A stretch of DNA of 64,000 nucleotides from Alphaproteobacteria bacterium (lineage in GTDB: Bacteria; Pseudomonadota; Alphaproteobacteria; M2410). Shown one piece after another: positions 1 to 64,000 of this stretch. Under the pieces are notes generated by a model. The model was not told where the DNA came from. It ran no database searches and was given only the letters and a program-made list of their open reading frames with translations. Each line of letters opens with the position of its first letter. The first letter of the stretch is position 1. The stretch lies in NCBI GenBank assembly GCA_030614785.1, contig JAUWTJ010000009.1:1-64000 (forward strand), read 5' to 3'. The position numbers and the translations under genes were made by a program.

Positions 1-77
1 AGCGCAATGCGGCGTGCCCATGCGGATCTGGCAAGAAATTTAAACATTGTCACGGCCAAGTGTCTGCCAACGTCTGA
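1..77 (+). CDS. secA: SecA, C-terminal end only (partial)
   Basis: Reading from base 3, the first 24 codons end in TGA at 75-77 and contain CPCGSGKKFKHCHG. This is the SEC-C zinc-binding tail of SecA, the ATPase that drives preproteins through SecYEG and whose C-terminus binds SecB. The Cys-X-Cys...Cys-His zinc ligands are all visible. The rest of the gene lies outside the window. Some other proteins also carry a terminal SEC-C motif, so SecA is the most likely but not the only assignment. Confidence 0.82.
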   Translation, partial: RNAACPCGSGKKFKHCHGQVSANV

Positions 78-91
78 CGTCAATTGTTGTA

Positions 92-448
92 TCAGAAGGT
101 TGTGAGCAGGAAAGCGGCAAGCGCGCGTTTGTCAGCTTCATCAAGATCAAAGCGCGGCATGGGCCCGGGAGGGGCATCAAGGAGCGCTACGATATCATCC
201 TCTGCGTAACGTTCGTCCAGGTTTTCCAGTCTCGGAGCCGTGTTGCCCTCGATGGGCTGTGCCGGGAAGTGGCACCCGGCACAGCCCAGTTCATAAAAAA
301 TCGCCGCGCCTTCGGCAATGAGTTCATCAGGAAACGGCTCGCCCGCGCCCGCCGACAAGGCCGAAAACAATTCAACTGCGAAAATCGCGCCGCCTGCCGA
401 GACCGCGAGGGTCGGCACAGCCTTGAAGATTGTCTCTACTATTTTCAC
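92..448 (-). CDS. Small membrane-anchored c-type cytochrome
   Basis: This 118-residue protein begins with a GTG preceded by GGGGAG at normal spacing. Residues 1-33 form a hydrophobic segment that is probably an uncleaved anchor or signal peptide. A single heme c site CAGCH lies at residues 56-60, and Met97 in the sequence PGPMPRF is the likely sixth ligand, so this is a class I monoheme cytochrome acting as a periplasmic electron carrier. It converges on the secA end with only 14 bases between the stop codons. The redox partner is unknown; no oxidase or dehydrogenase adjoins it. Confidence 0.75.
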   Translation of the reverse strand: MKIVETIFKAVPTLAVSAGGAIFAVELFSALSAGAGEPFPDELIAEGAAIFYELGCAGCHFPAQPIEGNTAPRLENLDERYAEDDIVALLDAPPGPMPRFDLDEADKRALAAFLLTTF

Positions 449-583
449 TCTCTGCTCCCCTGAAATCGCACGCCCGCATTCAAGCTTTTCCCCGATGCAG
501 ATGCAAGCCCTCGCATCAATTGCACTCCCCTTAAAATCACCCTAGGCTGCCCGAAACATGATCAAACTTTCAGGGAGAACACC

Positions 584-1738
584 ATGAGCACCCCCACTGC
601 ATTCAAAGTCGAGATTGCACAGGACGTGATCGACGGGATCATTGCGAAGGTCAGGGCCTATGACTGGCACGAAATGCCCGACAGCGGAGAACCGCTGGAT
701 CTGTCGAGCGATGCGGCCTGGGCGTGGGGGACACCGCTGCCTTACATGAAAGAGGTGGCGGATTATTGGGTGTCGCAGTTTGACTGGCGCAAGGCCGAGG
801 CGGGCCTCAACCGCTTCCCGCAGTTCAAGGCGAATGTGGATGGTATCGACATTCATTTCATTCACGCCAGGGCTGAGAACCCGATAGGCCTGCCGATTGT
901 CATCACCCATGGCTGGCCCGGATCGGTGTTTGAGTTTCTCGAAGTGGTCGAGCCGCTCAACGCGGCGGGTCATGACGTTATTCTTCCGTCCCTCATCGGC
1001 TATGGCTTTTCAGGCAAACCAAAGGCGCCTGTCAGCCCACGAACCATTGCGCGCCACACTGCAAAACTCCTCTCTGAAACGCTTGGCCTGGAGGCTTACA
1101 TAGCGCAGGGCGGCGACTGGGGCAGCGTCGTGACCGGCTGGCTTGGCTACGAGGCGGAAGCTTGCAAGGCCATCCATCTCAACATGCAGGGCTGGGTATC
1201 GCCGGGTGTTGCCCCCGAGAGCGAAGAAGAAAAGAAGTCCGCCGAGCACGCTGCGATGATGTTTGACCTGGAAGGCGCCTATTTCCGCATTCAGTCATCA
1301 AAACCGCAGAGCCTCTCCTATGCCATGATGGACTCGCCTGTTGGACAGGCTGCCTGGATCATCGAGAAATTCCGCACCTGGTCGGATGTGCCAGGCGGCA
1401 ATCTTGAAAGCGTTTACACCAAGGATCAGCTGCTCACCAATATCATGATCTATCTGGTGACCCGTACCTTCAATACCGCCACCTGGCTCTATAACGGGCT
1501 GTTTGCCGATCCGTCGGGCGACCCGGTCCCCGCTGGCGCGCGCATTGAAAAGCCGTGCGGTATTGCGTCTTTTCCGGGCGATGAGATTTATCATTTTGCG
1601 CCGCGCTCGCAGGTCGAGCGCTCGCTCAACGTGGTGCACTGGACCGATATGACCGAAGGCGGTCATTTTGCGGCACTGGAAAAACCGAAGCTTTATGTTG
1701 ATGATCTGCTGAAATTCATCGACGTTGCCGGGGTTTGA
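584..1738 (+). CDS. Epoxide hydrolase, microsomal/juvenile-hormone type
   Basis: The 384-residue alpha/beta hydrolase has the N-terminal EHN lid region (about 1-95) typical of microsomal-type epoxide hydrolases, which open epoxides to vicinal diols through an ester on an aspartate. The oxyanion motif HGWPGS is at residues 109-114, the nucleophile Asp178 sits in GGDWGS, and the general-base His is about residue 361 in EGGHF. The ATG is preceded by GGGAGAA. The permease gene starts 2 bases after its stop, so the two are probably co-transcribed. The substrate is unknown; such enzymes act on aromatic or terpene epoxides. Confidence 0.85.
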   Translation: MSTPTAFKVEIAQDVIDGIIAKVRAYDWHEMPDSGEPLDLSSDAAWAWGTPLPYMKEVADYWVSQFDWRKAEAGLNRFPQFKANVDGIDIHFIHARAENPIGLPIVITHGWPGSVFEFLEVVEPLNAAGHDVILPSLIGYGFSGKPKAPVSPRTIARHTAKLLSETLGLEAYIAQGGDWGSVVTGWLGYEAEACKAIHLNMQGWVSPGVAPESEEEKKSAEHAAMMFDLEGAYFRIQSSKPQSLSYAMMDSPVGQAAWIIEKFRTWSDVPGGNLESVYTKDQLLTNIMIYLVTRTFNTATWLYNGLFADPSGDPVPAGARIEKPCGIASFPGDEIYHFAPRSQVERSLNVVHWTDMTEGGHFAALEKPKLYVDDLLKFIDVAGV

Positions 1739-1739
1739 C

Positions 1740-3539
1740 ATGACCTTTGAACAGGGCGTTTCATTCACCATTCTGGCAATGGCCCTTGTGCTCTTTGCCT
1801 GGGGTAAATGGCGCTATGACATTGTTGCCGCGCTGGCGCTTTTGGCCGTTGCGGTGACCGGTCTCGTCGAGACGAGCGAGATCTTTTCCGGGTTCGGTCA
1901 TCCGGCCGTGATCACTGTTGCCGCGGTGCTGGTCATTTCCCACACTCTGCGGCGCGCCGGTGTTGTTGATCTGATCGCCTCGGGTATTGCGCCCTTTACC
2001 GAGGGAACCTTCGCTCACATCGCGTCGCTTTCCCTTGTGGTCGCGATCAGCTCTGCGTTCATGAACAATGTCGGCGCGATCGCCATCATGCTGCCGGTGG
2101 CGCTCGCCAGCTGCACAGAACGCGGCCGCTCGCCCGCGATTATTCTGATGCCACTTGCCTTCGGGTCGATCCTCGGAGGGCTCATGACCATGATCGGAAC
2201 CCCGCCCAATATCATTATTGCGACCTACCGCGCAGAGCTTGTTAATCCGGTGACCGGACTGGCCAGCGAGCCCTTCGGCATGTTCGACTTTTCACCGGTG
2301 GGCGTGCCTGTGGCAATCATCGGGCTTTTGTTTGTTGCGCGGATCGGCTGGCGGCTGATCCCGAAGGAACGCCACGGTGCCAAAAGCACCGAAGATCTTT
2401 TTAAAATCTCCTATTACATTACCGAAGTGCGTGTGCCTGAAGGCTCCAAACTGATTGGCGTTGCCATGGAAAAGGCAGAAGAAATGACCGGTGAGGATGT
2501 TCTCATCACAGGCATCACGCGGCGCGAGGGTCGCATGCGCCGCCCGGTGCCCTGGGAACTGGTGCGCGAGGGCGACCTCCTCCTGCTGCGCGCCGATCCC
2601 AAAGACCTCAAACCCATTGTCGATGATCACGGGCTGGAACTTGTTGGTAGCGCGGAGGATGCTGCGGCGCATCTTCAGCCGGTCAATACAAAACTTATCG
2701 AAGCCGTGGTCACGCCGGACTCAAACCTTGAAGGGCGCTCGTCTCACTACCTGCGCTGGCGCTCCGGATTTTCACTTGACCTTCTCGGGGTTGCCCGCGA
2801 AGGCGAGCCGCTGGATCAGAGGATCAAACGGACCGAGCTTCGCGCCGGCGACGTTCTCCTGCTTCAGGCTTCAGAAGAAGAGGGCGAGAACGCGCTTGGG
2901 GAATTGGGGCTATTGCCTCTGCCGGAGCGCGGCCTTGCGCTCGGCGAGCCGCGGCGGGTTCTTGTGCCCCTTGGCATTTTTGCTTTTGCCATTGCCCTTT
3001 CCGCGTTTGGATATCTTCCTATCGCGGTTGCTTTTGTCGGCGTGATCCTGGCCTATGTCATTCTGGGCATCCTGCCCCTGCGCGAGCTTTACACCAAAAT
3101 CGACTGGCCAATTATCGTGTTGCTGGGGAGCATGATTCCGGTTGGCCGGGCGCTGGAAGCAACCGGCGGAACCGCCCTCATTGCTGACGGCATATTGGGG
3201 CTTACCGGCACGATGCCGCCGTGGGCGATCCTGACGCTGGTCATGATCGTTACCATGACCTTGTCGGATCTGATCAACAATGCCGCCACCGCCCTCGTCA
3301 TGGCCCCCATTGCGGTGGCCATCGCCGCAGGTCTCGGGGTCAGTTTTGATCCTTTCCTGATGGCGGTCGCGATCGGTGCGTCGTGTGCCTTCCTGACGCC
3401 CATCGGCCACCAGTCGAATACGCTCGTCATGGGCCCGGGCGGCTATCATTTCGGCGACTACTGGCGCATGGGCCTGCCGCTGGAGATAGCGATTGTCGTG
3501 GTGTCGGTGCCGCTGATTTTGTGGATTTGGCCGATGTGA
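1740..3539 (+). CDS. SLC13/DASS-type permease with RCK_C (TrkA-C) domains
   Basis: This 599-residue membrane protein has two hydrophobic halves (about residues 1-205 and 405-599) that flank a soluble centre of roughly 200 residues resembling two RCK_C/TrkA-C domains. The halves carry the SLC13-family signatures IGTPPN near residue 155 and TPIGHQSNTLV near 560. Family members move divalent anions such as dicarboxylates or sulfate with sodium. I chose the ATG at 1740 over an in-frame TTG at 1725, which lies inside the epoxide hydrolase gene. The pairing with epoxide hydrolase could mean uptake of an organic anion, but the substrate is not visible from sequence. Confidence 0.8.
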   Translation: MTFEQGVSFTILAMALVLFAWGKWRYDIVAALALLAVAVTGLVETSEIFSGFGHPAVITVAAVLVISHTLRRAGVVDLIASGIAPFTEGTFAHIASLSLVVAISSAFMNNVGAIAIMLPVALASCTERGRSPAIILMPLAFGSILGGLMTMIGTPPNIIIATYRAELVNPVTGLASEPFGMFDFSPVGVPVAIIGLLFVARIGWRLIPKERHGAKSTEDLFKISYYITEVRVPEGSKLIGVAMEKAEEMTGEDVLITGITRREGRMRRPVPWELVREGDLLLLRADPKDLKPIVDDHGLELVGSAEDAAAHLQPVNTKLIEAVVTPDSNLEGRSSHYLRWRSGFSLDLLGVAREGEPLDQRIKRTELRAGDVLLLQASEEEGENALGELGLLPLPERGLALGEPRRVLVPLGIFAFAIALSAFGYLPIAVAFVGVILAYVILGILPLRELYTKIDWPIIVLLGSMIPVGRALEATGGTALIADGILGLTGTMPPWAILTLVMIVTMTLSDLINNAATALVMAPIAVAIAAGLGVSFDPFLMAVAIGASCAFLTPIGHQSNTLVMGPGGYHFGDYWRMGLPLEIAIVVVSVPLILWIWPM

Positions 3540-3691
3540 TGGGCCTGCGAACGTCCAATTCACCCCCTCAAGCCCGGCTGATGTTAACCGGATCTGCGTG
3601 GTCAGAGTACCATGCAATCGATTCTCATCTGGCGTATCTGCCTTGCAGGGTCTAAAGGGAACTCGTGCCCCTGTTCGAAAGGAACTCCGGA

Positions 3692-4312
3692 ATGATCACT
3701 GTTCACCACCTCAATAATTCGCGTTCACATCGTGTTCTCTGGCTGCTTGAAGAGCTCGGGCTCGATTATGAACTGGTGATCCATCAGCGCGATGCCGTGA
3801 CCAATCTGGCACCGCCGGCGCTGCTGGACATTCATCCACTGGGCAAGTCGCCGGTTGTAGTGGACGACGGCGAGGTGATCATCGAGTCGGGTGCGATCAT
3901 CGAGCATCTCACTCGGGTTCACGGAGGCGGCAAGCTTGCCCCTGCCATGGGCACACCAGAGTACACAAAATACATCCAGCTTCTTCATTATGCGGAAGGC
4001 TCGGTCATGTTGCCGCTGATGCTGCGTATGTATACGAGCCGTCTTGGCGAGGGCGGTGCTCCGCTGCAAGACAGGATTAACGCCGAGAGCGACAATCATG
4101 TCGGCTACCTCAATTCCCTGCTTGGGGGGCAGGACTATTTTCTCGGGGATGAGCTGAGCGCGGCAGACGTTCAACTCAGCTTCGCTGTGGAAGTTGCCAA
4201 TGTTCAAGGCGCGATGGAAAACTTTGCCAATCTGAAAGGTTTTCTTGAACGTATCAAGGCGCGGCCAGCCTATAAGGCAGCGCTGGAGCGCGGTGGCCCC
4301 TACGCATTCTAA
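3692..4312 (+). CDS. Glutathione S-transferase family protein
   Basis: The 206-residue protein begins MITVHHLNNSRSHRVLWLLEE, the N-terminal thioredoxin-fold glutathione-binding domain, with SPVV and ESGAI (about residues 50-70) forming the glutathione site. An all-helical C-terminal domain follows from about residue 90. Ser10 is a candidate for the thiol-activating residue. I prefer the ATG at 3692, with AAAGGAACTCCGG upstream, over an in-frame GTG at 3665, because the GST fold begins there. It likely conjugates or isomerises electrophiles in the cytoplasm. It ends 4 bases from the convergent accA stop. Confidence 0.82.
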   Translation: MITVHHLNNSRSHRVLWLLEELGLDYELVIHQRDAVTNLAPPALLDIHPLGKSPVVVDDGEVIIESGAIIEHLTRVHGGGKLAPAMGTPEYTKYIQLLHYAEGSVMLPLMLRMYTSRLGEGGAPLQDRINAESDNHVGYLNSLLGGQDYFLGDELSAADVQLSFAVEVANVQGAMENFANLKGFLERIKARPAYKAALERGGPYAF

Positions 4313-4316
4313 AAAA

Positions 4317-5309
4317 CTATCCGAGCCCTTCGCGGCCCATGGCGAGGAATTTTTCGCGACGTTCGTGGCGCAGCTGCGCACCGTCCATGTTGGACATGGA
4401 CTGCAGCGCCTTTTCAATGACCAGACCGGTTTCGGTGATCATTTGTTTCGGTGCGCGGTGGGCACCGCCGACCGGTTCATCAATGATTTGGTCGATAATG
4501 CCAAACCTGGCGCAATCCTGAGCGGTCACTTTCATGGCGATGGCCGCTTCCTTCGCCTTGGCCGGGTCGTTCCACAGAATCGACGCGCAGCCTTCCGGCG
4601 ATATAACCGAATAGGTCGCATGCTCCAGCATGTAGACCTTGTTGGCGGTTGCGATGGCAATCGCGCCGCCAGAGCCGCCTTCACCGATCACGACAGAGAT
4701 AACCGGCACCTTGAGAGACAGGCAGCGCTGGGTTGACCGGGCGATGGCTTCGGCCTGACCGCGTTCTTCGGCGCCAATGCCCGGGTAGGCTCCTGCCGTA
4801 TCAATAATTGTGACCACCGGTAAGTCGAACTGTTCGGCGAGATCCATGAGACGCACCGCCTTGCGATAGCCTTCGGGCCGCGCGGAGCCAAAATTATGTC
4901 TGATACGACTCTCTGTATCAGAACCCTTTTCGTGGCCCATGACCATCACCGAGCGTCCCTTGAAACGGCCAAGGCCGCCAAGCAAGGCTTCATCATCGGC
5001 AAACTTGCGATCACCGGCGAGCGGCGTGAAGTCTTCAATCAGCTCGGAGACATAATCAAGAAAATGTGGCCGGCCAGGATGGCGGGCCACCTGCGTCTTC
5101 TGCCAGGGGTCGAGCTTTTCGTAGGTGTCTTTCAGGAGGCTGGCGGCCTTTGCTTCCAGGCGCAGGACTTCCTTTTCAACGTTGGAGTCCTGATCGTCCC
5201 TGGCATGCTGACGCAATTCCTCGACCCGGCCTTCAAGCTCGGCAATCTGTTTTTCAAATTCAAGGTAGATCCGCATGGGCTCAGCCGGTGCTCGGTAGGG
5301 TGGTCTCAT
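4317..5309 (-). CDS. accA: Acetyl-CoA carboxylase carboxyltransferase subunit alpha
   Basis: The 330-residue protein begins with a coiled N-terminus containing [18 protein letters not shown]. The crotonase-like carboxyltransferase core follows, including [10 protein letters not shown] and [12 protein letters not shown] around residues 215-250. With AccD it transfers CO2 from carboxybiotin to acetyl-CoA to make malonyl-CoA, the first step of fatty acid synthesis. The start is supported by a strong GGGGAGGAG six bases upstream; an in-frame ATG 11 codons later is closer to the usual family start. Next to xerD it forms a common alphaproteobacterial gene order. Confidence 0.95.
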
Positions 5310-5464
5310 TACATACTCCTCCCCGATGTGTTCTGACGCGGTCTAAACCGGGCAGACTCTCAGGGCACTCAAGCGCGGGACACTGGCGACCTCACGCAGA
5401 AATGTCAAGCGCGGCACACACGCCAGCCAGTTTGCCGAGGCTTGATCATCGGTCTTTCAGGCCC

Positions 5465-5503
5465 AAAAATCAAGAGGCAGAGCGCCGGATAAGCGCTCTG
5501 CCT
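5465..5503 (-). terminator. Rho-independent terminator after xerD
   Basis: A perfect 11-bp stem (AGGCAGAGCGC at 5475-5485 with GCGCTCTGCCT at 5493-5503, 7-base loop) is followed on the minus strand by CTTGATTTTTGG. It lies 25 bases past the xerD stop and upstream of accA, so the two genes are probably separate transcription units. Confidence 0.75.
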
Positions 5504-5527
5504 GCTGTAATCATTAACCAAGTTCAG

Positions 5528-6571
5528 TCAGCCCGATGTGCTGCGGTCTGCGGCGGGCTCCGCGGGGTCAACCACAGGATCAACCTCGCCGCCCCCGGCC
5601 AGCGGATGGTATTCATTCACCATCTCTTTGAGGTGTTCATCCTGGACATGGGTGTAGATCTGGGTCGTGGAAATGTCGGCGTGGCCGAGCATTTTCTGGA
5701 CGGATCTGAGATCCGCGCCGTTAGCCAACAAATGCGAAGCAAAGGCATGACGCAGGGTATGCGGAGAAATGTTCTTTGGATCGACGCCGCCCTCTACCGA
5801 AAGGTCCTTGAGTAATTGACCAAATCTCTGGCGGGTTAAATGCCCTTCGCGCCCCCGCGACGGAAAGAGGAAACGTGCTGTTTCCGGCAATTCATTGCCC
5901 TGGGCATCATACCGCGGCACAAAGCGGGCCCGGTTCTTCATATAGAGAGCAATTGCCTCTGAAGCCTTTGTGTTCAGCGGCACCATACGTTCACGCCCGC
6001 CCTTGCCCCGGATGTAAAGCACCGGTTCGTGAGCGCGCGTTGCGGCTATGGCTGCCGACTGTGGTAGCTCAACAAGCTCGGAGACACGTAAGCCTGTTGC
6101 GTAGAGTACTTCCATGAGACAGTGAAGTCTCACCCCTTCCGGATCTGTGCCGCCTTTGGATCGAGCAAGAGCAGTTTCAAGAAGTTTATCAACCTCTCCC
6201 TCGCTCAGTATTTTCGGAAGCGGACGTTCCCTTTGTGGACTGTCAATGACAGAACACGGATCGTCAGTTCGCACACCTTCCGAATAGAGAAATTTGTAAT
6301 ACTGCCGCAGAGCAGACAGACGCCGCGCTGCGGTTGATGCCGCAAGGCCAGCTTCCTGGATTTGTTGGAGATACCCTCGAACGGCCTCAACGTCGGCCTC
6401 CGAAGCTTTCTTACCAAGTTTTGTTGCATAGACGGCGAAGTCTGTCAGATCGCGCTCATAACTATCGAGCGTGTTCTGGGCAGCACCGCGTTCCGCACTG
6501 AGCATTTCCAGGAAAGCATCCACATAGTGGGAGCCTTCAACATGCTTATCTGAGTGATCAAGTAAAGCCAT
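5528..6571 (-). CDS. xerD: Tyrosine recombinase XerD
   Basis: The 347-residue site-specific recombinase, with XerC, resolves chromosome dimers at dif during division. It has an N-terminal SAM-like DNA-binding domain (about 15-100) and a catalytic domain showing Arg in ATGLRVSEL, Lys in RGKGGRERMVPL, HTLRHAFASH, LGHADISTTQIYTHV and the tyrosine nucleophile in that last motif. A roughly 20-residue acidic, proline-rich C-terminal tail makes it longer than the usual near-300 residues. Its conserved position beside accA and the aro genes marks a housekeeping Xer rather than a phage integrase. Confidence 0.92.
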   Translation of the reverse strand: MALLDHSDKHVEGSHYVDAFLEMLSAERGAAQNTLDSYERDLTDFAVYATKLGKKASEADVEAVRGYLQQIQEAGLAASTAARRLSALRQYYKFLYSEGVRTDDPCSVIDSPQRERPLPKILSEGEVDKLLETALARSKGGTDPEGVRLHCLMEVLYATGLRVSELVELPQSAAIAATRAHEPVLYIRGKGGRERMVPLNTKASEAIALYMKNRARFVPRYDAQGNELPETARFLFPSRGREGHLTRQRFGQLLKDLSVEGGVDPKNISPHTLRHAFASHLLANGADLRSVQKMLGHADISTTQIYTHVQDEHLKEMVNEYHPLAGGGEVDPVVDPAEPAADRSTSG

Positions 6572-6638
6572 GACAGCGTTTTTGAATCGCCAAGGTTAAC
6601 AGAGTGTTAACGTCATTCAACCGGTAACGAAACGAGGC

Positions 6639-8672
6639 TCACAAATCAACCAGAAGTGACTCAATTGCTAGGGTTTTGGCTTCTTCCATAAAACCGGTAC
6701 GCAAGAGCGCAGAAATACACTTTGAGGTCACGATTATGGGAATTTGTGCAGATTTCGAATCACCCAGTGCCGTCAGAGTCAAGAGAATGACCTCGCCCCT
6801 GCGGCCTGCCCGTGCTGCAGCATCCAGCCCACTGAGGACGCCCGTTTCCGGCATCTTGCCCCGAACCGACGGCGTGTAACCGGCCAGCAGTTGCCGGGTT
6901 TGTTCATCGAGCTTGCCGCCAAAGGCCTCAAAGAGCCGCACTTCCAGGACAGCGCGGCGCTGTGCCGTGGCGTTGTCACCGGCATCACTCAGCCGGGCTG
7001 CAATGTCCCAGCGAGGTTCAAACTCCGCAGTTTCCGGCGCGACGATCCGCAGAGCCACGCTCAAGTCTTTCAGGATGCCAGTAGCCGGCAGGATGCCAGT
7101 AGCCGGACCACTCTTCGAACCGGTCGCCAGATCACTACGCTCGCGGGCCTGCCACCCAAGGCCAAGCCATTTTGCTGCCTCCGGGTACGCTCCTGCAGCC
7201 AGCGAGACCTGGGCAAATTCAGCGGCAAAGACGTCCAGCGCCGGCTCGATCGGCAGCAACTGAAGCGCATCACGGTAAAGAGCGATGAACAGGGCACGCC
7301 GGTCATATCTGACCGCATCGTCCCATGCGACCTTCAACAGCATTGCGCGGTCGACAGGCATGACGGTGGAGGCCATAGCCTGGTAGATCGCGGCGGCTTT
7401 TCGAACCGATGGCTGCGCGGCGCTTTCAGAGGCGATGAGTGCTGCGGCCTCGCCTTCACCAAATATGACCGATCCATAAAGGATCGCAAGGCGCACGGGC
7501 AAAACAGAGCCATTCATGACAGCCTCTTCGGCCAGTGGAATCTGGATCGTGGCAAGATCCCCGGCGCCGCGCCCCCTGACACCGGCAAGCAGAAGCGAGG
7601 CGGCGCGCAGCGCTCTTGACCGGGTGTTTAAAACCTCCCCGGGGAACCCGTCGATCGTTCCGGGCCCGCCATCGGCCAAAAGAGCAAAATGGATAGCGTC
7701 CTGCAATTCCAGATCGTTGTAGGACAACCCGGCATTATCGATCCTGTTGGCAACGGCAAAGAAAAAGAGCTGGTCCTGATAGCCCTGCTCGGCAAGAAGG
7801 TCGGCACCAAGCTGCGCAGCAGCGCGGTCGTCTGCAACAATGTAGCAAAATGTTCTCAGACGGCTCCAGAACGGGTCATCCGAAGCGGACCGGGTCCGGG
7901 CGGCGATAGCGCAAGCGGACCGCGTTCTTTGTGCCAAAAGGTAGAGCTCCGACAACAGTTGCAAAGACACCAGATCGACAAGGGGTTCACTGGTTTGATC
8001 CAAAATCATTTCGGCGTCACGCAACTGGCCGGCGTCATAGAGTTTGCGCGCGCGCAAGGTCATGAAAGGGATATCGCCGGCTGGACCTCCAGGATCATAG
8101 GCGCGGCTGAGAAGGAGACTCGAGAAAAGCTTCTGGCGCGCCGGTGACGATACCGGCTGCGGCAATGCTGCCAAAACAGGGGCAATGGAGCGCCGCGAGC
8201 TGCCGCGCCACAGATCATAACCCAGGCCGCCTTCTTCGGGGCTCAGCAACCCGAAAATCTCCATGCCAACAGCTTCAAGGTCACTGGATGTGACCGCGCC
8301 TTGATCCCGGCCCGGTGGCGCAGCAATCACCCTGGTATCATCGGCTGAGTTCAACCCGCCCTTTTGCGATTGAAACAATGAAAGCGGCGCAGCTTCGCTC
8401 AATGATTCAGTAGTCAACGTTTCGGGAGTCAACGTTTCGGGAGTCAACGCTTCGGGGGCCGGTAGTTCGGAGGCCGGTGTTTCGGTGGCGGGAGCATCAG
8501 TTGCAAAAATCTCCTGCGCGGCCGTCTTGCCGTCTTCCTCACTCACCTCGCCTTGAGCAAATGCAGTCCCTTCCTGGACAGCAACTGCGAAAGCAAGCAG
8601 CGCAGCCAGATACAAACGCCGGCGCAGGCGTGACATCGCCTTATACAGAGCCTTAACGGGGGAATTTGTCAT
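6639..8672 (-). CDS. Exported alanine-rich protein of unknown function
   Basis: This 677-residue protein has a signal peptide or anchor at about residues 14-40 (RRRLYLAALLAFAVAV). A low-complexity Pro/Glu/Thr-rich stretch (TPETL repeats) spans about residues 55-95, and a long helical, alanine-rich body follows that could fold as a solenoid. I recognise no catalytic motif. The ATG at 8672 is chosen because it follows GAGGTGG and overlaps the end of the small upstream gene by 20 bases, which suggests translational coupling; the frame stays open further upstream but would read through that gene. Genes of this kind are often seen between xerD and aroK in alphaproteobacteria, so an envelope or division-linked role is possible but unproven. 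Confidence 0.7.
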   Translation of the reverse strand: MTNSPVKALYKAMSRLRRRLYLAALLAFAVAVQEGTAFAQGEVSEEDGKTAAQEIFATDAPATETPASELPAPEALTPETLTPETLTTESLSEAAPLSLFQSQKGGLNSADDTRVIAAPPGRDQGAVTSSDLEAVGMEIFGLLSPEEGGLGYDLWRGSSRRSIAPVLAALPQPVSSPARQKLFSSLLLSRAYDPGGPAGDIPFMTLRARKLYDAGQLRDAEMILDQTSEPLVDLVSLQLLSELYLLAQRTRSACAIAARTRSASDDPFWSRLRTFCYIVADDRAAAQLGADLLAEQGYQDQLFFFAVANRIDNAGLSYNDLELQDAIHFALLADGGPGTIDGFPGEVLNTRSRALRAASLLLAGVRGRGAGDLATIQIPLAEEAVMNGSVLPVRLAILYGSVIFGEGEAAALIASESAAQPSVRKAAAIYQAMASTVMPVDRAMLLKVAWDDAVRYDRRALFIALYRDALQLLPIEPALDVFAAEFAQVSLAAGAYPEAAKWLGLGWQARERSDLATGSKSGPATGILPATGILKDLSVALRIVAPETAEFEPRWDIAARLSDAGDNATAQRRAVLEVRLFEAFGGKLDEQTRQLLAGYTPSVRGKMPETGVLSGLDAAARAGRRGEVILLTLTALGDSKSAQIPIIVTSKCISALLRTGFMEEAKTLAIESLLVDL
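7071..7106 (-). repeat. Perfect 18-bp tandem duplication inside the 677-residue gene
   Basis: Two identical copies of CAGGATGCCAGTAGCCGG (7071-7088, 7089-7106) encode a repeated P-A-T-G-I-L segment. The unit is a multiple of three, so the reading frame is kept. Confidence 0.9.
8412..8456 (-). repeat. 15-bp tandem repeat, three copies, inside the 677-residue gene
   Basis: Three consecutive copies of AGTCAACGTTTCGGG (the third with one change) encode the T-P-E-T-L repeats. More diverged copies continue towards 8490. Copy number could vary between strains without breaking the frame. Confidence 0.88.
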
Positions 8673-8784
8673 CCGGAATAACCACCTCAATTTCGGTTTC
8701 CGGCGCATCAATCTGGAAGGCGTAGACAACAACTCCGATGCCCCCCAGAACAATCGCACCCACAACAACAAGCACAAATTTCAT
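8653..8784 (-). CDS. Small single-span membrane protein, 43 residues
   Basis: An ATG at 8782-8784 (minus strand) opens a 43-codon frame ending in TAA at 8653-8655. Residues 2-23 are almost wholly Val, Ile, Leu, Gly and Ala, giving one transmembrane helix. A short charged periplasmic or cytoplasmic tail (APETEIEVVIPDDKFPR) follows. AGAGGGAA lies about 9 bases upstream. The last 20 bases overlap the start of the following large gene, and the two are read in different frames, as expected for coupled translation. No function can be assigned; it could help place or partner the large exported protein. Confidence 0.65.
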   Translation of the reverse strand: MKFVLVVVGAIVLGGIGVVVYAFQIDAPETEIEVVIPDDKFPR

Positions 8785-9091
8785 AACGCGCTGTTCCCTC
8801 TTGTCTCTATTGCCAATGTAGTCGGCTTCATTTGCGACCCTACATCAGCGAATCATTCAATTCGGTTGATTTTTGCAAAAACAGATCACTTTTCCATAAG
8901 ATTCACGAAAGAATCAAACGCCATACTTGCAATATAACAGTCACCGGCCCTATCACGGTCACCGGACTTGCCCTTGCCCGGTGCAAAACGGTAGTGTAGC
9001 ACTCCATTAAGGCACTGGTCTGCCTGCAAAAACCGAAGCTTCGGGGGCTGTGCGGGCCATTCGTATGAGTTAACAAACCAAAGAAAAACAC
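8785..9091. other. Divergent intergenic region upstream of aroK
   Basis: These 307 bases separate the leftward small-protein unit from the rightward aroK-aroB unit and must hold both promoters. I see an A/T-rich stretch at 8855-8915 and a direct repeat of GTCACCGG (8940-8947 and 8959-8966), but no promoter that I would call firmly and no convincing gene. Confidence 0.5.
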
Positions 9092-9688
9092 GTGACCGAC
9101 AAAATTCAAGATGCCGCTCCGAACGCACCGGCACCCCTTCGCCAACGATCCCTTGTATTGGTCGGGTTGATGGGGGCCGGAAAATCCACTGTCGGGCGAC
9201 GCCTGGCGACACAGCTTGGCATGCCTTTTTGCGATGCGGATACTGAAATTGAACGCGCTGCAGGCCAGACAATTTCGGAAATATTCGAGCAGCACGGCGA
9301 GGAATTTTTTCGCAGCGGGGAACGCAGGGTCATTGCCCGGCTACTCAGCGGGAGCCGCATTGTGCTTGCAACCGGCGGCGGCGCCTTTATGAATGAAGAA
9401 ACACGAGCCCTGATCTCCGAGCGCGCCATATCCGTATGGCTCAAGGCTGACTTCGATCTCCTGATGAAACGGGTTCTGAGACGTGATCACAGACCCTTGT
9501 TGCAACAGGGAGACCCTTATGAAACCATGCGCGGGCTTATGGATCTTCGCTATCCGGTCTATGCAAAAGCTGATCTGACAATCGACGCGCATGACGGCCC
9601 GCACTCTCTCACCGTCAACCGTATTGTTCATGACCTGGAAGACTACATTATCGCTTCAGGCTCAAAATCAACAGGCGAGGACGGTTGA
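9092..9688 (+). CDS. aroK: Shikimate kinase
   Basis: The 198-residue P-loop kinase phosphorylates shikimate to shikimate 3-phosphate in aromatic amino acid synthesis. The Walker A motif GLMGAGKST lies near residues 25-33, the shikimate-binding DADTEIE near 49-55, and the GGGAF substrate loop near 92-96. An N-terminal extension of about 20 residues precedes the core. The best start is a GTG at 9092 with only weak purine-rich sequence before it. Its stop overlaps the aroB start by one base, the usual aroK-aroB coupling. Confidence 0.93.
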   Translation: MTDKIQDAAPNAPAPLRQRSLVLVGLMGAGKSTVGRRLATQLGMPFCDADTEIERAAGQTISEIFEQHGEEFFRSGERRVIARLLSGSRIVLATGGGAFMNEETRALISERAISVWLKADFDLLMKRVLRRDHRPLLQQGDPYETMRGLMDLRYPVYAKADLTIDAHDGPHSLTVNRIVHDLEDYIIASGSKSTGEDG

Positions 9689-10836
9689 TGTCATCGTCTT
9701 CTGCGAAGTCAGCGGCAACAACAATTCCTCAAATACATGAAACAATCGAGGTTTCGCTCGGTGCCAGGTCCTATCCCATTCATGTGGGGACCGGATTGCT
9801 TGAGCACGCCGGCAGCTTTATAAAACCAGTCCTGACCCGGCCGCGAACTGTGATCGTCACTGACCACAACGTGGCCGAGGCGATCCTGCCAAAAGTGCAG
9901 AAGAGCCTTGATGCAGAGGGGATCGCGCATCAAACGATTACCCTGCCGCCCGGCGAAGGCACGAAGAGCTTTGACAACCTGGCACGGCTGACGGACCTTT
10001 TACTTGATGCCAAGGTAGAGCGCAGCGATATCATTATCGCCCTGGGGGGCGGTGTTATTGGTGATCTGACCGGATTTGCCGCCAGTATCCTGCGCCGCGG
10101 GATCGACTTCATTCAGATCCCGACATCCCTTCTGGCGCAAGTTGACTCGTCTGTTGGCGGGAAAACCGGGATCAATACAAAGCGCGGCAAGAACCTCGTC
10201 GGGGCCTTTCATCAGCCGCGCCTTGTCCTTGCTGACACGGGCGCTCTGTCTTCGTTGCCGCCGCGAGAACTGCGCGCTGGCTATGCCGAGATCGTTAAAT
10301 ATGGCCTCATTAATCAACCGGACTTCTTTGAGTGGCTTGAGAAAAACGGCGCGGCCCTGCTGGAAGGCGGCACGGATCTGCTCGCCCATGCTGTCACAGT
10401 TTCGTGCAAGGCAAAGGCAGCCATTGTCGCACAAGATGAGCGCGAACAGGGCAAGCGCGCGCTCTTGAATCTCGGGCACACCTTCGGCCATGCCCTCGAG
10501 GCGGAAGCCGGTTATTCCGGTCGCATCGTGCACGGCGAGGCGGTGGCGATCGGCATGTGCCTGGCGCATGAATTCAGCCAGGTGCAAGGTCTGGCGACCG
10601 GCCAGGATGCTGTACGCGTCGCAGCGCATCTGAGCTCGGTCGGACTTCCGACCTGCATCGGCGACATCCCGGGAGGACCGATGCTGGCCGAGGCGCTTGT
10701 GGAACATATCTACCAGGACAAGAAAGCGTCCGGCGGAGCGCTTACTTTCATTTTAACCAGGGGGATTGGCAAAGCCTTTGTCGCCAAAGATATTGACCCT
10801 GCTGCCCTCCTTCACTTTCTCACAACGCGGGTTTGA
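9688..10836 (+). CDS. aroB: 3-dehydroquinate synthase
   Basis: The 382-residue NAD- and zinc-dependent enzyme converts DAHP to 3-dehydroquinate, the second shikimate-pathway step. The motifs GGGVIGDLTGFAAS, PTSLLAQVDSSVGGKTGIN and HGEAVAIGM are clear, as are the metal ligands in NLGHTFGHALE. The ATG at 9688 shares its A with the aroK stop (TGATG). The CNNM transporter begins 3 bases after its stop, so the three genes probably form one operon. Confidence 0.95.
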   Translation: MSSSSAKSAATTIPQIHETIEVSLGARSYPIHVGTGLLEHAGSFIKPVLTRPRTVIVTDHNVAEAILPKVQKSLDAEGIAHQTITLPPGEGTKSFDNLARLTDLLLDAKVERSDIIIALGGGVIGDLTGFAASILRRGIDFIQIPTSLLAQVDSSVGGKTGINTKRGKNLVGAFHQPRLVLADTGALSSLPPRELRAGYAEIVKYGLINQPDFFEWLEKNGAALLEGGTDLLAHAVTVSCKAKAAIVAQDEREQGKRALLNLGHTFGHALEAEAGYSGRIVHGEAVAIGMCLAHEFSQVQGLATGQDAVRVAAHLSSVGLPTCIGDIPGGPMLAEALVEHIYQDKKASGGALTFILTRGIGKAFVAKDIDPAALLHFLTTRV

Positions 10837-10839
10837 CCC

Positions 10840-12126
10840 ATGGACACAATGTCTCTTACTTCAACAGCGCTTGGCGTCATGTCAGGTGTGGTTGTCTTCC
10901 TCATTCTCCTGTCCGGTTTCTTTTCCGGCTCGGAGACCGCACTGACGGCGGCGTCAAAAGCACGCCTGCACAGGCTGGAACACACCGGGGTGAAGCGCGC
11001 CGGACTTGTGACGCGGCTTATTTCGGAACCCGAGAGACTGATCGGCGCGATCCTGCTTGGTAACAATCTGGTCAATATTGCGGCTTCGGTTCTGGCAACG
11101 ACAATTTTCCTGTCCATCGCCGGTCCGCAAGGGGTCTATTACGCGACGCTGTTTAGGACAGCCGTTGTGGTTGTTTTTGCCGAGGTTCTACCCAAAACCT
11201 ACGCCATCCGGGATGCAGAGCGCACGGCAATGCGTGTCGCTCCGGTGATCCGTTTGATCGTCCTTGTCTTTGCGCCGGTTGTCATTGCTGTTCAGTGGGT
11301 GGTCTCGCGTACCCTGGACATCATAACCTCCAACGCCAACCAGAGTGACACTCTATCTCCGGAAGACGAACTGCGCGGAACAATTGACCTCCAGCACTCT
11401 GAAGGCAGTGTGGAAAAAGAGCATCGCGACATGCTTGGCGGTATTCTGGACCTCTCGGAGCTCGACGTGCAGGAGGTCATGGTTCACCGCAAGAATATCC
11501 GCATGATCGATGCAGCCTTGCCTATGAACGAGATTATTTCCCAGGTCCTTGCCAGTCCGCACACACGCATTCCCCTGTTTCAGGATGAGCCGGAAAATAT
11601 CGTAGGTGTGCTGCACGCAAAGGACATGCTGCGCGCACTGTATAATCCTGACGGGGACATCAAGGATGTTGGGATTCTGGATATTGCTGTCGAGCCATGG
11701 TTTGTGCCCGAGACGACTTCGTTGCAGGAGCAGCTTGATGCTTTCCTGCACAAGCGCATGCACTTTGCACTCATTGTTGATGAATATGGCGCGATCCAGG
11801 GGCTTGTGACCCTTGAAGATATTCTGGAAGAAATCGTCGGAGAAATTACCGACGAACACGACGTCACCCATGCGGGCATTCGGCCGCAACCGAACGGAAC
11901 ACTGCATGTCGATGGTTCGGTCTCGGTGCGGGATCTCAATCGCCTTATGGACTGGAACTTGCCTGATGAGGAAGCCACAACAGTCGCCGGCCTTGTCATC
12001 CATGAGGCCCAGACGATCCCGGAGCCAGGGCAGGCGTTTAATTTCCACAATTTCCGGTTCGAAATCCTGCGCAAACATCGCAATCAGATTACCGCGCTCA
12101 GGATCACGCCGTCATCAAACGCCTGA
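10840..12126 (+). CDS. CNNM/CorC-HlyC family transporter (DUF21 plus CBS pair)
   Basis: The 428-residue protein has the DUF21 membrane domain with three to four helices (about 1-190), including FFSGSETALTAASKARL and ILLGNNLVNI. A CBS-domain pair follows (about 200-335) with VMVHRKNI and GLVTLEDILEEIVGEI, then a C-terminal CorC_HlyC domain (about 345-425). Members are tied to magnesium or cobalt export and resistance; the older hemolysin label is misleading. It lies 3 bases behind aroB, a frequent alphaproteobacterial order with no obvious metabolic link. Confidence 0.88.
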   Translation: MDTMSLTSTALGVMSGVVVFLILLSGFFSGSETALTAASKARLHRLEHTGVKRAGLVTRLISEPERLIGAILLGNNLVNIAASVLATTIFLSIAGPQGVYYATLFRTAVVVVFAEVLPKTYAIRDAERTAMRVAPVIRLIVLVFAPVVIAVQWVVSRTLDIITSNANQSDTLSPEDELRGTIDLQHSEGSVEKEHRDMLGGILDLSELDVQEVMVHRKNIRMIDAALPMNEIISQVLASPHTRIPLFQDEPENIVGVLHAKDMLRALYNPDGDIKDVGILDIAVEPWFVPETTSLQEQLDAFLHKRMHFALIVDEYGAIQGLVTLEDILEEIVGEITDEHDVTHAGIRPQPNGTLHVDGSVSVRDLNRLMDWNLPDEEATTVAGLVIHEAQTIPEPGQAFNFHNFRFEILRKHRNQITALRITPSSNA

Positions 12127-12166
12127 TGGTTTTGCGGTCTAATGATGCCTGAGTGGTCAGGTCTCT

Positions 12167-12436
12167 TCAGGCGTCTTCGGGCGTCGCGGCACTTATGGCA
12201 AGGGCGTGAACCGGGCCGTCGAGTTCATCCTGCAGGACGCTCATTACGCTGCGATGCCGGGCGAGCCGCGTCTGGCCGGCGAACGCGGTTGACTTTAGCG
12301 AGACGCGAAAATGGGTTTCCCCTTCAGGTTTGGCGCCTGCATGTCCGGCGTGTTTATGACTCTCGTCAAACACCTCAATTTCAGCGCCGGGAAAGGCTAA
12401 AGTGAGCTTCTGTTCAATTGTTTCTTTTACATTCAT
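12167..12436 (-). CDS. bolA: BolA family protein
   Basis: The 89-residue protein shows the BolA pattern: an N-terminal helix, then DESHKHAGH with the conserved histidines, then ETHFRVSLKS and RLARHRSVMSVL. BolA proteins bind monothiol glutaredoxins through a shared [2Fe-2S] cluster and influence iron homeostasis and cell shape. It is transcribed divergently from the J-domain gene, an order seen in many alphaproteobacteria. Confidence 0.92.
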   Translation of the reverse strand: MNVKETIEQKLTLAFPGAEIEVFDESHKHAGHAGAKPEGETHFRVSLKSTAFAGQTRLARHRSVMSVLQDELDGPVHALAISAATPEDA

Positions 12437-12618
12437 GAGGGTATCCCTGAACTGTGTGCCCGGGCCGGGTCAAGCAGCATCTTTGAATGCCTCTCTGAGA
12501 GCCTCTTTGGCGAACTCTGTGGCATCAAGTCACAGAATTGATGACCTGGTAACATTTTCTCTCTGACAGCTCACTGTTTTCTTGTCTTGTTAACTCCAAA
12601 TCTACATACTCTGCGGCC

Positions 12619-13224
12619 ATGCCAAAACAAAACCCCTATAAGCCCAAATTCGGCTACGACATGCGCGTGAAACCGCCGCAGGACGACAAGGTCAAGCAGC
12701 GCGGTGAGCAGATCTGTGAATGGGAGGGCTGCAACCAGAAAGCCCCGCACAAGGCTCCCAGAAGCCGCAATAATGTGCATGATTATCAGTGGTTTTGTCT
12801 GGCCCATGCGCGGGAATTCAACCGATCGTGGAATTTTTTCGATGGCTGGAGTGATGACGAGGTCCGAAGTTACCAGAAGGATGCGTCCACAGGCCACCGG
12901 CCGACATGGAAAATGGGCGACGGTGCGCCAGGAGCCGAGCGCCCGACAGTCGATGAGGCAGAAGATCCTCTGGGGCTCTTTGAGCGGACCAGAGGGCGCC
13001 AGCAGACACGGAGCCCCGAGCGCAAATTGCCCAAAAAAGTCGAGAACGCCTTTACTGTGCTTGGGCTGGAACCGCCTGCGTCGACCAAAGTGATCAAGGC
13101 GCGCTACAAGGATCTGGTGAAAAAGTTCCACCCTGACGCAAATCACGGTGAAAAAGGCTTTGAAGAGCGGCTTAAACGGATTATCGAAGCCTACCAGAAT
13201 CTGAAATCAGCCGGGTTTTGCTAG
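12619..13224 (+). CDS. J-domain (DnaJ-like) protein with C-terminal J domain
   Basis: The 201-residue protein has its J domain at the C-terminus (about residues 143-198), with the HPD signature in FHPDANHG, so it should stimulate an Hsp70. The N-terminal part contains CEWEGCNQK and a conserved WFCLAHAREFN block that resembles a small metal-binding fold. It stands between bolA and cobS, as in many alphaproteobacteria. The ATG at 12619 begins MPKQNPYKPKFGYDMRV. The client protein is unknown. Confidence 0.88.
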   Translation: MPKQNPYKPKFGYDMRVKPPQDDKVKQRGEQICEWEGCNQKAPHKAPRSRNNVHDYQWFCLAHAREFNRSWNFFDGWSDDEVRSYQKDASTGHRPTWKMGDGAPGAERPTVDEAEDPLGLFERTRGRQQTRSPERKLPKKVENAFTVLGLEPPASTKVIKARYKDLVKKFHPDANHGEKGFEERLKRIIEAYQNLKSAGFC

Positions 13225-13413
13225 GGCTTTTGTTGATGAATGAACGATCATGCTGATTTTCTGTCAGCTTTTGTTGGCGTCTCTTTCAAAAACGAATAAA
13301 GTGTCCACGCTTTCCGGCACTGCTGTTGCGAGCTCCTGGCAGGTTTCAGAACCGTCCAGCCGTCACATTTGCCGGACAGAATCAGCTATTTGTATCCGTG
13401 TGAAAGAAAAAAA

Positions 13414-14397
13414 ATGGAAATCGGGATGGATATCACCAACGTACCTGACATAACAGTTTCAGCGCGCGACCTGTTCGGGATCGACACCGACATGGAAGTG
13501 CCGGCATTTTCAGAGCGCGAAGAGCATGTGCCTGACCTTGATGACGCCTATCTTTTTGACCACGAAACAACCCTCGCGATCCTGGCCGGCTTTGCCTTTA
13601 ATCGCCGGGTCATGGTGCAGGGTTACCACGGTACGGGCAAGTCCACCCATCTTGAGCAAGTTGCTGCACGGCTCAACTGGCCAATGATACGGATCAACCT
13701 CGACAGCCACATCAGCCGGATCGATCTGGTTGGCAAGGATGCGATTGTTCTGAAAGACGGCCAGCAGATCACAGAATTTCGCGAAGGCATTCTGCCGTGG
13801 GCCCTGCAACACCCGACCGCCATTGTGTTTGACGAATATGATGCCGGTCGTCCGGATGTGATGTTTGTGATCCAGCGTGTGCTGGAAGTTCAGGGCAAGC
13901 TGACGCTGCTTGACCAGAACCGTGTCATTCATCCCCATCCGGCGTTTCGTCTTTTCTCCACGACCAACACCATTGGCCTGGGTGATACGACAGGGCTTTA
14001 TCATGGCACACAACAGATCAACCAGGGCCAGATGGACCGGTGGAACATTGTGACGACCCTGAACTATCTGCCCCATGACCAGGAAATGAATATCATTCTG
14101 TCAAAAGCGCCGAGTTACCAAACCGAGGAAGGCAGGCAGACCATCGACGCGATGGTTCGTGTCGCAGATCTTACGCGTGTTGCCTTTATGGCCGGTGATA
14201 TTTCAACGGTTATGAGCCCGCGGACGGTTTTGACCTGGGCGGAAAACCTCGAAATTTTCAAGGATACCGGCTTCGCCTTCCGCACCACCTTCCTCAACAA
14301 ATGCGATGAACTGGAACGCGCGACGGTTGCTGAATTCTATCAACGCTGCTTCGGCGAGGACTTGCCGGAAAGTGCAGCTCACGCTCTGGTCGGATGA
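13414..14397 (+). CDS. cobS: Cobaltochelatase subunit CobS
   Basis: This 327-residue AAA+ ATPase works with CobT and CobN to insert cobalt into hydrogenobyrinic acid a,c-diamide in the aerobic cobalamin pathway. It shows Walker [10 protein letters not shown], Walker [11 protein letters not shown] and the family start region [18 protein letters not shown]. The frame is open further upstream from a TTG at 13369. I prefer the ATG at 13414, and the ATG at 13426 fits family length equally well. cobN is not in the window. An unknown exported protein follows after 4 bases, before cobT. Confidence 0.93.
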
Positions 14398-14401
14398 CCC
14401 T

Positions 14402-15346
14402 ATGGTTTGTGCTGCGTTCAGATCAGGTGTCACCGGAGCCATTCTGCTCGGACTTGCCTTTGTCTCGCAGGCGGCGCTGGCGGCTGATGAATGCCGTAAC
14501 GATCCGGATATCAGATCCTTTCGCACGCTGATTGACAAGGCAGAGACGATCGTTCTTGCCAGAGCGCTGTCAGCCGAACCGCCGCTATTTGCAAGGGACG
14601 GGGTTTTCAACTTCATCTTTGACGTTGAAGAGACGCTCAAGGGGCGTCAGGCGCGCCCCTTGAAGATCAAGGCGCAGCTTAATGATGATGACCCGAAATA
14701 CCCGAGGCGCGATCTGGATGCCCATCAGCGGATGAGCTTTTGGGATCGGATGGAAACGCGCCTTGTCCATGTCAGCTCTTGTACCCAGCAACTCAATTTC
14801 AAACTGGGCGCAACCTATCTGCTGATCGATCCCGGCAAGAGCCCGGGCCCCTTGTCAGTACGGTTTGAAATGATCGATGATGCGGAGGGTGACTGGTGGC
14901 TGGCAGCGGTTCGCCGGATGATTGCGGACAGACAAGAAGCGCCTATGACCATGACCATTGATCAGTACATCCGGGCCCAACAATCCGTCGCCTTCGCGGT
15001 GATGCCCTACTGTAATGAGAAACTACGCGACGGAGCGTCGCGGGTGGCGGAGATTTCCGATCCCCTTTGGGGCGACCAGGTGAACCGCGACGGACTTCAT
15101 CCCGAGATCTTCGCCGATGCGCTCACAGGCTGCGACGGGTTCACAGCACTCCTCGGAATTTTCTATCAACCGGATCAGAGCCGCCCCAAAGAGACCCCGC
15201 TCGGCGCGACCATCTATCCGGGACAACGCTTTGCGCGCCTTGAAGGCGAGACGCTGCACATCGACAGGCTGCGATCTGAAGCCCGGATCATTGGACCGGA
15301 AACGGTTACGCTTACCGAGCTCATTGCGGCTCTCAAGACGCCTTGA
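14402..15346 (+). CDS. Exported protein of unknown function between cobS and cobT
   Basis: The 314-residue protein starts at an ATG 4 bases after the cobS stop. It has a signal peptide ending near ALAA-DEC (about residue 28). Residues 30-160 look like a beta-rich domain (TIVLARALSAEP, VEETLKGRQARPLKIKAQL, TYLLIDPGKSPGPL), similar in style to proteins that begin with an oligosaccharide/oligonucleotide-binding-like or TIMP-like fold. Several cysteines could form disulfides. I do not recognise the rest. Its tight fit between the two chelatase genes suggests co-transcription, yet a periplasmic protein cannot join the cytoplasmic chelatase, so the placement may be incidental. Confidence 0.7.
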   Translation: MVCAAFRSGVTGAILLGLAFVSQAALAADECRNDPDIRSFRTLIDKAETIVLARALSAEPPLFARDGVFNFIFDVEETLKGRQARPLKIKAQLNDDDPKYPRRDLDAHQRMSFWDRMETRLVHVSSCTQQLNFKLGATYLLIDPGKSPGPLSVRFEMIDDAEGDWWLAAVRRMIADRQEAPMTMTIDQYIRAQQSVAFAVMPYCNEKLRDGASRVAEISDPLWGDQVNRDGLHPEIFADALTGCDGFTALLGIFYQPDQSRPKETPLGATIYPGQRFARLEGETLHIDRLRSEARIIGPETVTLTELIAALKTP

Positions 15347-15358
15347 GGACGATGCACA

Positions 15359-17350
15359 ATGGTTGATAAAAAAGACAATCCGAGCGAGCCGTTCAAGCAG
15401 GCACTTACCATGACGGCGCGCACCATGGGTGAAGAGCCTGAACTGACGGTGACCTTTGGCACCGAACCGCCCGGTGTTCGGACCGGCCGGATGCGCCTGC
15501 CGCTGCCCTCGCGAACTCTGCCAAAGGACGAAGTGGCCCTGATACGCGGTCATGCGGACGCCTATTCGCTGTGGTTGGCCAACCATGATGAAGCGCTCCA
15601 CGCCAAACACATGCCGACAGGCCCCAACGCCAAGCGTATTTTCGAAGCCGCAGAGGAAGCCCGTGTCGAAGCCATCGGCGCGCGCCAGATGAAAGGCGTT
15701 GCCGACAATCTGACAGCGGTCACGGAAAAGCGCTGTCGGGACAAGGGCTTTGGAACCCTGAGCGATGCGAGCCAGGCGCCGCTTGCCGAGGTACTGCGCC
15801 TGATGATCCGCGAAAAGATGACGGGCGCCCCGGTTCCGGAGATTGCCCGCGAGGCTGTCGAAGCCTTGCGCCCCTCCATCGAGGAGAAGGCCGGTCAGGA
15901 TTTTGAGCGACTGCTTGATTGTCTGTCCGACCAGTCGGCGTTTGCCGCCTTGACCCGGGACATTCTCGTCGACCTCGACTACGGCGATGAGCTGGGCAAT
16001 GAGGACGGCGATGTGGACGGCGAGGACAACGCTGAATCGGACCAAAGTGATGCTGGCGAAACCGGCGAGCAGGATGAGGCCGAAGGGGAAACCGCCGATC
16101 AGACTGAAATGACACAGGGCGATGACGGCGAAACCGATGACCAGAGCGTCGAGATTGATCCCGACGACATGCCCGATGATGCCGAGGCCGATGACAGCGC
16201 CGATGGTATGCAGCCTTTCAGGCCGGATCAGGACCAGGGCGGGCGGCAAAATGAGCCGTCCTACAAGGTCTACACCCAACAATATGACGAGTTGATTGGA
16301 GCAGAAGATCTGTGCGACGCCGAAGAGCTTGCGCGCCTTAGACAATACCTCGACCAGCAGCTGCAACAAATGCAAGGCGTCGTGTCCAGGCTGGCAAACC
16401 GCTTGCAGCGCCGCCTCATGGCCAAGCAGAACCGAACATGGGAGTTCGATCTGGAAGAAGGTATCCTTGATGCCGCCCGGCTGACCCGCGTCATTGTCGA
16501 TCCGACCAATCCGCTCTCTTTCAAGATGGAGCAGGATATGAACTTCCGGGACACGGTTGTGACGCTTTTGCTGGACAATTCCGGCTCAATGCGCGGCCGC
16601 CCCATTACCGTTGCTGCCATGTGCGCCGATATTCTGGCCCGCACGCTGGAACGGTGTTCGGTCAAAGTCGAAATTCTGGGCTTTACGACCCGGGCCTGGA
16701 AGGGTGGTCAGTCCCGCGAGAACTGGATTGCCGAAGGCAAACCTGCGGGACCTGGACGCCTGAATGATTTGCGCCACATCATCTACAAGGGCGCGGACAT
16801 GCCATGGCGCCGGGCGCGGCGCAATCTCGGCCTGATGATGCGCGAGGGCCTGCTCAAGGAAAACATTGATGGCGAGGCTCTCATCTGGGCGCACGACCGC
16901 CTCATGGGCCGCCCGGAACAACGCCGTATCCTGATGGTTATTTCCGACGGCGCGCCGGTTGATGATTCCACCCTGTCGGTCAATTCAGGCAATTACCTTG
17001 AAAAACATCTGCGCGAGGTTATCGACTATATCGAAAAGCGCTCGCCGGTCGAGCTTCTGGCTATCGGTATCGGCCATGACGTAACCCGCTATTATGAACG
17101 CGCGGTCACGATCATTGATGCCGAGCAGCTCGGCGGGGCGATGACCGAGAAGCTGGCGGAGCTCTTCGACGAAACTCCGCCTGCAAAACGCACGGCTGAA
17201 AACCGGTACAGCGAAAGCCCTGCCACCAAATCTGCTCCTGGCAGCGCCCTAAAAGGGTTGTCCCGTGCCACCATGCAAAGTGTTGCCATGGACAGTGTTA
17301 AGGGCGCGAAGGACGATGCAAGAGGCGGTCGGCCCGTGAAAGGGGCCTGA
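15359..17350 (+). CDS. cobT: Cobaltochelatase subunit CobT
   Basis: The 663-residue protein has the CobT N-terminal domain (about 1-200) and a long Asp/Glu-rich linker (about 205-290). A C-terminal von Willebrand A domain follows, with the MIDAS motif DNSGSMRG near residue 403 and SDGAP near 525. It partners CobS in the AAA+ ring that drives cobalt insertion by CobN. A tail of about 45 residues after the domain is Ala/Lys-rich. The gene ends directly against the stop of the convergent DUF2889 gene. Confidence 0.94.
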
Positions 17351-17908
17351 TCAGGCCGGCTTGTAGCTTTTCGGGAAGTGCTCTTTGATCCACGGACTTG
17401 ATTCCTGATACGGGTAGCAGGAGTTCAACATCCCGGGCTGCATTTCGCGTTCTTCGGGCGCCGGCATGTCGTGCGGTTCGCCGACCTTGCGCGACCACCT
17501 GGCCTGCATGGCACCGGAGGCCATTTGCGCCAGCATCTCGATGATGTGCGTACAGCCCAGCCCCGGCGACATGGCCGCCTTGACCTTTTTGTTCCAGCCG
17601 GGGCCGATTTGCAGGCCGATGATGTTCCTGAAATTTGGCGCGGCGCGCGGACAAAGACTGTGGGCGCCCTGATCCATCGAGGCCACAGCATCCGTCACAG
17701 TAAACTCATCATCCAGGGTAATCCGGATGGACAGATCGTGAACGGGCTCACCTTTCTTGCGGATCGCATCCATCATATGATGCTCAAAGGGTTTCACGTC
17801 AGTAATTCGCCCCTCGACATCCATCTGGCCGTCTGTACGGCGATACGCATTGATCGCGATTGTCCGTGTATGGATATGTTCGCGATCCTCAGTTACGGGT
17901 AATGGCAC
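17351..17908 (-). CDS. DUF2889 family protein
   Basis: The 185-residue cytoplasmic protein matches the DUF2889 pattern: HIHTRTIAINAYRR, VEGRITDVKP, EPVHDLSIRITLD and the Cys/His segment SPGLGCTHIIEML near residues 115-128. The function of the family is not established; members are common beside catabolic genes in proteobacteria. It lies 42 bases downstream of the dienelactone hydrolase-like gene on the same strand and may share its transcript. Confidence 0.75.
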   Translation of the reverse strand: MPLPVTEDREHIHTRTIAINAYRRTDGQMDVEGRITDVKPFEHHMMDAIRKKGEPVHDLSIRITLDDEFTVTDAVASMDQGAHSLCPRAAPNFRNIIGLQIGPGWNKKVKAAMSPGLGCTHIIEMLAQMASGAMQARWSRKVGEPHDMPAPEEREMQPGMLNSCYPYQESSPWIKEHFPKSYKPA

Positions 17909-17950
17909 TTGATACTCTCCTGATTTTCTTATTATTATTTGTTACTGCTT

Positions 17951-18772
17951 TTACGTCAGATAGCTTTTGAAAAAACTTGTGGTTCGGCTCCAGGCCAGCT
18001 TTGCATCATCCTCGTCATAGCGCGCTGTAGTCGGATTGGCGAAACCGTGGTCGGCTTCATACCAATGAACACTGGCAACACGCCCGGCCTTCGACATCTC
18101 ACGTTCAAACTGATCGACCATTTTCCGGTCGATGTGCATATCGCGCGTGCCAAAGTGCCCTATCACCGGCCCCTTGAGCGCGCGCAGCTCCTCGGCGGTG
18201 CGGGCAACATTGCCGTAGTAGATCACTGTTGCATCAACCGGCATCGCCAGGGAGGCACCAAGCGACCAGCCGCCACCAAAACACCAGCCGCAGGTCCCCA
18301 GCTTGTCAGTTGTCAAGGCATGGCTCCGAAGCCAGGCGCCCCAGGACGTCAGCGTGTCGGCGGCCTCGTCTGCATCGACATTTCTGACCTGAAAACGAGC
18401 GCCCGCCGCATCTGTCGCGACGACACCCTTATAGAGGTCTGCGGCGAGGACAACGTAGCCTTCATCGGCCAGCACCCTGGCCATGGTCTTGATCTGATTG
18501 TTGAGACCCCACCATTCATGAACAAGCAGGACGCAGGGAGCGGTTTGACCATCGACCAGGCCTGGAGGGAGCGCGAGAGCGCCGGATACGTCGAGGCCAC
18601 CCTTGGTCTTGATCGATACCATCTCAACGCTGGCGGCGACCTCCTCAGCCAGCGCCGGGCTTGCCAAAATGCTGGCAAGCGGCAGGGATGCGAGCGGTAA
18701 GGCGGCGGCGCCTTTCAGGATTTCCCTGCGATCAGGGGTCGGGGTCAAAACCCGTTTATCAGGTTGCGTCAT
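17951..18772 (-). CDS. Dienelactone hydrolase family protein, Tat-exported
   Basis: The 273-residue alpha/beta hydrolase begins with a twin-arginine leader (DRREILKGAA at about 14-23, then a hydrophobic stretch to about residue 43). The catalytic Cys lies in GWCFGGG near residue 166 and the His in EADHGFANP near 245, matching the Cys-Asp-His triad of dienelactone hydrolases that open lactone rings. Periplasmic export is inferred from the leader. The substrate is unknown. Confidence 0.82.
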   Translation of the reverse strand: MTQPDKRVLTPTPDRREILKGAAALPLASLPLASILASPALAEEVAASVEMVSIKTKGGLDVSGALALPPGLVDGQTAPCVLLVHEWWGLNNQIKTMARVLADEGYVVLAADLYKGVVATDAAGARFQVRNVDADEAADTLTSWGAWLRSHALTTDKLGTCGWCFGGGWSLGASLAMPVDATVIYYGNVARTAEELRALKGPVIGHFGTRDMHIDRKMVDQFEREMSKAGRVASVHWYEADHGFANPTTARYDEDDAKLAWSRTTSFFKSYLT

Positions 18773-18876
18773 CTGTCATTTCCCAATTGATCCAATTTCT
18801 GCCTCGATTTTTACATGGTTTCAGGCCAAAAGGTAAAAGGAATACTTTTCTCCCTTGAGTCAAGACGAGGTTTTTC

Positions 18877-19905
18877 ATGTTTCGCTTCGGCGCCGTCATC
18901 TGTTCAGCGATCACTTTTGCTGCCCTGTTTGCCTTTACTGCCGGCGGCTGTCAGGCCACCGAACAGGCTCTGAGTAATGGTATGGGGCAAATCACAGGGA
19001 AAAGTGAAGGTTCAACCCGCATTCCGCTCAACGGCGACGATCTGGCAATCGACACGCTGGGTGATCTTGGCTATCTGGGCGGACTCAAACTGACATCGAA
19101 GGACAAGGATTTTGGCGGCCTCTCGGGGCTATTGGTCTCTGAAGACGGAAACCGCTTTCTGAGCGTCAGCGACAAGGGCAATTGGATCACCGGAAAACTT
19201 CTGTACAGGGATGGTGAACTCATTGGTGTGCGGGAGATCAAAATTGCCCCGATGCTCGACCCTGGCGGCCAGTCCATCGAAGGCAAGAAATTCGGCGATG
19301 CGGAATCGCTGATCGGAGATCTGGATGGCCGCGTGCTGGTTTCCTTTGAGGGCGAACCCAGAATATGGGCCTATGATCTTTCGCTCGAAGGATTCGCAGC
19401 CAGACCAACGCCGCTTGCAATGCCTCCCGAGGCCCGGCACGTCAAAAACAATGGCGGCCTTGAGGGTATCGCCCAGTTGAAAGACAAAGCCGGAACCCTC
19501 CTTGCCCTGACAGAAGACACGTATGATGACCACGGCAATATGAAAGGCTGGCTGATCCGTCCCGGGGGCTCGTCCAGCGTCTCCCTGAAGGCCATCCGGC
19601 CTTTCAAGCTGACCGATCTCGCAGTACTGCCAAACGGCGACGTGCTCACCCTGGAGCGCCGCTTTACGCCGATGGGAGGACCCGGCTTTCAGATCAGACG
19701 GATTGACGGTGCCACCATTCAGCCCGGCGCGACGCTTGATGGCACTATCGTGGCAAGTGCTGGCCGACCCTGGTCGGTCGATAATATGGAGGGGCTCGAC
19801 ATTCGCCAGGACAAGACCGGCAAGCTTCTCATCTATATCGTCTCGGACGATAATTTCATTGTGCTGCAGCGGACACTTCTCATGATGTTTGAATTGAAAG
19901 AGTAA
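18877..19905 (+). CDS. Exported esterase-like/phytase-like beta-propeller protein
   Basis: The 342-residue protein has a signal peptide ending near residue 24 (AGGC, weakly like a lipobox). Its body carries DFGGLSGLLVSEDGNRFLSVSDKG, VSFEGEPRIWAYD and NGGLEGIAQL, which are features of the esterase-like activity of phytase family. Members are often encoded near cobT in alphaproteobacteria. The enzymatic reaction is not established for close homologues, and no phosphate-binding residues can be claimed from this sequence. It converges on the small NTF2-like gene. Confidence 0.75.
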   Translation: MFRFGAVICSAITFAALFAFTAGGCQATEQALSNGMGQITGKSEGSTRIPLNGDDLAIDTLGDLGYLGGLKLTSKDKDFGGLSGLLVSEDGNRFLSVSDKGNWITGKLLYRDGELIGVREIKIAPMLDPGGQSIEGKKFGDAESLIGDLDGRVLVSFEGEPRIWAYDLSLEGFAARPTPLAMPPEARHVKNNGGLEGIAQLKDKAGTLLALTEDTYDDHGNMKGWLIRPGGSSSVSLKAIRPFKLTDLAVLPNGDVLTLERRFTPMGGPGFQIRRIDGATIQPGATLDGTIVASAGRPWSVDNMEGLDIRQDKTGKLLIYIVSDDNFIVLQRTLLMMFELKE

Positions 19906-19914
19906 AATCGGGCG

Positions 19915-20370
19915 CTATGGCGCAAAGCTGGATCTGGCCTGAATGCCCCAGTGGCCCTCGAGAAACGTAACGATGTAAAGCGAATCATAGGTCGCGATTT
20001 TCTCGTTCTCGGCAGTATAGCGGCTGAACGTCACTTTGAAGTGAACCTTCTCCTTGCCGGAATCAAGCGCTTCAACCGCGTCCCAGGCCGAATGATCCCA
20101 GCCGGTGGATTTTGAAAAAGCAGCAAAATCCATTCGGTCCGTGACGGCTTTGGCATTGTCAGAGATCATCACCTGACCGCTGGCAAATCGCACATGGGGA
20201 TAGTTGAAGGTCGCGGCCCAGGCCGCTTCATCCCTTGCGTTAAACGTCGTCATAAACTCATCCATGACCTGGCGGGCCGCCTTGAGCGCCGCGTGGTTTT
20301 CATCGGCAATGGCCGCGGGTGCTGCTGCCACAAAGAGACACACAAACAGGCTGGTCATCATAACTCTCAT
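19915..20370 (-). CDS. Exported NTF2/SnoaL-like protein
   Basis: The 151-residue protein has a signal peptide (about 1-22, ending AIADENH). An NTF2-like fold follows, with FNARDEAAWAATFNYPHVRFASG and the C-terminal strand pair YDSLYIVTFLEGHWGIQARS. Such folds act as isomerases, dehydratases or ligand-binding proteins. The short form here shows no certain catalytic residues. The start ATG follows GGAGACCCCCC. It lies between two exported propeller genes. Confidence 0.7.
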   Translation of the reverse strand: MRVMMTSLFVCLFVAAAPAAIADENHAALKAARQVMDEFMTTFNARDEAAWAATFNYPHVRFASGQVMISDNAKAVTDRMDFAAFSKSTGWDHSAWDAVEALDSGKEKVHFKVTFSRYTAENEKIATYDSLYIVTFLEGHWGIQARSSFAP

Positions 20371-20475
20371 GGGGGGTCTCCTTTTCCGGGTTCAACTCAC
20401 GTCTTGCCGCTCATCATATTCACGCTATAGTGCCACGCAGAAAAGTCAAAGATGAACAAATCCGGGGAGAACATC

Positions 20476-22092
20476 ATGTTTCATCGTTTCACGCTAACTC
20501 TTGCTGCAACAGCGCTTCTTGCGACAGCGGCCTGCGACAACAAGCCGAAAGACGCCGCGAAGCCGGCCACTTACACGGTTGAGACGTTTGTTCCCGGCGC
20601 GCCGTTTCACGGGCTGCACGGCCTGGCATTCGACAAGCAAGGCGCGCTTTACGCTGGCAGCGTTGTCGGCATGGCGATCTACAAGGTCGATCCCGAGACG
20701 GGCGACGTGGCGGTTCACATCGGTGGGCCCGAAGGACAGGCAGACGATCTGGAGTTTTCCGAGGCTGGCGGGTTGGCATGGACGGCGTTCGGGCTTGGCA
20801 AGGTGTTCTATCAAACACCGCAGGGCGAGCGCCGGATCGTAGCGGAAGGATTGCCGGGGGCTAATTCGCTGGCCTTTAATGACGAGGGCCGCCTGTTTGC
20901 GACCCAGGTCTTCATGGGTGATGCGCTTTACGAAGTTTATCTTTCCGGCAAGACACCGCCGCGCAAGATCATGGAAGGCATGGGCGGACTGAACGGTTTT
21001 GATTTTGGGCCCGACGGCAAGCTCTATGGTCCGATCTGGTTCAAGGGCGAAATCGCGCGGGTCGATGTGGACGCTGGAACCCTGGAGACTGTTGCCACAG
21101 GCTTTACCGTGCCCGCCGCTGTGAACTTTGACAGCCAGGGTGTGCTGCACGCGATCGACAATGAAACCGGGGAAATCTTCCGTGTGGATATCGAAACCGG
21201 TGAGCGAACGCTTGTTGCAAATGCCCCGACCAATCTCGACAATCTCGCCTTTGATGCCGATGACCGACTCTTTGTCTCCAATATGTCAGATGCGGCGATC
21301 TATGAAGTCAACCGTGAGACCGGCGAGCTCAGGACCGTGACCTCGGGACCGCTTTCAGTTCCGGCGGGGCTGGCCTGGCATAACGGTACGCTCTTTGTTG
21401 CCGACACGTTCAACTTTTCGAAAGTTGATACCGCAACAGGCGAGGTCAGCGACATCCTGCGTCTGGTATCGGAACACGAATATCCGACCGCCGTGAGCGC
21501 CAATGATAGTAGAATCATTCTGACCAGCGCCAATAGCGGCCTCGTGCAAATCTATGATACGGCCACCGAGGAGCGGATCGCCCGCTGGCACGATTTTATT
21601 CTCCCTGCCGGCGTGATTGACCTGCCGACCGGCGAAGTCGCCGTGCTTGAAGGCGTCGGTCGCATCTCGCTTGTGTCGGGCGACGACGGAGCTACCCGTA
21701 CGGTTCTGGTCGAAGGGCTGATTGATCCGGCTGGTCTAGCCTGGGCCGATGGCAGCTTCTATGTCAGTGAGGGCGCTGCGGGCACCGTGTCGAAAATCGA
21801 CGGCACTACCGGTGAGAAGACCCTGATCGCCGACGGCCTTGCCGGGCCTGAAGGGCTTGCTGTAACCGCAGGCGGCGACCTGCTTGTGGCCGAGGTTGGC
21901 AAGGCGCAACTCATTTCCATCGCGCCTGATGGCTCGCACACGGTTGTCGCCGGGGGCCTCCAGATGGGCCTGTCAGGCTATGCCCCCTTCCCGCCAGCCT
22001 ACATCCCGACCGGTGTGGCGATTGGCGGTGACGGCGAGATTTACGTCTCGTCTGATGTCGAGACTTCGATTTATCGGATCACTAAGGAGTAA
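20476..22092 (+). CDS. Lipoprotein with SMP-30/NHL-type beta-propeller repeats
   Basis: The 538-residue protein starts at the ATG preceded by GGGGAGAACATC; an upstream in-frame ATG at 20452 lacks a ribosome site. The N-terminus ends in ATAAC-DNKPKD, a probable lipidation site at about residue 19. The body is built of repeated segments such as GLAFDKQGALYAG, VDPETGDVAVHIGG and GLAWHNGTLFVAD. These fit two propellers of the gluconolactonase/NHL kind, from about 40-290 and 290-535. A lactonase or a non-catalytic binding role is possible. Confidence 0.75.
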   Translation: MFHRFTLTLAATALLATAACDNKPKDAAKPATYTVETFVPGAPFHGLHGLAFDKQGALYAGSVVGMAIYKVDPETGDVAVHIGGPEGQADDLEFSEAGGLAWTAFGLGKVFYQTPQGERRIVAEGLPGANSLAFNDEGRLFATQVFMGDALYEVYLSGKTPPRKIMEGMGGLNGFDFGPDGKLYGPIWFKGEIARVDVDAGTLETVATGFTVPAAVNFDSQGVLHAIDNETGEIFRVDIETGERTLVANAPTNLDNLAFDADDRLFVSNMSDAAIYEVNRETGELRTVTSGPLSVPAGLAWHNGTLFVADTFNFSKVDTATGEVSDILRLVSEHEYPTAVSANDSRIILTSANSGLVQIYDTATEERIARWHDFILPAGVIDLPTGEVAVLEGVGRISLVSGDDGATRTVLVEGLIDPAGLAWADGSFYVSEGAAGTVSKIDGTTGEKTLIADGLAGPEGLAVTAGGDLLVAEVGKAQLISIAPDGSHTVVAGGLQMGLSGYAPFPPAYIPTGVAIGGDGEIYVSSDVETSIYRITKE

Positions 22093-22122
22093 ACAGGCGA
22101 GAGTAAACTTCGTCTTGCCGGC

Positions 22123-23466
22123 TCATCGCTCGTGAATGACCCGGCCATCGAGGTCAAGGACGGCCTTTACGGTCCTGGTGAACAGAACGCCTGTCTCATT
22201 CGAGCCACTGTAGGTCGTTTCGACCTCAATGTAGTCACCGTCAACCTGGTAGTTCGTTCTGATATGCCGAAAGCTGCCAGGATCGTCCATCGTTGCAACG
22301 ATACGGTTCGTCACGTGCTTGTTTGACCCGTTGAATAAAAACTGGGACGCTACTTTTTTCAAGCGCGCCCGTTCTGCCTCTGCATGTGGTTTGGCTGCCA
22401 GATAAAGCGTCCTGACGTCTTCATCTTCGGCCGCCAGGAACCTGTCCAGTTGTGTGACCACTGCGAGGTATTGTCCCTGGTCCGCAGAGGCCCGGGCACT
22501 GGCAATGACCTCCTCGCGGTGCGCCTGAAAATAATTGACGTTGGCGTTTGTGAAGCGCCTGCCCGGGTTGGCCAGATCCAGTGATGTGCTGGAGACAAGA
22601 AGAAACAACACCAGGACTGTTTTCGCCCGAGGCGACAAACGTCGCTCCGGCTTCGAGAGAAGATATCGCCTGACCGGCGGTACGAAACATGTCGCCATGA
22701 CCGCCATGGTCAGCCCGCCCGGGACGGAGGCCATGAAGGCCATCGATAACCCGGTCGCTGCGCCGCGCGCGCAAAGTGTCCATTGCGACGCTGGTCGACG
22801 AAGACGGTTATCCAGCCGAGCGAGACTATCAGTCGCAAATGAACTTATTCGATCCGCCTTGTTCTCTATCGCCGCCAGTTTTCTGAATAGTTCGACAAGC
22901 ACCCGACATCCGTTGACCAGCGGCGCAAGGACACAATCTCTACAAACTGCAGCAGAGAATTTCAGGCTCCTGACCAAAGGCGCAAAAATCCATTTCCTGA
23001 TATCAATCTTGCGAGCCAAAAAGCGTCTGGTTTTTTTGCCTGAAGCCTTGATCTCAACACCAGGTGTCTGACTGGCATCATCAAACAGCGGCGGCGGCGC
23101 TTGATCAGTTTCCACATCTGGAAAATCTGTTCGAGGAACTCCGTAGGCATCGAAGACATTGTCTGCAACACTGTCATCGACAGCATTTGGTCGGGGCATC
23201 GCAACCTGCGGCAGATTCGTCGGCTGCCTTGCTTCTGAATATTTGTAGACAGACCATTTTGTCTTGCCGGTACTGATATCCCTGGAGGCCCGCAAGGCCC
23301 GAATGACATCACCGTGTTCTGCCATCAGCCGAGGCAGAAACTTTTGCAGGCTTTGTTCGCTCGACAGGCCATGGGCCGTCGACCATTTCTGGTTGACCCT
23401 GACCTGTATTACAAAATTGGCTTCAGACACCCCGACACCCCCGCCCCGGATCACACGCACGTCCAT
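22123..23466 (-). CDS. Membrane protein of unknown function
   Basis: The 447-residue protein has a charged soluble N-terminal part (about 1-200) and two or three hydrophobic segments around residues 225-305, including MAVMATCFVPP and VLVLFLLVSSTSL. A C-terminal soluble domain has helical, repeat-like sequence and a beta-rich end. No family is recognised. The frame extends to a GTG at 23532, but the ATG at 23466 (MDVRVIRGGGVGV) looks more natural; neither has a strong ribosome site. It is moderately less GC-rich than its neighbours, which could mean lateral origin. Confidence 0.55.
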   Translation of the reverse strand: MDVRVIRGGGVGVSEANFVIQVRVNQKWSTAHGLSSEQSLQKFLPRLMAEHGDVIRALRASRDISTGKTKWSVYKYSEARQPTNLPQVAMPRPNAVDDSVADNVFDAYGVPRTDFPDVETDQAPPPLFDDASQTPGVEIKASGKKTRRFLARKIDIRKWIFAPLVRSLKFSAAVCRDCVLAPLVNGCRVLVELFRKLAAIENKADRISSFATDSLARLDNRLRRPASQWTLCARGAATGLSMAFMASVPGGLTMAVMATCFVPPVRRYLLSKPERRLSPRAKTVLVLFLLVSSTSLDLANPGRRFTNANVNYFQAHREEVIASARASADQGQYLAVVTQLDRFLAAEDEDVRTLYLAAKPHAEAERARLKKVASQFLFNGSNKHVTNRIVATMDDPGSFRHIRTNYQVDGDYIEVETTYSGSNETGVLFTRTVKAVLDLDGRVIHER

Positions 23467-23657
23467 ATGGCCAGATCGACGGTCGCCGGTCGCCGGAGAG
23501 GCTGGCTCCCGTATACCGATCAACCCAACCACGGGTATTTACCATAATAACCACATAATTACCAGCGACCGGGCCACGGCGCGCGATTTGGCGTCACCCA
23601 GCACTTCGCGAAGCCAGGCCCCCGGCCACTTTCAGGCGTCTTGGCCAGTAGTCCTGA

Positions 23658-24461
23658 TCAGTAGTCCTGGAAATACTCGACGCGGTCGATGCCGTGGGCA
23701 ACAAGGGCTGGTTCAAGGCCTGCCAGGCCCTCCTCTTCTGCAGTGAAAACCGCAATATTGTCACCCGCCTGATGGCCACCGGAAGCACCGGACAAGTTGA
23801 GGCGATTGATGGTACGGCGCGCAACGGCCTCGCCTGAATCGATGATGGTGATGTCGGGGGAGAGGAGATAGGCGATTTCCTCTCTGACCAGCGGGAAATG
23901 TGTGCAGGCCAGCACCAGCGTATCCATTTCGTGGCCGCGCAAATCATTCGTCAGCTTTGACAGAACCCTTTTCAGGTCTGTGAAGTTGAGCTGCTCGCCG
24001 CGCAGCTTGCGCTCTGCCATCTCCACCAGCTCGGAACTGCCATGCCGGATAACATGCACATCAGGCGCATAGTCGGCGATCAGTTCTTCGGTATATTGCC
24101 GCTCAACGGTTCCGGGCGTGCCAAGCAAGCCAATCACGCCGGTTTCTGTTTTCAGTGCCGCTGGCTTGATTGCAGGAACAGTCCCGACAACCGGAACGCC
24201 AAGAGCCAAACGAATTTCTTCAAGCGCCACCGTACTCGCCGTGTTGCAGGCGACAACGACAACATCCGGCAGATGGCGCTCACAGAGCTTTGCCAGAAGG
24301 TTCGGCAGCCGTCCGATAAGTTCCGGCTCGGTTCTATTGCCATAGGGGAAGAAATCGTTGTCCGCGACGAGGGTCGTGCGCGTGTCCGGCGCGGCTTTGC
24401 GGATTTCGGCGAGAACCGAAAGGCCGCCAACGCCTGAATCGAAAATCAGTACATGTGCCAT
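23658..24461 (-). CDS. murI: Glutamate racemase
   Basis: The 267-residue cofactor-independent racemase makes D-glutamate for peptidoglycan. The two catalytic cysteines are Cys72 in VACNTAS and Cys186 in LACTHFPL. The N-terminal Asp8 of FDSGVGGLS and the DNDFFPYG motif are intact. I chose MAHVLIFDSG at 24461; the longer frame upstream adds 27 unrelated residues. It is the last gene of a five-gene minus-strand run and lies 17 bases after the VOC gene, an unusual place for a cell-wall gene. Confidence 0.92.
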   Translation of the reverse strand: MAHVLIFDSGVGGLSVLAEIRKAAPDTRTTLVADNDFFPYGNRTEPELIGRLPNLLAKLCERHLPDVVVVACNTASTVALEEIRLALGVPVVGTVPAIKPAALKTETGVIGLLGTPGTVERQYTEELIADYAPDVHVIRHGSSELVEMAERKLRGEQLNFTDLKRVLSKLTNDLRGHEMDTLVLACTHFPLVREEIAYLLSPDITIIDSGEAVARRTINRLNLSGASGGHQAGDNIAVFTAEEEGLAGLEPALVAHGIDRVEYFQDY

Positions 24462-24478
24462 CTGACAGCTTCCGACTT

Positions 24479-25354
24479 CTAGTGCTGATGAAGATCGCGC
24501 GGCGGCGGATCGACGGCATCGGGGTGTCCAGACCAGTCCCATCCGGCCGTATCACGCGAGACGCCCATCAGGAGCCCGTGCATGTCACGCGGATCGGTCC
24601 AGAGCCCGTCCGGCTCATCGGCGGGGTCTCCAGAACGCGGGGTCCAGCGCACACCGGCCTCGCGAAACCGCTCGGTGAGGGCGGCAATGTCATGGGTTTC
24701 GCAATAGCACATGTAGAGGCTGTCGCCATGCTTCTTGACCCAACGCCCCATGGGGACATCATCCCTGGTCACCTGGGAAAGCTCGATCCTGTCGAGACGG
24801 TTGGGTTTGTTGAAAAGCGTCAACGTCCCGTCATAGCCAAAACGCGGGCTGCCAATGCGGGTAAAGTTGCGCGCCTCAAGCTGAAAAAGTCCGGCAAAAT
24901 GCGCCGCAGCAAAACGCCAGTCTGTAACCAGTGTGTTGGTCACTTCATAGAGAAAACTGGCCAAACCGACCCGGCGACGCGGCCAGGTTTTCGAAATTAC
25001 AAAGCGAATGCCGAAGTGATCCTCAGGGGCCATGTAGAACTGGTCGCCCTCCTGGATGCATTCAAATCCCAACGCCTCAATGTGGGCCTTGAGACGCTCC
25101 GGTTCATTGCAGCAAAGACCGGCCGTCATGAGGCCGCCGCCGCGCGCCGCAATAAAGTCAGCCGTGAGACCTGTTCCGTCCGGCTCACAAAGCTCGACCT
25201 CACTTTCACCAAACGCCAGCACGGTTTTCTTCGCGCCGAGATAGCTGCTCTTGTCCTCACGCACAATTTCAGCAGAAAAGAGGTTCTCAAACGAAGCGGC
25301 GGCCTCGGCGGCAGACTTCACCGCGATCTGAACGCGGTCCACACGGTCCATCAT
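24479..25354 (-). CDS. VOC (glyoxalase/dioxygenase superfamily) protein
   Basis: The 291-residue protein begins with RVDRVQIAVKSAAEAAASFENLF, the first beta-alpha-beta of a VOC module (about 1-125). A second, more diverged module follows (about 140-280). Metal ligands cannot be assigned safely. The ATG at 25354 is chosen because GAAGGA precedes it by 7 bases. It stands between an SDR gene and murI. VOC proteins include isomerases, ring-cleaving dioxygenases and epimerases; the reaction here is unknown. Confidence 0.72.
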   Translation of the reverse strand: MMDRVDRVQIAVKSAAEAAASFENLFSAEIVREDKSSYLGAKKTVLAFGESEVELCEPDGTGLTADFIAARGGGLMTAGLCCNEPERLKAHIEALGFECIQEGDQFYMAPEDHFGIRFVISKTWPRRRVGLASFLYEVTNTLVTDWRFAAAHFAGLFQLEARNFTRIGSPRFGYDGTLTLFNKPNRLDRIELSQVTRDDVPMGRWVKKHGDSLYMCYCETHDIAALTERFREAGVRWTPRSGDPADEPDGLWTDPRDMHGLLMGVSRDTAGWDWSGHPDAVDPPPRDLHQH

Positions 25355-25382
25355 AATCAGTCCTTCTTTCAGGTCCTGCAAT

Positions 25383-26183
25383 TCAGCAGGTCATGCCGCC
25401 ATCGATGACAAGCTCCGACCCGGTCATGTGGCTGGAGTCGTCGGAGGCGAGGAACAAAATACCGGCGGCGATTTCCTGCGGCTTGCCGGCATGACCCATG
25501 GGGACCTGCACCATCTGGGCAATGGCTTCAACGTCCGGTGCATTGGCGCCTTCGCTCGGCGGCAATATGGAATCCTGCATGCTGGCATCCATTTTGCCCC
25601 AGATAGCTGTATCAATGATGCCAGGGTGAACCGAATTAACCCGGATGCCGGTCTGGCCCATGGCACATTCCTTGGCGACGCCCTTGGTGAAGAGACGCAC
25701 CGCACCCTTGGTGGCATTGTAGGCCGTCAGACCCGGAGCGCCCTGTAATCCGGCGACGGATGAAATATTGATGATGGAGCCACCACCCGAGGCTGCCATG
25801 GCAGGAATGGCGTATTTTGTGCCGAGGAAGACGCTGTCGACATTGACTTCCATCAGATTACGCCATGCCGCCAGGGTCATTTCGGTAATCGGGCCGCCAG
25901 GCGCAATCCCTGCATTGTTCACCAGTACGTCGAGCTTGCCAAACTCCGCCACTGTCGATCCAACAATATCGCCCCAGAGCGCCTCGTCGACCACATCCTG
26001 TTTGTGAAAGACGGCCTTGCCGCCGGCAGCCTTGATGCCTTCAACGACGGCTTCGCCGGCGCGGACATCAATATCGGTGACGACAACGCTGGCACCTTCA
26101 CGGGCCAGGATCTCGGCGGTTGCCCGACCAATACCCGAAGCACCACCTGTTACAATCGCAACTTTTCCATCTACGCGTCCCAT
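25383..26183 (-). CDS. Short-chain dehydrogenase/reductase, tandem copy 2
   Basis: This 266-residue classical SDR has the NAD(P) motif TGGASGIG (residues 12-19), NNAG and the Ser-Tyr-Lys set in SSVAGLQGAPGLTAYNATKG. Asp37-type residues after the second strand (VTDID) suggest NAD preference. The ATG at 26183 follows GGAGAAAGACA; the longer reading frame would overlap the next gene. It is clearly similar to the neighbouring SDR along its full length, with shared NISSVAGL, KGVAKECA and NSVHPGIIDT blocks, so the pair arose by tandem duplication. Confidence 0.88.
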   Translation of the reverse strand: MGRVDGKVAIVTGGASGIGRATAEILAREGASVVVTDIDVRAGEAVVEGIKAAGGKAVFHKQDVVDEALWGDIVGSTVAEFGKLDVLVNNAGIAPGGPITEMTLAAWRNLMEVNVDSVFLGTKYAIPAMAASGGGSIINISSVAGLQGAPGLTAYNATKGAVRLFTKGVAKECAMGQTGIRVNSVHPGIIDTAIWGKMDASMQDSILPPSEGANAPDVEAIAQMVQVPMGHAGKPQEIAAGILFLASDDSSHMTGSELVIDGGMTC

Positions 26184-26196
26184 TGTCTTTCTCCTG

Positions 26197-27003
26197 CTAT
26201 GCGGTGATACCGCCATCAATTACGAGTTCAGAGCCTGTCATGTGGCTCGCTTCATCTGATGCCAAAAATAAAATGCCATTGGCAATTTCTTCTGCGGTTC
26301 CGGCGACACCCATGGGCACCGCTACCTGGGCCATAGCCTGAACGTCGACCGCATTGGCGCCTTCAGTGATCGGGAGGAGGCTGCCTTGCCTCTGCTCGTC
26401 TGTGACATCAAACTTCGTCCAGATCGGCGTATCAATGATGCCCGGATGTACCGAGTTGACGCGAATATTGAGCCCGCCAGCCGCACATTCCTTGGCGACC
26501 CCCTTGGTGAAAATGCGAACGCCGCCTTTGGTGGCATTGTACCCGGTCAGGCCGGGCGAGCCTCGCAGTCCGGCAACAGATGATATGTTGATAATCGAAC
26601 CACCCCCTGATGCCGCCATGGCGGGGATTGCATGCTTTACGCCGAGAAAGACGCCATCCAGATTAATCTCGCGCTGCCTGCGCCAGTCCTGAAGGGTCAT
26701 GTCCACTATAGGAGACGGAACGCCGATCCCGGCATTGTTGACCAGAATGTCCAGCCCGCCGAACGCTTCAACGGTCGATGCGACAACGCTCTGCCAGACC
26801 TCTTCGTCGACAACATCCTGGGTCTTGAAGACGGCCCTGCCGCCACGTTCCATTATGCCGGCAACGACACCCTCACCTTCAGGCTTTTGAAGATCGGTGA
26901 TCACGACGATGGCGCCTTCGCGGGCCAACACCTCGGCGGCTGCCCTGCCGATACCTGAAGCACCGCCAGTGACAATGGCGACCTTGCCTTCTACCCGTCC
27001 CAT
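26197..27003 (-). CDS. Short-chain dehydrogenase/reductase, tandem copy 1
   Basis: This 268-residue classical SDR starts at an ATG preceded by AAGGAGAACAGT. It has TGGASGIG, NNAG and SSVAGLRGSPGLTGYNATKG, the Ser-Tyr-Lys active-site set, and VITDLQ after the second strand suggesting NAD use. The main differences from its tandem partner lie around residues 38-60, 93-110 and 190-220, the last being the substrate-binding loop. The two copies may therefore act on different alcohols or ketones. It lies 23 bases after the serine hydrolase. Confidence 0.88.
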   Translation of the reverse strand: MGRVEGKVAIVTGGASGIGRAAAEVLAREGAIVVITDLQKPEGEGVVAGIMERGGRAVFKTQDVVDEEVWQSVVASTVEAFGGLDILVNNAGIGVPSPIVDMTLQDWRRQREINLDGVFLGVKHAIPAMAASGGGSIINISSVAGLRGSPGLTGYNATKGGVRIFTKGVAKECAAGGLNIRVNSVHPGIIDTPIWTKFDVTDEQRQGSLLPITEGANAVDVQAMAQVAVPMGVAGTAEEIANGILFLASDEASHMTGSELVIDGGITA

Positions 27004-27026
27004 ACTGTTCTCCTTTTGAAGTGATC

Positions 27027-28283
27027 CTAAGCGAAGCTTTCGATGATCGATGCGTTGACCAGCGTCTGAAGTTGCGGGCGCATCGGGAAGGTTGATGACG
27101 GCATCAGCTGGGTCATGAAGACCGCAACGATTTCCTCGACCGGATCAATCCAGAAATAGGTCGAGGCTGCCCCGCCCCAGGAATATGTCCCCATTGATGT
27201 TGGCGCGAGGGTCTCGACAGGATCGGTCACCACGGAAAACCCGAGCCCAAACCCGGTACCGGCTTCACGCTCTTCAGAGAAACTGGAGATCCCCATTTGC
27301 TTGATCGACTGACCGTCGGGGAGATGGTTCTGCCGCATGAAACGAACGGTTGTCGGCGACAGGAGCCTGACACCGCCGAGCTCACCACCGTTCAGGACCA
27401 TCTGAATGAAGCGGAAATAGTCGCCCGAGGTTGAGACGAGACCGCCGCCCCCGGACAGGAATTTCGGAGGCGCGCTGTAAGAGCTGCCTTCGGGCTTATC
27501 CTGCAAGACGATTTCTTTCTTGCCTGCGGGGCGCTCATAACAGGTGGCGAAGCGGCTCAGTTTTTCAGACGGCACGAAAAAGCCGGTGTCGACCATGCCC
27601 AGGGGTTCGAAAATACGGGTACGGAAAAACTCGTCGAGGGTTTGCCCGGAAAGCTTTTCCACAAGATATCCGCAGACATCTGTTGCAACAGAATAATTCC
27701 AGTGTTTGCCCGGATCAAAGACCAGTGGCATCTTCGCAAGCTTTTCAATGAAGCCTTGCAGATCAACACCGTCCTTGTCGTTCTTGTCCAGAACGCCGAT
27801 TTTCTTGCGCCGATACAGGGCGTCCACGGTGTCCTGTGCCATGAAGCCATAGGTGAGGCCTGATGTGTGGGTCAGAAGATCGAGCACCTGCATCGGTCGC
27901 TCGGGTTTGCGGGTTTGCCAAAGGTCAACCGAGCCGCCGTCAAAAACACGTAGATCCCTGAATTCCGGAATGTAACGAGACACATCATGCTCGAGGCGAA
28001 TCTTGCCCTCCTCGAAGAGCATCATCAGGGCGACCGACGTGATCGGCTTGGTCATGGAGTAGATACGGAAAATTGTGTCGTCCTGAATCGCCTCGCCGGT
28101 ATCCCAATCCTTCACGCCAACGCAGGACTGATGGACTTTTTCACCCTTGCGCGCGACCAGAACCGAAAGGCCCGAGACCTTTTTGCTGTCGACATAGGCT
28201 TTGAAATACTCCGGGATCCGGGCCAGTTTTTCGCTCGACATGCCGACAGATTCGGGCGCAACAACAGGTGTCATGACGTTCAT
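27027..28283 (-). CDS. Serine hydrolase, beta-lactamase/class C esterase family
   Basis: The 418-residue protein has the SxxK motif SMTK at residues 76-79 and a Tyr-containing YSV segment near residue 212, as in class C-type esterases and D-aminopeptidases. No signal peptide is visible, so a cytoplasmic esterase is more likely than a penicillin-binding protein. The ATG at 28283 is preceded by AGAGGAACACC. It heads the minus-strand run that continues into two SDRs, a VOC protein and murI. Confidence 0.85.
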   Translation of the reverse strand: MNVMTPVVAPESVGMSSEKLARIPEYFKAYVDSKKVSGLSVLVARKGEKVHQSCVGVKDWDTGEAIQDDTIFRIYSMTKPITSVALMMLFEEGKIRLEHDVSRYIPEFRDLRVFDGGSVDLWQTRKPERPMQVLDLLTHTSGLTYGFMAQDTVDALYRRKKIGVLDKNDKDGVDLQGFIEKLAKMPLVFDPGKHWNYSVATDVCGYLVEKLSGQTLDEFFRTRIFEPLGMVDTGFFVPSEKLSRFATCYERPAGKKEIVLQDKPEGSSYSAPPKFLSGGGGLVSTSGDYFRFIQMVLNGGELGGVRLLSPTTVRFMRQNHLPDGQSIKQMGISSFSEEREAGTGFGLGFSVVTDPVETLAPTSMGTYSWGGAASTYFWIDPVEEIVAVFMTQLMPSSTFPMRPQLQTLVNASIIESFA

Positions 28284-28484
28284 GGTGTTCCTCTTTGTGT
28301 TTTTCTCCAGCCGGAGGCGCAGGGCCCACAGCTGTGTTCGAAGAAGTCTAGCGGCAATATATCGTGGGTTCAATGGTTCACAGTGCGCCCGGCCTGATGA
28401 GGAGAATTGCGGGACCAGGCGAGACCGGATAGGCTCTGCCGATCAGAAACGTTCTCAACTTGCCTTGAAAGATCATACCCGCCC

Positions 28485-29468
28485 ATGACCCAGATTCTGT
28501 TGCATGACAATGCCTACACTCGCATCAAAGACCAGCTCCACGCCATTTCCGATGACATCGTACCTGTGACCTTCAAGGACGACGGCACGTTCTGGCAGGA
28601 GGGCAAGGCCATTGAAATGGAAGCCCTCAAGGCCGATGCCGCATGGATGAGCAACGATTTTTTTCGCAGCGACGCCTCGCGAACCTTCGCCATCGCCGTG
28701 CTTAAATCGGAGACGATTTCCTGGATGCAGACGGCTTCGGCCGGACTGGACAATGACTTCTTCAAGAACGTCATGGAAAAGGGCGTGCGGATTTCCAACA
28801 GCGATGCGCAGGCCCGCGCCATCGCCGAGTTTGTCATGGCGCAAGTTATAGACCATTATCAGCCGACAGAGGAACGCCGCGAGGCGCAGAGATCCCGGAA
28901 ATGGAAACGCTTCGGGTTTCGAGAGATTTACAAAACCCGGTGGACTATCATCGGCTTTGGTAATATCGGCAGCGAGATTGGCAAGCGAGCACGCGGGTTC
29001 GATGCCCATGTGACCGGCATCCGAAGAACGCCGGGAGACCACCCCTATGCTGACGCCATGACCACACTGGACGCGCTGCCGACGTTGTTGCCTGAAAGCG
29101 ATGTCGTGGTTCTCGCCTGCCCGCTAACCGCCGCAACTACAAGTCTAGTGGATGCTGGCTTTCTTGCCGCCATGAAAGATGGATCAACACTCGTCAATAT
29201 TGGCCGGGGAGGTCTTGTTGATGAAGCGGCGCTGCTGGCAAGCCTTGATCAGGGCAAGCCTGACCATGCAATTCTCGATGTTTTTGCAATCGAACCGCTA
29301 CCGGAACAAAGCCCGTTCTGGGTCCATGACAGGGTCGCCGTCTCAGCCCACACCTCGGCCTTTGGCAGCGGCACTCGGGATAGAGGCGATGAGCTTTTCC
29401 TTGAAAATGTGGAGAAGTTTCTGGGCGGAGACCCGCTGCGCAATGAAGTCGATCCGTCACGGGTATAG
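28485..29468 (+). CDS. D-2-hydroxyacid dehydrogenase (NAD-dependent)
   Basis: The 327-residue protein has the Rossmann motif GFGNIGSEIGKRA near residues 161-173, the catalytic Arg in NIGRGGLVDE, Glu in DVFAIEPLPE and His in SAHTSAFG. It would interconvert 2-hydroxyacids and 2-oxoacids such as glyoxylate or hydroxypyruvate. The ATG at 28485 opens the family-like sequence MTQILLHDN; the upstream in-frame extension has no family resemblance. It is transcribed divergently from the serine hydrolase run across 201 bases. Confidence 0.85.
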   Translation: MTQILLHDNAYTRIKDQLHAISDDIVPVTFKDDGTFWQEGKAIEMEALKADAAWMSNDFFRSDASRTFAIAVLKSETISWMQTASAGLDNDFFKNVMEKGVRISNSDAQARAIAEFVMAQVIDHYQPTEERREAQRSRKWKRFGFREIYKTRWTIIGFGNIGSEIGKRARGFDAHVTGIRRTPGDHPYADAMTTLDALPTLLPESDVVVLACPLTAATTSLVDAGFLAAMKDGSTLVNIGRGGLVDEAALLASLDQGKPDHAILDVFAIEPLPEQSPFWVHDRVAVSAHTSAFGSGTRDRGDELFLENVEKFLGGDPLRNEVDPSRV

Positions 29469-29511
29469 ATCTGTTGCATTTGTTGTAATTGGTTTACTTT
29501 GAGCACATGAA

Positions 29512-29540
29512 ATCTCAACGCATTTAATTCTTTTTGAGAT
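29512..29540. other. Inverted repeat in the A/T-rich 29469-29726 spacer
   Basis: ATCTCAA at 29512-29518 pairs with TTGAGAT at 29534-29540 across a 15-base A/T-rich loop. It could be a weak terminator for the dehydrogenase gene or an operator for the PAS gene; no T-run follows. The rest of the 258-base spacer shows nothing I can name. Confidence 0.3.
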
Positions 29541-29726
29541 CTATTCACGAGTGGACAGGCAGATTTTCGACACCGCCTAAATTGGAACGCGCGATCTGCA
29601 CCGAAGAGGTACATGCAGCCTGGTTAACGCCTCCGATGACAGTTGACGGCGGTATCTGGCATCGACTAGTTTGCCCCTTCCCTGGGGGTCGCTGGCTGTC
29701 TTGTGCAGACCACTTCAGGTCCTTGA

Positions 29727-30326
29727 ATGAGACAGTTTGACGGAACCACCATGATGCATTCGGTCGATGAAGAACCATTCGCCTCACTGTGGCAGTATTG
29801 GAACGAGGTTCGCGGTGACCGCCTGTTGCCGGGCAGTCGCGAATTTGACTTCACGCAGCTCGCTGCGATCCTGCCAGAGATGAGCGTGCTCGATATTATT
29901 GCTCCTGACGAAATGCGCTATCGCATGGCCGGGTCCGGTCTTGTCGCGCGGTTTGGCGGTGAGCTGACCGGCGCCAACCTGCTTGACCTTTTTTCAGAAA
30001 ACAGCCGCCCGGCCCTGTCGCGATTTTTGACAAAAATCGTCACCCAACCTTGTACAGGGATCCTGCATACTTCCGTCGGCTATCAATCCGGGCGGCAGGG
30101 TGCGGTACAACTCCTTGCGGTCCCCATCAAGACTTCTGATGATCTTCCAGGGCGCATTGCGCTTGTTCAACGCATCGACCAATCCCGAGGAGAGCACATT
30201 GATGAAAAATTGTCGGTCATCGGGGCTGACTTTTTCTCTGTGAGCTTCATTGATGTCGAGGCTGGAAAGCCGGATGATCTTGCGACCCGCGCGAACCAGG
30301 CCGAAACGGCGTTAACTTCTCGTTAG
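29727..30326 (+). CDS. PAS_5 domain protein
   Basis: The 199-residue soluble protein fits the PAS_5 family typical of alphaproteobacteria: SLWQYWNEVRGDRLLPGSREFD, LAAILPEMSVLDI and YRMAGSGLVARFGGELTG. A PAS core spans about residues 45-150. No output domain is attached, so it may act as a stand-alone sensory or scaffold protein. Alternative starts at 29751 and 29754 (MMHSVDEEP) are possible. Confidence 0.72.
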   Translation: MRQFDGTTMMHSVDEEPFASLWQYWNEVRGDRLLPGSREFDFTQLAAILPEMSVLDIIAPDEMRYRMAGSGLVARFGGELTGANLLDLFSENSRPALSRFLTKIVTQPCTGILHTSVGYQSGRQGAVQLLAVPIKTSDDLPGRIALVQRIDQSRGEHIDEKLSVIGADFFSVSFIDVEAGKPDDLATRANQAETALTSR

Positions 30327-30390
30327 CAGCGATTCACGCAATTTTATCCTTGCTCCTCTACCATCAGCGCCATCGGAGGGGACTATTACT

Positions 30391-31014
30391 ATGCGCATAT
30401 GGCGGCGGACGGCGTCGGCGGGCCGAAAAGCAGATTTCGACAGCGAAGTCCGAAGGATCATGACGGCACCGGGCCCGGAAGGCCGCGTGTGTGACGACTG
30501 TGCGATCAAATGCGACACCTGCGGGTCAATCAGCTGTCAGTGTATGTGTCACAGTCAATGCCCGGAGGTGCCCGCCCGATTGTCATCGGACCCGGAGCAC
30601 TTCCCCATCGAAGCCGGGATTGCCCCACTGGTCTTCGAAATGAAGCGGGATGGAGAGTGTACGCCCTGCTGGTCGTGTGAGGGCCACACTCAACTCGACG
30701 GAAGTTTGTGGAAAATCCCGCGGGTGTGGTTCTACTGCCCCTCCATGGTGCATCTCAGGCTCATCGGGAGAAGTGTTCACGCCCTTTCCACCGCAGGCAA
30801 GATCCGCGCTCCGTGGCAGGTGGTGGTCACGCATTCGGACCCCGGCAACATCGATACAACTTTTTCACTTGAACCCGCCCTTTTACCGGCCACAAGCGTA
30901 AGTCTGAACGATCTTCAGGCAGATGTCCTGGTCATCGCGGCAGCCTGGCCAGATTTTCTGAAACACGGCGCGCAAAGCCTGTCGCGAACCGTCATCGATG
31001 GTCCCGAGCACTAG
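30391..31014 (+). CDS. Cysteine-rich putative zinc-binding protein
   Basis: The 207-residue protein has two cysteine clusters: Cys34, 37, 41, 44, 49, 51, 53 and 57 within 24 residues, and Cys90, 93 and 96 plus His99 (CTPCWSCEGH), with a further Cys116. The pattern suggests binding of two or more zinc ions or an iron-sulfur cluster. The start region is basic (MRIWRRTASAGRK). I recognise no family. A GGAGGGG lies about 10 bases before the ATG. Its stop codon overlaps the first stem of the hairpin array. Confidence 0.65.
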   Translation: MRIWRRTASAGRKADFDSEVRRIMTAPGPEGRVCDDCAIKCDTCGSISCQCMCHSQCPEVPARLSSDPEHFPIEAGIAPLVFEMKRDGECTPCWSCEGHTQLDGSLWKIPRVWFYCPSMVHLRLIGRSVHALSTAGKIRAPWQVVVTHSDPGNIDTTFSLEPALLPATSVSLNDLQADVLVIAAAWPDFLKHGAQSLSRTVIDGPEH

Positions 31015-31156
31015 ACCATTTTCGAGATCGAAATGGTCTTGCAAGGCCGCGACTGCGGCCCGGCGCTTATGCGCCGCCCCGCAGAGCCGTGCGCTTTCAG
31101 CGCACGGGCGTGAGCGAAAACAGAGAGAAACTCGATTCGACAAATGTCGAATCGAG
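31013..31156. repeat. Array of five consecutive hairpin-forming palindromes
   Basis: Five inverted repeats follow one another in 144 bases. The first (31013-31039) has 12-bp arms with one bulged T. The second is GGCCGC/GCGGCC (31045-31060, loop GACT). The third is CGGCGC/GCGCCG (31061-31076, loop TTAT). The fourth is CCGTGCGCT/AGCGCACGG (31087-31107, loop TTC). The fifth has perfect 12-bp arms CTCGATTCGACA/TGTCGAATCGAG (31131-31156, loop AA). The array fills the gap between two convergent genes. It could be a compound terminator, a structured RNA, or a composite palindromic repeat of REP/BIME kind. No T-run follows any stem. Confidence 0.8.
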
Positions 31157-31169
31157 AGTAGCGCGCCTG

Positions 31170-32060
31170 CTAACCTTCCGGCTGCAGTTTTCGGATGAGG
31201 CATTCCTGGCTCACTGACGCAACAAGTTTTCCACTCTGACTGAAAACCATACCGCGCACGAAGCCTCGACCGTGCGACGCCCAGGGGCTTTCGCGGGTAA
31301 ACAGATGCCACTGCCGCATATCAACCGGCTCATGGAACCAGACAGAATGATCGAGAGAGACACCGTGCACATCGGGGGCAATGAGGCTTGTTCCGTGGGG
31401 CACCAGGGCCGTGTCCATGAAAGACATGTCAGATGCAAAGGTCAGGAAGGCCTCGTGGATGAAAGGATCATCCGGCAGGTCAACAAAATCGGCGGCGCGA
31501 AACCACAGGTCGACTTCCGGGTCGCCAGGTTTGGGATCGTGCATCTGGCGCTCGGTTATAAACCGCATCTCGATCGGGCGCGGCTCGGACATGCGTTTTT
31601 GCAGTTCCTCCGGCAGGTGTTCAATACTTTTGGCAAAAGCGTCCGGTGTGATTTCAACGTCATGGGGCGAAGGCACATCAGGCATGTCGATCTGATGTTC
31701 GAACCCTTCCTCACGATCCTGGAAGGATGCTGTCATCATGAGGATACCCTTGCCGTTTTGTGTTCCCCTGACATGACGCGTTGAAAAGCTGCGGCCATCG
31801 CGGATATTCTCAACCTCATAGCGGATTGGAATGTCCGGGTTGCCAGGGCGAAGAAAATGGCTATGGAAGGAATGGGTCGGGCGGGCGCTCAGATTTTCAA
31901 CGGTCCGCTGGGCCGCAACAATCCCCTGGGCGATGACCTGCCCGCCGAAAATGCGGCCCCATCCACTCTCGGGCGAAAGGCCTTCAAAAGTGTTCTCGTC
32001 AATCGTTTCAAGATCGAGAGTTCCCAATATGTCTGAATGTCCAGGTCTTGCTTTACCCAT
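31170..32060 (-). CDS. tesB: Acyl-CoA thioesterase II
   Basis: The 296-residue double-hotdog thioesterase hydrolyses acyl-CoA to free acid and CoA. It shows the N-terminal hotdog with SPESGWGRIFGGQVIAQ, HSFHSHFLRPG, and the C-terminal hotdog with FASDMSFMDTAL containing the catalytic Asp region. The SLDHSVWFHEP and MVFSQSGKLVASVSQE blocks are typical of TesB. Its promoter side faces a CaiB/BaiF gene 48 bases upstream on the same strand. Its end abuts the hairpin array. Confidence 0.92.
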   Translation of the reverse strand: MGKARPGHSDILGTLDLETIDENTFEGLSPESGWGRIFGGQVIAQGIVAAQRTVENLSARPTHSFHSHFLRPGNPDIPIRYEVENIRDGRSFSTRHVRGTQNGKGILMMTASFQDREEGFEHQIDMPDVPSPHDVEITPDAFAKSIEHLPEELQKRMSEPRPIEMRFITERQMHDPKPGDPEVDLWFRAADFVDLPDDPFIHEAFLTFASDMSFMDTALVPHGTSLIAPDVHGVSLDHSVWFHEPVDMRQWHLFTRESPWASHGRGFVRGMVFSQSGKLVASVSQECLIRKLQPEG

Positions 32061-32108
32061 GAGTGCGCGTTGCCTTACTATTTTGTTTTTATTGTCGCAG
32101 CCGAAAAG

Positions 32109-33305
32109 CTAGCCCAGCACGCCGTCTCTTTTCAAGGCTGCCGTATCTTCTGCGGACAGTCCAAGCTCGGCAAGCACCTCTTCATTATGCTGTCCGAGTC
32201 CTGGCGCGAAGGACGTAATCCCGGCCGGTGTTTCGGAGAACTGTGCCGCAGGCCTTGGCTGCCTCACCTGACGGCCGTCTGGACTGTCGAGCGTCTCGAC
32301 AATCCTGTTCTCGATAATTTGCGGGTGATCGAGGAGATTGGCTCTTGAGAGAATTGGAGCGCACGGCACGCCGTGATGATCCAGCACTTCGAGCCACTCC
32401 TCTGTTGGCCGTGTACGGAGCACTTCCTGCGTCGCGTCAAGACGGTCTACGACATTGACGACACGCTTGTATGCCGTATCAAAGCGCTCGTCTGTCAGCC
32501 ACTCCGGCTTGTCAAAGGCCTCACACATGCCGCGCCATTCCGCATCGGAGACGGCGCCGGCTGTCATGTAGCCGTCCGCTGTTTCAAAAACCAGGTCCTG
32601 CGCCAGTTGTGAGCGCGAGCCCTTGTCTTCGCCCCCCGGATTGGTCAGTTGCACCAGGCCTTCCGGCCAGAGGAAGGCGATCATCGCATCAAGCATCGAG
32701 AGCCTGATGTGCTGCCCCTCGCCGGTTCGCTGGCGGGAAAACAGGGCAGCCGTTATCGCCTGGGCGGCCGTCATGGCGGTCAGTTTGTCGGGCACAATCG
32801 TGCGCACCATGCGGGGGCGACCGGTGTCTCGGTCGGCCTGAATGGAAGCCAGTCCCGAAAGCGCCTGAATGACGGGATCATAGACCCGCTTATGGGCGTA
32901 AGGCCCGGTAGCACCAAAGCCGGAAATCGATACATAGACGAGATCAGGTCTTGCTTCGCGCATCACGTCCTCGCCAACACCCATGCGCTCGACAGCGCCA
33001 GGTCTGAAATTCTGCACGAAAACATCGGCGGTCTTCACCAGGTCCTTCAGCAGCTCGATCCCGCGCGGCGTCTTGAGATCAAGGACCAGCGAGCGCTTGC
33101 CCCGATTGGAGGAAAGGAATGTCGGTGAAATGCCCTTCTGGCCTGTATCGGTATTTCTGGCCCCCATGACACGCACAAGATCACCCGATGGTGGCTCGAC
33201 CTTGATGACATCGGCGCCCTGGTCGGCCAGCAGCATGGTGGCGACCGGGCCGGATATCATGGACGTCAGATCAACAATTCTTATGCCTTCAAGCGGTCCT
33301 GTCAT
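32109..33305 (-). CDS. CaiB/BaiF family III CoA-transferase
   Basis: The 398-residue protein transfers CoA between carboxylic acids. The likely catalytic Asp173 lies in VPDKLTAMTA, and LEGIRIVDLTSMISGP and KVEPPSGD mark the N-terminal Rossmann-like part. Its start overlaps the end of the S9 peptidase gene by 4 bases (ATGA), indicating an operon that probably runs on into tesB. The substrate is unknown; the neighbouring thioesterase suggests acyl-CoA recycling. Confidence 0.9.
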   Translation of the reverse strand: MTGPLEGIRIVDLTSMISGPVATMLLADQGADVIKVEPPSGDLVRVMGARNTDTGQKGISPTFLSSNRGKRSLVLDLKTPRGIELLKDLVKTADVFVQNFRPGAVERMGVGEDVMREARPDLVYVSISGFGATGPYAHKRVYDPVIQALSGLASIQADRDTGRPRMVRTIVPDKLTAMTAAQAITAALFSRQRTGEGQHIRLSMLDAMIAFLWPEGLVQLTNPGGEDKGSRSQLAQDLVFETADGYMTAGAVSDAEWRGMCEAFDKPEWLTDERFDTAYKRVVNVVDRLDATQEVLRTRPTEEWLEVLDHHGVPCAPILSRANLLDHPQIIENRIVETLDSPDGRQVRQPRPAAQFSETPAGITSFAPGLGQHNEEVLAELGLSAEDTAALKRDGVLG

Positions 33306-35302
33306 TTACCATCCTTTTCGGGGCTGTCTTCTCCCAGCAAAATCGTTTCGAAAAAGAGTGCCACAGCGGCATCACTGAAGTCACTGTTTGATTTTCTCCT
33401 GAAGCCGTGCCCTTCATCGTTGGCGATGATCAGCCACGGCATGCCTCCCTGACTGCGCACGCCGTCATACTTCTGCAAGGCTTCTGTTACGGGAACGCGG
33501 GTTTCATTGCGGAAATGGATTATAAGAAGAGGATTCGTAAATTTCTCGACATGATTCACGGGCGCGGTCGCCTGCAGCCAGGCCCGCATTGCCGGATCGC
33601 GTTCGTCGCCATATTCTTGTCTGCGCAAGTCACGCCGCCATGTCGCGGTATTATCAAGAAAGGTCGCAATGTTGGAAATTCCTGACATCTCGGCAGCACC
33701 CGCGAGGCGGTCATTGTAATGCATCATCGTTGCAAGCGACAGATATCCGCCATAGGAGGTGCCGTAAGTGCCAATGTGGTTGGCGTCGAGGTATTTTTGA
33801 GTGGCAATCCAGTCGAGGAGTGCCCCGACGTCACGTATGCTGTCCGCCCGTCCGCGACCATTATCAAGTTGTTCAAAGGTCTTGCCATACCCCGAAGAGC
33901 CGCGAACGTTCGGGGCAACAACTGCAATTCCCAGGTCGTTAACCCAATACTGGAACATCGAATTAAAGCGCGGCCTGAACTGAAAAGCTGGTCCGCCGTG
34001 AAAGTAGATCACAACGGGATGAGGTCCGCGGCCCGAAGGCCGGTAAAGGAACCCTGAAATCCTGCGCTGCCCCTTGTCGGTTTCATCAAAACCTGGATAG
34101 GTAAAAGACTGCGGCTCAACGAATTTACGACTGTTCAGTCCTGTGAGCCTGGTAGACGTCCAGCGCCTCAGACTTCTGCGACCGGCACCAAACACGAAGA
34201 CATTTTCCGGTGACAGCGATGCACTGTAGGAAATTGCAATTCTTTTGCTGTCGGGGCTGAAGGCAATCCTGGTGACCACTCCGCCTCTCAGCCCTGGAAC
34301 AGGCAAAGAAAGGCCGCTTTCCGTCCTGATCAACCGCAACTGGCTCGCTCCGTTTTCGTTATAGGACAAGACAACGAGGCGACCGTTCGGCGAAATATCG
34401 AACGTGTCAATTTCTCGTTCCAGATCGGCTGTAAAATTCCTTTTCTCGCCTGCCGCCAAATCATAGCCATACAAATTGTTGAATTCACTGTCGTCATCTC
34501 TCAGGAAATAGAGGGTTGTTCCGTCAGTTGAAAATTTTGCCTTCGAGCGCCCACGCGGTTTCGGGTCAAAATCAACCTGCGTGATGACGCCGCTGGCAAG
34601 ATCAAGGAGATACAAGTCTGCGTCGCTGCGGTGTCTCTGGTTTCTCAAGACGAGGTATTTGCCATCGGGCGAGAAATCTGTCGGGACCCAGTAGCCCGAG
34701 CCGTGGTAAATGACGCGCTGCTGCGCCGGATCTGAAAGAGCGGCAAGAACGATGCTGAAATCTGCCGAACCTGCATCCGCATGGCTCCATACCAGCATTG
34801 AACCGTCCGGCGAGAACACCGGGCTGATGTTCCGTCCACCCCCGGTGGTCACATTAACAATCTCACTCGTCCGGGACTTAACGAGGAAGAGGTCAAATTC
34901 CTCGGTACCCTGGAGATCCCGGGAAAACAAAATGTCGGCGGAGCCTGGCCGAAATATCCCGTTCTCAATCGGGTCAGGGGAATAGGTGATCTGAAGAGGA
35001 CGCCCTCGCGGCCGGGTGATGAATTGAAGTTGTGCAATTTCCTCCACCGTCGAACTGACCAGCATAGCCTCGCTCGTCGGCGCCCAGTCGAGAAACACGG
35101 TAGAACCAATTTTGCGATACTTCTTGAGCCCCGCCGCGATATGCTCCGGAATTTCCGGAACATTAGCAATCTCAAGGCTGGCCGGAGGCGGAAGCGCGGG
35201 CGGGAGTTCGGGCTCCTGCGATCGTGCCGGAACCGAGAGCATGACAGCAAACAGTACTGAAACCGGGGTTCTGCGGGCCAATTTCTCGATTATTCCGGAC
35301 AT
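33302..35302 (-). CDS. S9 family prolyl oligopeptidase-like peptidase, exported
   Basis: The 666-residue protein has a signal peptide (about 1-28). An N-terminal beta-propeller (about 50-390) with WD40-like FSPDGKYLVL and FSPDSKRIAISY repeats is followed by a C-terminal alpha/beta hydrolase. The catalytic Ser lies in GTSYGGY near residue 520 and His in NDEGHGF near 637. It probably cleaves peptides in the periplasm. GGAGGGGAT precedes the ATG at 35302, which is therefore preferred over 35329. Confidence 0.88.
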   Translation of the reverse strand: MSGIIEKLARRTPVSVLFAVMLSVPARSQEPELPPALPPPASLEIANVPEIPEHIAAGLKKYRKIGSTVFLDWAPTSEAMLVSSTVEEIAQLQFITRPRGRPLQITYSPDPIENGIFRPGSADILFSRDLQGTEEFDLFLVKSRTSEIVNVTTGGGRNISPVFSPDGSMLVWSHADAGSADFSIVLAALSDPAQQRVIYHGSGYWVPTDFSPDGKYLVLRNQRHRSDADLYLLDLASGVITQVDFDPKPRGRSKAKFSTDGTTLYFLRDDDSEFNNLYGYDLAAGEKRNFTADLEREIDTFDISPNGRLVVLSYNENGASQLRLIRTESGLSLPVPGLRGGVVTRIAFSPDSKRIAISYSASLSPENVFVFGAGRRSLRRWTSTRLTGLNSRKFVEPQSFTYPGFDETDKGQRRISGFLYRPSGRGPHPVVIYFHGGPAFQFRPRFNSMFQYWVNDLGIAVVAPNVRGSSGYGKTFEQLDNGRGRADSIRDVGALLDWIATQKYLDANHIGTYGTSYGGYLSLATMMHYNDRLAGAAEMSGISNIATFLDNTATWRRDLRRQEYGDERDPAMRAWLQATAPVNHVEKFTNPLLIIHFRNETRVPVTEALQKYDGVRSQGGMPWLIIANDEGHGFRRKSNSDFSDAAVALFFETILLGEDSPEKDGK

Positions 35303-35470
35303 ATCCCCTCCAGTCAAACCGCACCCCATACCTCCCCGCGGGGGCGCGACAGTTCATCACGTTGCTTTTGCCTTTGAGTTTGATGTCTTCTAAACTGAAT
35401 GCAAGTGAGAACGACCCTCAAGAGATAAATTTCTGAGGGCGCTTTTGATCATCTAACAGTTGAGGTACGC
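35303..35470. promoter_or_regulatory. Divergent spacer upstream of the nir operon with two dyads
   Basis: This 168-base spacer separates the S9 peptidase from nirE. It holds AGTTT-N10-AAACT at 35377-35396 and CCCTCA/TGAGGG at 35415-35439. A lone TTGAT at 35445-35449 resembles half of an FNR/DNR box, but the second half is poor. Oxygen- or NO-responsive control of nir would be expected from known denitrifiers; the sequence supports it only weakly. Confidence 0.35.
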
Positions 35471-36286
35471 GTGTCGAGAGCACAAACTGATAATACTTAC
35501 GGCACCGTCATTCTGGTCGGCGCAGGTCCCGGAGACCCGGATCTCCTGACCCTGAAGGCAGCACGGCTGCTCGGGCAGGCGGATGCGGTCGTTTATGATC
35601 GGCTGATCTCTGCAGATGTGCTCAGCCTCATCAATAGTAACGCGGAGAAAGTCTACGCGGGCAAGGGACGCAACAGGCATTCGATGCCACAGGACGAGAT
35701 CAATGAAACACTTCTCTCGCTGGCAAAAACCCACGAGTTGGTCGTGCGGCTCAAGGGCGGCGACCCGTTTACCTTCGGGCGCGGAGGCGAAGAGGCTGAA
35801 TTTTTGATCGCGCGCGGCGTGAGTGTGGAAGTCGTCCCGGGCATTACCTCGGCGGCTGGCGCCGGCGCAAGCCTTGGCCTTCCCCTTACGCACAGGGGCC
35901 TTGCAACGGGCGTGCGCTACGTTACCGGCACCTGCCGCAAGGGTGAGGAGCTTGTCCTTGACTGGGCCAGTCTCGCAGACCCCGACACGACGCTGATTGT
36001 CTATATGGGCCTTGCCAATTTCGGAACAATTGCTGAAAACCTTATCAAGGCAGGGCTTGATCCGAAGACGCCCGCTGCGGCCATTGAGAATGCCACAACC
36101 AAAAGCGAACGACTTTGTGTTGCGACGCTCGCCACGCTGAAAGCTGAAGTAACGCGCCATGAATTCCATCCGCCGACCCTCATCATTGTCGGGCGCGTGG
36201 TGGATGTGGTTGATCAGTTGAAGTTTGCCACTGGCAAATATGTAGCGGAGTTTGAGGAGCTTCTTGATGATGCGGCCCTTCCTTAG
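35471..36286 (+). CDS. nirE: Uroporphyrinogen-III C-methyltransferase (NirE type)
   Basis: The 271-residue SAM-dependent enzyme methylates uroporphyrinogen III at C2 and C7 to give precorrin-2. It has VGAGPGDPDLLTLKA, YAGKGRNRHSMPQDEIN, RLKGGDPFTFGRGGEEA and PGITSAAGAG. Its position at the head of the heme d1 genes favours NirE over CobA, although the product also feeds siroheme and cobalamin synthesis, and cobS/cobT lie about 20 kb away. The start is a GTG with TTGAGG upstream. It overlaps nirC by 20 bases. Confidence 0.9.
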   Translation: MSRAQTDNTYGTVILVGAGPGDPDLLTLKAARLLGQADAVVYDRLISADVLSLINSNAEKVYAGKGRNRHSMPQDEINETLLSLAKTHELVVRLKGGDPFTFGRGGEEAEFLIARGVSVEVVPGITSAAGAGASLGLPLTHRGLATGVRYVTGTCRKGEELVLDWASLADPDTTLIVYMGLANFGTIAENLIKAGLDPKTPAAAIENATTKSERLCVATLATLKAEVTRHEFHPPTLIIVGRVVDVVDQLKFATGKYVAEFEELLDDAALP

Positions 36287-36632
36287 GAAGCTGAACACAC
36301 ATGGCGGGCTTCTGGCAGGCGTCTGCCTTATTGTTGTCTTGTTCACCTTCGGCGTCGGGATACTCCCGGGGGCCTCAGACCTGACCAGCGAAAGGAAGGT
36401 CGAGCTGCAGCATTTTCTTGATCATGATTGTGGCTCCTGCCACGGCATGACTCGCAAGGGCGGTCTGGGATCGCCGCTTGATGCTGAAACGCTTGCAGAT
36501 AAAGACACCGAGACTCTGGTCGCTATTATTCTCGACGGCATTCCTGGCACACCCATGCCGCCATGGCGTCCGCTTTTAACTGAAGAAGAGGCGTTGTGGA
36601 TTGTGCACAGTCTCAAAAATGGAAAGAACTGA
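36267..36632 (+). CDS. nirC: NirC-like cytochrome c (c55X type)
   Basis: The 121-residue protein has an N-terminal membrane or signal segment (about 14-33) and one heme c motif CGSCH near residues 56-60, with Met in PGTPMPPW as the likely sixth ligand. NirC homologues donate electrons in heme d1 formation or to cytochrome cd1. The ATG at 36267 is set by GAGGAG at 36254-36259. Its stop overlaps the nirF start by one base (TGATG). Confidence 0.82.
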   Translation: MMRPFLRKLNTHGGLLAGVCLIVVLFTFGVGILPGASDLTSERKVELQHFLDHDCGSCHGMTRKGGLGSPLDAETLADKDTETLVAIILDGIPGTPMPPWRPLLTEEEALWIVHSLKNGKN

Positions 36633-37861
36633 TGAGCGCTGATCTGAAACGCCGCAAATTTATCAAGGGGGCCAGTCTTGCAGGCCTTGCCGGACTGGGT
36701 GGGCTTGCGCTTGCCACAGGGACCGCCGCACAGACGGCAGGGTCTGATGTAACCTTGCGCGGCACCGGCGATCTGGGCGTTATCATTGAGCGGGCCGATG
36801 GCTCTGTCCTCATTGTCGACACGACCAGGCGCACCGTGATCTGGCGCGTTGAAGGGCTTGGCGATCTGTCCCATGCCTCTGCGGTCTTCTCCCGCGATGC
36901 GCGCTATGTCTTCGTCTTCGGGCGCGACGGCGGTCTCACCAAGGTCGATATTCTTGAAGGACGCATTGCAAAGCGTATCATCCAGGGCGGCAATTCCATC
37001 GGCGGGGCGATCTCGCAGGACGGCGCTCTTGTGGCCGTGTCAAACTACGAGCCCGGCGGCGTGAAGATTTTCGACGCCGAGACACTTGACCTTGTCGCCG
37101 ACATTCCGGCGACCTGGGGACCGGACGGCGCGCGCTCAAAAACCGTGGGGCTGACCGACGCGCCAGGCGGACGCTTTGTTTTTTCACTCTATGACGCCGG
37201 TGAGATATGGGTAGTGACCATGACATCCGGTACGCCGGAAATCGAAAAATTCCCCCATGCCGGCGCCCTGCCCTACGATGGGCTCATCACGCCCGACGGG
37301 CGGTACTACATGGCCGGTCTGTTCGGTGAAGACGGCATGGCGATGCTTGATCTGTGGCAGACCGAAAAGGGTCTGACCCGCATATTGCCCGACTACGGAC
37401 GCGGCGAGGAAAAGCTGCCGGTTTACAAGATGCCTCATCTGGAGGGCTGGGCTGCGGCGGGTGACAAGCTGTTTGTGCCCGGTGTCGGGCGCCATCACGT
37501 TGTCATCATTGATCGCACGACATTCGCCGAAGTGGGCCGCATTCCGGTGCACGGCCAGCCGGTCTTTGTCATGGCACGGCCTGATGGCCGCCATGTCTGG
37601 GTCAATTTCGCGCTACCGAACAACGATACGGTTCAGGTCATCGATGTGCTCACGTCGCAGATTATTCACACCATGAAGCCGGGCAAGGCTGTCCTCCATA
37701 TGGAGTTCTCGCCGCGCGGTGAAGAAGTTTGGGTTTCGGTGCGGGACGAGAATGTCGTGCGGGTCTATGACACGGCGACGTTTGAGGAAATCAGCACGCT
37801 GCCCGCCAAAGCGCCAAGCGGTATCTTTTTTACGGCCCGCGCCGGAAAGACCGGCCTATGA
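36632..37861 (+). CDS. nirF: Heme d1 biosynthesis protein NirF
   Basis: The 409-residue protein begins with a twin-arginine leader (KRRKFIKGASLAGLAGLGG) and continues as an eight-bladed cytochrome d1-type propeller with VDTTRRTVIWRV, FSRDARYVFVFGRDG and VFVMARPDGRHVWVNF. NirF binds and converts late heme d1 intermediates (12,18-didecarboxysiroheme branch) in the periplasm but carries no heme c. The start at 36632 gives a complete leader. It overlaps nirD by 4 bases (ATGA). Confidence 0.9.
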   Translation: MSADLKRRKFIKGASLAGLAGLGGLALATGTAAQTAGSDVTLRGTGDLGVIIERADGSVLIVDTTRRTVIWRVEGLGDLSHASAVFSRDARYVFVFGRDGGLTKVDILEGRIAKRIIQGGNSIGGAISQDGALVAVSNYEPGGVKIFDAETLDLVADIPATWGPDGARSKTVGLTDAPGGRFVFSLYDAGEIWVVTMTSGTPEIEKFPHAGALPYDGLITPDGRYYMAGLFGEDGMAMLDLWQTEKGLTRILPDYGRGEEKLPVYKMPHLEGWAAAGDKLFVPGVGRHHVVIIDRTTFAEVGRIPVHGQPVFVMARPDGRHVWVNFALPNNDTVQVIDVLTSQIIHTMKPGKAVLHMEFSPRGEEVWVSVRDENVVRVYDTATFEEISTLPAKAPSGIFFTARAGKTGL

Positions 37862-38334
37862 GTTACTCACCGCTAGAACAGAAGTTGCTCGACAATTACC
37901 AGCGCGATTTCCCGCTCAGCACCACGCCCTTTGCCGATATCGCGGCAGAGCTTGGCGTCAGTGAGACGGAAGTCCTTGAAACCTTCGGGGCTCTCAAGGC
38001 GCGCGGATCGGTTGGACGGATTGGCGGAATCTTCAAACCGGGGTCGGTCGGGGCGAGCACGCTTGCCGCCATGGAAGTGCCGCAAGACGAGCTGGAAACC
38101 GTCGCTGACTTAGTCTCGAGTTTCGCAACGGTCAATCACAACTACGAGCGCGAACACCGACTGAACCTGTGGTTCGTCGTCGCCGCCGATACGCAGGGCG
38201 AAGTAACGCGTACCTTGCGCACTATTGAAGAGCAAACGGGCTTTGCGGTCCTTGACCTGCCCATGCTTGAAGCCTTTCACCTTGATCTGGGATTTAAACT
38301 GAAATGGAACGGGACATCATCGATCGGCAATTGA
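37858..38334 (+). CDS. nirD: Siroheme decarboxylase subunit NirD
   Basis: The 158-residue AsnC/Lrp-fold protein has an N-terminal winged-helix-like domain and a C-terminal ferredoxin-like half with VNHNYEREHRLNLWFVV. NirD/L/G/H proteins, despite their regulator-like fold, decarboxylate siroheme to didecarboxysiroheme. Sequence pattern and operon place assign it to the NirD/G branch, which pairs with a NirL/H partner. It overlaps the next gene by 31 bases. Confidence 0.87.
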   Translation: MSYSPLEQKLLDNYQRDFPLSTTPFADIAAELGVSETEVLETFGALKARGSVGRIGGIFKPGSVGASTLAAMEVPQDELETVADLVSSFATVNHNYEREHRLNLWFVVAADTQGEVTRTLRTIEEQTGFAVLDLPMLEAFHLDLGFKLKWNGTSSIGN

Positions 38335-38813
38335 TCGCGGTCCTTTCCGAAGGACTACCGATTGTGGCGCGCCCCTATGCGGCGGTCGCGGCTGACCTTG
38401 GCACTTGCGAGGCAGATATTGTCGAGCGGATCAAAAGGCTTGAGGCCGAAGGCGCGCTGAGCCGGTTCGGTGTCATCGTGCGCCATCATGAAATTGGCTA
38501 CCGGGCAAATGCCATGGTGGTCTGGGATGTGCCGGATGACGCGGTGCGCGATCTGGGACGCCGCTTTGCTGATGAGACCTGCGTGACGCTGTGTTACCAG
38601 CGCCCGCGGGGCGAGGGCTGGCCCTATAATCTCTTCACCATGATCCACGGCATCACTCGTGAAGAAACTCTCGCAAATCTCAGCGCCATGATTGCGCGAT
38701 GCGGTCTTGATGACACTCCTCATGATGTGCTCTTTAGTACGCGGCGCTTCAAACAAAGAGGTGCGCGTTACGGCGAGGACAAGTCACAGATGCGGGAGGC
38801 CGCTGCATCATGA
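38304..38813 (+). CDS. nirL: Siroheme decarboxylase subunit NirL
   Basis: The 169-residue partner has DRQLIAVLSEGLPIVARPYAAVA at the N-terminus and CYQRPRGEGWPYNLFTMIHG in the second half, the pattern of the NirL/H branch (AhbB-like). Together with NirD it would remove acetate carboxyl groups from siroheme. The start ATG lies inside nirD. The overlap with nirG is 4 bases, so translation is coupled. Confidence 0.87.
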   Translation: MERDIIDRQLIAVLSEGLPIVARPYAAVAADLGTCEADIVERIKRLEAEGALSRFGVIVRHHEIGYRANAMVVWDVPDDAVRDLGRRFADETCVTLCYQRPRGEGWPYNLFTMIHGITREETLANLSAMIARCGLDDTPHDVLFSTRRFKQRGARYGEDKSQMREAAAS

Positions 38814-39298
38814 ACCGGCCAGCAGGGAAATTGACCGAGACACCGGTCGTTACAATTGACGAGATTGATCGCAAGATCATCAACGGCTTGCAGGGCGGGT
38901 TTCCGATTTCGCCGAGGCCCTATCTCGATGCTGCCGAAAAACTCGGGATCGAGGAACAGGAGCTGATTACCCGCCTCGCCCGCCTGACAGACACCGGTGC
39001 CCTGTCGCGTTTCGGGCCGCTTTATAATGCCGAGCGCGCCGGTGGCGCGGTGACCCTTGCGGCTATCGAGGTGCCACAGGAGCGTTATGAAGAAGTGGCT
39101 GCTCTGGTCAACGCCCATGACGAAGTCGCACACAATTATGAACGCACGCACACACTCAATATGTGGTTTGTGCTTGCGGTCGAAGATCCTGAAGACATCG
39201 AACGTGTAAATGCTGTCATCGAGGAAGAGACCGGCCTCAAAGTTCTCAACATGCCGAAGCTTGAGGAATATTTCCTCGAGCTGAAGCTGGAGGTGTGA
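38810..39298 (+). CDS. nirG: Siroheme decarboxylase subunit NirG
   Basis: This 162-residue second NirD-like subunit contains IDEIDRKIINGLQGGFPISPRPY and VAHNYERTHTLNMWFVLAVED. It closely parallels nirD in layout, and the D-L/G-H order points to duplication of an ancestral pair. Known denitrifiers of the Pseudomonas and Paracoccus types keep all four genes or fused forms. It is translationally coupled on both sides. Confidence 0.86.
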   Translation: MNRPAGKLTETPVVTIDEIDRKIINGLQGGFPISPRPYLDAAEKLGIEEQELITRLARLTDTGALSRFGPLYNAERAGGAVTLAAIEVPQERYEEVAALVNAHDEVAHNYERTHTLNMWFVLAVEDPEDIERVNAVIEEETGLKVLNMPKLEEYFLELKLEV

Positions 39299-39300
39299 GG

Positions 39301-39828
39301 ATGCAGGTTTTTGAACTCGACGACACAGACCGCCGGATTGTTGTGGCGACCCAGGACGGCCTGCCGCTGACACCGCAGCCCTATCACACAATTGCCGAAG
39401 AGCTTGACCTCGCACCGGACGAGGTTATAGCCCGCATGTCCGCCATGCTGGACGGCGGAGCGATCCGCCGTATGGGGGTCATCCCCAATCACTATGCACT
39501 GGGCGTTCGTGCCAATGGCATGAGTGTGTGGAACGTTGCCGATGAGCGCGCCGCCATTGTGGGGCCAAAGATCGGCGCGCTTGCCTTCGTCTCGCATTCC
39601 TATCGCCGTCCGCGCCACTTGCCGGACTGGCCCTATAACCTCTTCGCCATGGTGCACGGGAAAACCCGCGCCGACGTTGAGGCTCACGTAAAAGAGATTG
39701 CAGATCTCCTTGGCGAAGACGACCTTGGCCACGAAATTCTTTATTCAACCCGTATCCTGAAAAAGAAGGGCCTTCGATTATCTTCTGGCGGTCTCTCTTC
39801 CCGCGACCCTTCGACAAAAAGGACATAA
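39301..39828 (+). CDS. nirH: Siroheme decarboxylase subunit NirH
   Basis: The 175-residue NirL-like subunit has DTDRRIVVATQDGLPLTPQPY and HSYRRPRHLPDWPYNLFAMVHGK. The ATG at 39301 is preferred because GGAGG lies 7 bases before it; a GTG at 39295 overlapping the nirG stop is an alternative. It completes the DLGH set for siroheme decarboxylation. The last 25 residues are polar and vary from NirL. Confidence 0.86.
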   Translation: MQVFELDDTDRRIVVATQDGLPLTPQPYHTIAEELDLAPDEVIARMSAMLDGGAIRRMGVIPNHYALGVRANGMSVWNVADERAAIVGPKIGALAFVSHSYRRPRHLPDWPYNLFAMVHGKTRADVEAHVKEIADLLGEDDLGHEILYSTRILKKKGLRLSSGGLSSRDPSTKRT

Positions 39829-39831
39829 GAC

Positions 39832-41034
39832 ATGTTTCGTGTATCCCAGTTTATTGACGAGATTTTTGATCCGAGCGCGGTCGGTCCGCGCCGCGACCCT
39901 CCGGGTCCTGTTGTGATCTGGAACCTCATTCGTCAGTGCAATTTGCTGTGCAAGCATTGCTATACGATTTCGGCGGACAAAAAGTTCCCCGGTGAGCTGT
40001 CGACCGAGGAGGTCAAGGCCGTGATGGCTGACCTGAAGGCCTTTCACGTTCCAGCGCTGATCCTGTCCGGCGGCGAACCGCTGCTGCGGCCCGATATATT
40101 CGAAATTTCGAAACATGCAGTAAACATGGGCTTCCACACGGCGCTTTCGTCCAATGGCACGCTGATCGACGAGGGCGTGGCCGACAGGATTGCCGAGATC
40201 GGCTATGGCTATGTCGGCGTTTCGGTCGACGGGATCGGCGAGACCCACAATACCTTCCGGCGCAAGGAAAACTGTTTCGACGAGGCCATGCAGGGGCTTC
40301 GCCTGTGCCGGGACCGCGACCAGAAAATCGGTCTGCGTTTCACCATGACCGAAGACAATGCGCATGAGCTTCCTGAGATGTTGCAGCTCATCGAGGATGA
40401 AGGCATCGACCGGTTTTATTTTTCCCATCTCAACTATGCGGGACGCGGCAATCACAACCGCAAGGACGACGCCATGTTCCAGACCACGCGGCGCGCCATG
40501 GAAATCCTGCTCGACAAGACACTCGAGTGGAAGAAGCGCGGGGTCCGCAAGGAAGTCGTGACCGGCAACAATGATGCCGACGGCATTTTCATGCTGCTCT
40601 GGGTCGAAAAGCATTTTCCCGAAAGCGCGGAACATATTGCGGGCAAATTAGAACAGTGGGGCGGCAATGCCTCGGGCGTCAATGTCGCCAATATCGATAA
40701 CCTTGGTGTCGTTCATCCCGACACGATGTGGTGGCACCACTCGCTGGGCAATGTGAAGGACAGGCCGTTTAGTGAAATCTGGATGGATACATCTGATCCG
40801 CTGATGGCCGGGCTCAAACAGCGGCCGCGCAAAATTGGCGGGCGCTGCGGCGAGTGCAAATTCTTTGATATCTGCGGCGGCAATACGCGGGTTCGCGCTC
40901 ACCGGATGAGCAACGACTTCTGGGCCGAGGATCCGGGCTGCTACCTCCATGACGAGGAAATCGGTGCGAGCGGTGCAGAGCGGCTGGAACTGAAGCCCTT
41001 CTCCGCAGGCCGAACCGTCACGGTAGGGAAATGA
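39832..41034 (+). CDS. nirJ: Radical SAM heme d1 biosynthesis protein NirJ
   Basis: The 400-residue radical SAM enzyme has Cys36, Cys40 and Cys43 (CNLLCKHC) for the SAM-binding [4Fe-4S] cluster and the GGEPL motif. A C-terminal SPASM-like cysteine region has CGECKFFDICGG and a later Cys near residue 367. NirJ removes propionate side chains from didecarboxysiroheme on the way to heme d1. It starts 3 bases after nirH with AAGGA upstream. The operon then meets a large palindromic repeat. Confidence 0.92.
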   Translation: MFRVSQFIDEIFDPSAVGPRRDPPGPVVIWNLIRQCNLLCKHCYTISADKKFPGELSTEEVKAVMADLKAFHVPALILSGGEPLLRPDIFEISKHAVNMGFHTALSSNGTLIDEGVADRIAEIGYGYVGVSVDGIGETHNTFRRKENCFDEAMQGLRLCRDRDQKIGLRFTMTEDNAHELPEMLQLIEDEGIDRFYFSHLNYAGRGNHNRKDDAMFQTTRRAMEILLDKTLEWKKRGVRKEVVTGNNDADGIFMLLWVEKHFPESAEHIAGKLEQWGGNASGVNVANIDNLGVVHPDTMWWHHSLGNVKDRPFSEIWMDTSDPLMAGLKQRPRKIGGRCGECKFFDICGGNTRVRAHRMSNDFWAEDPGCYLHDEEIGASGAERLELKPFSAGRTVTVGK

Positions 41035-41048
41035 GATCAGGGCCCTGT

Positions 41049-41142
41049 CCTTCGAGACGGATGCCGCGCATCCTCCTCAGGATGAGGGATAACACACAAT
41101 AAGCCCCTCACCCTGAGGAGCCGCCGCGCGGCATCTCGAAGG
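41049..41142. repeat. Large imperfect palindromic intergenic element between nirJ and nirN
   Basis: The outer arms CCTTCGAGA (41049-41057) and TCTCGAAGG (41134-41142) enclose inner arms CCTCAGGATGAGGG (41075-41088) and CCCTCACCCTGAGG (41105-41118, one mismatch). Similar CCTTCGAGA...CCTCAGGATGAGG elements are dispersed in many alphaproteobacterial genomes. In RNA it would form a long hairpin that could separate nirN expression from nirE-J. Confidence 0.8.
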
Positions 41143-41172
41143 GCGAGGCCTGCATAAAGACGAATTGGCTAT

Positions 41173-42644
41173 ATGTTCAAATTTGCACTCCTTCTTGCGG
41201 CGCTGGTCTCCGCGCCCGCATCCGCTGACACAGACGCCCTCTATCAGGAACATTGTGCCGAGTGCCACGGCGCAGACCGCCTCGGCGCCATGGGCCCGGC
41301 GCTTCTGCCGGAAAACCTGGGACGTCTGCGCGCCGCGAAGGCCGAGGCCATCATTCGGGACGGCGAGGTCGCGAGCCAGATGGAGGGCTTCGGTGACAAG
41401 CTGACGGGCGAGGAGATCAAGGACCTTGTGGATTACGTCTTCACGCCGACGGACGAGGTCCCGGTGTGGGATGAAGCCAACATCAATGCCTCCCACATTA
41501 CTGCGGTCGACCCGGCGACACTTGGTGACAAACCGATCTTCGATGCTGACCCGCTCAATCTCTTTGTCGTGGTGGAATCAGGCGATCATCACGTGACCAT
41601 TCTGGACGGCGACAGGTTTGAACCTCTGACACGGTTCCAGTCGCGCTTTGCACTGCATGGCGGCGCGAAATTTTCACCGGACGGGCGTTTCACTTATCTG
41701 GCCTCGCGCGATGGCTGGGTGACGAAATATGATCTTTATACCTTGCAAATTGTTGCCGAGACCCGGGCCGCGATCAATACCCGCAACATCGCCGTTTCCA
41801 GTGACGGTAAATATGTTCTCGCCGGAAACACCCTGCCGCACAATCTTGTTGTCCTTGACGCCGGGGATCTTTCTCTGATCAAGATCCTGCCGGTCACCTC
41901 TGCAAGCGGGGAAAGCTCGCGAGTTTCGGCGGTTTATAATGCGCCGCCACGCCATAGCTTTGTCGCGGCACTGAAGGATTTCAAGGAAGTCTGGGAATTG
42001 CCCTATGGAGACGGCGCCGACCTGACGCCGCGGCGGTTGCAGGTCGATACGGTGCTCGACGACTTCATGTTCGACCAAAGCTATGAGGTGATCATCGGCG
42101 CTGCGCGCGACCTTGAAAAAGGTCAGATCATTGACCTGGATACCGGAAAAAAGAGGGCCGAGATGAACTGGCCGGGATGCCGCATCTGGGCTCAGGGATC
42201 ACATGGGAACTGAATGGCCGGACCGTCTTTGCCACACCGCATCTGACCGAGGCCAAGATCAGCGTGATTGATATGGACAGTTGGGAGACCGTCAAGGAGA
42301 TTGAGACCGGCGGCCCCGGCTTTTTCATGCGATCCCACGAGACGACCAACTATGCCTGGGCCGGTGTGTTCTTCGGACCGAACAAGGATCTCATTCATAT
42401 CATCGACAAGAATACGCTGGAGATTGTCCGGACGCTGAAACCGGCCCCCGGCAAAACGGCGGCCCATGTCGAGTTCACCCGCGACGGTAGCCACGCCCTT
42501 GTTTCTGTACTTGAAGAAGATGGCGCGCTCATTATCTATGATGCAAAGACTCTTGAAGAGGTCAAGCGCTTGCCGATGAAGCGGCCGGTTGGCAAATATA
42601 ATGTCTACAACAAAACTCGATATGTGGAGGGCACCAGCCACTAG
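41173..42644 (+). pseudogene. nirN: nirN, cytochrome c/d1 domain protein, broken by a frameshift
   Basis: The first frame (41173 to a stop at 42213) gives a signal peptide (about 1-18), a heme c motif CAECH at residues 28-32 and the first blades of a heme d1 propeller. The family sequence then switches to another frame at about 42172-42178 and continues to 42644 with MPHLGSGITWEL to the end. Restoring one base in the GGG run of CCGGGATGCCG rejoins the halves into about 490 residues, the usual NirN length. NirN is an electron-bifurcating dihydro-heme d1 dehydrogenase in the last d1 step. Either the gene is inactivated or the assembly lost one G. Confidence 0.82.
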
Positions 42645-42759
42645 ATTTGCGCTCACAGGCAGGTATGGTGGGCAGGTGGCGGCATAACTCCGTATCTGGC
42701 AAGGCGCTGACCGATTCTGGATGACCGATCCTGGTTGAAGCGAACGCGAGCACGTTGAG

Positions 42760-43989
42760 ATGGATCTGTTCTATGTGTTGCTCATTCTTCTTGTTGCGAC
42801 TCGAGCGTTCGGTGAAATAGCCGAGCGGCTTGGACAGCCGTCGCTCGTCGGCGAGCTTATCGCCGGGATCACCCTTGGGGCGATCGTGGCGGAATATCCA
42901 GGCTCGTTCCCGGGCCTCGTGAACATTGCACAGAACGAGGTTTTCACGACCATCACGGATCTGGGCATGTTCTTCCTGATGCTGTTTGCAGGGGTAGAGA
43001 TGCAGCCGCACAAGGTGCTTCAGCATTCGGCAGGCTCTATGCTGGTTGCTGCTGGCGGCATGCTTGTCCCGTTTGGCCTTGGTGCCGGCTTGGGCTGGAT
43101 ATTCATTCCCGACACTGACCTGCGAATGGCCCAGTGCCTCTTCCTTGGAACCGCGCTGGCAATCACGGCGGTGCCGGCCACCGTGCGCATTCTGATGGAT
43201 CTTGGGCAACTGGAAACGCCGGTCGGCCAGACAATCGTTTCTGCCGCAGTTTTTGATGACATACTCAGCCTGCTTTTGCTCGCCTGGCTGACCGGACTGA
43301 TCGCGGTTGGTGAACCTCCGGGGTTGGGCGATATTGCCATGATATTGGGAGAGATGGTGCTGTTCTTCCTGGTAGCCGGTTTTATCGGTCTCTACGTTTT
43401 TCCACTGGGCGGACGATTGATGCATCATCTCAGGGCTCAGGAGCTTGAGATGAGCGCGATGCTGGTTGGCGCCTTCGCCTTTGCAGTCCTGGCCGAAATG
43501 CTGGGTTTGCATTTCATCGTCGGCGCCTTCCTTGCCGGTCTCTTCTTTGGTCGGAGAACCATCAGTGTGGAAAGTTATGATCGGGTGAAGGGCACAATAT
43601 CCGCCATGACCTTTGGCTTCCTGGCACCGATCTTCTTTGCCTCGATCGGCCTGAACCTTCATCTGGGCGCTCTGGCCGGGGCACCGCTCTTTCTCGGGCT
43701 CCTGATCCTGGTTGCCTTCCTTGGAAAGGTTGCCGGAGCCGGCGGTGCCGCGCGTGCCTTCGGGTTTTCCAACCGGGACTCGATGGTGATCGGCGTCGGC
43801 ATGAGCCCCAGAGGAGCCGTCGAGCTGGTGATTGCCGGCATTGCTCTGAAGGCCGGTCTGTTTGACGTGACTGTTTCAGATTCGCCTGTGGTGCAGAATC
43901 TGTTCTCGGCGGTCGTCATCATGGCCGTGGTGACCACCGTCATCAGCCCGATCATTTTGCAGCGAGCCTTTTCACGCAAGGACCGCTAG
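42760..43989 (+). CDS. Monovalent cation:proton antiporter, CPA2 family
   Basis: The 409-residue membrane protein has about 12 hydrophobic segments. It carries the CPA2/Kef-type pattern LGQPSLVGELIAGITLG near the start, GTALAITAVPATVRIL, and AAVFDDILSLLLLAW containing the conserved Asp of the ion site, plus MSPRGAVELVIAGIAL. No RCK/TrkA-N domain is attached, so it is more like a Na+/H+ or K+/H+ exchanger than full-length KefB. It is likely transcribed on its own. Confidence 0.85.
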   Translation: MDLFYVLLILLVATRAFGEIAERLGQPSLVGELIAGITLGAIVAEYPGSFPGLVNIAQNEVFTTITDLGMFFLMLFAGVEMQPHKVLQHSAGSMLVAAGGMLVPFGLGAGLGWIFIPDTDLRMAQCLFLGTALAITAVPATVRILMDLGQLETPVGQTIVSAAVFDDILSLLLLAWLTGLIAVGEPPGLGDIAMILGEMVLFFLVAGFIGLYVFPLGGRLMHHLRAQELEMSAMLVGAFAFAVLAEMLGLHFIVGAFLAGLFFGRRTISVESYDRVKGTISAMTFGFLAPIFFASIGLNLHLGALAGAPLFLGLLILVAFLGKVAGAGGAARAFGFSNRDSMVIGVGMSPRGAVELVIAGIALKAGLFDVTVSDSPVVQNLFSAVVIMAVVTTVISPIILQRAFSRKDR

Positions 43990-44056
43990 TGCGGCCGGCC
44001 GGGACGACAAGTGGATTGTTCAGGTTGCCGCGGGCTGCTCCTTCTCATTTCGCCCC

Positions 44057-44563
44057 TCACTCCCCTGGGCCCAACAACATCACGCTGACCTCTTCGGCAT
44101 CGCTCAGAACATAGTCGAAGCGACCCTTGACATCCTCGAGGACGATTTGGACGTCGAGCCAGATGGCTTTTTGTTGCCAGACTGATGCCGGGATGAGAAT
44201 TGTTGAGCCCGGTTTCCTGCTGCGCCGGCTGCGGAGACTGCCTCGGTCGACGTCCCCGATCTTTGCCCTCACGACATTGCCGCCGGGGATCACGATGATG
44301 CCCTCAAACGTGCCTTGCACCGCCATGGCAAATCCCTCGTTCCGGTCGCGTTTGGGCGGGGTGATCGACATGCGGTATTTGCCTTCTGAAAGGCTCTTGA
44401 TGGAAAACCGGCCATCCGCTTTGGTGCCGGAGTATTTGAGCGCGCCGCCCTTTGCCTTTTCCAGTGTGACAAAGGCACCGCTGACCGGCACAGCCTCGTC
44501 TGCCAAAGCGCTGCACGGGCTCAGGCATAGCAAAACCGTCAGAATTCGGCCAAATCCGGGCAT
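44057..44563 (-). CDS. Exported protein with carboxypeptidase regulatory-like fold
   Basis: The 168-residue protein has a signal peptide (about 1-21, ending ALADEAV). A beta-sandwich with SGAFVTLEKAKG, ADGRFSIKSLSEGKYRMSITPP fits carboxypeptidase regulatory-like domains. A basic insert GSLRSRRSRKPG lies near residue 112. Such domains serve in binding or structural roles at the cell surface. No catalytic residues are seen, and the partner is unknown. Confidence 0.65.
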   Translation of the reverse strand: MPGFGRILTVLLCLSPCSALADEAVPVSGAFVTLEKAKGGALKYSGTKADGRFSIKSLSEGKYRMSITPPKRDRNEGFAMAVQGTFEGIIVIPGGNVVRAKIGDVDRGSLRSRRSRKPGSTILIPASVWQQKAIWLDVQIVLEDVKGRFDYVLSDAEEVSVMLLGPGE

Positions 44564-44618
44564 ATCCCCCCAAAACTCTCCCCGGCGTCAGATGCCAGGC
44601 CCCCCGTCAGATTGCAAG

Positions 44619-44634
44619 AGTGTAGTGAACACTA
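44619..44634. promoter_or_regulatory. Possible operator upstream of the acyl-CoA dehydrogenase operon
   Basis: Overlapping short dyads AGTGT-AGTGA-ACACT and TAGTG-AA-CACTA lie about 190 bases before the acyl-CoA dehydrogenase gene and 56 bases before the divergent exported-protein gene. A TetR-type site is conceivable. The arms are only 5 bp, so this is a weak call; the rest of the 258-base spacer shows nothing clear. Confidence 0.25.
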
Positions 44635-44821
44635 ATCACAAGGTCCAGCATTTGCCCCAAAACGGTTAACAGGCGACGCCTTGTGACACTCTTCTGTGAT
44701 GAGTCACCCTGGACTTTTTGGCGGCAATCTGCTCATCTTCACTTTAAGGCATACCCCGTGCCAATAGACTTGAGATAAGAACAACAACAAGCAACAAAAC
44801 AGGGAAAATCGGAAACGTCAC

Positions 44822-45928
44822 ATGATTACTTTTGAACTCACTGAAGAGCAGCAGCTTATCAGCGACATGCTCACCAGTTTCGCGCGCGATGAAATGGCCC
44901 CGAAGGCTCGGGACATCGACGAGGCGAGCGAAATTCCACAAGATATACTCACCGCAGGATGGGACCTTGGTCTGGTGAGCGCAACTATCCCGGAAGCCCT
45001 TGGCGGCTCCGGCGGCGAGCGCTCGCCGATCACATCCGCGATCATCCTGGAAAAGCTGGGCTATGGCTGCGCCTCGATCGCGACCTCGATCATGGCGCCC
45101 AGTCTTTTCGTCCAACCGATTGTTGATTTTGGTACGGACGACCAGCAATCAGAATATCTGTCACTGTTCACCGGCGACTATCACGCCGCCTCGATGGCGC
45201 TGCAGGAACCGCATTTCACGTTCGATGTTGTTGATATGAAGACCACGGCAGAGAAGAATGGCGACAGTTGGGTGATCAACGGTGTGAAGCGCCTTGTGCC
45301 GCTAGGCACAACCGCGAGCCATTTTCTGGTCATTGCACGCACGGGCAAAGACAAGGGTCTTGCCAACATTGATGCGTTCATTGTACCGCGTGACGCGAAG
45401 GGGCTTACCATTGAAAATGAAAGCGGGACGCAGGGGCTCAAGCCTGTCGCAACATCGTCTCTGACCTTTGATTCAGTTGAGGTTCCGGCAAAGGACCGGC
45501 TCGGCGGAGACGCAGGGATTGACGGGCGCAGGCTCATCAATACAGTTCGCCTTGGTGGCGCGGCCCTTGCCCTGGGTGTGGCCCGTGCGGCGACCGATTT
45601 TGCTATCCCCTATGCCCGCGACCGGGTCGCCTTTGGCGAGCCGATCGGCAAGAAGCAGTCCATCGCCTTCATGCTCTCCGACATGCATTCAGACTGCGAA
45701 GCCATGCGCTGGATGCTGTGGAAAGCCGCCTCGCAGCTTGAAAACGGCGATGACGCCACGAAGGCGACGACGCTGGCCAAGGACTGTATCAACCGCCTTG
45801 CGCTGCGTGTTGCCGATAACGCGCTGCAGGTTTTTGGCGGTCACGGCTACATTCGCGAGTTGCCGCTGGAAATGTGGCTCAGGAATGCTCGTACACTCAC
45901 ATTGCTCGAAGGGCCAGTAGCAGTTTAG
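44822..45928 (+). CDS. Acyl-CoA dehydrogenase, C-terminally short
   Basis: The 368-residue flavoprotein has the three acyl-CoA dehydrogenase domains: N-terminal helices (about 1-115), a beta domain with ASMALQEPHF (about 120-215), and C-terminal helices with GHGYIRELPLEMWLRNARTLTLLEG. The likely catalytic Glu lies in LLEGP at residues near 362. The protein stops at GPVAV, whereas relatives usually run on for another 15-20 residues, so the end may be eroded. It is followed after 34 bases by a second acyl-CoA dehydrogenase, as expected for a two-subunit (FadE-type) enzyme. Confidence 0.86.
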   Translation: MITFELTEEQQLISDMLTSFARDEMAPKARDIDEASEIPQDILTAGWDLGLVSATIPEALGGSGGERSPITSAIILEKLGYGCASIATSIMAPSLFVQPIVDFGTDDQQSEYLSLFTGDYHAASMALQEPHFTFDVVDMKTTAEKNGDSWVINGVKRLVPLGTTASHFLVIARTGKDKGLANIDAFIVPRDAKGLTIENESGTQGLKPVATSSLTFDSVEVPAKDRLGGDAGIDGRRLINTVRLGGAALALGVARAATDFAIPYARDRVAFGEPIGKKQSIAFMLSDMHSDCEAMRWMLWKAASQLENGDDATKATTLAKDCINRLALRVADNALQVFGGHGYIRELPLEMWLRNARTLTLLEGPVAV

Positions 45929-45962
45929 GTGCTGTTTAGGCGCCGAAAAAAGGATAAGACAC

Positions 45963-47138
45963 ATGGTAGATTTTTCCATTTCAGAAGTTGATAACGAAAT
46001 CCTCGCCCAGCTCAGAGCCGAAGGCAAGGCGGGCGAGAAATACACGCGGTATTACGAGGATCACGAGGAAGAAATTATTCCCAAGAAGTTTGATGAGGCG
46101 GACGACTTCCCGTCGATCATGAGCCTCATGAAGAAGCGCAGCTTTGACGATACGCCGGGCGCAACATTCCAGATGCTGCTCATCATGCAGCGCGCGGCGA
46201 CGCTCGGCGTTACGCTGCAAACCCGCACGGGCGGTCTTGGCAATGCGGCTCTTGGTGCCGCCGGGACTGACGAGCAAAAGAAAAAATGGGGCGGCATGAC
46301 GCTGGCCATGTCGATCACCGAGCCAGGTGCCGGGTCAGACACCAAGGCCATTCAGTCGACGGCGCGGCTGGACGGTGATGAATGGGTCATCAACGGCGAC
46401 AAGATTTTTGTCACAACAGGCATTCGCTGTGAAGGTGTTGTGGTGTGGGCAACCGTTGACAAGGCGGCGGGCCGCGCCGGCATCAAGTCCTTCGTGGTGA
46501 TGAAAGGAACCCCCGGCTTCAATATTGTTCGCAAGGAAAAGAAGCTTGGCATCCGCACATCGGACACAGCAGCCTATTCCTTTGAAGAGTGCCGCATTCC
46601 GCGGGAAAACCTGCTTGGCGGCGATGAGAGCGTGCCCAAGCCTGGTCAGGGCTCGGCCTCCTACAAGGGCGTGCTCAAAACGTTCAACATGACGCGGCCC
46701 GCGGTTGCTGCCGGCGGCGTCGGCAAGGCCAAAGGTGCACTTGAATGGTGCGTCGATGCGCTCAAGGACGAGGGGGTCGAAGTTGACTGGGAAGCATCGG
46801 CGCATAATCGCACTTCGGCGCAGCAAACCCTTATCGAGATGGAAGCCGATACCGACGCGGCCGCGCTCACGGTGCTCAGAGCCGCCTGGCTCGCCGACAA
46901 GGGGCAGCCGAACAATGTCGAGGCTTCGGTGTCAAAATCCAAGGGCGGCGACGTTTGCCGGACGGTACCGCAGCGGGCCATGAACCTGCTGGGCGCGATG
47001 TCGGTCAGCCATGATCATCTTGTGGAAGTTTATCTGCGCGATGGCCGGATCAGCGATATCTATGAAGGTACTGGACAAATCCAGCGCCTCATCATTGCGC
47101 GCAATATCCTCGGGTTCTCTTCGGCAGAACTCAGCTAA
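45963..47138 (+). CDS. Acyl-CoA dehydrogenase
   Basis: The 391-residue protein has SITEPGAGSD (FAD-binding strand), FNMTRPAVAAGGVG and the C-terminal catalytic block DIYEGTGQIQRLIIARNIL with Glu in YEGTGQ. It would introduce a trans-2 double bond into an acyl-CoA, passing electrons to ETF. AAAAAAGGATAAGACAC precedes the ATG. With the shorter upstream homologue it may form a heteromer, as in steroid- and terpenoid-side-chain enzymes; this is inference. Confidence 0.9.
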   Translation: MVDFSISEVDNEILAQLRAEGKAGEKYTRYYEDHEEEIIPKKFDEADDFPSIMSLMKKRSFDDTPGATFQMLLIMQRAATLGVTLQTRTGGLGNAALGAAGTDEQKKKWGGMTLAMSITEPGAGSDTKAIQSTARLDGDEWVINGDKIFVTTGIRCEGVVVWATVDKAAGRAGIKSFVVMKGTPGFNIVRKEKKLGIRTSDTAAYSFEECRIPRENLLGGDESVPKPGQGSASYKGVLKTFNMTRPAVAAGGVGKAKGALEWCVDALKDEGVEVDWEASAHNRTSAQQTLIEMEADTDAAALTVLRAAWLADKGQPNNVEASVSKSKGGDVCRTVPQRAMNLLGAMSVSHDHLVEVYLRDGRISDIYEGTGQIQRLIIARNILGFSSAELS

Positions 47139-47159
47139 CCCCAACAGATTGGACAGACC

Positions 47160-48074
47160 ATGAAAATCGGATTGATGCTCGGCGCCAATGCCGGACCGGA
47201 AGCCACCCTTGATGGCCTCGTGGATTTTGCCAGGAAGGCAGAAGCCAAAGGCTTTCCGTCGCTGTGGATGGCGCATATTTTCAGCCATGATGCGATGACC
47301 GCGCTGGCCGTTGTTGGCCGTGAGACCAAGACCATCGAACTTGGCACGGCTGTTGTTTCGGTTTACCGGCAACACCCGATGGCGATGGCCCAGCAGGCGC
47401 TGTCAACGCAGGCCGCCGCAGGCGGGCGGTTCACACTCGGCATTGGCCTTGCGCACAAGATCGTCGTCGAGAGCATGTTTGGCCTGTCCTATGACAAGCC
47501 GGCGCGCTACATGCGCGAATATCTTGAAGTGTTGAACCCTCTGCTGGCCGGCGAAGGCGCGCAGTTCCAGGGCGAAATTTTCAAGGCAGCGGGTGCCATC
47601 GACGTGCCGGATGCCAAGAAGCCTGTGCCGCTGCTCATTGCGGCGCTCGGACCTGTCATGCTGGGCCTTGCAGGGCGCGAAGCCGACGGCACGGCGACCT
47701 GGATGACCGGGGTCAAAACCATCGAAGGGCACATCGCGCCGACCATGGGCAAGGCGGCGCAGGAAGCGGGCAAGCCGACGCCGCGCATTGCAGCGGGTTT
47801 CCCGATCTGCCTGACCAACAAGCCAGACGAAGCGCGTGCCTTCATCGGCGAGACGCTGACGGTCTACGGACAATTGCCCAGCTACCGGGCGATGCTGGAC
47901 CGTGAGGGCCTCGACGGTCCGGCGGATATTGCGCTGGTTGGCGACGAGGCGGCGCTGGATGCGGAGATCGCGCGGCTGAAATCCTGCGGTGTTACTGATT
48001 TCATCGCTTCGATCCTCGGCCCCGACGAAGGCGACTTTGACCGGACGGTGGAATATCTGGCGAGCAAGCAATAA
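47160..48074 (+). CDS. LLM class (luciferase-like) flavin/F420 oxidoreductase
   Basis: The 304-residue TIM-barrel protein starts MKIGLMLGANAG and has LGTAVVSVYRQHPMAMAQQALSTQ and GRFTLGIGLAHK, typical of bacterial luciferase-like enzymes grouped as F420-dependent in mycobacteria. In an alphaproteobacterium FMN is as likely as F420. It lies 21 bases after the acyl-CoA dehydrogenase and before a clear terminator, so it closes that operon. The substrate is unknown. Confidence 0.82.
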   Translation: MKIGLMLGANAGPEATLDGLVDFARKAEAKGFPSLWMAHIFSHDAMTALAVVGRETKTIELGTAVVSVYRQHPMAMAQQALSTQAAAGGRFTLGIGLAHKIVVESMFGLSYDKPARYMREYLEVLNPLLAGEGAQFQGEIFKAAGAIDVPDAKKPVPLLIAALGPVMLGLAGREADGTATWMTGVKTIEGHIAPTMGKAAQEAGKPTPRIAAGFPICLTNKPDEARAFIGETLTVYGQLPSYRAMLDREGLDGPADIALVGDEAALDAEIARLKSCGVTDFIASILGPDEGDFDRTVEYLASKQ

Positions 48075-48098
48075 CGTCCCATACCCTCCCAAACTTTG

Positions 48099-48133
48099 GG
48101 GCTGCCTCTCCTTTCGGAGGGCAGCCCTTTTTT
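48099..48133 (+). terminator. Rho-independent terminator of the acyl-CoA dehydrogenase operon
   Basis: GGGCTGCC-TCTCC pairs with GGAGG-GCAGCCC (48099-48127, one bulged base, loop TTTC) and is followed directly by six Ts. It starts 25 bases after the LLM gene stop. Confidence 0.85.
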
Positions 48134-48170
48134 ATCAGGTATCTGTCACGCCCTCTATCCCCACCCTTGT

Positions 48171-48199
48171 GTCATTACCGGGCTTGACCCGGTAATGAC
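48171..48199. repeat. Perfect palindromic intergenic repeat
   Basis: GTCATTACCGGG (48171-48182) and CCCGGTAATGAC (48188-48199) form a perfect 12-bp stem with the loop CTTGA. The GTCAT...CCGGGCTTGACCCGG style is common in dispersed repeats of alphaproteobacteria. It sits between two convergent genes. Confidence 0.85.
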
Positions 48200-48229
48200 A
48201 AAGAACAGGAGCAATGATTAATGCTTGCC

Positions 48230-49267
48230 CTACAGCATTTCTTCGGCCAGCAGCTGCATGGTTTCTTTCGTGGCGCCGCCGACCAGCATGGAACTGACGT
48301 GGTTTTTCTTGCCGGCTTCCTTCCAGCGCTGAAGCTGATCCCGGACGCGGTCCTTTGATCCGACGATGGCGACCTCGTCGACCAGCGCGTCGGGGACTTC
48401 CATCATGGCCTCGACTTTCTTGCCATCGAGATAGAGATCCTGGATCTTCTTTGCCGCCTCTTCATAGCCAAGCTTGATCGCATAGTCGTTGTAGAAGTTC
48501 TTGCCGCGCGCGCCCATGCCGCCAATGTAAAGCGCCATCATGCCTTTGACGCCCATGCGGGCCTCTTCCACATTGTCATTGACGAGACAGGTGACAAACG
48601 GTGCGATGTCAAAACTGGCGAGAGACCCGCCACCTTTTGCAGCAAAGCCTTCCTCGACGGATTTTTCAAAAATGTCGTAGCGATCCGGGTTCATCCAGAC
48701 CGGGAAGAACCCGTCGGCCATTTCAGCGGCGCAAGCCACGCCAGCCGGCGTGATGGACGCGGTGTAAATCGGAATATCCGGATTGCCGTGCAAGATCGAC
48801 TTGAGCGCCTTGCCCAGGCCGGTGGTGCCTTCGGTCTTGTTAGGGATGTGATAGTGATAGCCGTCATGTTCGAGCGGCCCTTCCCGCTTCCAGATCTGCC
48901 GCATGATGGAAATATATTCTTTGGTCCTCGTGATGGGACGACCATAGGGCTCGCCGTACCAGCCCTCGGCGACCTGCGGGCCCGAAGCGCCAATGCCGAC
49001 AATGAACCGCCCGCCGGAAAGTTGATCCAGCGTCATGGCCGCCATGGCGGTTGCCGACGGCGTGCGCGCCGGCATCTGCATGATCGCGGTGCCGACCTTG
49101 ATCTTCTCGGTTTTGGACAGGATCCATGCCGAGGTTGAGACCGCGTCAGAGCCCCAGGCTTCGGCGACCCAGGCAGAGGAGAAACCAAGGCTTTCGGCTT
49201 CCTTGATTGTATCGATCGGGAGATTGACGTGTGCTCCGGAGTAACCGACCAGAATTCCCAGTTTCAT
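48230..49267 (-). CDS. LLM class (luciferase-like) flavin/F420 oxidoreductase
   Basis: The 345-residue TIM-barrel protein starts MKLGILVGYSGAHVNLPIDTIKEAE and carries VGTAIMQMPARTPSATAMAAMTLDQLSGGRF and GIGASGPQVAEGWYG, the family core. I chose the ATG at 49267, which gives the usual start; the frame extends 37 codons upstream without family likeness. It is convergent with, and distantly related to, the LLM gene at 47160. Cofactor (FMN or F420) and substrate are not evident. Confidence 0.85.
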   Translation of the reverse strand: MKLGILVGYSGAHVNLPIDTIKEAESLGFSSAWVAEAWGSDAVSTSAWILSKTEKIKVGTAIMQMPARTPSATAMAAMTLDQLSGGRFIVGIGASGPQVAEGWYGEPYGRPITRTKEYISIMRQIWKREGPLEHDGYHYHIPNKTEGTTGLGKALKSILHGNPDIPIYTASITPAGVACAAEMADGFFPVWMNPDRYDIFEKSVEEGFAAKGGGSLASFDIAPFVTCLVNDNVEEARMGVKGMMALYIGGMGARGKNFYNDYAIKLGYEEAAKKIQDLYLDGKKVEAMMEVPDALVDEVAIVGSKDRVRDQLQRWKEAGKKNHVSSMLVGGATKETMQLLAEEML

Positions 49268-49462
49268 ATGTGTGTTTCCCTTTTGCAGTGGCATTTCTCG
49301 CGGCCCTTTTTTGTCTGGCAACATCCTAGTCGGCGGAAACTCACGGGTCGACCATTTTCCTCGTTCAGGCGTTACCAATTCTAAATTCGAAGCAGCAGGC
49401 GAAGGACCGCGCTTGACCCGATAGCCTCTCGCGACGACAATAGCTGCATCAGGAGGAGTCGC

Positions 49463-50215
49463 ATGTCTGACAATAGCATTCAGGATCTGGCCGCACTCAT
49501 TGATGAGGCGTCACGGGTTGTCATATTTACCGGCGCAGGAATTTCGACCGAGAGCGGGATACCGGACTTTCGCTCACCGGGGGGCGTCTGGTCGAAGATG
49601 AAGCCTATTCAATTTCAGGACTTCATGGCCTCACAGGACGTTCGCCGCGAGAGCTGGCGGCGCAAGTTTGAAGGCGGCGACAAGATTGCAAATGCCCTGC
49701 CGAACAAGGGGCATCTTGCGGTGGCCAAACTTGTCCAAAGCGGCAAGGCGAGCCATGTGATCACGCAGAATATCGACAACCTGCATCAGAACTCCGGCGT
49801 GCCGGAGACACAAGTGATCGAACTGCACGGCAATGCGACCTATGCCAAATGTCTTGATTGCGGCAACCCGGTCGACTTCGCGCCGCTGGAGCTGGCTTTC
49901 ACGGCGACCGGCGATGTGCCGGACTGCGAGCATTGTGGCGGGATCATCAAGTCGGCGACCATCTCGTTTGGTCAGCAAATGCCGGAACCTGAAATGATCC
50001 GCGCCGAGGAAGCGACCTATGGCTGCGATCTCTTCATTGCCATCGGATCATCGCTGGTGGTTTATCCGGCGGCGGGCTTTCCGGTGCTGGCCAAGAACCA
50101 CGGCGCAAAACTCGTGATCCTCAATCGCGAGCCGACAGACCTTGACGGGTACGCCGACCTCGTCATCAATGACGAGATCGGCCCGGTGCTGTCACGCGCG
50201 GTGAAGCTGGACTGA
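49463..50215 (+). CDS. cobB: NAD-dependent protein deacylase (sirtuin)
   Basis: The 250-residue Sir2 protein removes acyl groups from lysines using NAD. GAGIS (24-28), PDFRSPGGVW, TQNIDNLH and the catalytic His122 in ELHGN are present. The zinc ligands are Cys130, Cys133, Cys155 and Cys158. The Tyr/Arg pair that marks desuccinylases is not obvious, so deacetylase activity is most likely. AGGAGGAG precedes the ATG. It may adjust acyl-CoA enzymes encoded nearby. Confidence 0.92.
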   Translation: MSDNSIQDLAALIDEASRVVIFTGAGISTESGIPDFRSPGGVWSKMKPIQFQDFMASQDVRRESWRRKFEGGDKIANALPNKGHLAVAKLVQSGKASHVITQNIDNLHQNSGVPETQVIELHGNATYAKCLDCGNPVDFAPLELAFTATGDVPDCEHCGGIIKSATISFGQQMPEPEMIRAEEATYGCDLFIAIGSSLVVYPAAGFPVLAKNHGAKLVILNREPTDLDGYADLVINDEIGPVLSRAVKLD

Positions 50216-50229
50216 GGTTCAAGAAGGTT

Positions 50230-50284
50230 CGTCATCCCGGATGCGGTGCAACATGCAATGTTGCTCCGCTGGTCCGGGGTGACG
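50230..50284. repeat. Nested palindromic intergenic repeat
   Basis: The outer arms CGTCATCCCGGA (50230-50241) and TCCGGGGTGACG (50273-50284) differ by one base that would form a G-U pair in RNA. Inside, GCGG/CCGC and GCAACAT/ATGTTGC (50248-50264) pair further. It lies between the convergent sirtuin and SDR genes and may end both transcripts. Confidence 0.78.
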
Positions 50285-50296
50285 GAATAAAGAAAA

Positions 50297-51193
50297 CTAG
50301 TCCAGATCCTTGCCGTCCATGCCGGCATTGAGCCGCGCCTTTGCGACCATGTCCGTGACGATGGGACCAAGGGTTGTCGGATCCTCGACCCGGTCGACGG
50401 TTGGACCCCGGTGCCAGCCTTCGGCGATGGCCAGCATGCGGCCGTTGGCTTCAAACATGCGGCCCGAGACATCGGCGGATTCCTCGCTGCACAGCCAGGT
50501 TCCGATCGGCGCGACCCATTTGGGTGACGAGGCTTCTTTTTGTTCCTCGGTGTAGTCACGCAAGTCAGACGTCAGCCGTGTGAAGGCGCCCGGAGCAATG
50601 GCATTGACCGTGACGCCGTAGCGCCGCAGTTCTCGCGCGGCGATAATCGTAAAGGCGGCGATGCCCATCTTGGCGGCGCCATAGTTGGTCTGCCCCGGAT
50701 TGCCGTAAATTCCTGAAACCGAAGATGTGTTGATGATACGCGCATCGACCTTCTCGCCTGCCTTGACCCGTTCGCGCCAGTGCGCTGCGGCATGACGGGC
50801 CGGTGCGAAGGTGCCTTTCAGATGCACACGGATCACCGTATCCCATTCTTCCTCGGACATATTGACCAGCATTCGGTCGCGCAAAATTCCCGCATTGTTG
50901 AGCACAGCATCGATCTTGCCAAAGGATGAAATCGCCTGTTCTATCATCGCTTTGGACTGGTTCCAGTCTGAAACATCGGCAGCATTGGCAACGGCCTCGC
51001 CGCCTGCAGCCCTGATCTCCTCAACCACTTCGTCGGCCGGGCCGGCGGCCCCGCCGCTTCCGTCGCGTGCGCCGCCGAAGTCATTGACGACAACCTTTGC
51101 GCCGTGCTGCGCCAGCATCAGGGCATATTCCCGCCCGATGCCGCGCCCCGCGCCGGTTACCACAACAACACGATCCTCACATAATCTGGCCAT
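50297..51193 (-). CDS. Short-chain dehydrogenase, MFE-2/hydroxyacyl-CoA type
   Basis: The 298-residue SDR has TGAGRGIGREYALMLAQHGAK, NDFGG (typical of the dehydrogenase part of peroxisomal-type multifunctional enzyme 2), NNAGILRDRM and the Ser-Tyr-Lys set in NTSSVSGIYGNPGQTNYGAAK. These enzymes oxidise 3-hydroxyacyl-CoA or hydroxysteroids with NAD. The adjoining acyl-CoA and LLM genes fit a beta-oxidation-like role. GGAGAGGGAA precedes the ATG. Confidence 0.88.
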   Translation of the reverse strand: MARLCEDRVVVVTGAGRGIGREYALMLAQHGAKVVVNDFGGARDGSGGAAGPADEVVEEIRAAGGEAVANAADVSDWNQSKAMIEQAISSFGKIDAVLNNAGILRDRMLVNMSEEEWDTVIRVHLKGTFAPARHAAAHWRERVKAGEKVDARIINTSSVSGIYGNPGQTNYGAAKMGIAAFTIIAARELRRYGVTVNAIAPGAFTRLTSDLRDYTEEQKEASSPKWVAPIGTWLCSEESADVSGRMFEANGRMLAIAEGWHRGPTVDRVEDPTTLGPIVTDMVAKARLNAGMDGKDLD

Positions 51194-51260
51194 TTCCCTC
51201 TCCCTTTGTTCTCAAGTTTTTTGGTCCTGGCATTTTGATCCGCCCGGCGCCACTTGACAA

Positions 51261-51296
51261 GCACTGTCATCGGCACTGTCATCGGCACTGTCATCG
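51261..51296. repeat. 12-bp tandem repeat, three perfect copies
   Basis: GCACTGTCATCG occurs three times head to tail in the 171-base spacer, about 70-100 bases upstream of the SDR gene start. On the minus strand each unit reads CGATGACAGTGC. It could hold repeated regulator sites or be a simple replication slippage product. Confidence 0.9.
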
Positions 51297-51364
51297 CCGC
51301 TCCGCGACGAGCCAGATATACTTTTTTGATTTTTAGAAGGAATACGCCGCTAACCAGCGTAAAC

Positions 51365-52768
51365 TCAGGCCGTCAGCTGACCGACAGTTTGTGGCCTGGC
51401 CATGCGCTTCTTGACTTCCTCTTCCACGAGCCACAGCCGATCCTGGCCCCAGGTGATGAAGTCCTCTTTGCCCGCGCCGCCAATAATCTTAAAGGTCGGG
51501 GCACCCCACAGCCCTGATGTTATGAGGTCGACCCGGTTGCCTTCAAATTCAAGCCGCCAGTCGTCATTGCCCAGATGGGTGCATGCCTCGTCCCAGTTGA
51601 GGCCGGCGCGTTCGACGATCAGCTTGAGGCCCTCATCCGTGCCGCCATCAATGCCGTCTGCAAAAGCGCCTTGTGCAAAGGACAGGAGAAGGTCGTTGCC
51701 AAGGCCCTGATCGCGCGCCCAGGGATAGAGCGAGCAGACCCGTTCAACCGGTTCGCCAACGGGATCGACCATACGGCCAAACTCAATGCCCGCAGCCTCT
51801 GCCTCACGCTTTGTATCGAGAGTGATGTAATTTCTCTTGATGGCAGGGACCGGCAGGCTTCGCATGACCATGGGCAGAATGGGTCTGAATTCAAATTCAA
51901 GACCGTATTGCCGGACAAGGCGGAACGTCCGCTCCATGACGATATAAGAATAGGGGCTTCGCATTGAGGCGAAGAGCTCGAGCTTGATATTATCAGGCTT
52001 GCGCTCGATCCGATCCGTGCTCTCGGCGCGGCGCGGCGCAATCAGCTTGGGGGCGGCCCAGGCGTTGCGAACGCCAAGGGCAACAAGGCGTTCTTCGAGG
52101 TGATAGAGCCGGTCGATCCCCCAGTAACATTCACCGCCATAGGCAAACACAGCCCCGAGATAATGTTTTTGATGCTCTCTTTCCTTGTCGCCGGCACGTC
52201 TGTGTTTGTCATTGAGCGCTTCATCGGCCATCGGCAATTCAGTCGCAATTTCGTCGAGCGCAATAGAGCCACCGCTCCACAGCGCGGTCCCGATGCGCGG
52301 CGCATCGTCGACGAAAGTACTGCGCGCCAGCGCCGCTGAAAGCAGGCGTCCGGCTTTGGCAAAACCCTCCGCACTTGGCGTCGTCGGACCCGGGGCAAAT
52401 TCGGCATGGTGGTGATACGGCGCAATGTCCGCTGCATCCTTGAGACTGTAGGCGGCCAGCAGGCCGCGTTCCGGCGCCGCCTCGTCCGCAGGCGGGTTGA
52501 CCAGCATAACCCGCAGGTCGATCTCATAGGTCCTGGTGAGGTGAGTGAGGAGCTGAGCGGCAAGGTGACTGTAGGGGTCGGTTACATCATGGAAATAGGT
52601 AACGACGTGCGCCTCGCCCTTTTTTTTCCGGTGCGCCTCAAACTGCTCGCGCTTGTGCTCGATACGCTTTGTCGAGGTTAAATGCTCGCTCACATACGGC
52701 ATGGCCCGCCGGAGTGTCGACCGGATGGTTTTCCTGAGTTTGTGCGGAAAATCCTGATTATCTTGCAT
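51365..52768 (-). CDS. Tandem DsbA-fold protein, HCCA-isomerase/kappa GST-like
   Basis: The 467-residue protein holds two DsbA-like domains. The first (about 45-225) contains VVTYFHDVTDPYSHLAAQLL and the second (about 265-450) contains KLELFASMRSPYSYIVMERTF. Both have the SPYS/DPYS motif of 2-hydroxychromene-2-carboxylate isomerases in place of the CxxC of thiol oxidases, so a glutathione-dependent isomerase is more likely. Most relatives have a single domain. The start at 52768 (MQDNQDFPHKLRK) is the best fit, but no strong ribosome site is seen. Confidence 0.75.
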   Translation of the reverse strand: MQDNQDFPHKLRKTIRSTLRRAMPYVSEHLTSTKRIEHKREQFEAHRKKKGEAHVVTYFHDVTDPYSHLAAQLLTHLTRTYEIDLRVMLVNPPADEAAPERGLLAAYSLKDAADIAPYHHHAEFAPGPTTPSAEGFAKAGRLLSAALARSTFVDDAPRIGTALWSGGSIALDEIATELPMADEALNDKHRRAGDKEREHQKHYLGAVFAYGGECYWGIDRLYHLEERLVALGVRNAWAAPKLIAPRRAESTDRIERKPDNIKLELFASMRSPYSYIVMERTFRLVRQYGLEFEFRPILPMVMRSLPVPAIKRNYITLDTKREAEAAGIEFGRMVDPVGEPVERVCSLYPWARDQGLGNDLLLSFAQGAFADGIDGGTDEGLKLIVERAGLNWDEACTHLGNDDWRLEFEGNRVDLITSGLWGAPTFKIIGGAGKEDFITWGQDRLWLVEEEVKKRMARPQTVGQLTA

Positions 52769-53003
52769 CGGCGGAAACTCATTGCTGTGGCGGGCGCAAG
52801 ACATCTCACGCCATACCGCCATTTCATGCGGATGATTATGAACCCAATTCCCAACAAAATACACACCATTGAGCGCAGAATTTGACGAGAATTTTATTCA
52901 ACAAAGGACGTTCGGCACCGGCAGAGACGCAAACAGTGTTTCACCATCCAGACACCCCGGCTATGATCCGGTCAAAAGCGTGTCGCGACAGGAAGGGTGA
53001 GCC

Positions 53004-54491
53004 ATGAAAGAACGGGAAAAGCTGGGGGAAATAGCGCAGGAACTCGGGATCCCGCTGGATGGGGCGGGCCTTGAGTTTTATGCAAGCTACGTGACCGGCT
53101 TTATGGGCGCACTGGCCGCTGCAGAGGCCATTCCGCTCGAATTTGCCCAAAGCCCCTGGCCACGGGAGGGCTGGTCCCGCCCGGAACCGTCAGAAAACCC
53201 GCTGAATGCCTGGTATGTCAAATCCACCATCGCGGGCGCGTCTTCCGGCCCCCTCAAAGGCAAAACCGTCGCGCTCAAGGACAATGTCATGCTTGAGGGC
53301 GTTCCCCTGATGAACGGAACCCGTATCCTTGAAGGCTACATTGCCAAAGAAGATGCAACGATTGTCACACGGCTGCTTGATGCCGGAGCAACAATCCTGG
53401 GCAAGGCAACCTGCGAAGCCTATTGCATGTCCTGCTCAAGCTTTCTTTCCGATCCAGCGCCGGTTCTCAATCCGGTTGATCCGACGCGCTCTGCCGGCGG
53501 CTCGTCCTCCGGGTCCGCAGCCCTTTTGGCCTCGGGCGCCGTTGACCTCGCCATCGGATGCGATCAGGGCGGATCGATCCGTATGCCAGCCTCCTTTTGC
53601 GGCATCGTCGGCATGAAACCGACGCACGGGCTGGTTCCCTATACGGGCATATTGGGCCACGATCCGGTGATCGATCATGTCGGGCCGATGAGCCGCACTG
53701 TTGCCGACAATGCCCTGATGCTTGAAACACTTGCCGGAGCCGACGGGATCGACTCGCGGCAATATGCACCCCGCGTGACGCCTTATGTGGAAGCCCTGGA
53801 GCTGGGGGCGAAAGGTTTGCGGATTGGCGTTGTGAGCCAGGGTTTTGAACACCCCGCCGGCGAGGCCGATGTCAATCAGAAGGTCCAGGAGGCGGCATCG
53901 CTGTTTGAAAGCCTCGGGGCCGAAGTAACGCAGATATCCATCCGCGACCATGCGATGGCCTCAGCCTTTCTGGCAGGCATGGTGATCCCGACAAGCGACA
54001 TGCTCTTTATGTCCGAAGGCTTTATGCCGGGGCGTGAGGATGTGATTGACCCTGATTTTGCACTGCAACAACGCAGCTGGCGGGAGCGCCCTGACCTTCT
54101 GCCGGAAAGCGCCGTCGCGCAAATCCTCATATCGGAATATGTCAAACGCGAGGTTGGATACGCGCCGGTGGCAAGAGCAACGCGCCTGATCAGTCGGCTC
54201 CGAGCCGCCTATGACCAGGCGCTTGAGAGTGTCGATATTCTGCTGATGCCCACGACACCCATGAAGGCAACGCTGCTGCCACCGCCGGATGCCCCGAGGG
54301 AGATGGTGCTAAACCTGTCTTTCTCCCCGTCTGCCAACACCCGGCCCTTCAACTACACCCATCACCCGGCGCTTTCTGTGCCCTGCGGCATGAGCGAGGG
54401 TCTGCCTGTGGGTATGATGCTGGTCGGGCGGGCCTTTGAGGAAGCAACGCTCTATCAGGCCGCTGCGGCCTTTGAAGGGCGCGGGGACTAG
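53004..54491 (+). CDS. Amidase (amidase signature family)
   Basis: The 495-residue enzyme has the Ser-cisSer-Lys triad: Lys92 in VALKDNVM, Ser167 in AGGSSSGSA and Ser191 in DQGGSIRMP. It resembles stand-alone amidases that cleave aliphatic or aryl amides, not GatA, as no gatB/C adjoin. AGGAAGGGTGAGCC precedes the ATG. The amine dehydrogenase cluster begins about 4.3 kb downstream, so release of an amine from an amide is a possible link. Confidence 0.88.
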   Translation: MKEREKLGEIAQELGIPLDGAGLEFYASYVTGFMGALAAAEAIPLEFAQSPWPREGWSRPEPSENPLNAWYVKSTIAGASSGPLKGKTVALKDNVMLEGVPLMNGTRILEGYIAKEDATIVTRLLDAGATILGKATCEAYCMSCSSFLSDPAPVLNPVDPTRSAGGSSSGSAALLASGAVDLAIGCDQGGSIRMPASFCGIVGMKPTHGLVPYTGILGHDPVIDHVGPMSRTVADNALMLETLAGADGIDSRQYAPRVTPYVEALELGAKGLRIGVVSQGFEHPAGEADVNQKVQEAASLFESLGAEVTQISIRDHAMASAFLAGMVIPTSDMLFMSEGFMPGREDVIDPDFALQQRSWRERPDLLPESAVAQILISEYVKREVGYAPVARATRLISRLRAAYDQALESVDILLMPTTPMKATLLPPPDAPREMVLNLSFSPSANTRPFNYTHHPALSVPCGMSEGLPVGMMLVGRAFEEATLYQAAAAFEGRGD

Positions 54492-54626
54492 CAGAGCCAC
54501 AGAGCTGTCCAGCGGCCTCCCAATTTAGAGTGCTTCGCATATGGCGGTTTTATGCCTATGATCAGTACAGAATCGGTTTCGAGCCTTTGCCTCGGAGCCA
54601 TCATTATTTCTGTGGGAGGAAAATCA

Positions 54627-56801
54627 ATGAAAACGCACTTGAAAACGGTAAAATTTGGAATCGGTCTGTTTGCTCTCGGCATGCTGGCTGTGCTGCCTGC
54701 CTGTTCGGACGAAAAAGCGGACACCAAAACAGCGGAACCTCAAAGTTTTGCTGAACATGTCGGCGAAACAACCGGTCGCATGGACGGGGCCCGCATTGCT
54801 GCGGCCGACGATGAGCCGGGTAACTGGCTGGCGCATGGCCGGACCTATGACGAGCAGCGCTATTCCCCTTTGACAATGATCAATGACCAGAATGTCGGGG
54901 ATCTCGGGCTTGCCTGGAGCTTCGACACCGATACGACGCGCGGTCTTGAAGCCTCGCCAATTGTCGTGGACGGGGTCATGTACTTCACCGGCTCGTGGAG
55001 TACGGTTTTCGCAGTCAACGCAAAAACCGGCGAGGAACTGTGGTCCTATGACCCCGAAGTCCCGCGCCCGTGGGGCAAGAACGCATGTTGTGATGTTGTC
55101 AATCGCGGTGTCGCCGTATGGAAAGGCAAGGTCTATGTCGGCACGATTGATGGCCGCCTGGTCGCGCTTGATGCCGTGGACGGATCGGTTGTCTGGGACA
55201 TCAATACCATCGACCGGTCCAAGCCCTATACGATCACCGGCGCACCTCGCATTATCAAGGACAAGGTCATCATCGGGAATGGCGGCGCGGAACTCGGCGT
55301 GCGCGGATACTTCACCGCCTATGATGTCGCAACCGGCAAACAGGCCTGGCGTTTTTACACGGTCCCTGGCAATCCCGATGAGCCCTTCGAGCACAAAGAG
55401 CTTGAAATGGCGGCCGAGACATGGACAACCGAGGGCAAATACTGGGAAATCGGCGGCGGCGGGACCGTCTGGGACTCCATGGCCTATGACCCGGAGCTCG
55501 ACCTGCTTTACGTCGGAACCGGTAACGGCAGCCCCTGGAACCGCTACATCCGCAGCCCGGGCGGCGGCGACAATCTGTTCCTTTCATCCATTCTGGCGAT
55601 CCGCCCCGACAGCGGCGAACTGGTCTGGCACTATCAGACCACACCGGGTGACAGCTGGGACTATACCGCGACCCAACACATGATTCTGAACGAGATTGAA
55701 TGGGAAGGCGAACAGCGCAAGGTGCTGATGCAGGCACCAAAGAACGGCTTCTTCTACATTCTTGACCGTGTCACGGGAGAACTTCTGTCGGCGGAGAAAT
55801 ATGTAACCGTGACCTGGGCGACCCATGTTGACATGGAAACCGGCAAACCGGTCGAGGACCCGGCCATGTCGATGGAAAATGCCACGCAGGTTATTTTCCC
55901 TGCTCCTGCCGGCGGCCACAACTGGCACCCCATGGCCTACAGCCCGGATACGGGTCTTGTCTACATTCCGGCGCGTGAATACTTTGGCGTTTACAATACA
56001 GACAAGAATTTCAAGGAAGAGCGCGGCAAATGGAACCTCGGGGTTGACTGGGATGCCTATGCTGAGTTCCTGAAAGTCGCTGAAGGTATGGAGGCGCCGC
56101 CGGCGTTCGGAATGCTGCTGGCCTGGGATCCCGTAAAACAGGAAAAGGTCTGGTCTGTTGAAATGCCTACACTGGCCAATGGCGGTGTACTGACGACTGC
56201 GGGCAATCTTGTGTTCCAGGGCACGGGAGACGGCAAGTTTGTTGCCTATGCCGCTGACGATGGAACACCACTTTGGGCGGCGCCGGTTCAGACCGGCATG
56301 ATCGCACCGCCGATCACCTATACGGTCGATGGCGAGCAGTATGTCGCCATCCAGGCCGGGTACGGCGGCATCGGCGTTACGATGAGCGAAGGCCCGATCA
56401 GCAAATACGGCAACGACGGGCGCATGCTGGTGTTCAAACTCGGTGGCGGCGACCTGCCGGCCCTTGCCGAGCGCGACGACAGCATTCCCGAACCACCGGC
56501 CATTGAGGCCACCGAGGCCCAACTGTCTAACGGGGCCGTGAAATTCACCAAATATTGCATGGTATGCCACGGCGCCTATGCGGTGGGCAGCGGCGTGGTG
56601 GCCGACCTGCGCCGCATGACGCCGGAAACGCACGATGTCTTTGGCGAAATTGTTTTAAACGGTCTTTATGAGGAAAAAGGCATGGTCAGCTTCGGTGACT
56701 GGTTGAGCGAAGAGGATGCCCATGACCTTCATGCCTATATCATCGAGCGATCCAATATCTCTCGCGCAGCGCTTGCGGCCACACCTGAACCAGCGCCTTA
56801 A
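54627..56801 (+). CDS. PQQ-dependent alcohol dehydrogenase with heme c (quinohemoprotein)
   Basis: The 724-residue protein has a lipoprotein-type signal (LPAC, Cys26). An eight-bladed PQQ propeller (about 60-600) carries vicinal Cys154-Cys155, Asn300 in GTGNGSPWN and catalytic Asp345 in SWDYTATQ. A C-terminal cytochrome c domain has CMVCH at 644-648 and likely Met686. It oxidises primary or secondary alcohols to aldehydes or ketones at the periplasmic face. Residue 347, two after the catalytic Asp, is Thr rather than Asp, which suggests calcium rather than a lanthanide. GGGAGGA sets the start. Confidence 0.92.
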   Translation: MKTHLKTVKFGIGLFALGMLAVLPACSDEKADTKTAEPQSFAEHVGETTGRMDGARIAAADDEPGNWLAHGRTYDEQRYSPLTMINDQNVGDLGLAWSFDTDTTRGLEASPIVVDGVMYFTGSWSTVFAVNAKTGEELWSYDPEVPRPWGKNACCDVVNRGVAVWKGKVYVGTIDGRLVALDAVDGSVVWDINTIDRSKPYTITGAPRIIKDKVIIGNGGAELGVRGYFTAYDVATGKQAWRFYTVPGNPDEPFEHKELEMAAETWTTEGKYWEIGGGGTVWDSMAYDPELDLLYVGTGNGSPWNRYIRSPGGGDNLFLSSILAIRPDSGELVWHYQTTPGDSWDYTATQHMILNEIEWEGEQRKVLMQAPKNGFFYILDRVTGELLSAEKYVTVTWATHVDMETGKPVEDPAMSMENATQVIFPAPAGGHNWHPMAYSPDTGLVYIPAREYFGVYNTDKNFKEERGKWNLGVDWDAYAEFLKVAEGMEAPPAFGMLLAWDPVKQEKVWSVEMPTLANGGVLTTAGNLVFQGTGDGKFVAYAADDGTPLWAAPVQTGMIAPPITYTVDGEQYVAIQAGYGGIGVTMSEGPISKYGNDGRMLVFKLGGGDLPALAERDDSIPEPPAIEATEAQLSNGAVKFTKYCMVCHGAYAVGSGVVADLRRMTPETHDVFGEIVLNGLYEEKGMVSFGDWLSEEDAHDLHAYIIERSNISRAALAATPEPAP

Positions 56802-56810
56802 AGGAAGACC

Positions 56811-57251
56811 ATGAACGAGAGCCCGAACCGGAATGACGAGCAAAACAGATTGCGGTTACCGCTGCTTTTCCTGCGTCTGACGGTCGGGCTCTTTTTCCTG
56901 CAGTGGAGTGTTGAGAAGATCGTCAAGCCGGAGACAACGGCCAAGATCTTTGATCACTTCTATGGGCTTGATCTGTCACTTTCACTGGCTCAGGCGCTGG
57001 GTGTTGTGGAAGCCCTGGTAGCGCTTGCCATACTTGCCGGTTTCAAACGTCGCTTTACCTATGGCGCTGCCTTCGTGATGCATCTGGGGTCCACGCTGTC
57101 GTCCTGGCAGCAACTGACAGATCCCTATGGCAGCGGCAATCATCTGTTTGCTGCGGCGGTACCCCTGCTCGCGGCGATGTGGCTGCTCTTTCGCATGGCC
57201 GACGACGATGAAATGTTTGCCTTTGACGCGCGGGGTACGAAACAGGTTTGA
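56811..57251 (+). CDS. DoxX-family membrane protein
   Basis: The 146-residue protein has four hydrophobic helices. It begins LLFLRLTVGLFFLQWSVEKIVKPE and has VVEALVALAILAGFKRR, the DoxX pattern. It starts 10 bases after the alcohol dehydrogenase stop with AAAGGAAGACC, so it is in the same operon. DoxX-type proteins are linked to quinone-connected electron flow or to protein maturation, and MauE of the TTQ genes downstream belongs to the same broad superfamily. Confidence 0.8.
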   Translation: MNESPNRNDEQNRLRLPLLFLRLTVGLFFLQWSVEKIVKPETTAKIFDHFYGLDLSLSLAQALGVVEALVALAILAGFKRRFTYGAAFVMHLGSTLSSWQQLTDPYGSGNHLFAAAVPLLAAMWLLFRMADDDEMFAFDARGTKQV

Positions 57252-57252
57252 C

Positions 57253-57269
57253 TGCACCCAAACGGTGCA
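57253..57269 (+). other. Short hairpin after the DoxX gene
   Basis: TGCACC/GGTGCA with the loop CAAAC follows the stop codon after one base. No T-run follows, so it may only slow or process the transcript before the cytochrome gene. Confidence 0.35.
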
Positions 57270-57342
57270 ATGACCTTACAGAAATTGGACAACACTGTTT
57301 CAATCATGAAATGGTTTCAGGGGATTAAAAAAGGACTTCATC

Positions 57343-57822
57343 ATGCCTAAAAGACAGTTCAGAAAAACCGCCTTTACCGCTCTGGCCCTGGTCGCAGCTC
57401 TAGCCGTTTCACAGACGGGTCTGGCGGACGCCGATCATGATCACAGCGCCCATGAAGGGATCTATAAGGAACGCGCCGACACGATGAAATCCTTTGGCGG
57501 TGCAGCCAAGACCACCGGCGCCATGCTCAAGGGGAAGACGCCCTTCGACCTGGCGAAGGCCCGGGCCGCAGGGCAACTGGTTGCTGACAAGGCATCGACG
57601 ATCCCGGCTCTCTTCCCGGAAGGCACCAATGCCGGGGAATCCGAGGCGCTGCCAATCATCTGGCAAGATTGGGAAGGGTTCACAGCCGCCGCCAAACTGC
57701 TGGGCGAGCGGGCCGGCGTTCTGGCTGCGGCAGAAGATCAAGCGGCCGTGGGCGCAGCGTTCGGCGCCATGATCAAGGCCTGTGGCGGATGTCATAAAAC
57801 ATACCGGCTGGACAAGGACTGA
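57343..57822 (+). CDS. Class II cytochrome c (c'/c556 type)
   Basis: The 159-residue protein has a signal peptide (about 1-29, ending GLADADHDH). It has the four-helix class II pattern with RADTMKSFGG near the N-terminus and a C-terminal heme c site CGGCH near residues 147-151. AAAAAAGGACTTCATC precedes the ATG. Its place between the alcohol dehydrogenase and the diheme cytochrome makes it a likely electron carrier for this island. Confidence 0.87.
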   Translation: MPKRQFRKTAFTALALVAALAVSQTGLADADHDHSAHEGIYKERADTMKSFGGAAKTTGAMLKGKTPFDLAKARAAGQLVADKASTIPALFPEGTNAGESEALPIIWQDWEGFTAAAKLLGERAGVLAAAEDQAAVGAAFGAMIKACGGCHKTYRLDKD

Positions 57823-57851
57823 AGTTCGACTGTCAGGTGGAGGCAAGTCTG

Positions 57852-58745
57852 ATGAGAAACCTGTTATTTGTTCTCGCTGGACTTGGCTTGCTGACCGCCG
57901 CCTGGCTTTTCCTCGGCGGGCCTCGACGCGCTATTGATATGACTGCCTATGAGGGCGATGCGATGCGCGGAGCCTATGTGGCGCGCCTTGCAGGCTGTGT
58001 CACGTGCCACACAGTGCCCGAGGGCGGGGCCATGCTTGCAGGAGGCGCACCACTTGCCACACCCTTCGGCACGTTTTATGGCCCCAATATCACATCGGAC
58101 CCGGTGCACGGCATCGGGAGCTGGACAGGCAGCGAATTTGCCGATGCGCTCGTCAATGGTCACAGCGCAAGAACCGGCCATCTCTATCCGGTCTTTCCCT
58201 ATACGTCCTATTCGAAAATGACATCGCCCGATGTCGCTGATCTTTGGGCGTGGTTACAAACCGTTGAGGCGAATAACACACCTTCCAGGCCACATGATAT
58301 CTCAAATCCTTTCCTCGCCCGTGCGCTGATGGCACCATGGAAGACACTGTTTCATGATGTGCAGGAACTCGCGGCTATGCCGGAGCAATCACCAGCCTGG
58401 AACCGGGGCCGTTATATCGTTGACGGTATCGGGCATTGCACCGAGTGCCATACGCCGCGTGGCAGCCTTGGAGTGCTCGACAGGCGCAGGCACCTTGAAG
58501 GCGGCACCCTGCCACCAAAGGGCGGCTCGAAAGGTGAAAAGATCCCCGCGATCACGGCAGAAGCCCTTGCCAAAAGAGGTTACGCTCGCGCTGACCTTCT
58601 GATGGCTTTTCGCTACGGTCTGGCCCCGGACGGTGATGTTCTGGGCGGCAGCATGGGCGAAGTGTTGTCGGATCAGCTGGAACATCTTTCAGCAGATGAC
58701 CTGGAGGCGATCGCGACCTATTTGCTCAGTGGACCCGCCAATTGA
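57852..58745 (+). CDS. Diheme cytochrome c, alcohol-dehydrogenase subunit II type
   Basis: The 297-residue protein has an N-terminal membrane or signal segment (about 3-22) and two heme c sites, CVTCH near residues 51-55 and CTECH near 197-201. Blocks such as GTFYGPNITSDPVHGIGSW and DVADLWAWLQTV are shared with the cytochrome subunits of membrane alcohol and sugar dehydrogenases, which usually carry three hemes; the third is missing here. GTGGAGGCAAGTCTG sets the ATG. It likely passes electrons from the PQQ or TTQ enzyme to the respiratory chain. Confidence 0.86.
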   Translation: MRNLLFVLAGLGLLTAAWLFLGGPRRAIDMTAYEGDAMRGAYVARLAGCVTCHTVPEGGAMLAGGAPLATPFGTFYGPNITSDPVHGIGSWTGSEFADALVNGHSARTGHLYPVFPYTSYSKMTSPDVADLWAWLQTVEANNTPSRPHDISNPFLARALMAPWKTLFHDVQELAAMPEQSPAWNRGRYIVDGIGHCTECHTPRGSLGVLDRRRHLEGGTLPPKGGSKGEKIPAITAEALAKRGYARADLLMAFRYGLAPDGDVLGGSMGEVLSDQLEHLSADDLEAIATYLLSGPAN

Positions 58746-58825
58746 CGGGTATCAAGGAACGCGAGGGCACGCCTTTACATTGTGTAAAAAGCGGTGCAGT
58801 CTTTGACCCATCCAGAGGGTGGAAG

Positions 58826-60055
58826 ATGAAGTTAAATCAACGATATAGTGCGATAGTTGCAGCCTTTGTTCTGGCGCTGGTTTCGGGGCAAGGCGCTTTG
58901 GCAGACCTGCCTCCGGAGGATATCGGCGTGTCCGAAGTTCTGCCGGACGAAACCCCTATGCACTGGGTCTGGGTTGTGGACGCGGGCACAAGTTTTTCGC
59001 GAGCCCTTCTGTTTGACGGAGACACCGGCGAAATGAAGGGCCAGCTTGACACCGGCTACTGGTCACCGGGGATGACCGTCAGTGGGGATCGCAAATCCAT
59101 TCTCGTCAACGAAACCTATTTCTCACATGGATCACGCGGGCCGCGCGAAGACATTGTCGCCGTCTACGATGCAAGCACGCTCACACCGCGCCTGGAAATC
59201 CCGGTACCGCCGCGGCGCATGGTGGCGCTCACCATGCAACATATGATCGGGACCACGGATGACCAGCGCATTCTTGGTATTACAAACTTCACGCCAATGC
59301 GAACGCTCAGCCTCGTGGATCTGAACACGGGAACGCTATTGAGCGAGGAAGATACGCCGGGCTGCGGCCAGATCTATCCCGCCGGAGACAATCGTCTCAT
59401 GACCCTGTGCGGCGACGGCAGCTTTCTCACTTTCACGATGAGACAGGAGGAAGACGGCCAGGTTGCCATACACCGCTCCGGATCTCAGGCCTTCTTCGAC
59501 CCGGATGAAGACCCTGTCATAATCTCGGCGGCGCGGCGCGGTAACAGGTGGTTTTTTGCCTCCTTCAACGGCTATATCCACGAAGTTGATGCGGCAACGG
59601 ATCAGCCCATGCTCGCAGAAAAATGGTCCCTCCTGACGGACAAGGAGCGGCGCAAGGAATGGCGCACGTCCGGGTATCAATCCCTCGCCCTGCACGAGCC
59701 CTCCGGTCTGCTTTATGCCCTGATGCACCGAGGCGCAGAGGAAACCTACGAGGAACCTGGCGAGGAAGTCTGGATTTATGATTCCGAAACCAAGGCGCGC
59801 CTGATCAAGGTTGAACTCGAACATCCCACAGTTTCCATTGCAGTAAGCCGGGATGCGGAACCGCTTCTGTTTGCCTCGGGCTTCAAGACCATTGTCCCGA
59901 CATGGATGCTCTTCACACTGGGTATCACTGGCCAGCTGGGCGATATTTTCACCTACCTGGCGCCGGTTGTTGATGTCTATGACGCACGCACAGGCAAGCA
60001 CCTTCGCACCATCGAGGGTACCGGGACCTTCCCCATTGAACTTCATGTGCCGTGA
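58826..60055 (+). CDS. aauB: Amine dehydrogenase large (alpha) subunit
   Basis: The 409-residue protein has a signal peptide (about 1-27). A seven-bladed propeller of the methylamine/aromatic amine dehydrogenase heavy chain family carries HWVWVVDAGTSFSRALLFDGDTG, YWSPGMTVSGDRKSILVNETYFSHG, and HEPSGLLYALMHRG. The alpha subunit encloses the TTQ-bearing small subunit and shapes the substrate channel. GAGGGTGGAAG sets the start at 58826. Its end overlaps the next gene by 4 bases (GTGA). The symbol follows the likeness of the small subunit to aromatic amine dehydrogenase; mauB is the methylamine equivalent. Confidence 0.88.
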   Translation: MKLNQRYSAIVAAFVLALVSGQGALADLPPEDIGVSEVLPDETPMHWVWVVDAGTSFSRALLFDGDTGEMKGQLDTGYWSPGMTVSGDRKSILVNETYFSHGSRGPREDIVAVYDASTLTPRLEIPVPPRRMVALTMQHMIGTTDDQRILGITNFTPMRTLSLVDLNTGTLLSEEDTPGCGQIYPAGDNRLMTLCGDGSFLTFTMRQEEDGQVAIHRSGSQAFFDPDEDPVIISAARRGNRWFFASFNGYIHEVDAATDQPMLAEKWSLLTDKERRKEWRTSGYQSLALHEPSGLLYALMHRGAEETYEEPGEEVWIYDSETKARLIKVELEHPTVSIAVSRDAEPLLFASGFKTIVPTWMLFTLGITGQLGDIFTYLAPVVDVYDARTGKHLRTIEGTGTFPIELHVP

Positions 60056-60600
60056 GGAACCTGCCCTTGGATCCGGTTTTCAGAACAATTGTTATCCTCT
60101 GCCTGAGCGCGCTTTTTGCGTCAGCGGCGGCGCACAAGCTGCAGAACCGGGCGCTGTTTCAGGATCAGCTTGACGCCTATGGGCTGGTGCCTGAGCCCTT
60201 GATTGGGCCTGCCGCTTTCATGCTGGCGCTGCTTGAGCTTGTGCTGGCGGCGGCCTTGCTGGTTCCCTTCATGGCCTCCACTGCCCTTTACGGCGCGGCC
60301 CTCATATTGATGGTTTACGGTCTGGTCATGGAGCTGGCCATCTGGCGCGGCCACGCAGATATCGACTGCGGGTGCAGCGGCGCCGAGGGGGCGACGTCAA
60401 TTTCAAACGGCCTCGTGCTGCGCAATCTGGTGTTGAGCGCCGTTGCAATCGGAGCCACCCTGCCCTTGCCGGAGCGCGATCTGACCTGGCTCGACATTGG
60501 TCTTTGTGTGCTGGTCGCCGGTACGGTTGTTGCCTTCTATCAAGCTGCCAATCAACTCATGGCCAACAGGCCCCATCTCAAAATGTGGCGGAGCGCCTGA
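60052..60600 (+). CDS. aauE: MauE-type membrane protein for TTQ amine dehydrogenase maturation
   Basis: The 182-residue protein has five hydrophobic helices and the conserved DIDCGCSG motif (about residues 102-109) that gives MauE its suspected disulfide-exchange role with MauD. It starts with a GTG overlapping the large-subunit stop. MauE and MauD are needed for stable, correctly disulfide-bonded small subunit in methylotrophs. Gene order large subunit-E-D-small subunit matches aau and mau clusters. Confidence 0.87.
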   Translation: MRNLPLDPVFRTIVILCLSALFASAAAHKLQNRALFQDQLDAYGLVPEPLIGPAAFMLALLELVLAAALLVPFMASTALYGAALILMVYGLVMELAIWRGHADIDCGCSGAEGATSISNGLVLRNLVLSAVAIGATLPLPERDLTWLDIGLCVLVAGTVVAFYQAANQLMANRPHLKMWRSA

Positions 60601-61235
60601 TGCTGAATACCCTTGTGATATCAAATATTCTTCTGTGGCTTGCGGTGATGGGGCTCGGGCTTCTCGTCCTGTCGCTGGCGCGGCAGGTTGGCATTCTGCA
60701 CGAGCGGATCGCACCTGCGGGCGCTCTTATGGTTGCCAGCGGTCTTGAGGCGGGAACACGCTCGCCGATGTTCGAGGTTGAGGCGCTGGACGGTGAGACC
60801 GTTGATATCGGGAAGCCGCGCGAGGATGCGCGCCGCACCCTGCTCTATTTCCTCAGTCCTACGTGTCCGATTTGTTCGTCCCTTCTGGCCACGGTGCATG
60901 ACATCGGCATGCGTGACAAAACTCTGGACGTTATCCTGATGAGCGACGGGCCGCGCGAGGACCATGATCTTTATCGTCAGCGCAAGAGACGCGAGATTGG
61001 CACCTTCCCCTATGTGCTTTCCGAAGAGGTGGGGCGTGCCTTCGGTATTGGCAAGCTGCCCTATGCTGTCCTCATTGATGGCGACGGCATTGTGTGTGCC
61101 CATGGACTTGTCAACACGCGCGAGCATCTGGAAAGTCTGTTCGAGGCCGAGGCAGCGGGCCTTGCCTCAATGCAGGACTATCTTGCAAAAGAGCGGCGAG
61201 ACGCACCGGACGAGAAAATTCTGGAGGAGGTTTAG
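60600..61235 (+). CDS. aauD: MauD-type thioredoxin-like maturation protein
   Basis: The 211-residue protein has one N-terminal transmembrane helix (about 5-27) and a periplasmic thioredoxin-like domain with the redox site CPIC at residues 89-92. It probably forms or isomerises the many disulfides of the small subunit. Its ATG shares a base with the MauE-type stop (TGATG). Two further features support the fold: the DGETVDIG segment and the LPYAVLIDGDG cis-proline region. Confidence 0.88.
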   Translation: MLNTLVISNILLWLAVMGLGLLVLSLARQVGILHERIAPAGALMVASGLEAGTRSPMFEVEALDGETVDIGKPREDARRTLLYFLSPTCPICSSLLATVHDIGMRDKTLDVILMSDGPREDHDLYRQRKRREIGTFPYVLSEEVGRAFGIGKLPYAVLIDGDGIVCAHGLVNTREHLESLFEAEAAGLASMQDYLAKERRDAPDEKILEEV

Positions 61236-61239
61236 GCTG

Positions 61240-61746
61240 ATGGCTTCATTTGACACGCTGCTTGAGCGCACAACACGCAAGCTTGCACGAAAGACCTCGC
61301 GGCGCGGCTTCCTTGCAAGGCTCGGCGTGGCCCTGACCGGCGCTGCCGCCCTGCCCCTCCTGCCGGTCATGCGGCAAATAGCGCTGGCGAGTGAAAACGA
61401 TCCGGGCGACCCGAAGTCCTGCGAATACTGGCGCTATTGTGCCATCGACGGCTTCCTGTGCACCTGTTGCGGCGGGACAAAAACCTCCTGTCCGCCCGGC
61501 ACCGTCATGTCGCCGATCACATGGGTCGGGACCTGCCACAATCCCGGCGACGGCAAGGACTACATCATTTCCTACAATGATTGTTGCGGCAAAACCTATT
61601 GCGGGCGCTGCCAGTGCATGCGCGACGAGGGCGATCGCCCGATCTACGATCCGGCAAATTCCAACAATATCAACTGGTGCGCCGGCAGCGACGCGGACAT
61701 TGTCTACAATTGCTCGACGGCGATTATCGTGGGAGTGGCCGACTGA
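61240..61746 (+). CDS. aauA: TTQ amine dehydrogenase small (beta) subunit, aromatic-amine type
   Basis: The 168-residue protein has a long twin-arginine leader (SRRGFLARLGVALTG, cleaved near residue 50). The future TTQ residues are Trp95 (ITWVGTC) and Trp146 (NINWCAG), 51 residues apart as in methylamine dehydrogenase. Asp70 and Asp114 match the catalytic and crosslink aspartates, and 14 cysteines lie in the mature part. CAIDGFLCTCCGGTKTSCPPG and HNPGDGKDYIISYNDCCGK are closer to aromatic amine dehydrogenase than to the methylamine enzyme as I remember them. It oxidises amines to aldehydes and ammonia in the periplasm. Confidence 0.93.
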   Translation: MASFDTLLERTTRKLARKTSRRGFLARLGVALTGAAALPLLPVMRQIALASENDPGDPKSCEYWRYCAIDGFLCTCCGGTKTSCPPGTVMSPITWVGTCHNPGDGKDYIISYNDCCGKTYCGRCQCMRDEGDRPIYDPANSNNINWCAGSDADIVYNCSTAIIVGVAD

Positions 61747-62150
61747 TGCTACGTCTTGCCTGCATTCTCGTTCTGACGTTCCTTCCGTGGGCGAGTGCAT
61801 CGGGGCAGACCGCGCGAACCAATTATCTTTTGAACTGTATGGGTTGCCATTTGATGGACGGTTCCGGCACAAGAGACAAGGTGCCATCGCTGAAGGGTGA
61901 GGTTGCCAGATTTCTGCATGTCGATGGCGGGCGCGCCTTTCTGATTCAGGTTCCGGGTACCTCCCAATCAAGGCTGAACGATGCGGAGACCGCAGACGTT
62001 CTCAACTATATCCTGCGCGCTTTCGATCCTGGTCATCTGCCGGATAGCTTTATCCCTTATACCGAAGAAGAAGTCGCGCAGCATCGCGGCACTCAGTTGG
62101 TCGACGCCATGGCGCGGCGCGCCGAACTGGCCGCAGGGTTCCAGAAGTAA
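61746..62150 (+). CDS. Monoheme cytochrome c of the amine dehydrogenase cluster
   Basis: The 134-residue protein has a signal peptide (about 1-20, ending ASASGQT) and one heme site CMGCH near residues 31-35. A Met ligand is not certain; candidates lie after residue 37. A cytochrome of this kind follows the small-subunit gene in known aau clusters and may accept electrons from the TTQ enzyme in place of a blue copper protein. The ATG shares a base with the preceding stop. Confidence 0.85.
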   Translation: MLRLACILVLTFLPWASASGQTARTNYLLNCMGCHLMDGSGTRDKVPSLKGEVARFLHVDGGRAFLIQVPGTSQSRLNDAETADVLNYILRAFDPGHLPDSFIPYTEEEVAQHRGTQLVDAMARRAELAAGFQK

Positions 62151-62875
62151 TGACAGGTAATCTCGAAAAAACCGTGGGGATCATGGGCGGCCTCGGACCG
62201 GAGGCGACCGCAAATTTCTTTTCAAAGCTCATCGCCGCAACGCCTGCCGCAAGCGATCAGGATCATCTCCACATTCTCATCGACAACAACCCGAAAGTGC
62301 CAAACCGACATCTTGCCATACGCGGCCAGAGCCCGAGCGTCGGGCCGGATCTTGTCGCCATGGCGCGCCGCCTTGAAAAGGCCGGGGCCGACTTTGTGGT
62401 GATGGTGTGTAACACCGCCCATGCCTGGACCGGGGATATTCGGGCGGCGCTTGCCATCCCTTTCATCAGCTTCATTGAAGAGGTGGCGGGCCATATCGCC
62501 GCGACATACGCGCCCGGCCCGGTCGGAGTTATGGCCGCGGATGGCTGCCTTGAAGCGCAGCTCTACCAGGACGCCCTCAAGGCCAGGGGATTTGCGCCAG
62601 TTTTGTGGGATAAGGACAAGCTGGAGCGGTTCATGGCCCTGGTTTTTCGCATCAAGGCCGGCGAGCGTGACGATGCCATGGGCCCCGAGATGGCCGCGCT
62701 TGCAGAAGATCTTGCAAGCCGGGGCGCGAGCCTTATTATCAGCGGCTGTACAGAAATCCCGCTGGTTCTGGATGCGGCCGATGTGCGCGTGCCGCTCATC
62801 TCATCAAGTGACCTTCTGGTCCAGCGGACCATAGAGTATGCACGAGGCACAAGGCCTCTGCCCCAAACCATCTGA
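62150..62875 (+). CDS. Aspartate/glutamate racemase family protein
   Basis: The 241-residue cofactor-independent racemase has GIMGGLGPEATANFF near the start and catalytic Cys87 (MVCNTAHAW) and Cys200 (SGCTEIPLVL). It resembles aspartate racemases and broad amino acid racemases more than MurI, which is encoded separately in this window. Its ATG shares a base with the cytochrome stop (TAATG), so it belongs to the amine dehydrogenase transcript. The substrate amino acid is unknown. Confidence 0.88.
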   Translation: MTGNLEKTVGIMGGLGPEATANFFSKLIAATPAASDQDHLHILIDNNPKVPNRHLAIRGQSPSVGPDLVAMARRLEKAGADFVVMVCNTAHAWTGDIRAALAIPFISFIEEVAGHIAATYAPGPVGVMAADGCLEAQLYQDALKARGFAPVLWDKDKLERFMALVFRIKAGERDDAMGPEMAALAEDLASRGASLIISGCTEIPLVLDAADVRVPLISSSDLLVQRTIEYARGTRPLPQTI

Positions 62876-62885
62876 GGACAAACCC

Positions 62886-63881
62886 ATGCATCTGGCCCGT
62901 TTCCCCCGCGTTCGTCTTGCCCACCTGCCAACGCCGCTTGAGCCGATGGCGCGTCTCACCAAACATTTCGGCGGCCCGACGCTCTACGTGAAGCGCGACG
63001 ACTGCACCGGGCTGGCATCAGGCGGCAATAAAACGAGGAAACTTGAATATCTCATGGCCGAGGCGCTCCGCGAAGGCGCTGACACAATCCTGACCCAGGG
63101 CGCGGTGCAATCCAACCATTGTCGCCAGACGGCAGCCGCTGCGGCCAGGCTTGGCATGAAGTGTTTTCTGCTGTTCGAAAAACGTGTCACTGATGCAGAC
63201 GACGCCTACCTCAATTCCGGAAATGTTCTGCTCGACCGAATATATGGGGCCTCCATCCTGGAGTATGATGCGGGTACGGATATGAATACGGCTCTTGGCG
63301 AGGTTGCTGACAAGGTTCGAAGCGAAGGCAGCACGCCCTATATCATACCAGGCGGCGGGTCCAACAAGGTCGGGGCGCTGGGCTATGCCAACTGCGCTCT
63401 TGAACTTGTCGCACAGGCCAATGATATGGATGTGAAAATCGATCACATTATCCACGCGACCGGCAGCGCCGGGACGCAAGGCGGGCTAGTCGCCGGGCTC
63501 AAGGTGATCAATGCCGGCATTCCGGTCCTCGGGATCGGGGTTAATGCGCCGCAGGATATCCAGGAGACACGGGTTTTTAATCTGGCCGAAGAGACCGCCG
63601 ACTATCTCGGCGTGCCAGGCGGCGTTGCACGCTCGGATATCGTGGCCAACTGCAATTATATTGGCGAAGGTTACGGCGTCCCCACGCAAGGTATGCTGGA
63701 TGCGGTTCATCTTGCTGCGCACATGGAGGGATTGCTGTTTGATCCGGTCTATAGCGGCAAGGGCCTCGACGGCATGTTCGATCTCATCAGCAAAGGTCAC
63801 TTTGGCAAAAACGATACGTTGGTCTTCATCCACACCGGCGGCTCGGTGGGACTGTTTGGCTATCAAAATGTTTTTGGATAG
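62886..63881 (+). CDS. PLP enzyme, D-cysteine desulfhydrase / L-cysteate sulfo-lyase family
   Basis: The 331-residue fold-type II PLP enzyme has the PLP Lys49 in SGGNKTRKLE and Ser74 in VQSNHCRQ, like ACC deaminase and DcyD. HATGSAGTQGGLVAG near 200-214 is the phosphate cup. The opening MHLARFPRVRLAHLPTPLEPM recalls the L-cysteate sulfo-lyase CuyA of marine alphaproteobacteria, so either D-cysteine to pyruvate plus sulfide or L-cysteate to pyruvate plus sulfite is possible. GAGGACAAACCC sets the ATG. It follows the racemase by 10 bases. Confidence 0.85.
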   Translation: MHLARFPRVRLAHLPTPLEPMARLTKHFGGPTLYVKRDDCTGLASGGNKTRKLEYLMAEALREGADTILTQGAVQSNHCRQTAAAAARLGMKCFLLFEKRVTDADDAYLNSGNVLLDRIYGASILEYDAGTDMNTALGEVADKVRSEGSTPYIIPGGGSNKVGALGYANCALELVAQANDMDVKIDHIIHATGSAGTQGGLVAGLKVINAGIPVLGIGVNAPQDIQETRVFNLAEETADYLGVPGGVARSDIVANCNYIGEGYGVPTQGMLDAVHLAAHMEGLLFDPVYSGKGLDGMFDLISKGHFGKNDTLVFIHTGGSVGLFGYQNVFG

Positions 63882-64000
63882 AACGTCCTGGAGTAAAGCA
63901 ACTCACCAGCCGGTATAGCGCCCGGTCTATCAACAAAAGCTCCGACAGGTTAACCAAACCTTACCTGCAATGCCGCAGACGGCAAGGCTTTCGGGACATC

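Follow-up and report, generated by a model that had tools for sequence, protein, structure and literature searches.

A PQQ alcohol dehydrogenase gene beside a TTQ amine dehydrogenase operon in an alphaproteobacterium: an apparently unique juxtaposition of known modules

Described relatives of the locus

TTQ aromatic amine dehydrogenases are encoded by the aau operon, which Chistoserdov reportedly described in 2001 with the order B-E-D-A and a gene for a small monohaem cytochrome at the end. Crystals of the Alcaligenes enzyme together with azurin have been obtained, and the structures 2agy, 2h47 and 2iaa are those of Alcaligenes faecalis aromatic amine dehydrogenase. Azurin as the acceptor is known for one species and is no requirement of the family. 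Searches of the open-access literature yielded no paper on the gene clusters of TTQ aromatic amine dehydrogenases themselves. Amine and alcohol oxidation come together in Pseudomonas putida U, whose pea and ped gene sets, reportedly set out by Arias in 2008 (a study cited in PMC3644233), resemble the present locus in providing periplasmic quinoproteins and c-type cytochromes for a primary amine and its alcohol. The amine enzyme there is a CTQ quinohaemoprotein accompanied by regulators and aldehyde dehydrogenases, whereas the TTQ enzyme considered here has neither. Type II alcohol dehydrogenases are represented by the structures 1kv9 and 1yiq of Pseudomonas putida HK5, and cysteate is broken down by a described pathway in which the racemase CuyB acts together with the D-cysteate sulfo-lyase CuyA (PMC11382572).

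A run of eleven genes on one strand

We analysed a window of 64,000 nucleotides (positions 1 to 64,000 of contig JAUWTJ010000009.1, assembly GCA_030614785.1). The contig is 69 kb long in an assembly of 148 contigs that is 99% complete with 0.13% contamination; the run shows a uniform base composition, and a mis-joined contig is unlikely. A first-pass annotation had placed nine genes on one strand at 54627-62150, and we recover all of them on the forward strand, in frame and with 0 internal stops. The end it set at 62150 does not hold, since genes for CuyB and CuyA carry the run on to 63881. Profile matches agree with its gene identities, the large-E-D-small TTQ set included, and with its tally of four CxxCH motifs on carriers plus one on the PQQ enzyme. 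The two gaps that it singled out, 57252-57342 and 58746-58825, measure 91 and 80 nt, as it had them.

The run opens with a type II quinohaemoprotein alcohol dehydrogenase (ADH; PQQ plus one haem c; 54627-56801, forward strand, as are all genes below), which scores 660.7 bits against TIGR03075 (cut-off 480) and matches 1kv9 and 1yiq over nearly its full length (785 and 764 bits). It shares with these HK5 enzymes the PQQ-site residues and a C-terminal haem domain (CMVCH), and also keeps two neighbouring cysteines and a WDYTA stretch. Unlike them, it occurs in a host without pqqC and pqqE, and its gene is directly followed by one for a DoxX-family membrane protein (56811-57251; PF07681, 31 bits, cut-off 23.6) that contains 0 cysteines. 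Next come a class II cytochrome c' type protein with one haem (57343-57822; PF01322, 99 bits; CGGCH near the C-terminus) and its partner, a dihaem cytochrome c (57852-58745; two CxxCH) with a similarity of 149 bits to cytochrome subunits from membrane fructose/alcohol dehydrogenases. The intergenic gaps from the ADH to the large-subunit gene of the TTQ enzyme are 9, 91, 29 and 80 nt. An amidase gene lies 135 nt upstream of the run on the same strand.

Family searches, on which the genome-wide absences in this study rest, detected neither pqqC nor pqqE in the 99% complete genome. The pqqC search that gave 0 matches here found pqqC in G123 at E 4e-108, and the best PqqE match in the genome is NirJ of a haem d1 cluster in the window, far under the cut-off. 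The ADH would therefore need imported PQQ. Scavenging of PQQ is widespread in Gram-negative bacteria (PMC12124388).

By their sequence, the TTQ genes make up an aromatic-amine-dehydrogenase operon of the known layout, aauBEDA plus a monohaem cytochrome. The operon encodes a large subunit of AauB type (58826-60055; PF06433, 140.6 bits), a MauE/AauE membrane protein (60052-60600; PF07291, 81 bits), a thioredoxin-like MauD/AauD accessory protein (60600-61235; TIGR02661, 206.5 bits, cut-off 188.6), a small subunit of AauA type (61240-61746; PF02975, 173.5 bits) and a monohaem cytochrome c (61746-62150; PF00034, 28 bits; CMGCH), with neighbours overlapping or at most 4 nt apart throughout. The genes stand in the order B-E-D-A plus monohaem cytochrome, without mauG in the cluster; amicyanin is likewise missing from the run. 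The large subunit scores 164 bits to the aromatic amine dehydrogenase 2h3x and 120 to methylamine dehydrogenase, and the small subunit 164 and 130 bits to the same two enzyme types, its best solved match being 2agl. A small-subunit tree places it on the same side as 2agl, the Alcaligenes enzyme, with support of 100/99, 2agl itself forming a long branch. Aligned with 2agl and relatives, the small subunit keeps both TTQ tryptophans, the catalytic aspartates and the cysteine pattern. We rejected an identification as methylamine dehydrogenase: the subunits fall under the NCBI equivalog cut-offs (148 bits against 454 and 174 against 197), and the tree placement and the lack of amicyanin also speak against it.

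The resemblance to the Alcaligenes faecalis operon thus extends to the order large-E-D-small, the small monohaem cytochrome that follows, the lack of mauG and the retained TTQ and catalytic residues. The differences are that the Alcaligenes enzyme has an azurin co-crystal whereas the present genome encodes no azurin-family protein, and that the operon here is preceded by the ADH, DoxX and cytochrome pair genes and continues into cuyBA. The first nucleotide of cuyB (cysteate racemase; 62150-62875; NF052483, 257 bits, cut-off 190) is also the last of the monohaem cytochrome's stop codon, and cuyA (D-cysteate sulfo-lyase; 62886-63881; NF052482, 522.7 bits, cut-off 450) follows 10 nt further on. 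Racemase and sulfo-lyase correspond to the described cysteate pathway, both over curated cut-offs; the difference is their position right after an aau operon, which we found nowhere else in the comparison.

The modules in other genomes

Scanning a genome collection with the small subunit returned 79 loci, and a class-wide scan returned 12 of 385 genomes; all loci found were then searched with profiles that we made from the genes of the window. Comparison genomes were taken as one per species, gene calls in the loci came from a simple script, and statements on strand and adjacency in these loci rest on profile matches. Of 88 other TTQ loci, 75 combine the four core aau genes with a monohaem cytochrome homologue. 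In 73 other TTQ loci, 4.4 kb or more of sequence precedes the large-subunit gene; none of these has an ADH, DoxX, cytochrome c' or dihaem gene on the same strand in the 4.6 kb upstream.

Each part of the run could instead be found by itself. About 40 loci have the ADH but not the other modules, all 18 other loci with DoxX have it apart from them, and in each of 22 other loci the cytochrome c' and dihaem genes form a pair that aau genes never accompany. One of these pair loci (L251) has a partial ADH match about 5.6 kb off. Several genomes carry cuyB directly beside cuyA without the other modules. The nearest relatives of the modules belong to different lineages, as expected if the module histories were separate.

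The first-pass annotation held that the linkage would be incidental if relatives carried its two halves in unrelated places, and our comparison of small-subunit neighbourhoods finds them so placed. In G220, which belongs to the same family, three contigs carry aau, the ADH and the cytochrome pair separately, well away from contig ends; in G009, a single contig of 3.74 Mb, the positions are 0.33 Mb for aau, 1.49 Mb for DoxX and 3.55 Mb for the ADH. Two of the four genomes of the order in the comparison have no aau match. A young yet functional fusion may be missed by such a comparison, in which four genomes sample the order.

PQQ dehydrogenase genes do lie near aau operons in a few other genomes. 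On plasmid pABRDHK22 of Novosphingobium sp. EMRT-2 (L324), a PQQ-dependent dehydrogenase gene is about 2.8 kb from the aau operon, as a pairing similar to ours, but it lies on the opposite strand with a TonB receptor in between, and DoxX and the cytochrome pair are absent. The same upstream, opposite-strand position is seen in two further Novosphingobium loci (L063 and L080), and plasmid pNL2 of N. aromaticivorans has no PQQ dehydrogenase gene beside its aau operon. Two Pseudomonas loci (L088 and L092) were set aside as instances of the arrangement: their PQQ dehydrogenase is about 6-7 kb upstream with opposite-strand genes between, and shows no haem motif in the sequenced portion examined. 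The Novosphingobium and Pseudomonas co-locations are rare, differ in arrangement and form no conserved association. The exact juxtaposition in the window was found nowhere else in the comparison, in keeping with the first-pass remark that it is not known as a described system.

Transcription, electron flow and competing readings

Co-transcription of the run is possible given the single strand, the short gaps and the lack of a detected terminator; promoter and terminator scanning of the gaps did no better than on shuffled sequence. The gap ahead of the large-subunit gene contains the palindrome TTTACATTGTGTAAA (58774-58788, unstranded), a possible operator. It has a single exact copy in the window; allowing up to 2 mismatches gives 4 copies, where 0.46 would be expected. 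No palindrome with the TTTACATTGTGTAAA half-site was seen ahead of the large-subunit genes of relatives. This element may be the operator of a separate aau unit, and aau would probably be transcribed, at least in part, from its own promoter in the 58746-58825 gap. The run most likely comprises at least two transcription units.

Taken together, the locus is probably a string of modules, each portable by itself, that is particular to this lineage, and no dedicated combined system. On this account there would be five modules: the ADH, DoxX, the cytochrome c'/dihaem pair, the aau operon and cuyBA. In the periplasm, the ADH would pass electrons from a substrate to PQQ, on to its own haem c and then to a soluble acceptor. 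AauD and AauE would assist folding and oxidation of the disulfide-rich small subunit, in which two tryptophans would become TTQ, and the mature enzyme would convert primary, probably aralkyl, amines to aldehyde and ammonia. Its electrons would go to c-type cytochromes, most simply to the monohaem one encoded directly downstream. CuyB is predicted to convert L-cysteate to D-cysteate, and CuyA to convert D-cysteate to pyruvate, ammonia and sulfite. The families, the conserved active-site residues, the gene order, the separability of the modules and the lack of pqqC, pqqE and azurin-type copper proteins are observed; the substrates, electron acceptors and transcription units in this scheme are inferred.

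The first-pass annotation had instead suggested a shared periplasmic route, with the PQQ and TTQ enzymes of one operon delivering electrons to a common set of carriers, the cytochrome c' and the dihaem and monohaem cytochromes. Tight same-strand spacing with no terminator found in the gaps would fit such a route, as would the four haem sites on carriers, and its strongest point is that the genome is without a copper-protein acceptor: the azurin/amicyanin family (PF00127) gives 0 matches, making c-type cytochromes the probable acceptors for both enzymes. We nevertheless regard it as unlikely, as the arrangement is kept in none of the 73 comparable loci, its parts are unlinked in G220 and G009, the cytochrome pair accompanies neither enzyme elsewhere, and the unique palindrome precedes the TTQ genes. 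A joint system for alcohol and amine electrons is thus unsupported by the comparison. The PQQ enzyme might alternatively serve the amine pathway itself, oxidising the periplasmic aldehyde made by the TTQ enzyme to the acid. Other aau loci have an aldehyde dehydrogenase (26 loci) or an AMP-binding ligase (20 loci) nearby and neither is near aau here, so one could speculate that the PQQ enzyme takes on the aldehyde product; Pseudomonas PQQ alcohol dehydrogenases indeed oxidise short-chain aldehydes too (PMC12997753). We give this little credence, because the same type of ADH is found alone, without aau, elsewhere, and an organism without PQQ synthesis offers a poor basis for an obligatory step.

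The position of cuyBA raises a further reading, a sulfonate operon in which the oxidative enzymes would turn an amino or hydroxy sulfonate such as cysteinolate into cysteate for CuyB and CuyA. The 1-nt overlap of cuyB with the last aau gene, the adjoining cuyA and the scores of both proteins over curated cut-offs are in its favour; yet cuyBA is near 0 other aau loci, its nearest relatives have no adjoining ADH or aau, the following 5 kb show no recognisable sulfonate transporter or sulfite exporter, and the TTQ enzyme resembles aralkylamine enzymes, which together make the reading very improbable. A scenario embracing all the genes also strikes us as improbable. In it, five once-separate modules would have merged, within this sparsely sampled alphaproteobacterial order, into a single transcription unit; electrons from alcohols, aldehydes and amines would pass through the cytochrome c', dihaem and monohaem cytochromes with no copper protein, the PQQ would be scavenged, and the unit would be tied to the breakdown of cysteate.

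Returning to the run of portable modules, the window holds ordinary, known parts whose juxtaposition is real and seems to be unique. It also carries a caution: same-strand redox neighbours resemble a pathway, and comparison reveals parts that move separately. Were the run truly co-expressed, amine and alcohol oxidation would recently have been joined on common cytochromes in a cell unable to make PQQ. An origin as a mobile element was considered and found unsupported, there being no tRNA, no notable flanking repeats and an even GC content.

The survey also bears on how TTQ is completed in aromatic amine dehydrogenases. The sole CCP_MauG homologue of the genome sits on another contig. The dihaem cytochrome of the run was tried as a MauG substitute and rejected, as it groups with the cytochrome subunits of fructose/alcohol dehydrogenases and occurs without aau. 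Several aau-bearing genomes are without any MauG-family protein, so another protein must finish TTQ in these enzymes.

Cofactor completion and supply

We found no homologue of CCP_MauG (PF03150) in four comparison genomes, G009, G143, G202 and G238, all of which carry operons for the TTQ enzyme aromatic amine dehydrogenase (aau). Because these aau-bearing genomes lack any PF03150 homologue, TTQ of the aau type must be completed without MauG. A candidate for finishing TTQ is the small cytochrome encoded directly 3' of the aau core in most loci. Whole-genome searches also revealed that pqqC and pqqE are absent from G000, the genome of the window, although a PQQ-dependent dehydrogenase is present. 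Its relatives G220 (same family), G116, G309, G009, G143 and G349 encode the same type of alcohol dehydrogenase (54627-56801 in the window) and likewise lack both genes.

Neighbourhoods of the aau operon

Directly after the aau operon (58826-62150), with a 1-nt overlap, we identified genes for CuyB (cysteate racemase) and CuyA (D-cysteate sulfo-lyase) at 62150-63881. Profile searches placed cuyB/cuyA beside aau in none of the other aau loci compared, and cuyA had no match at E 1e-85 in the three other genomes compared from the order of G000. A short distance 5' of the TTQ large-subunit gene lies a perfect palindrome, TTTACATTGTGTAAA (58774-58788), with a single exact copy within the window.

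In some Novosphingobium records, namely L324 (plasmid pABRDHK22), L063 and L080, the region upstream of aau encodes a PQQ-dependent dehydrogenase on the other strand; N. aromaticivorans pNL2 has no such gene at the corresponding place. Two neighbouring TTQ large-small pairs occur in gammaproteobacterial and similar loci (L042, L046, L048, L051, L070, L076, L087, L091 and L093), most of which lack the E and D genes in the first pair.

Cytochromes and haem d1 genes

Cytochrome c' and the dihaem cytochrome (57343-58745) form a two-gene pair conserved across Alphaproteobacteria, with no further constant neighbour in the loci compared (L140, L141, L250-L269). Dihaem cytochrome homologues occur in 135 of the 385 genomes scanned across the class.

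The window also holds a haem d1 biosynthesis cluster (35471-42644), in which TIGR04051 confirmed NirJ (39832-41034). The same cluster includes a cytochrome-propeller gene (41173-42644) whose position suggests a NirN- or NirS-like protein; in this assembly a frame shift near 42177-42213 splits it.
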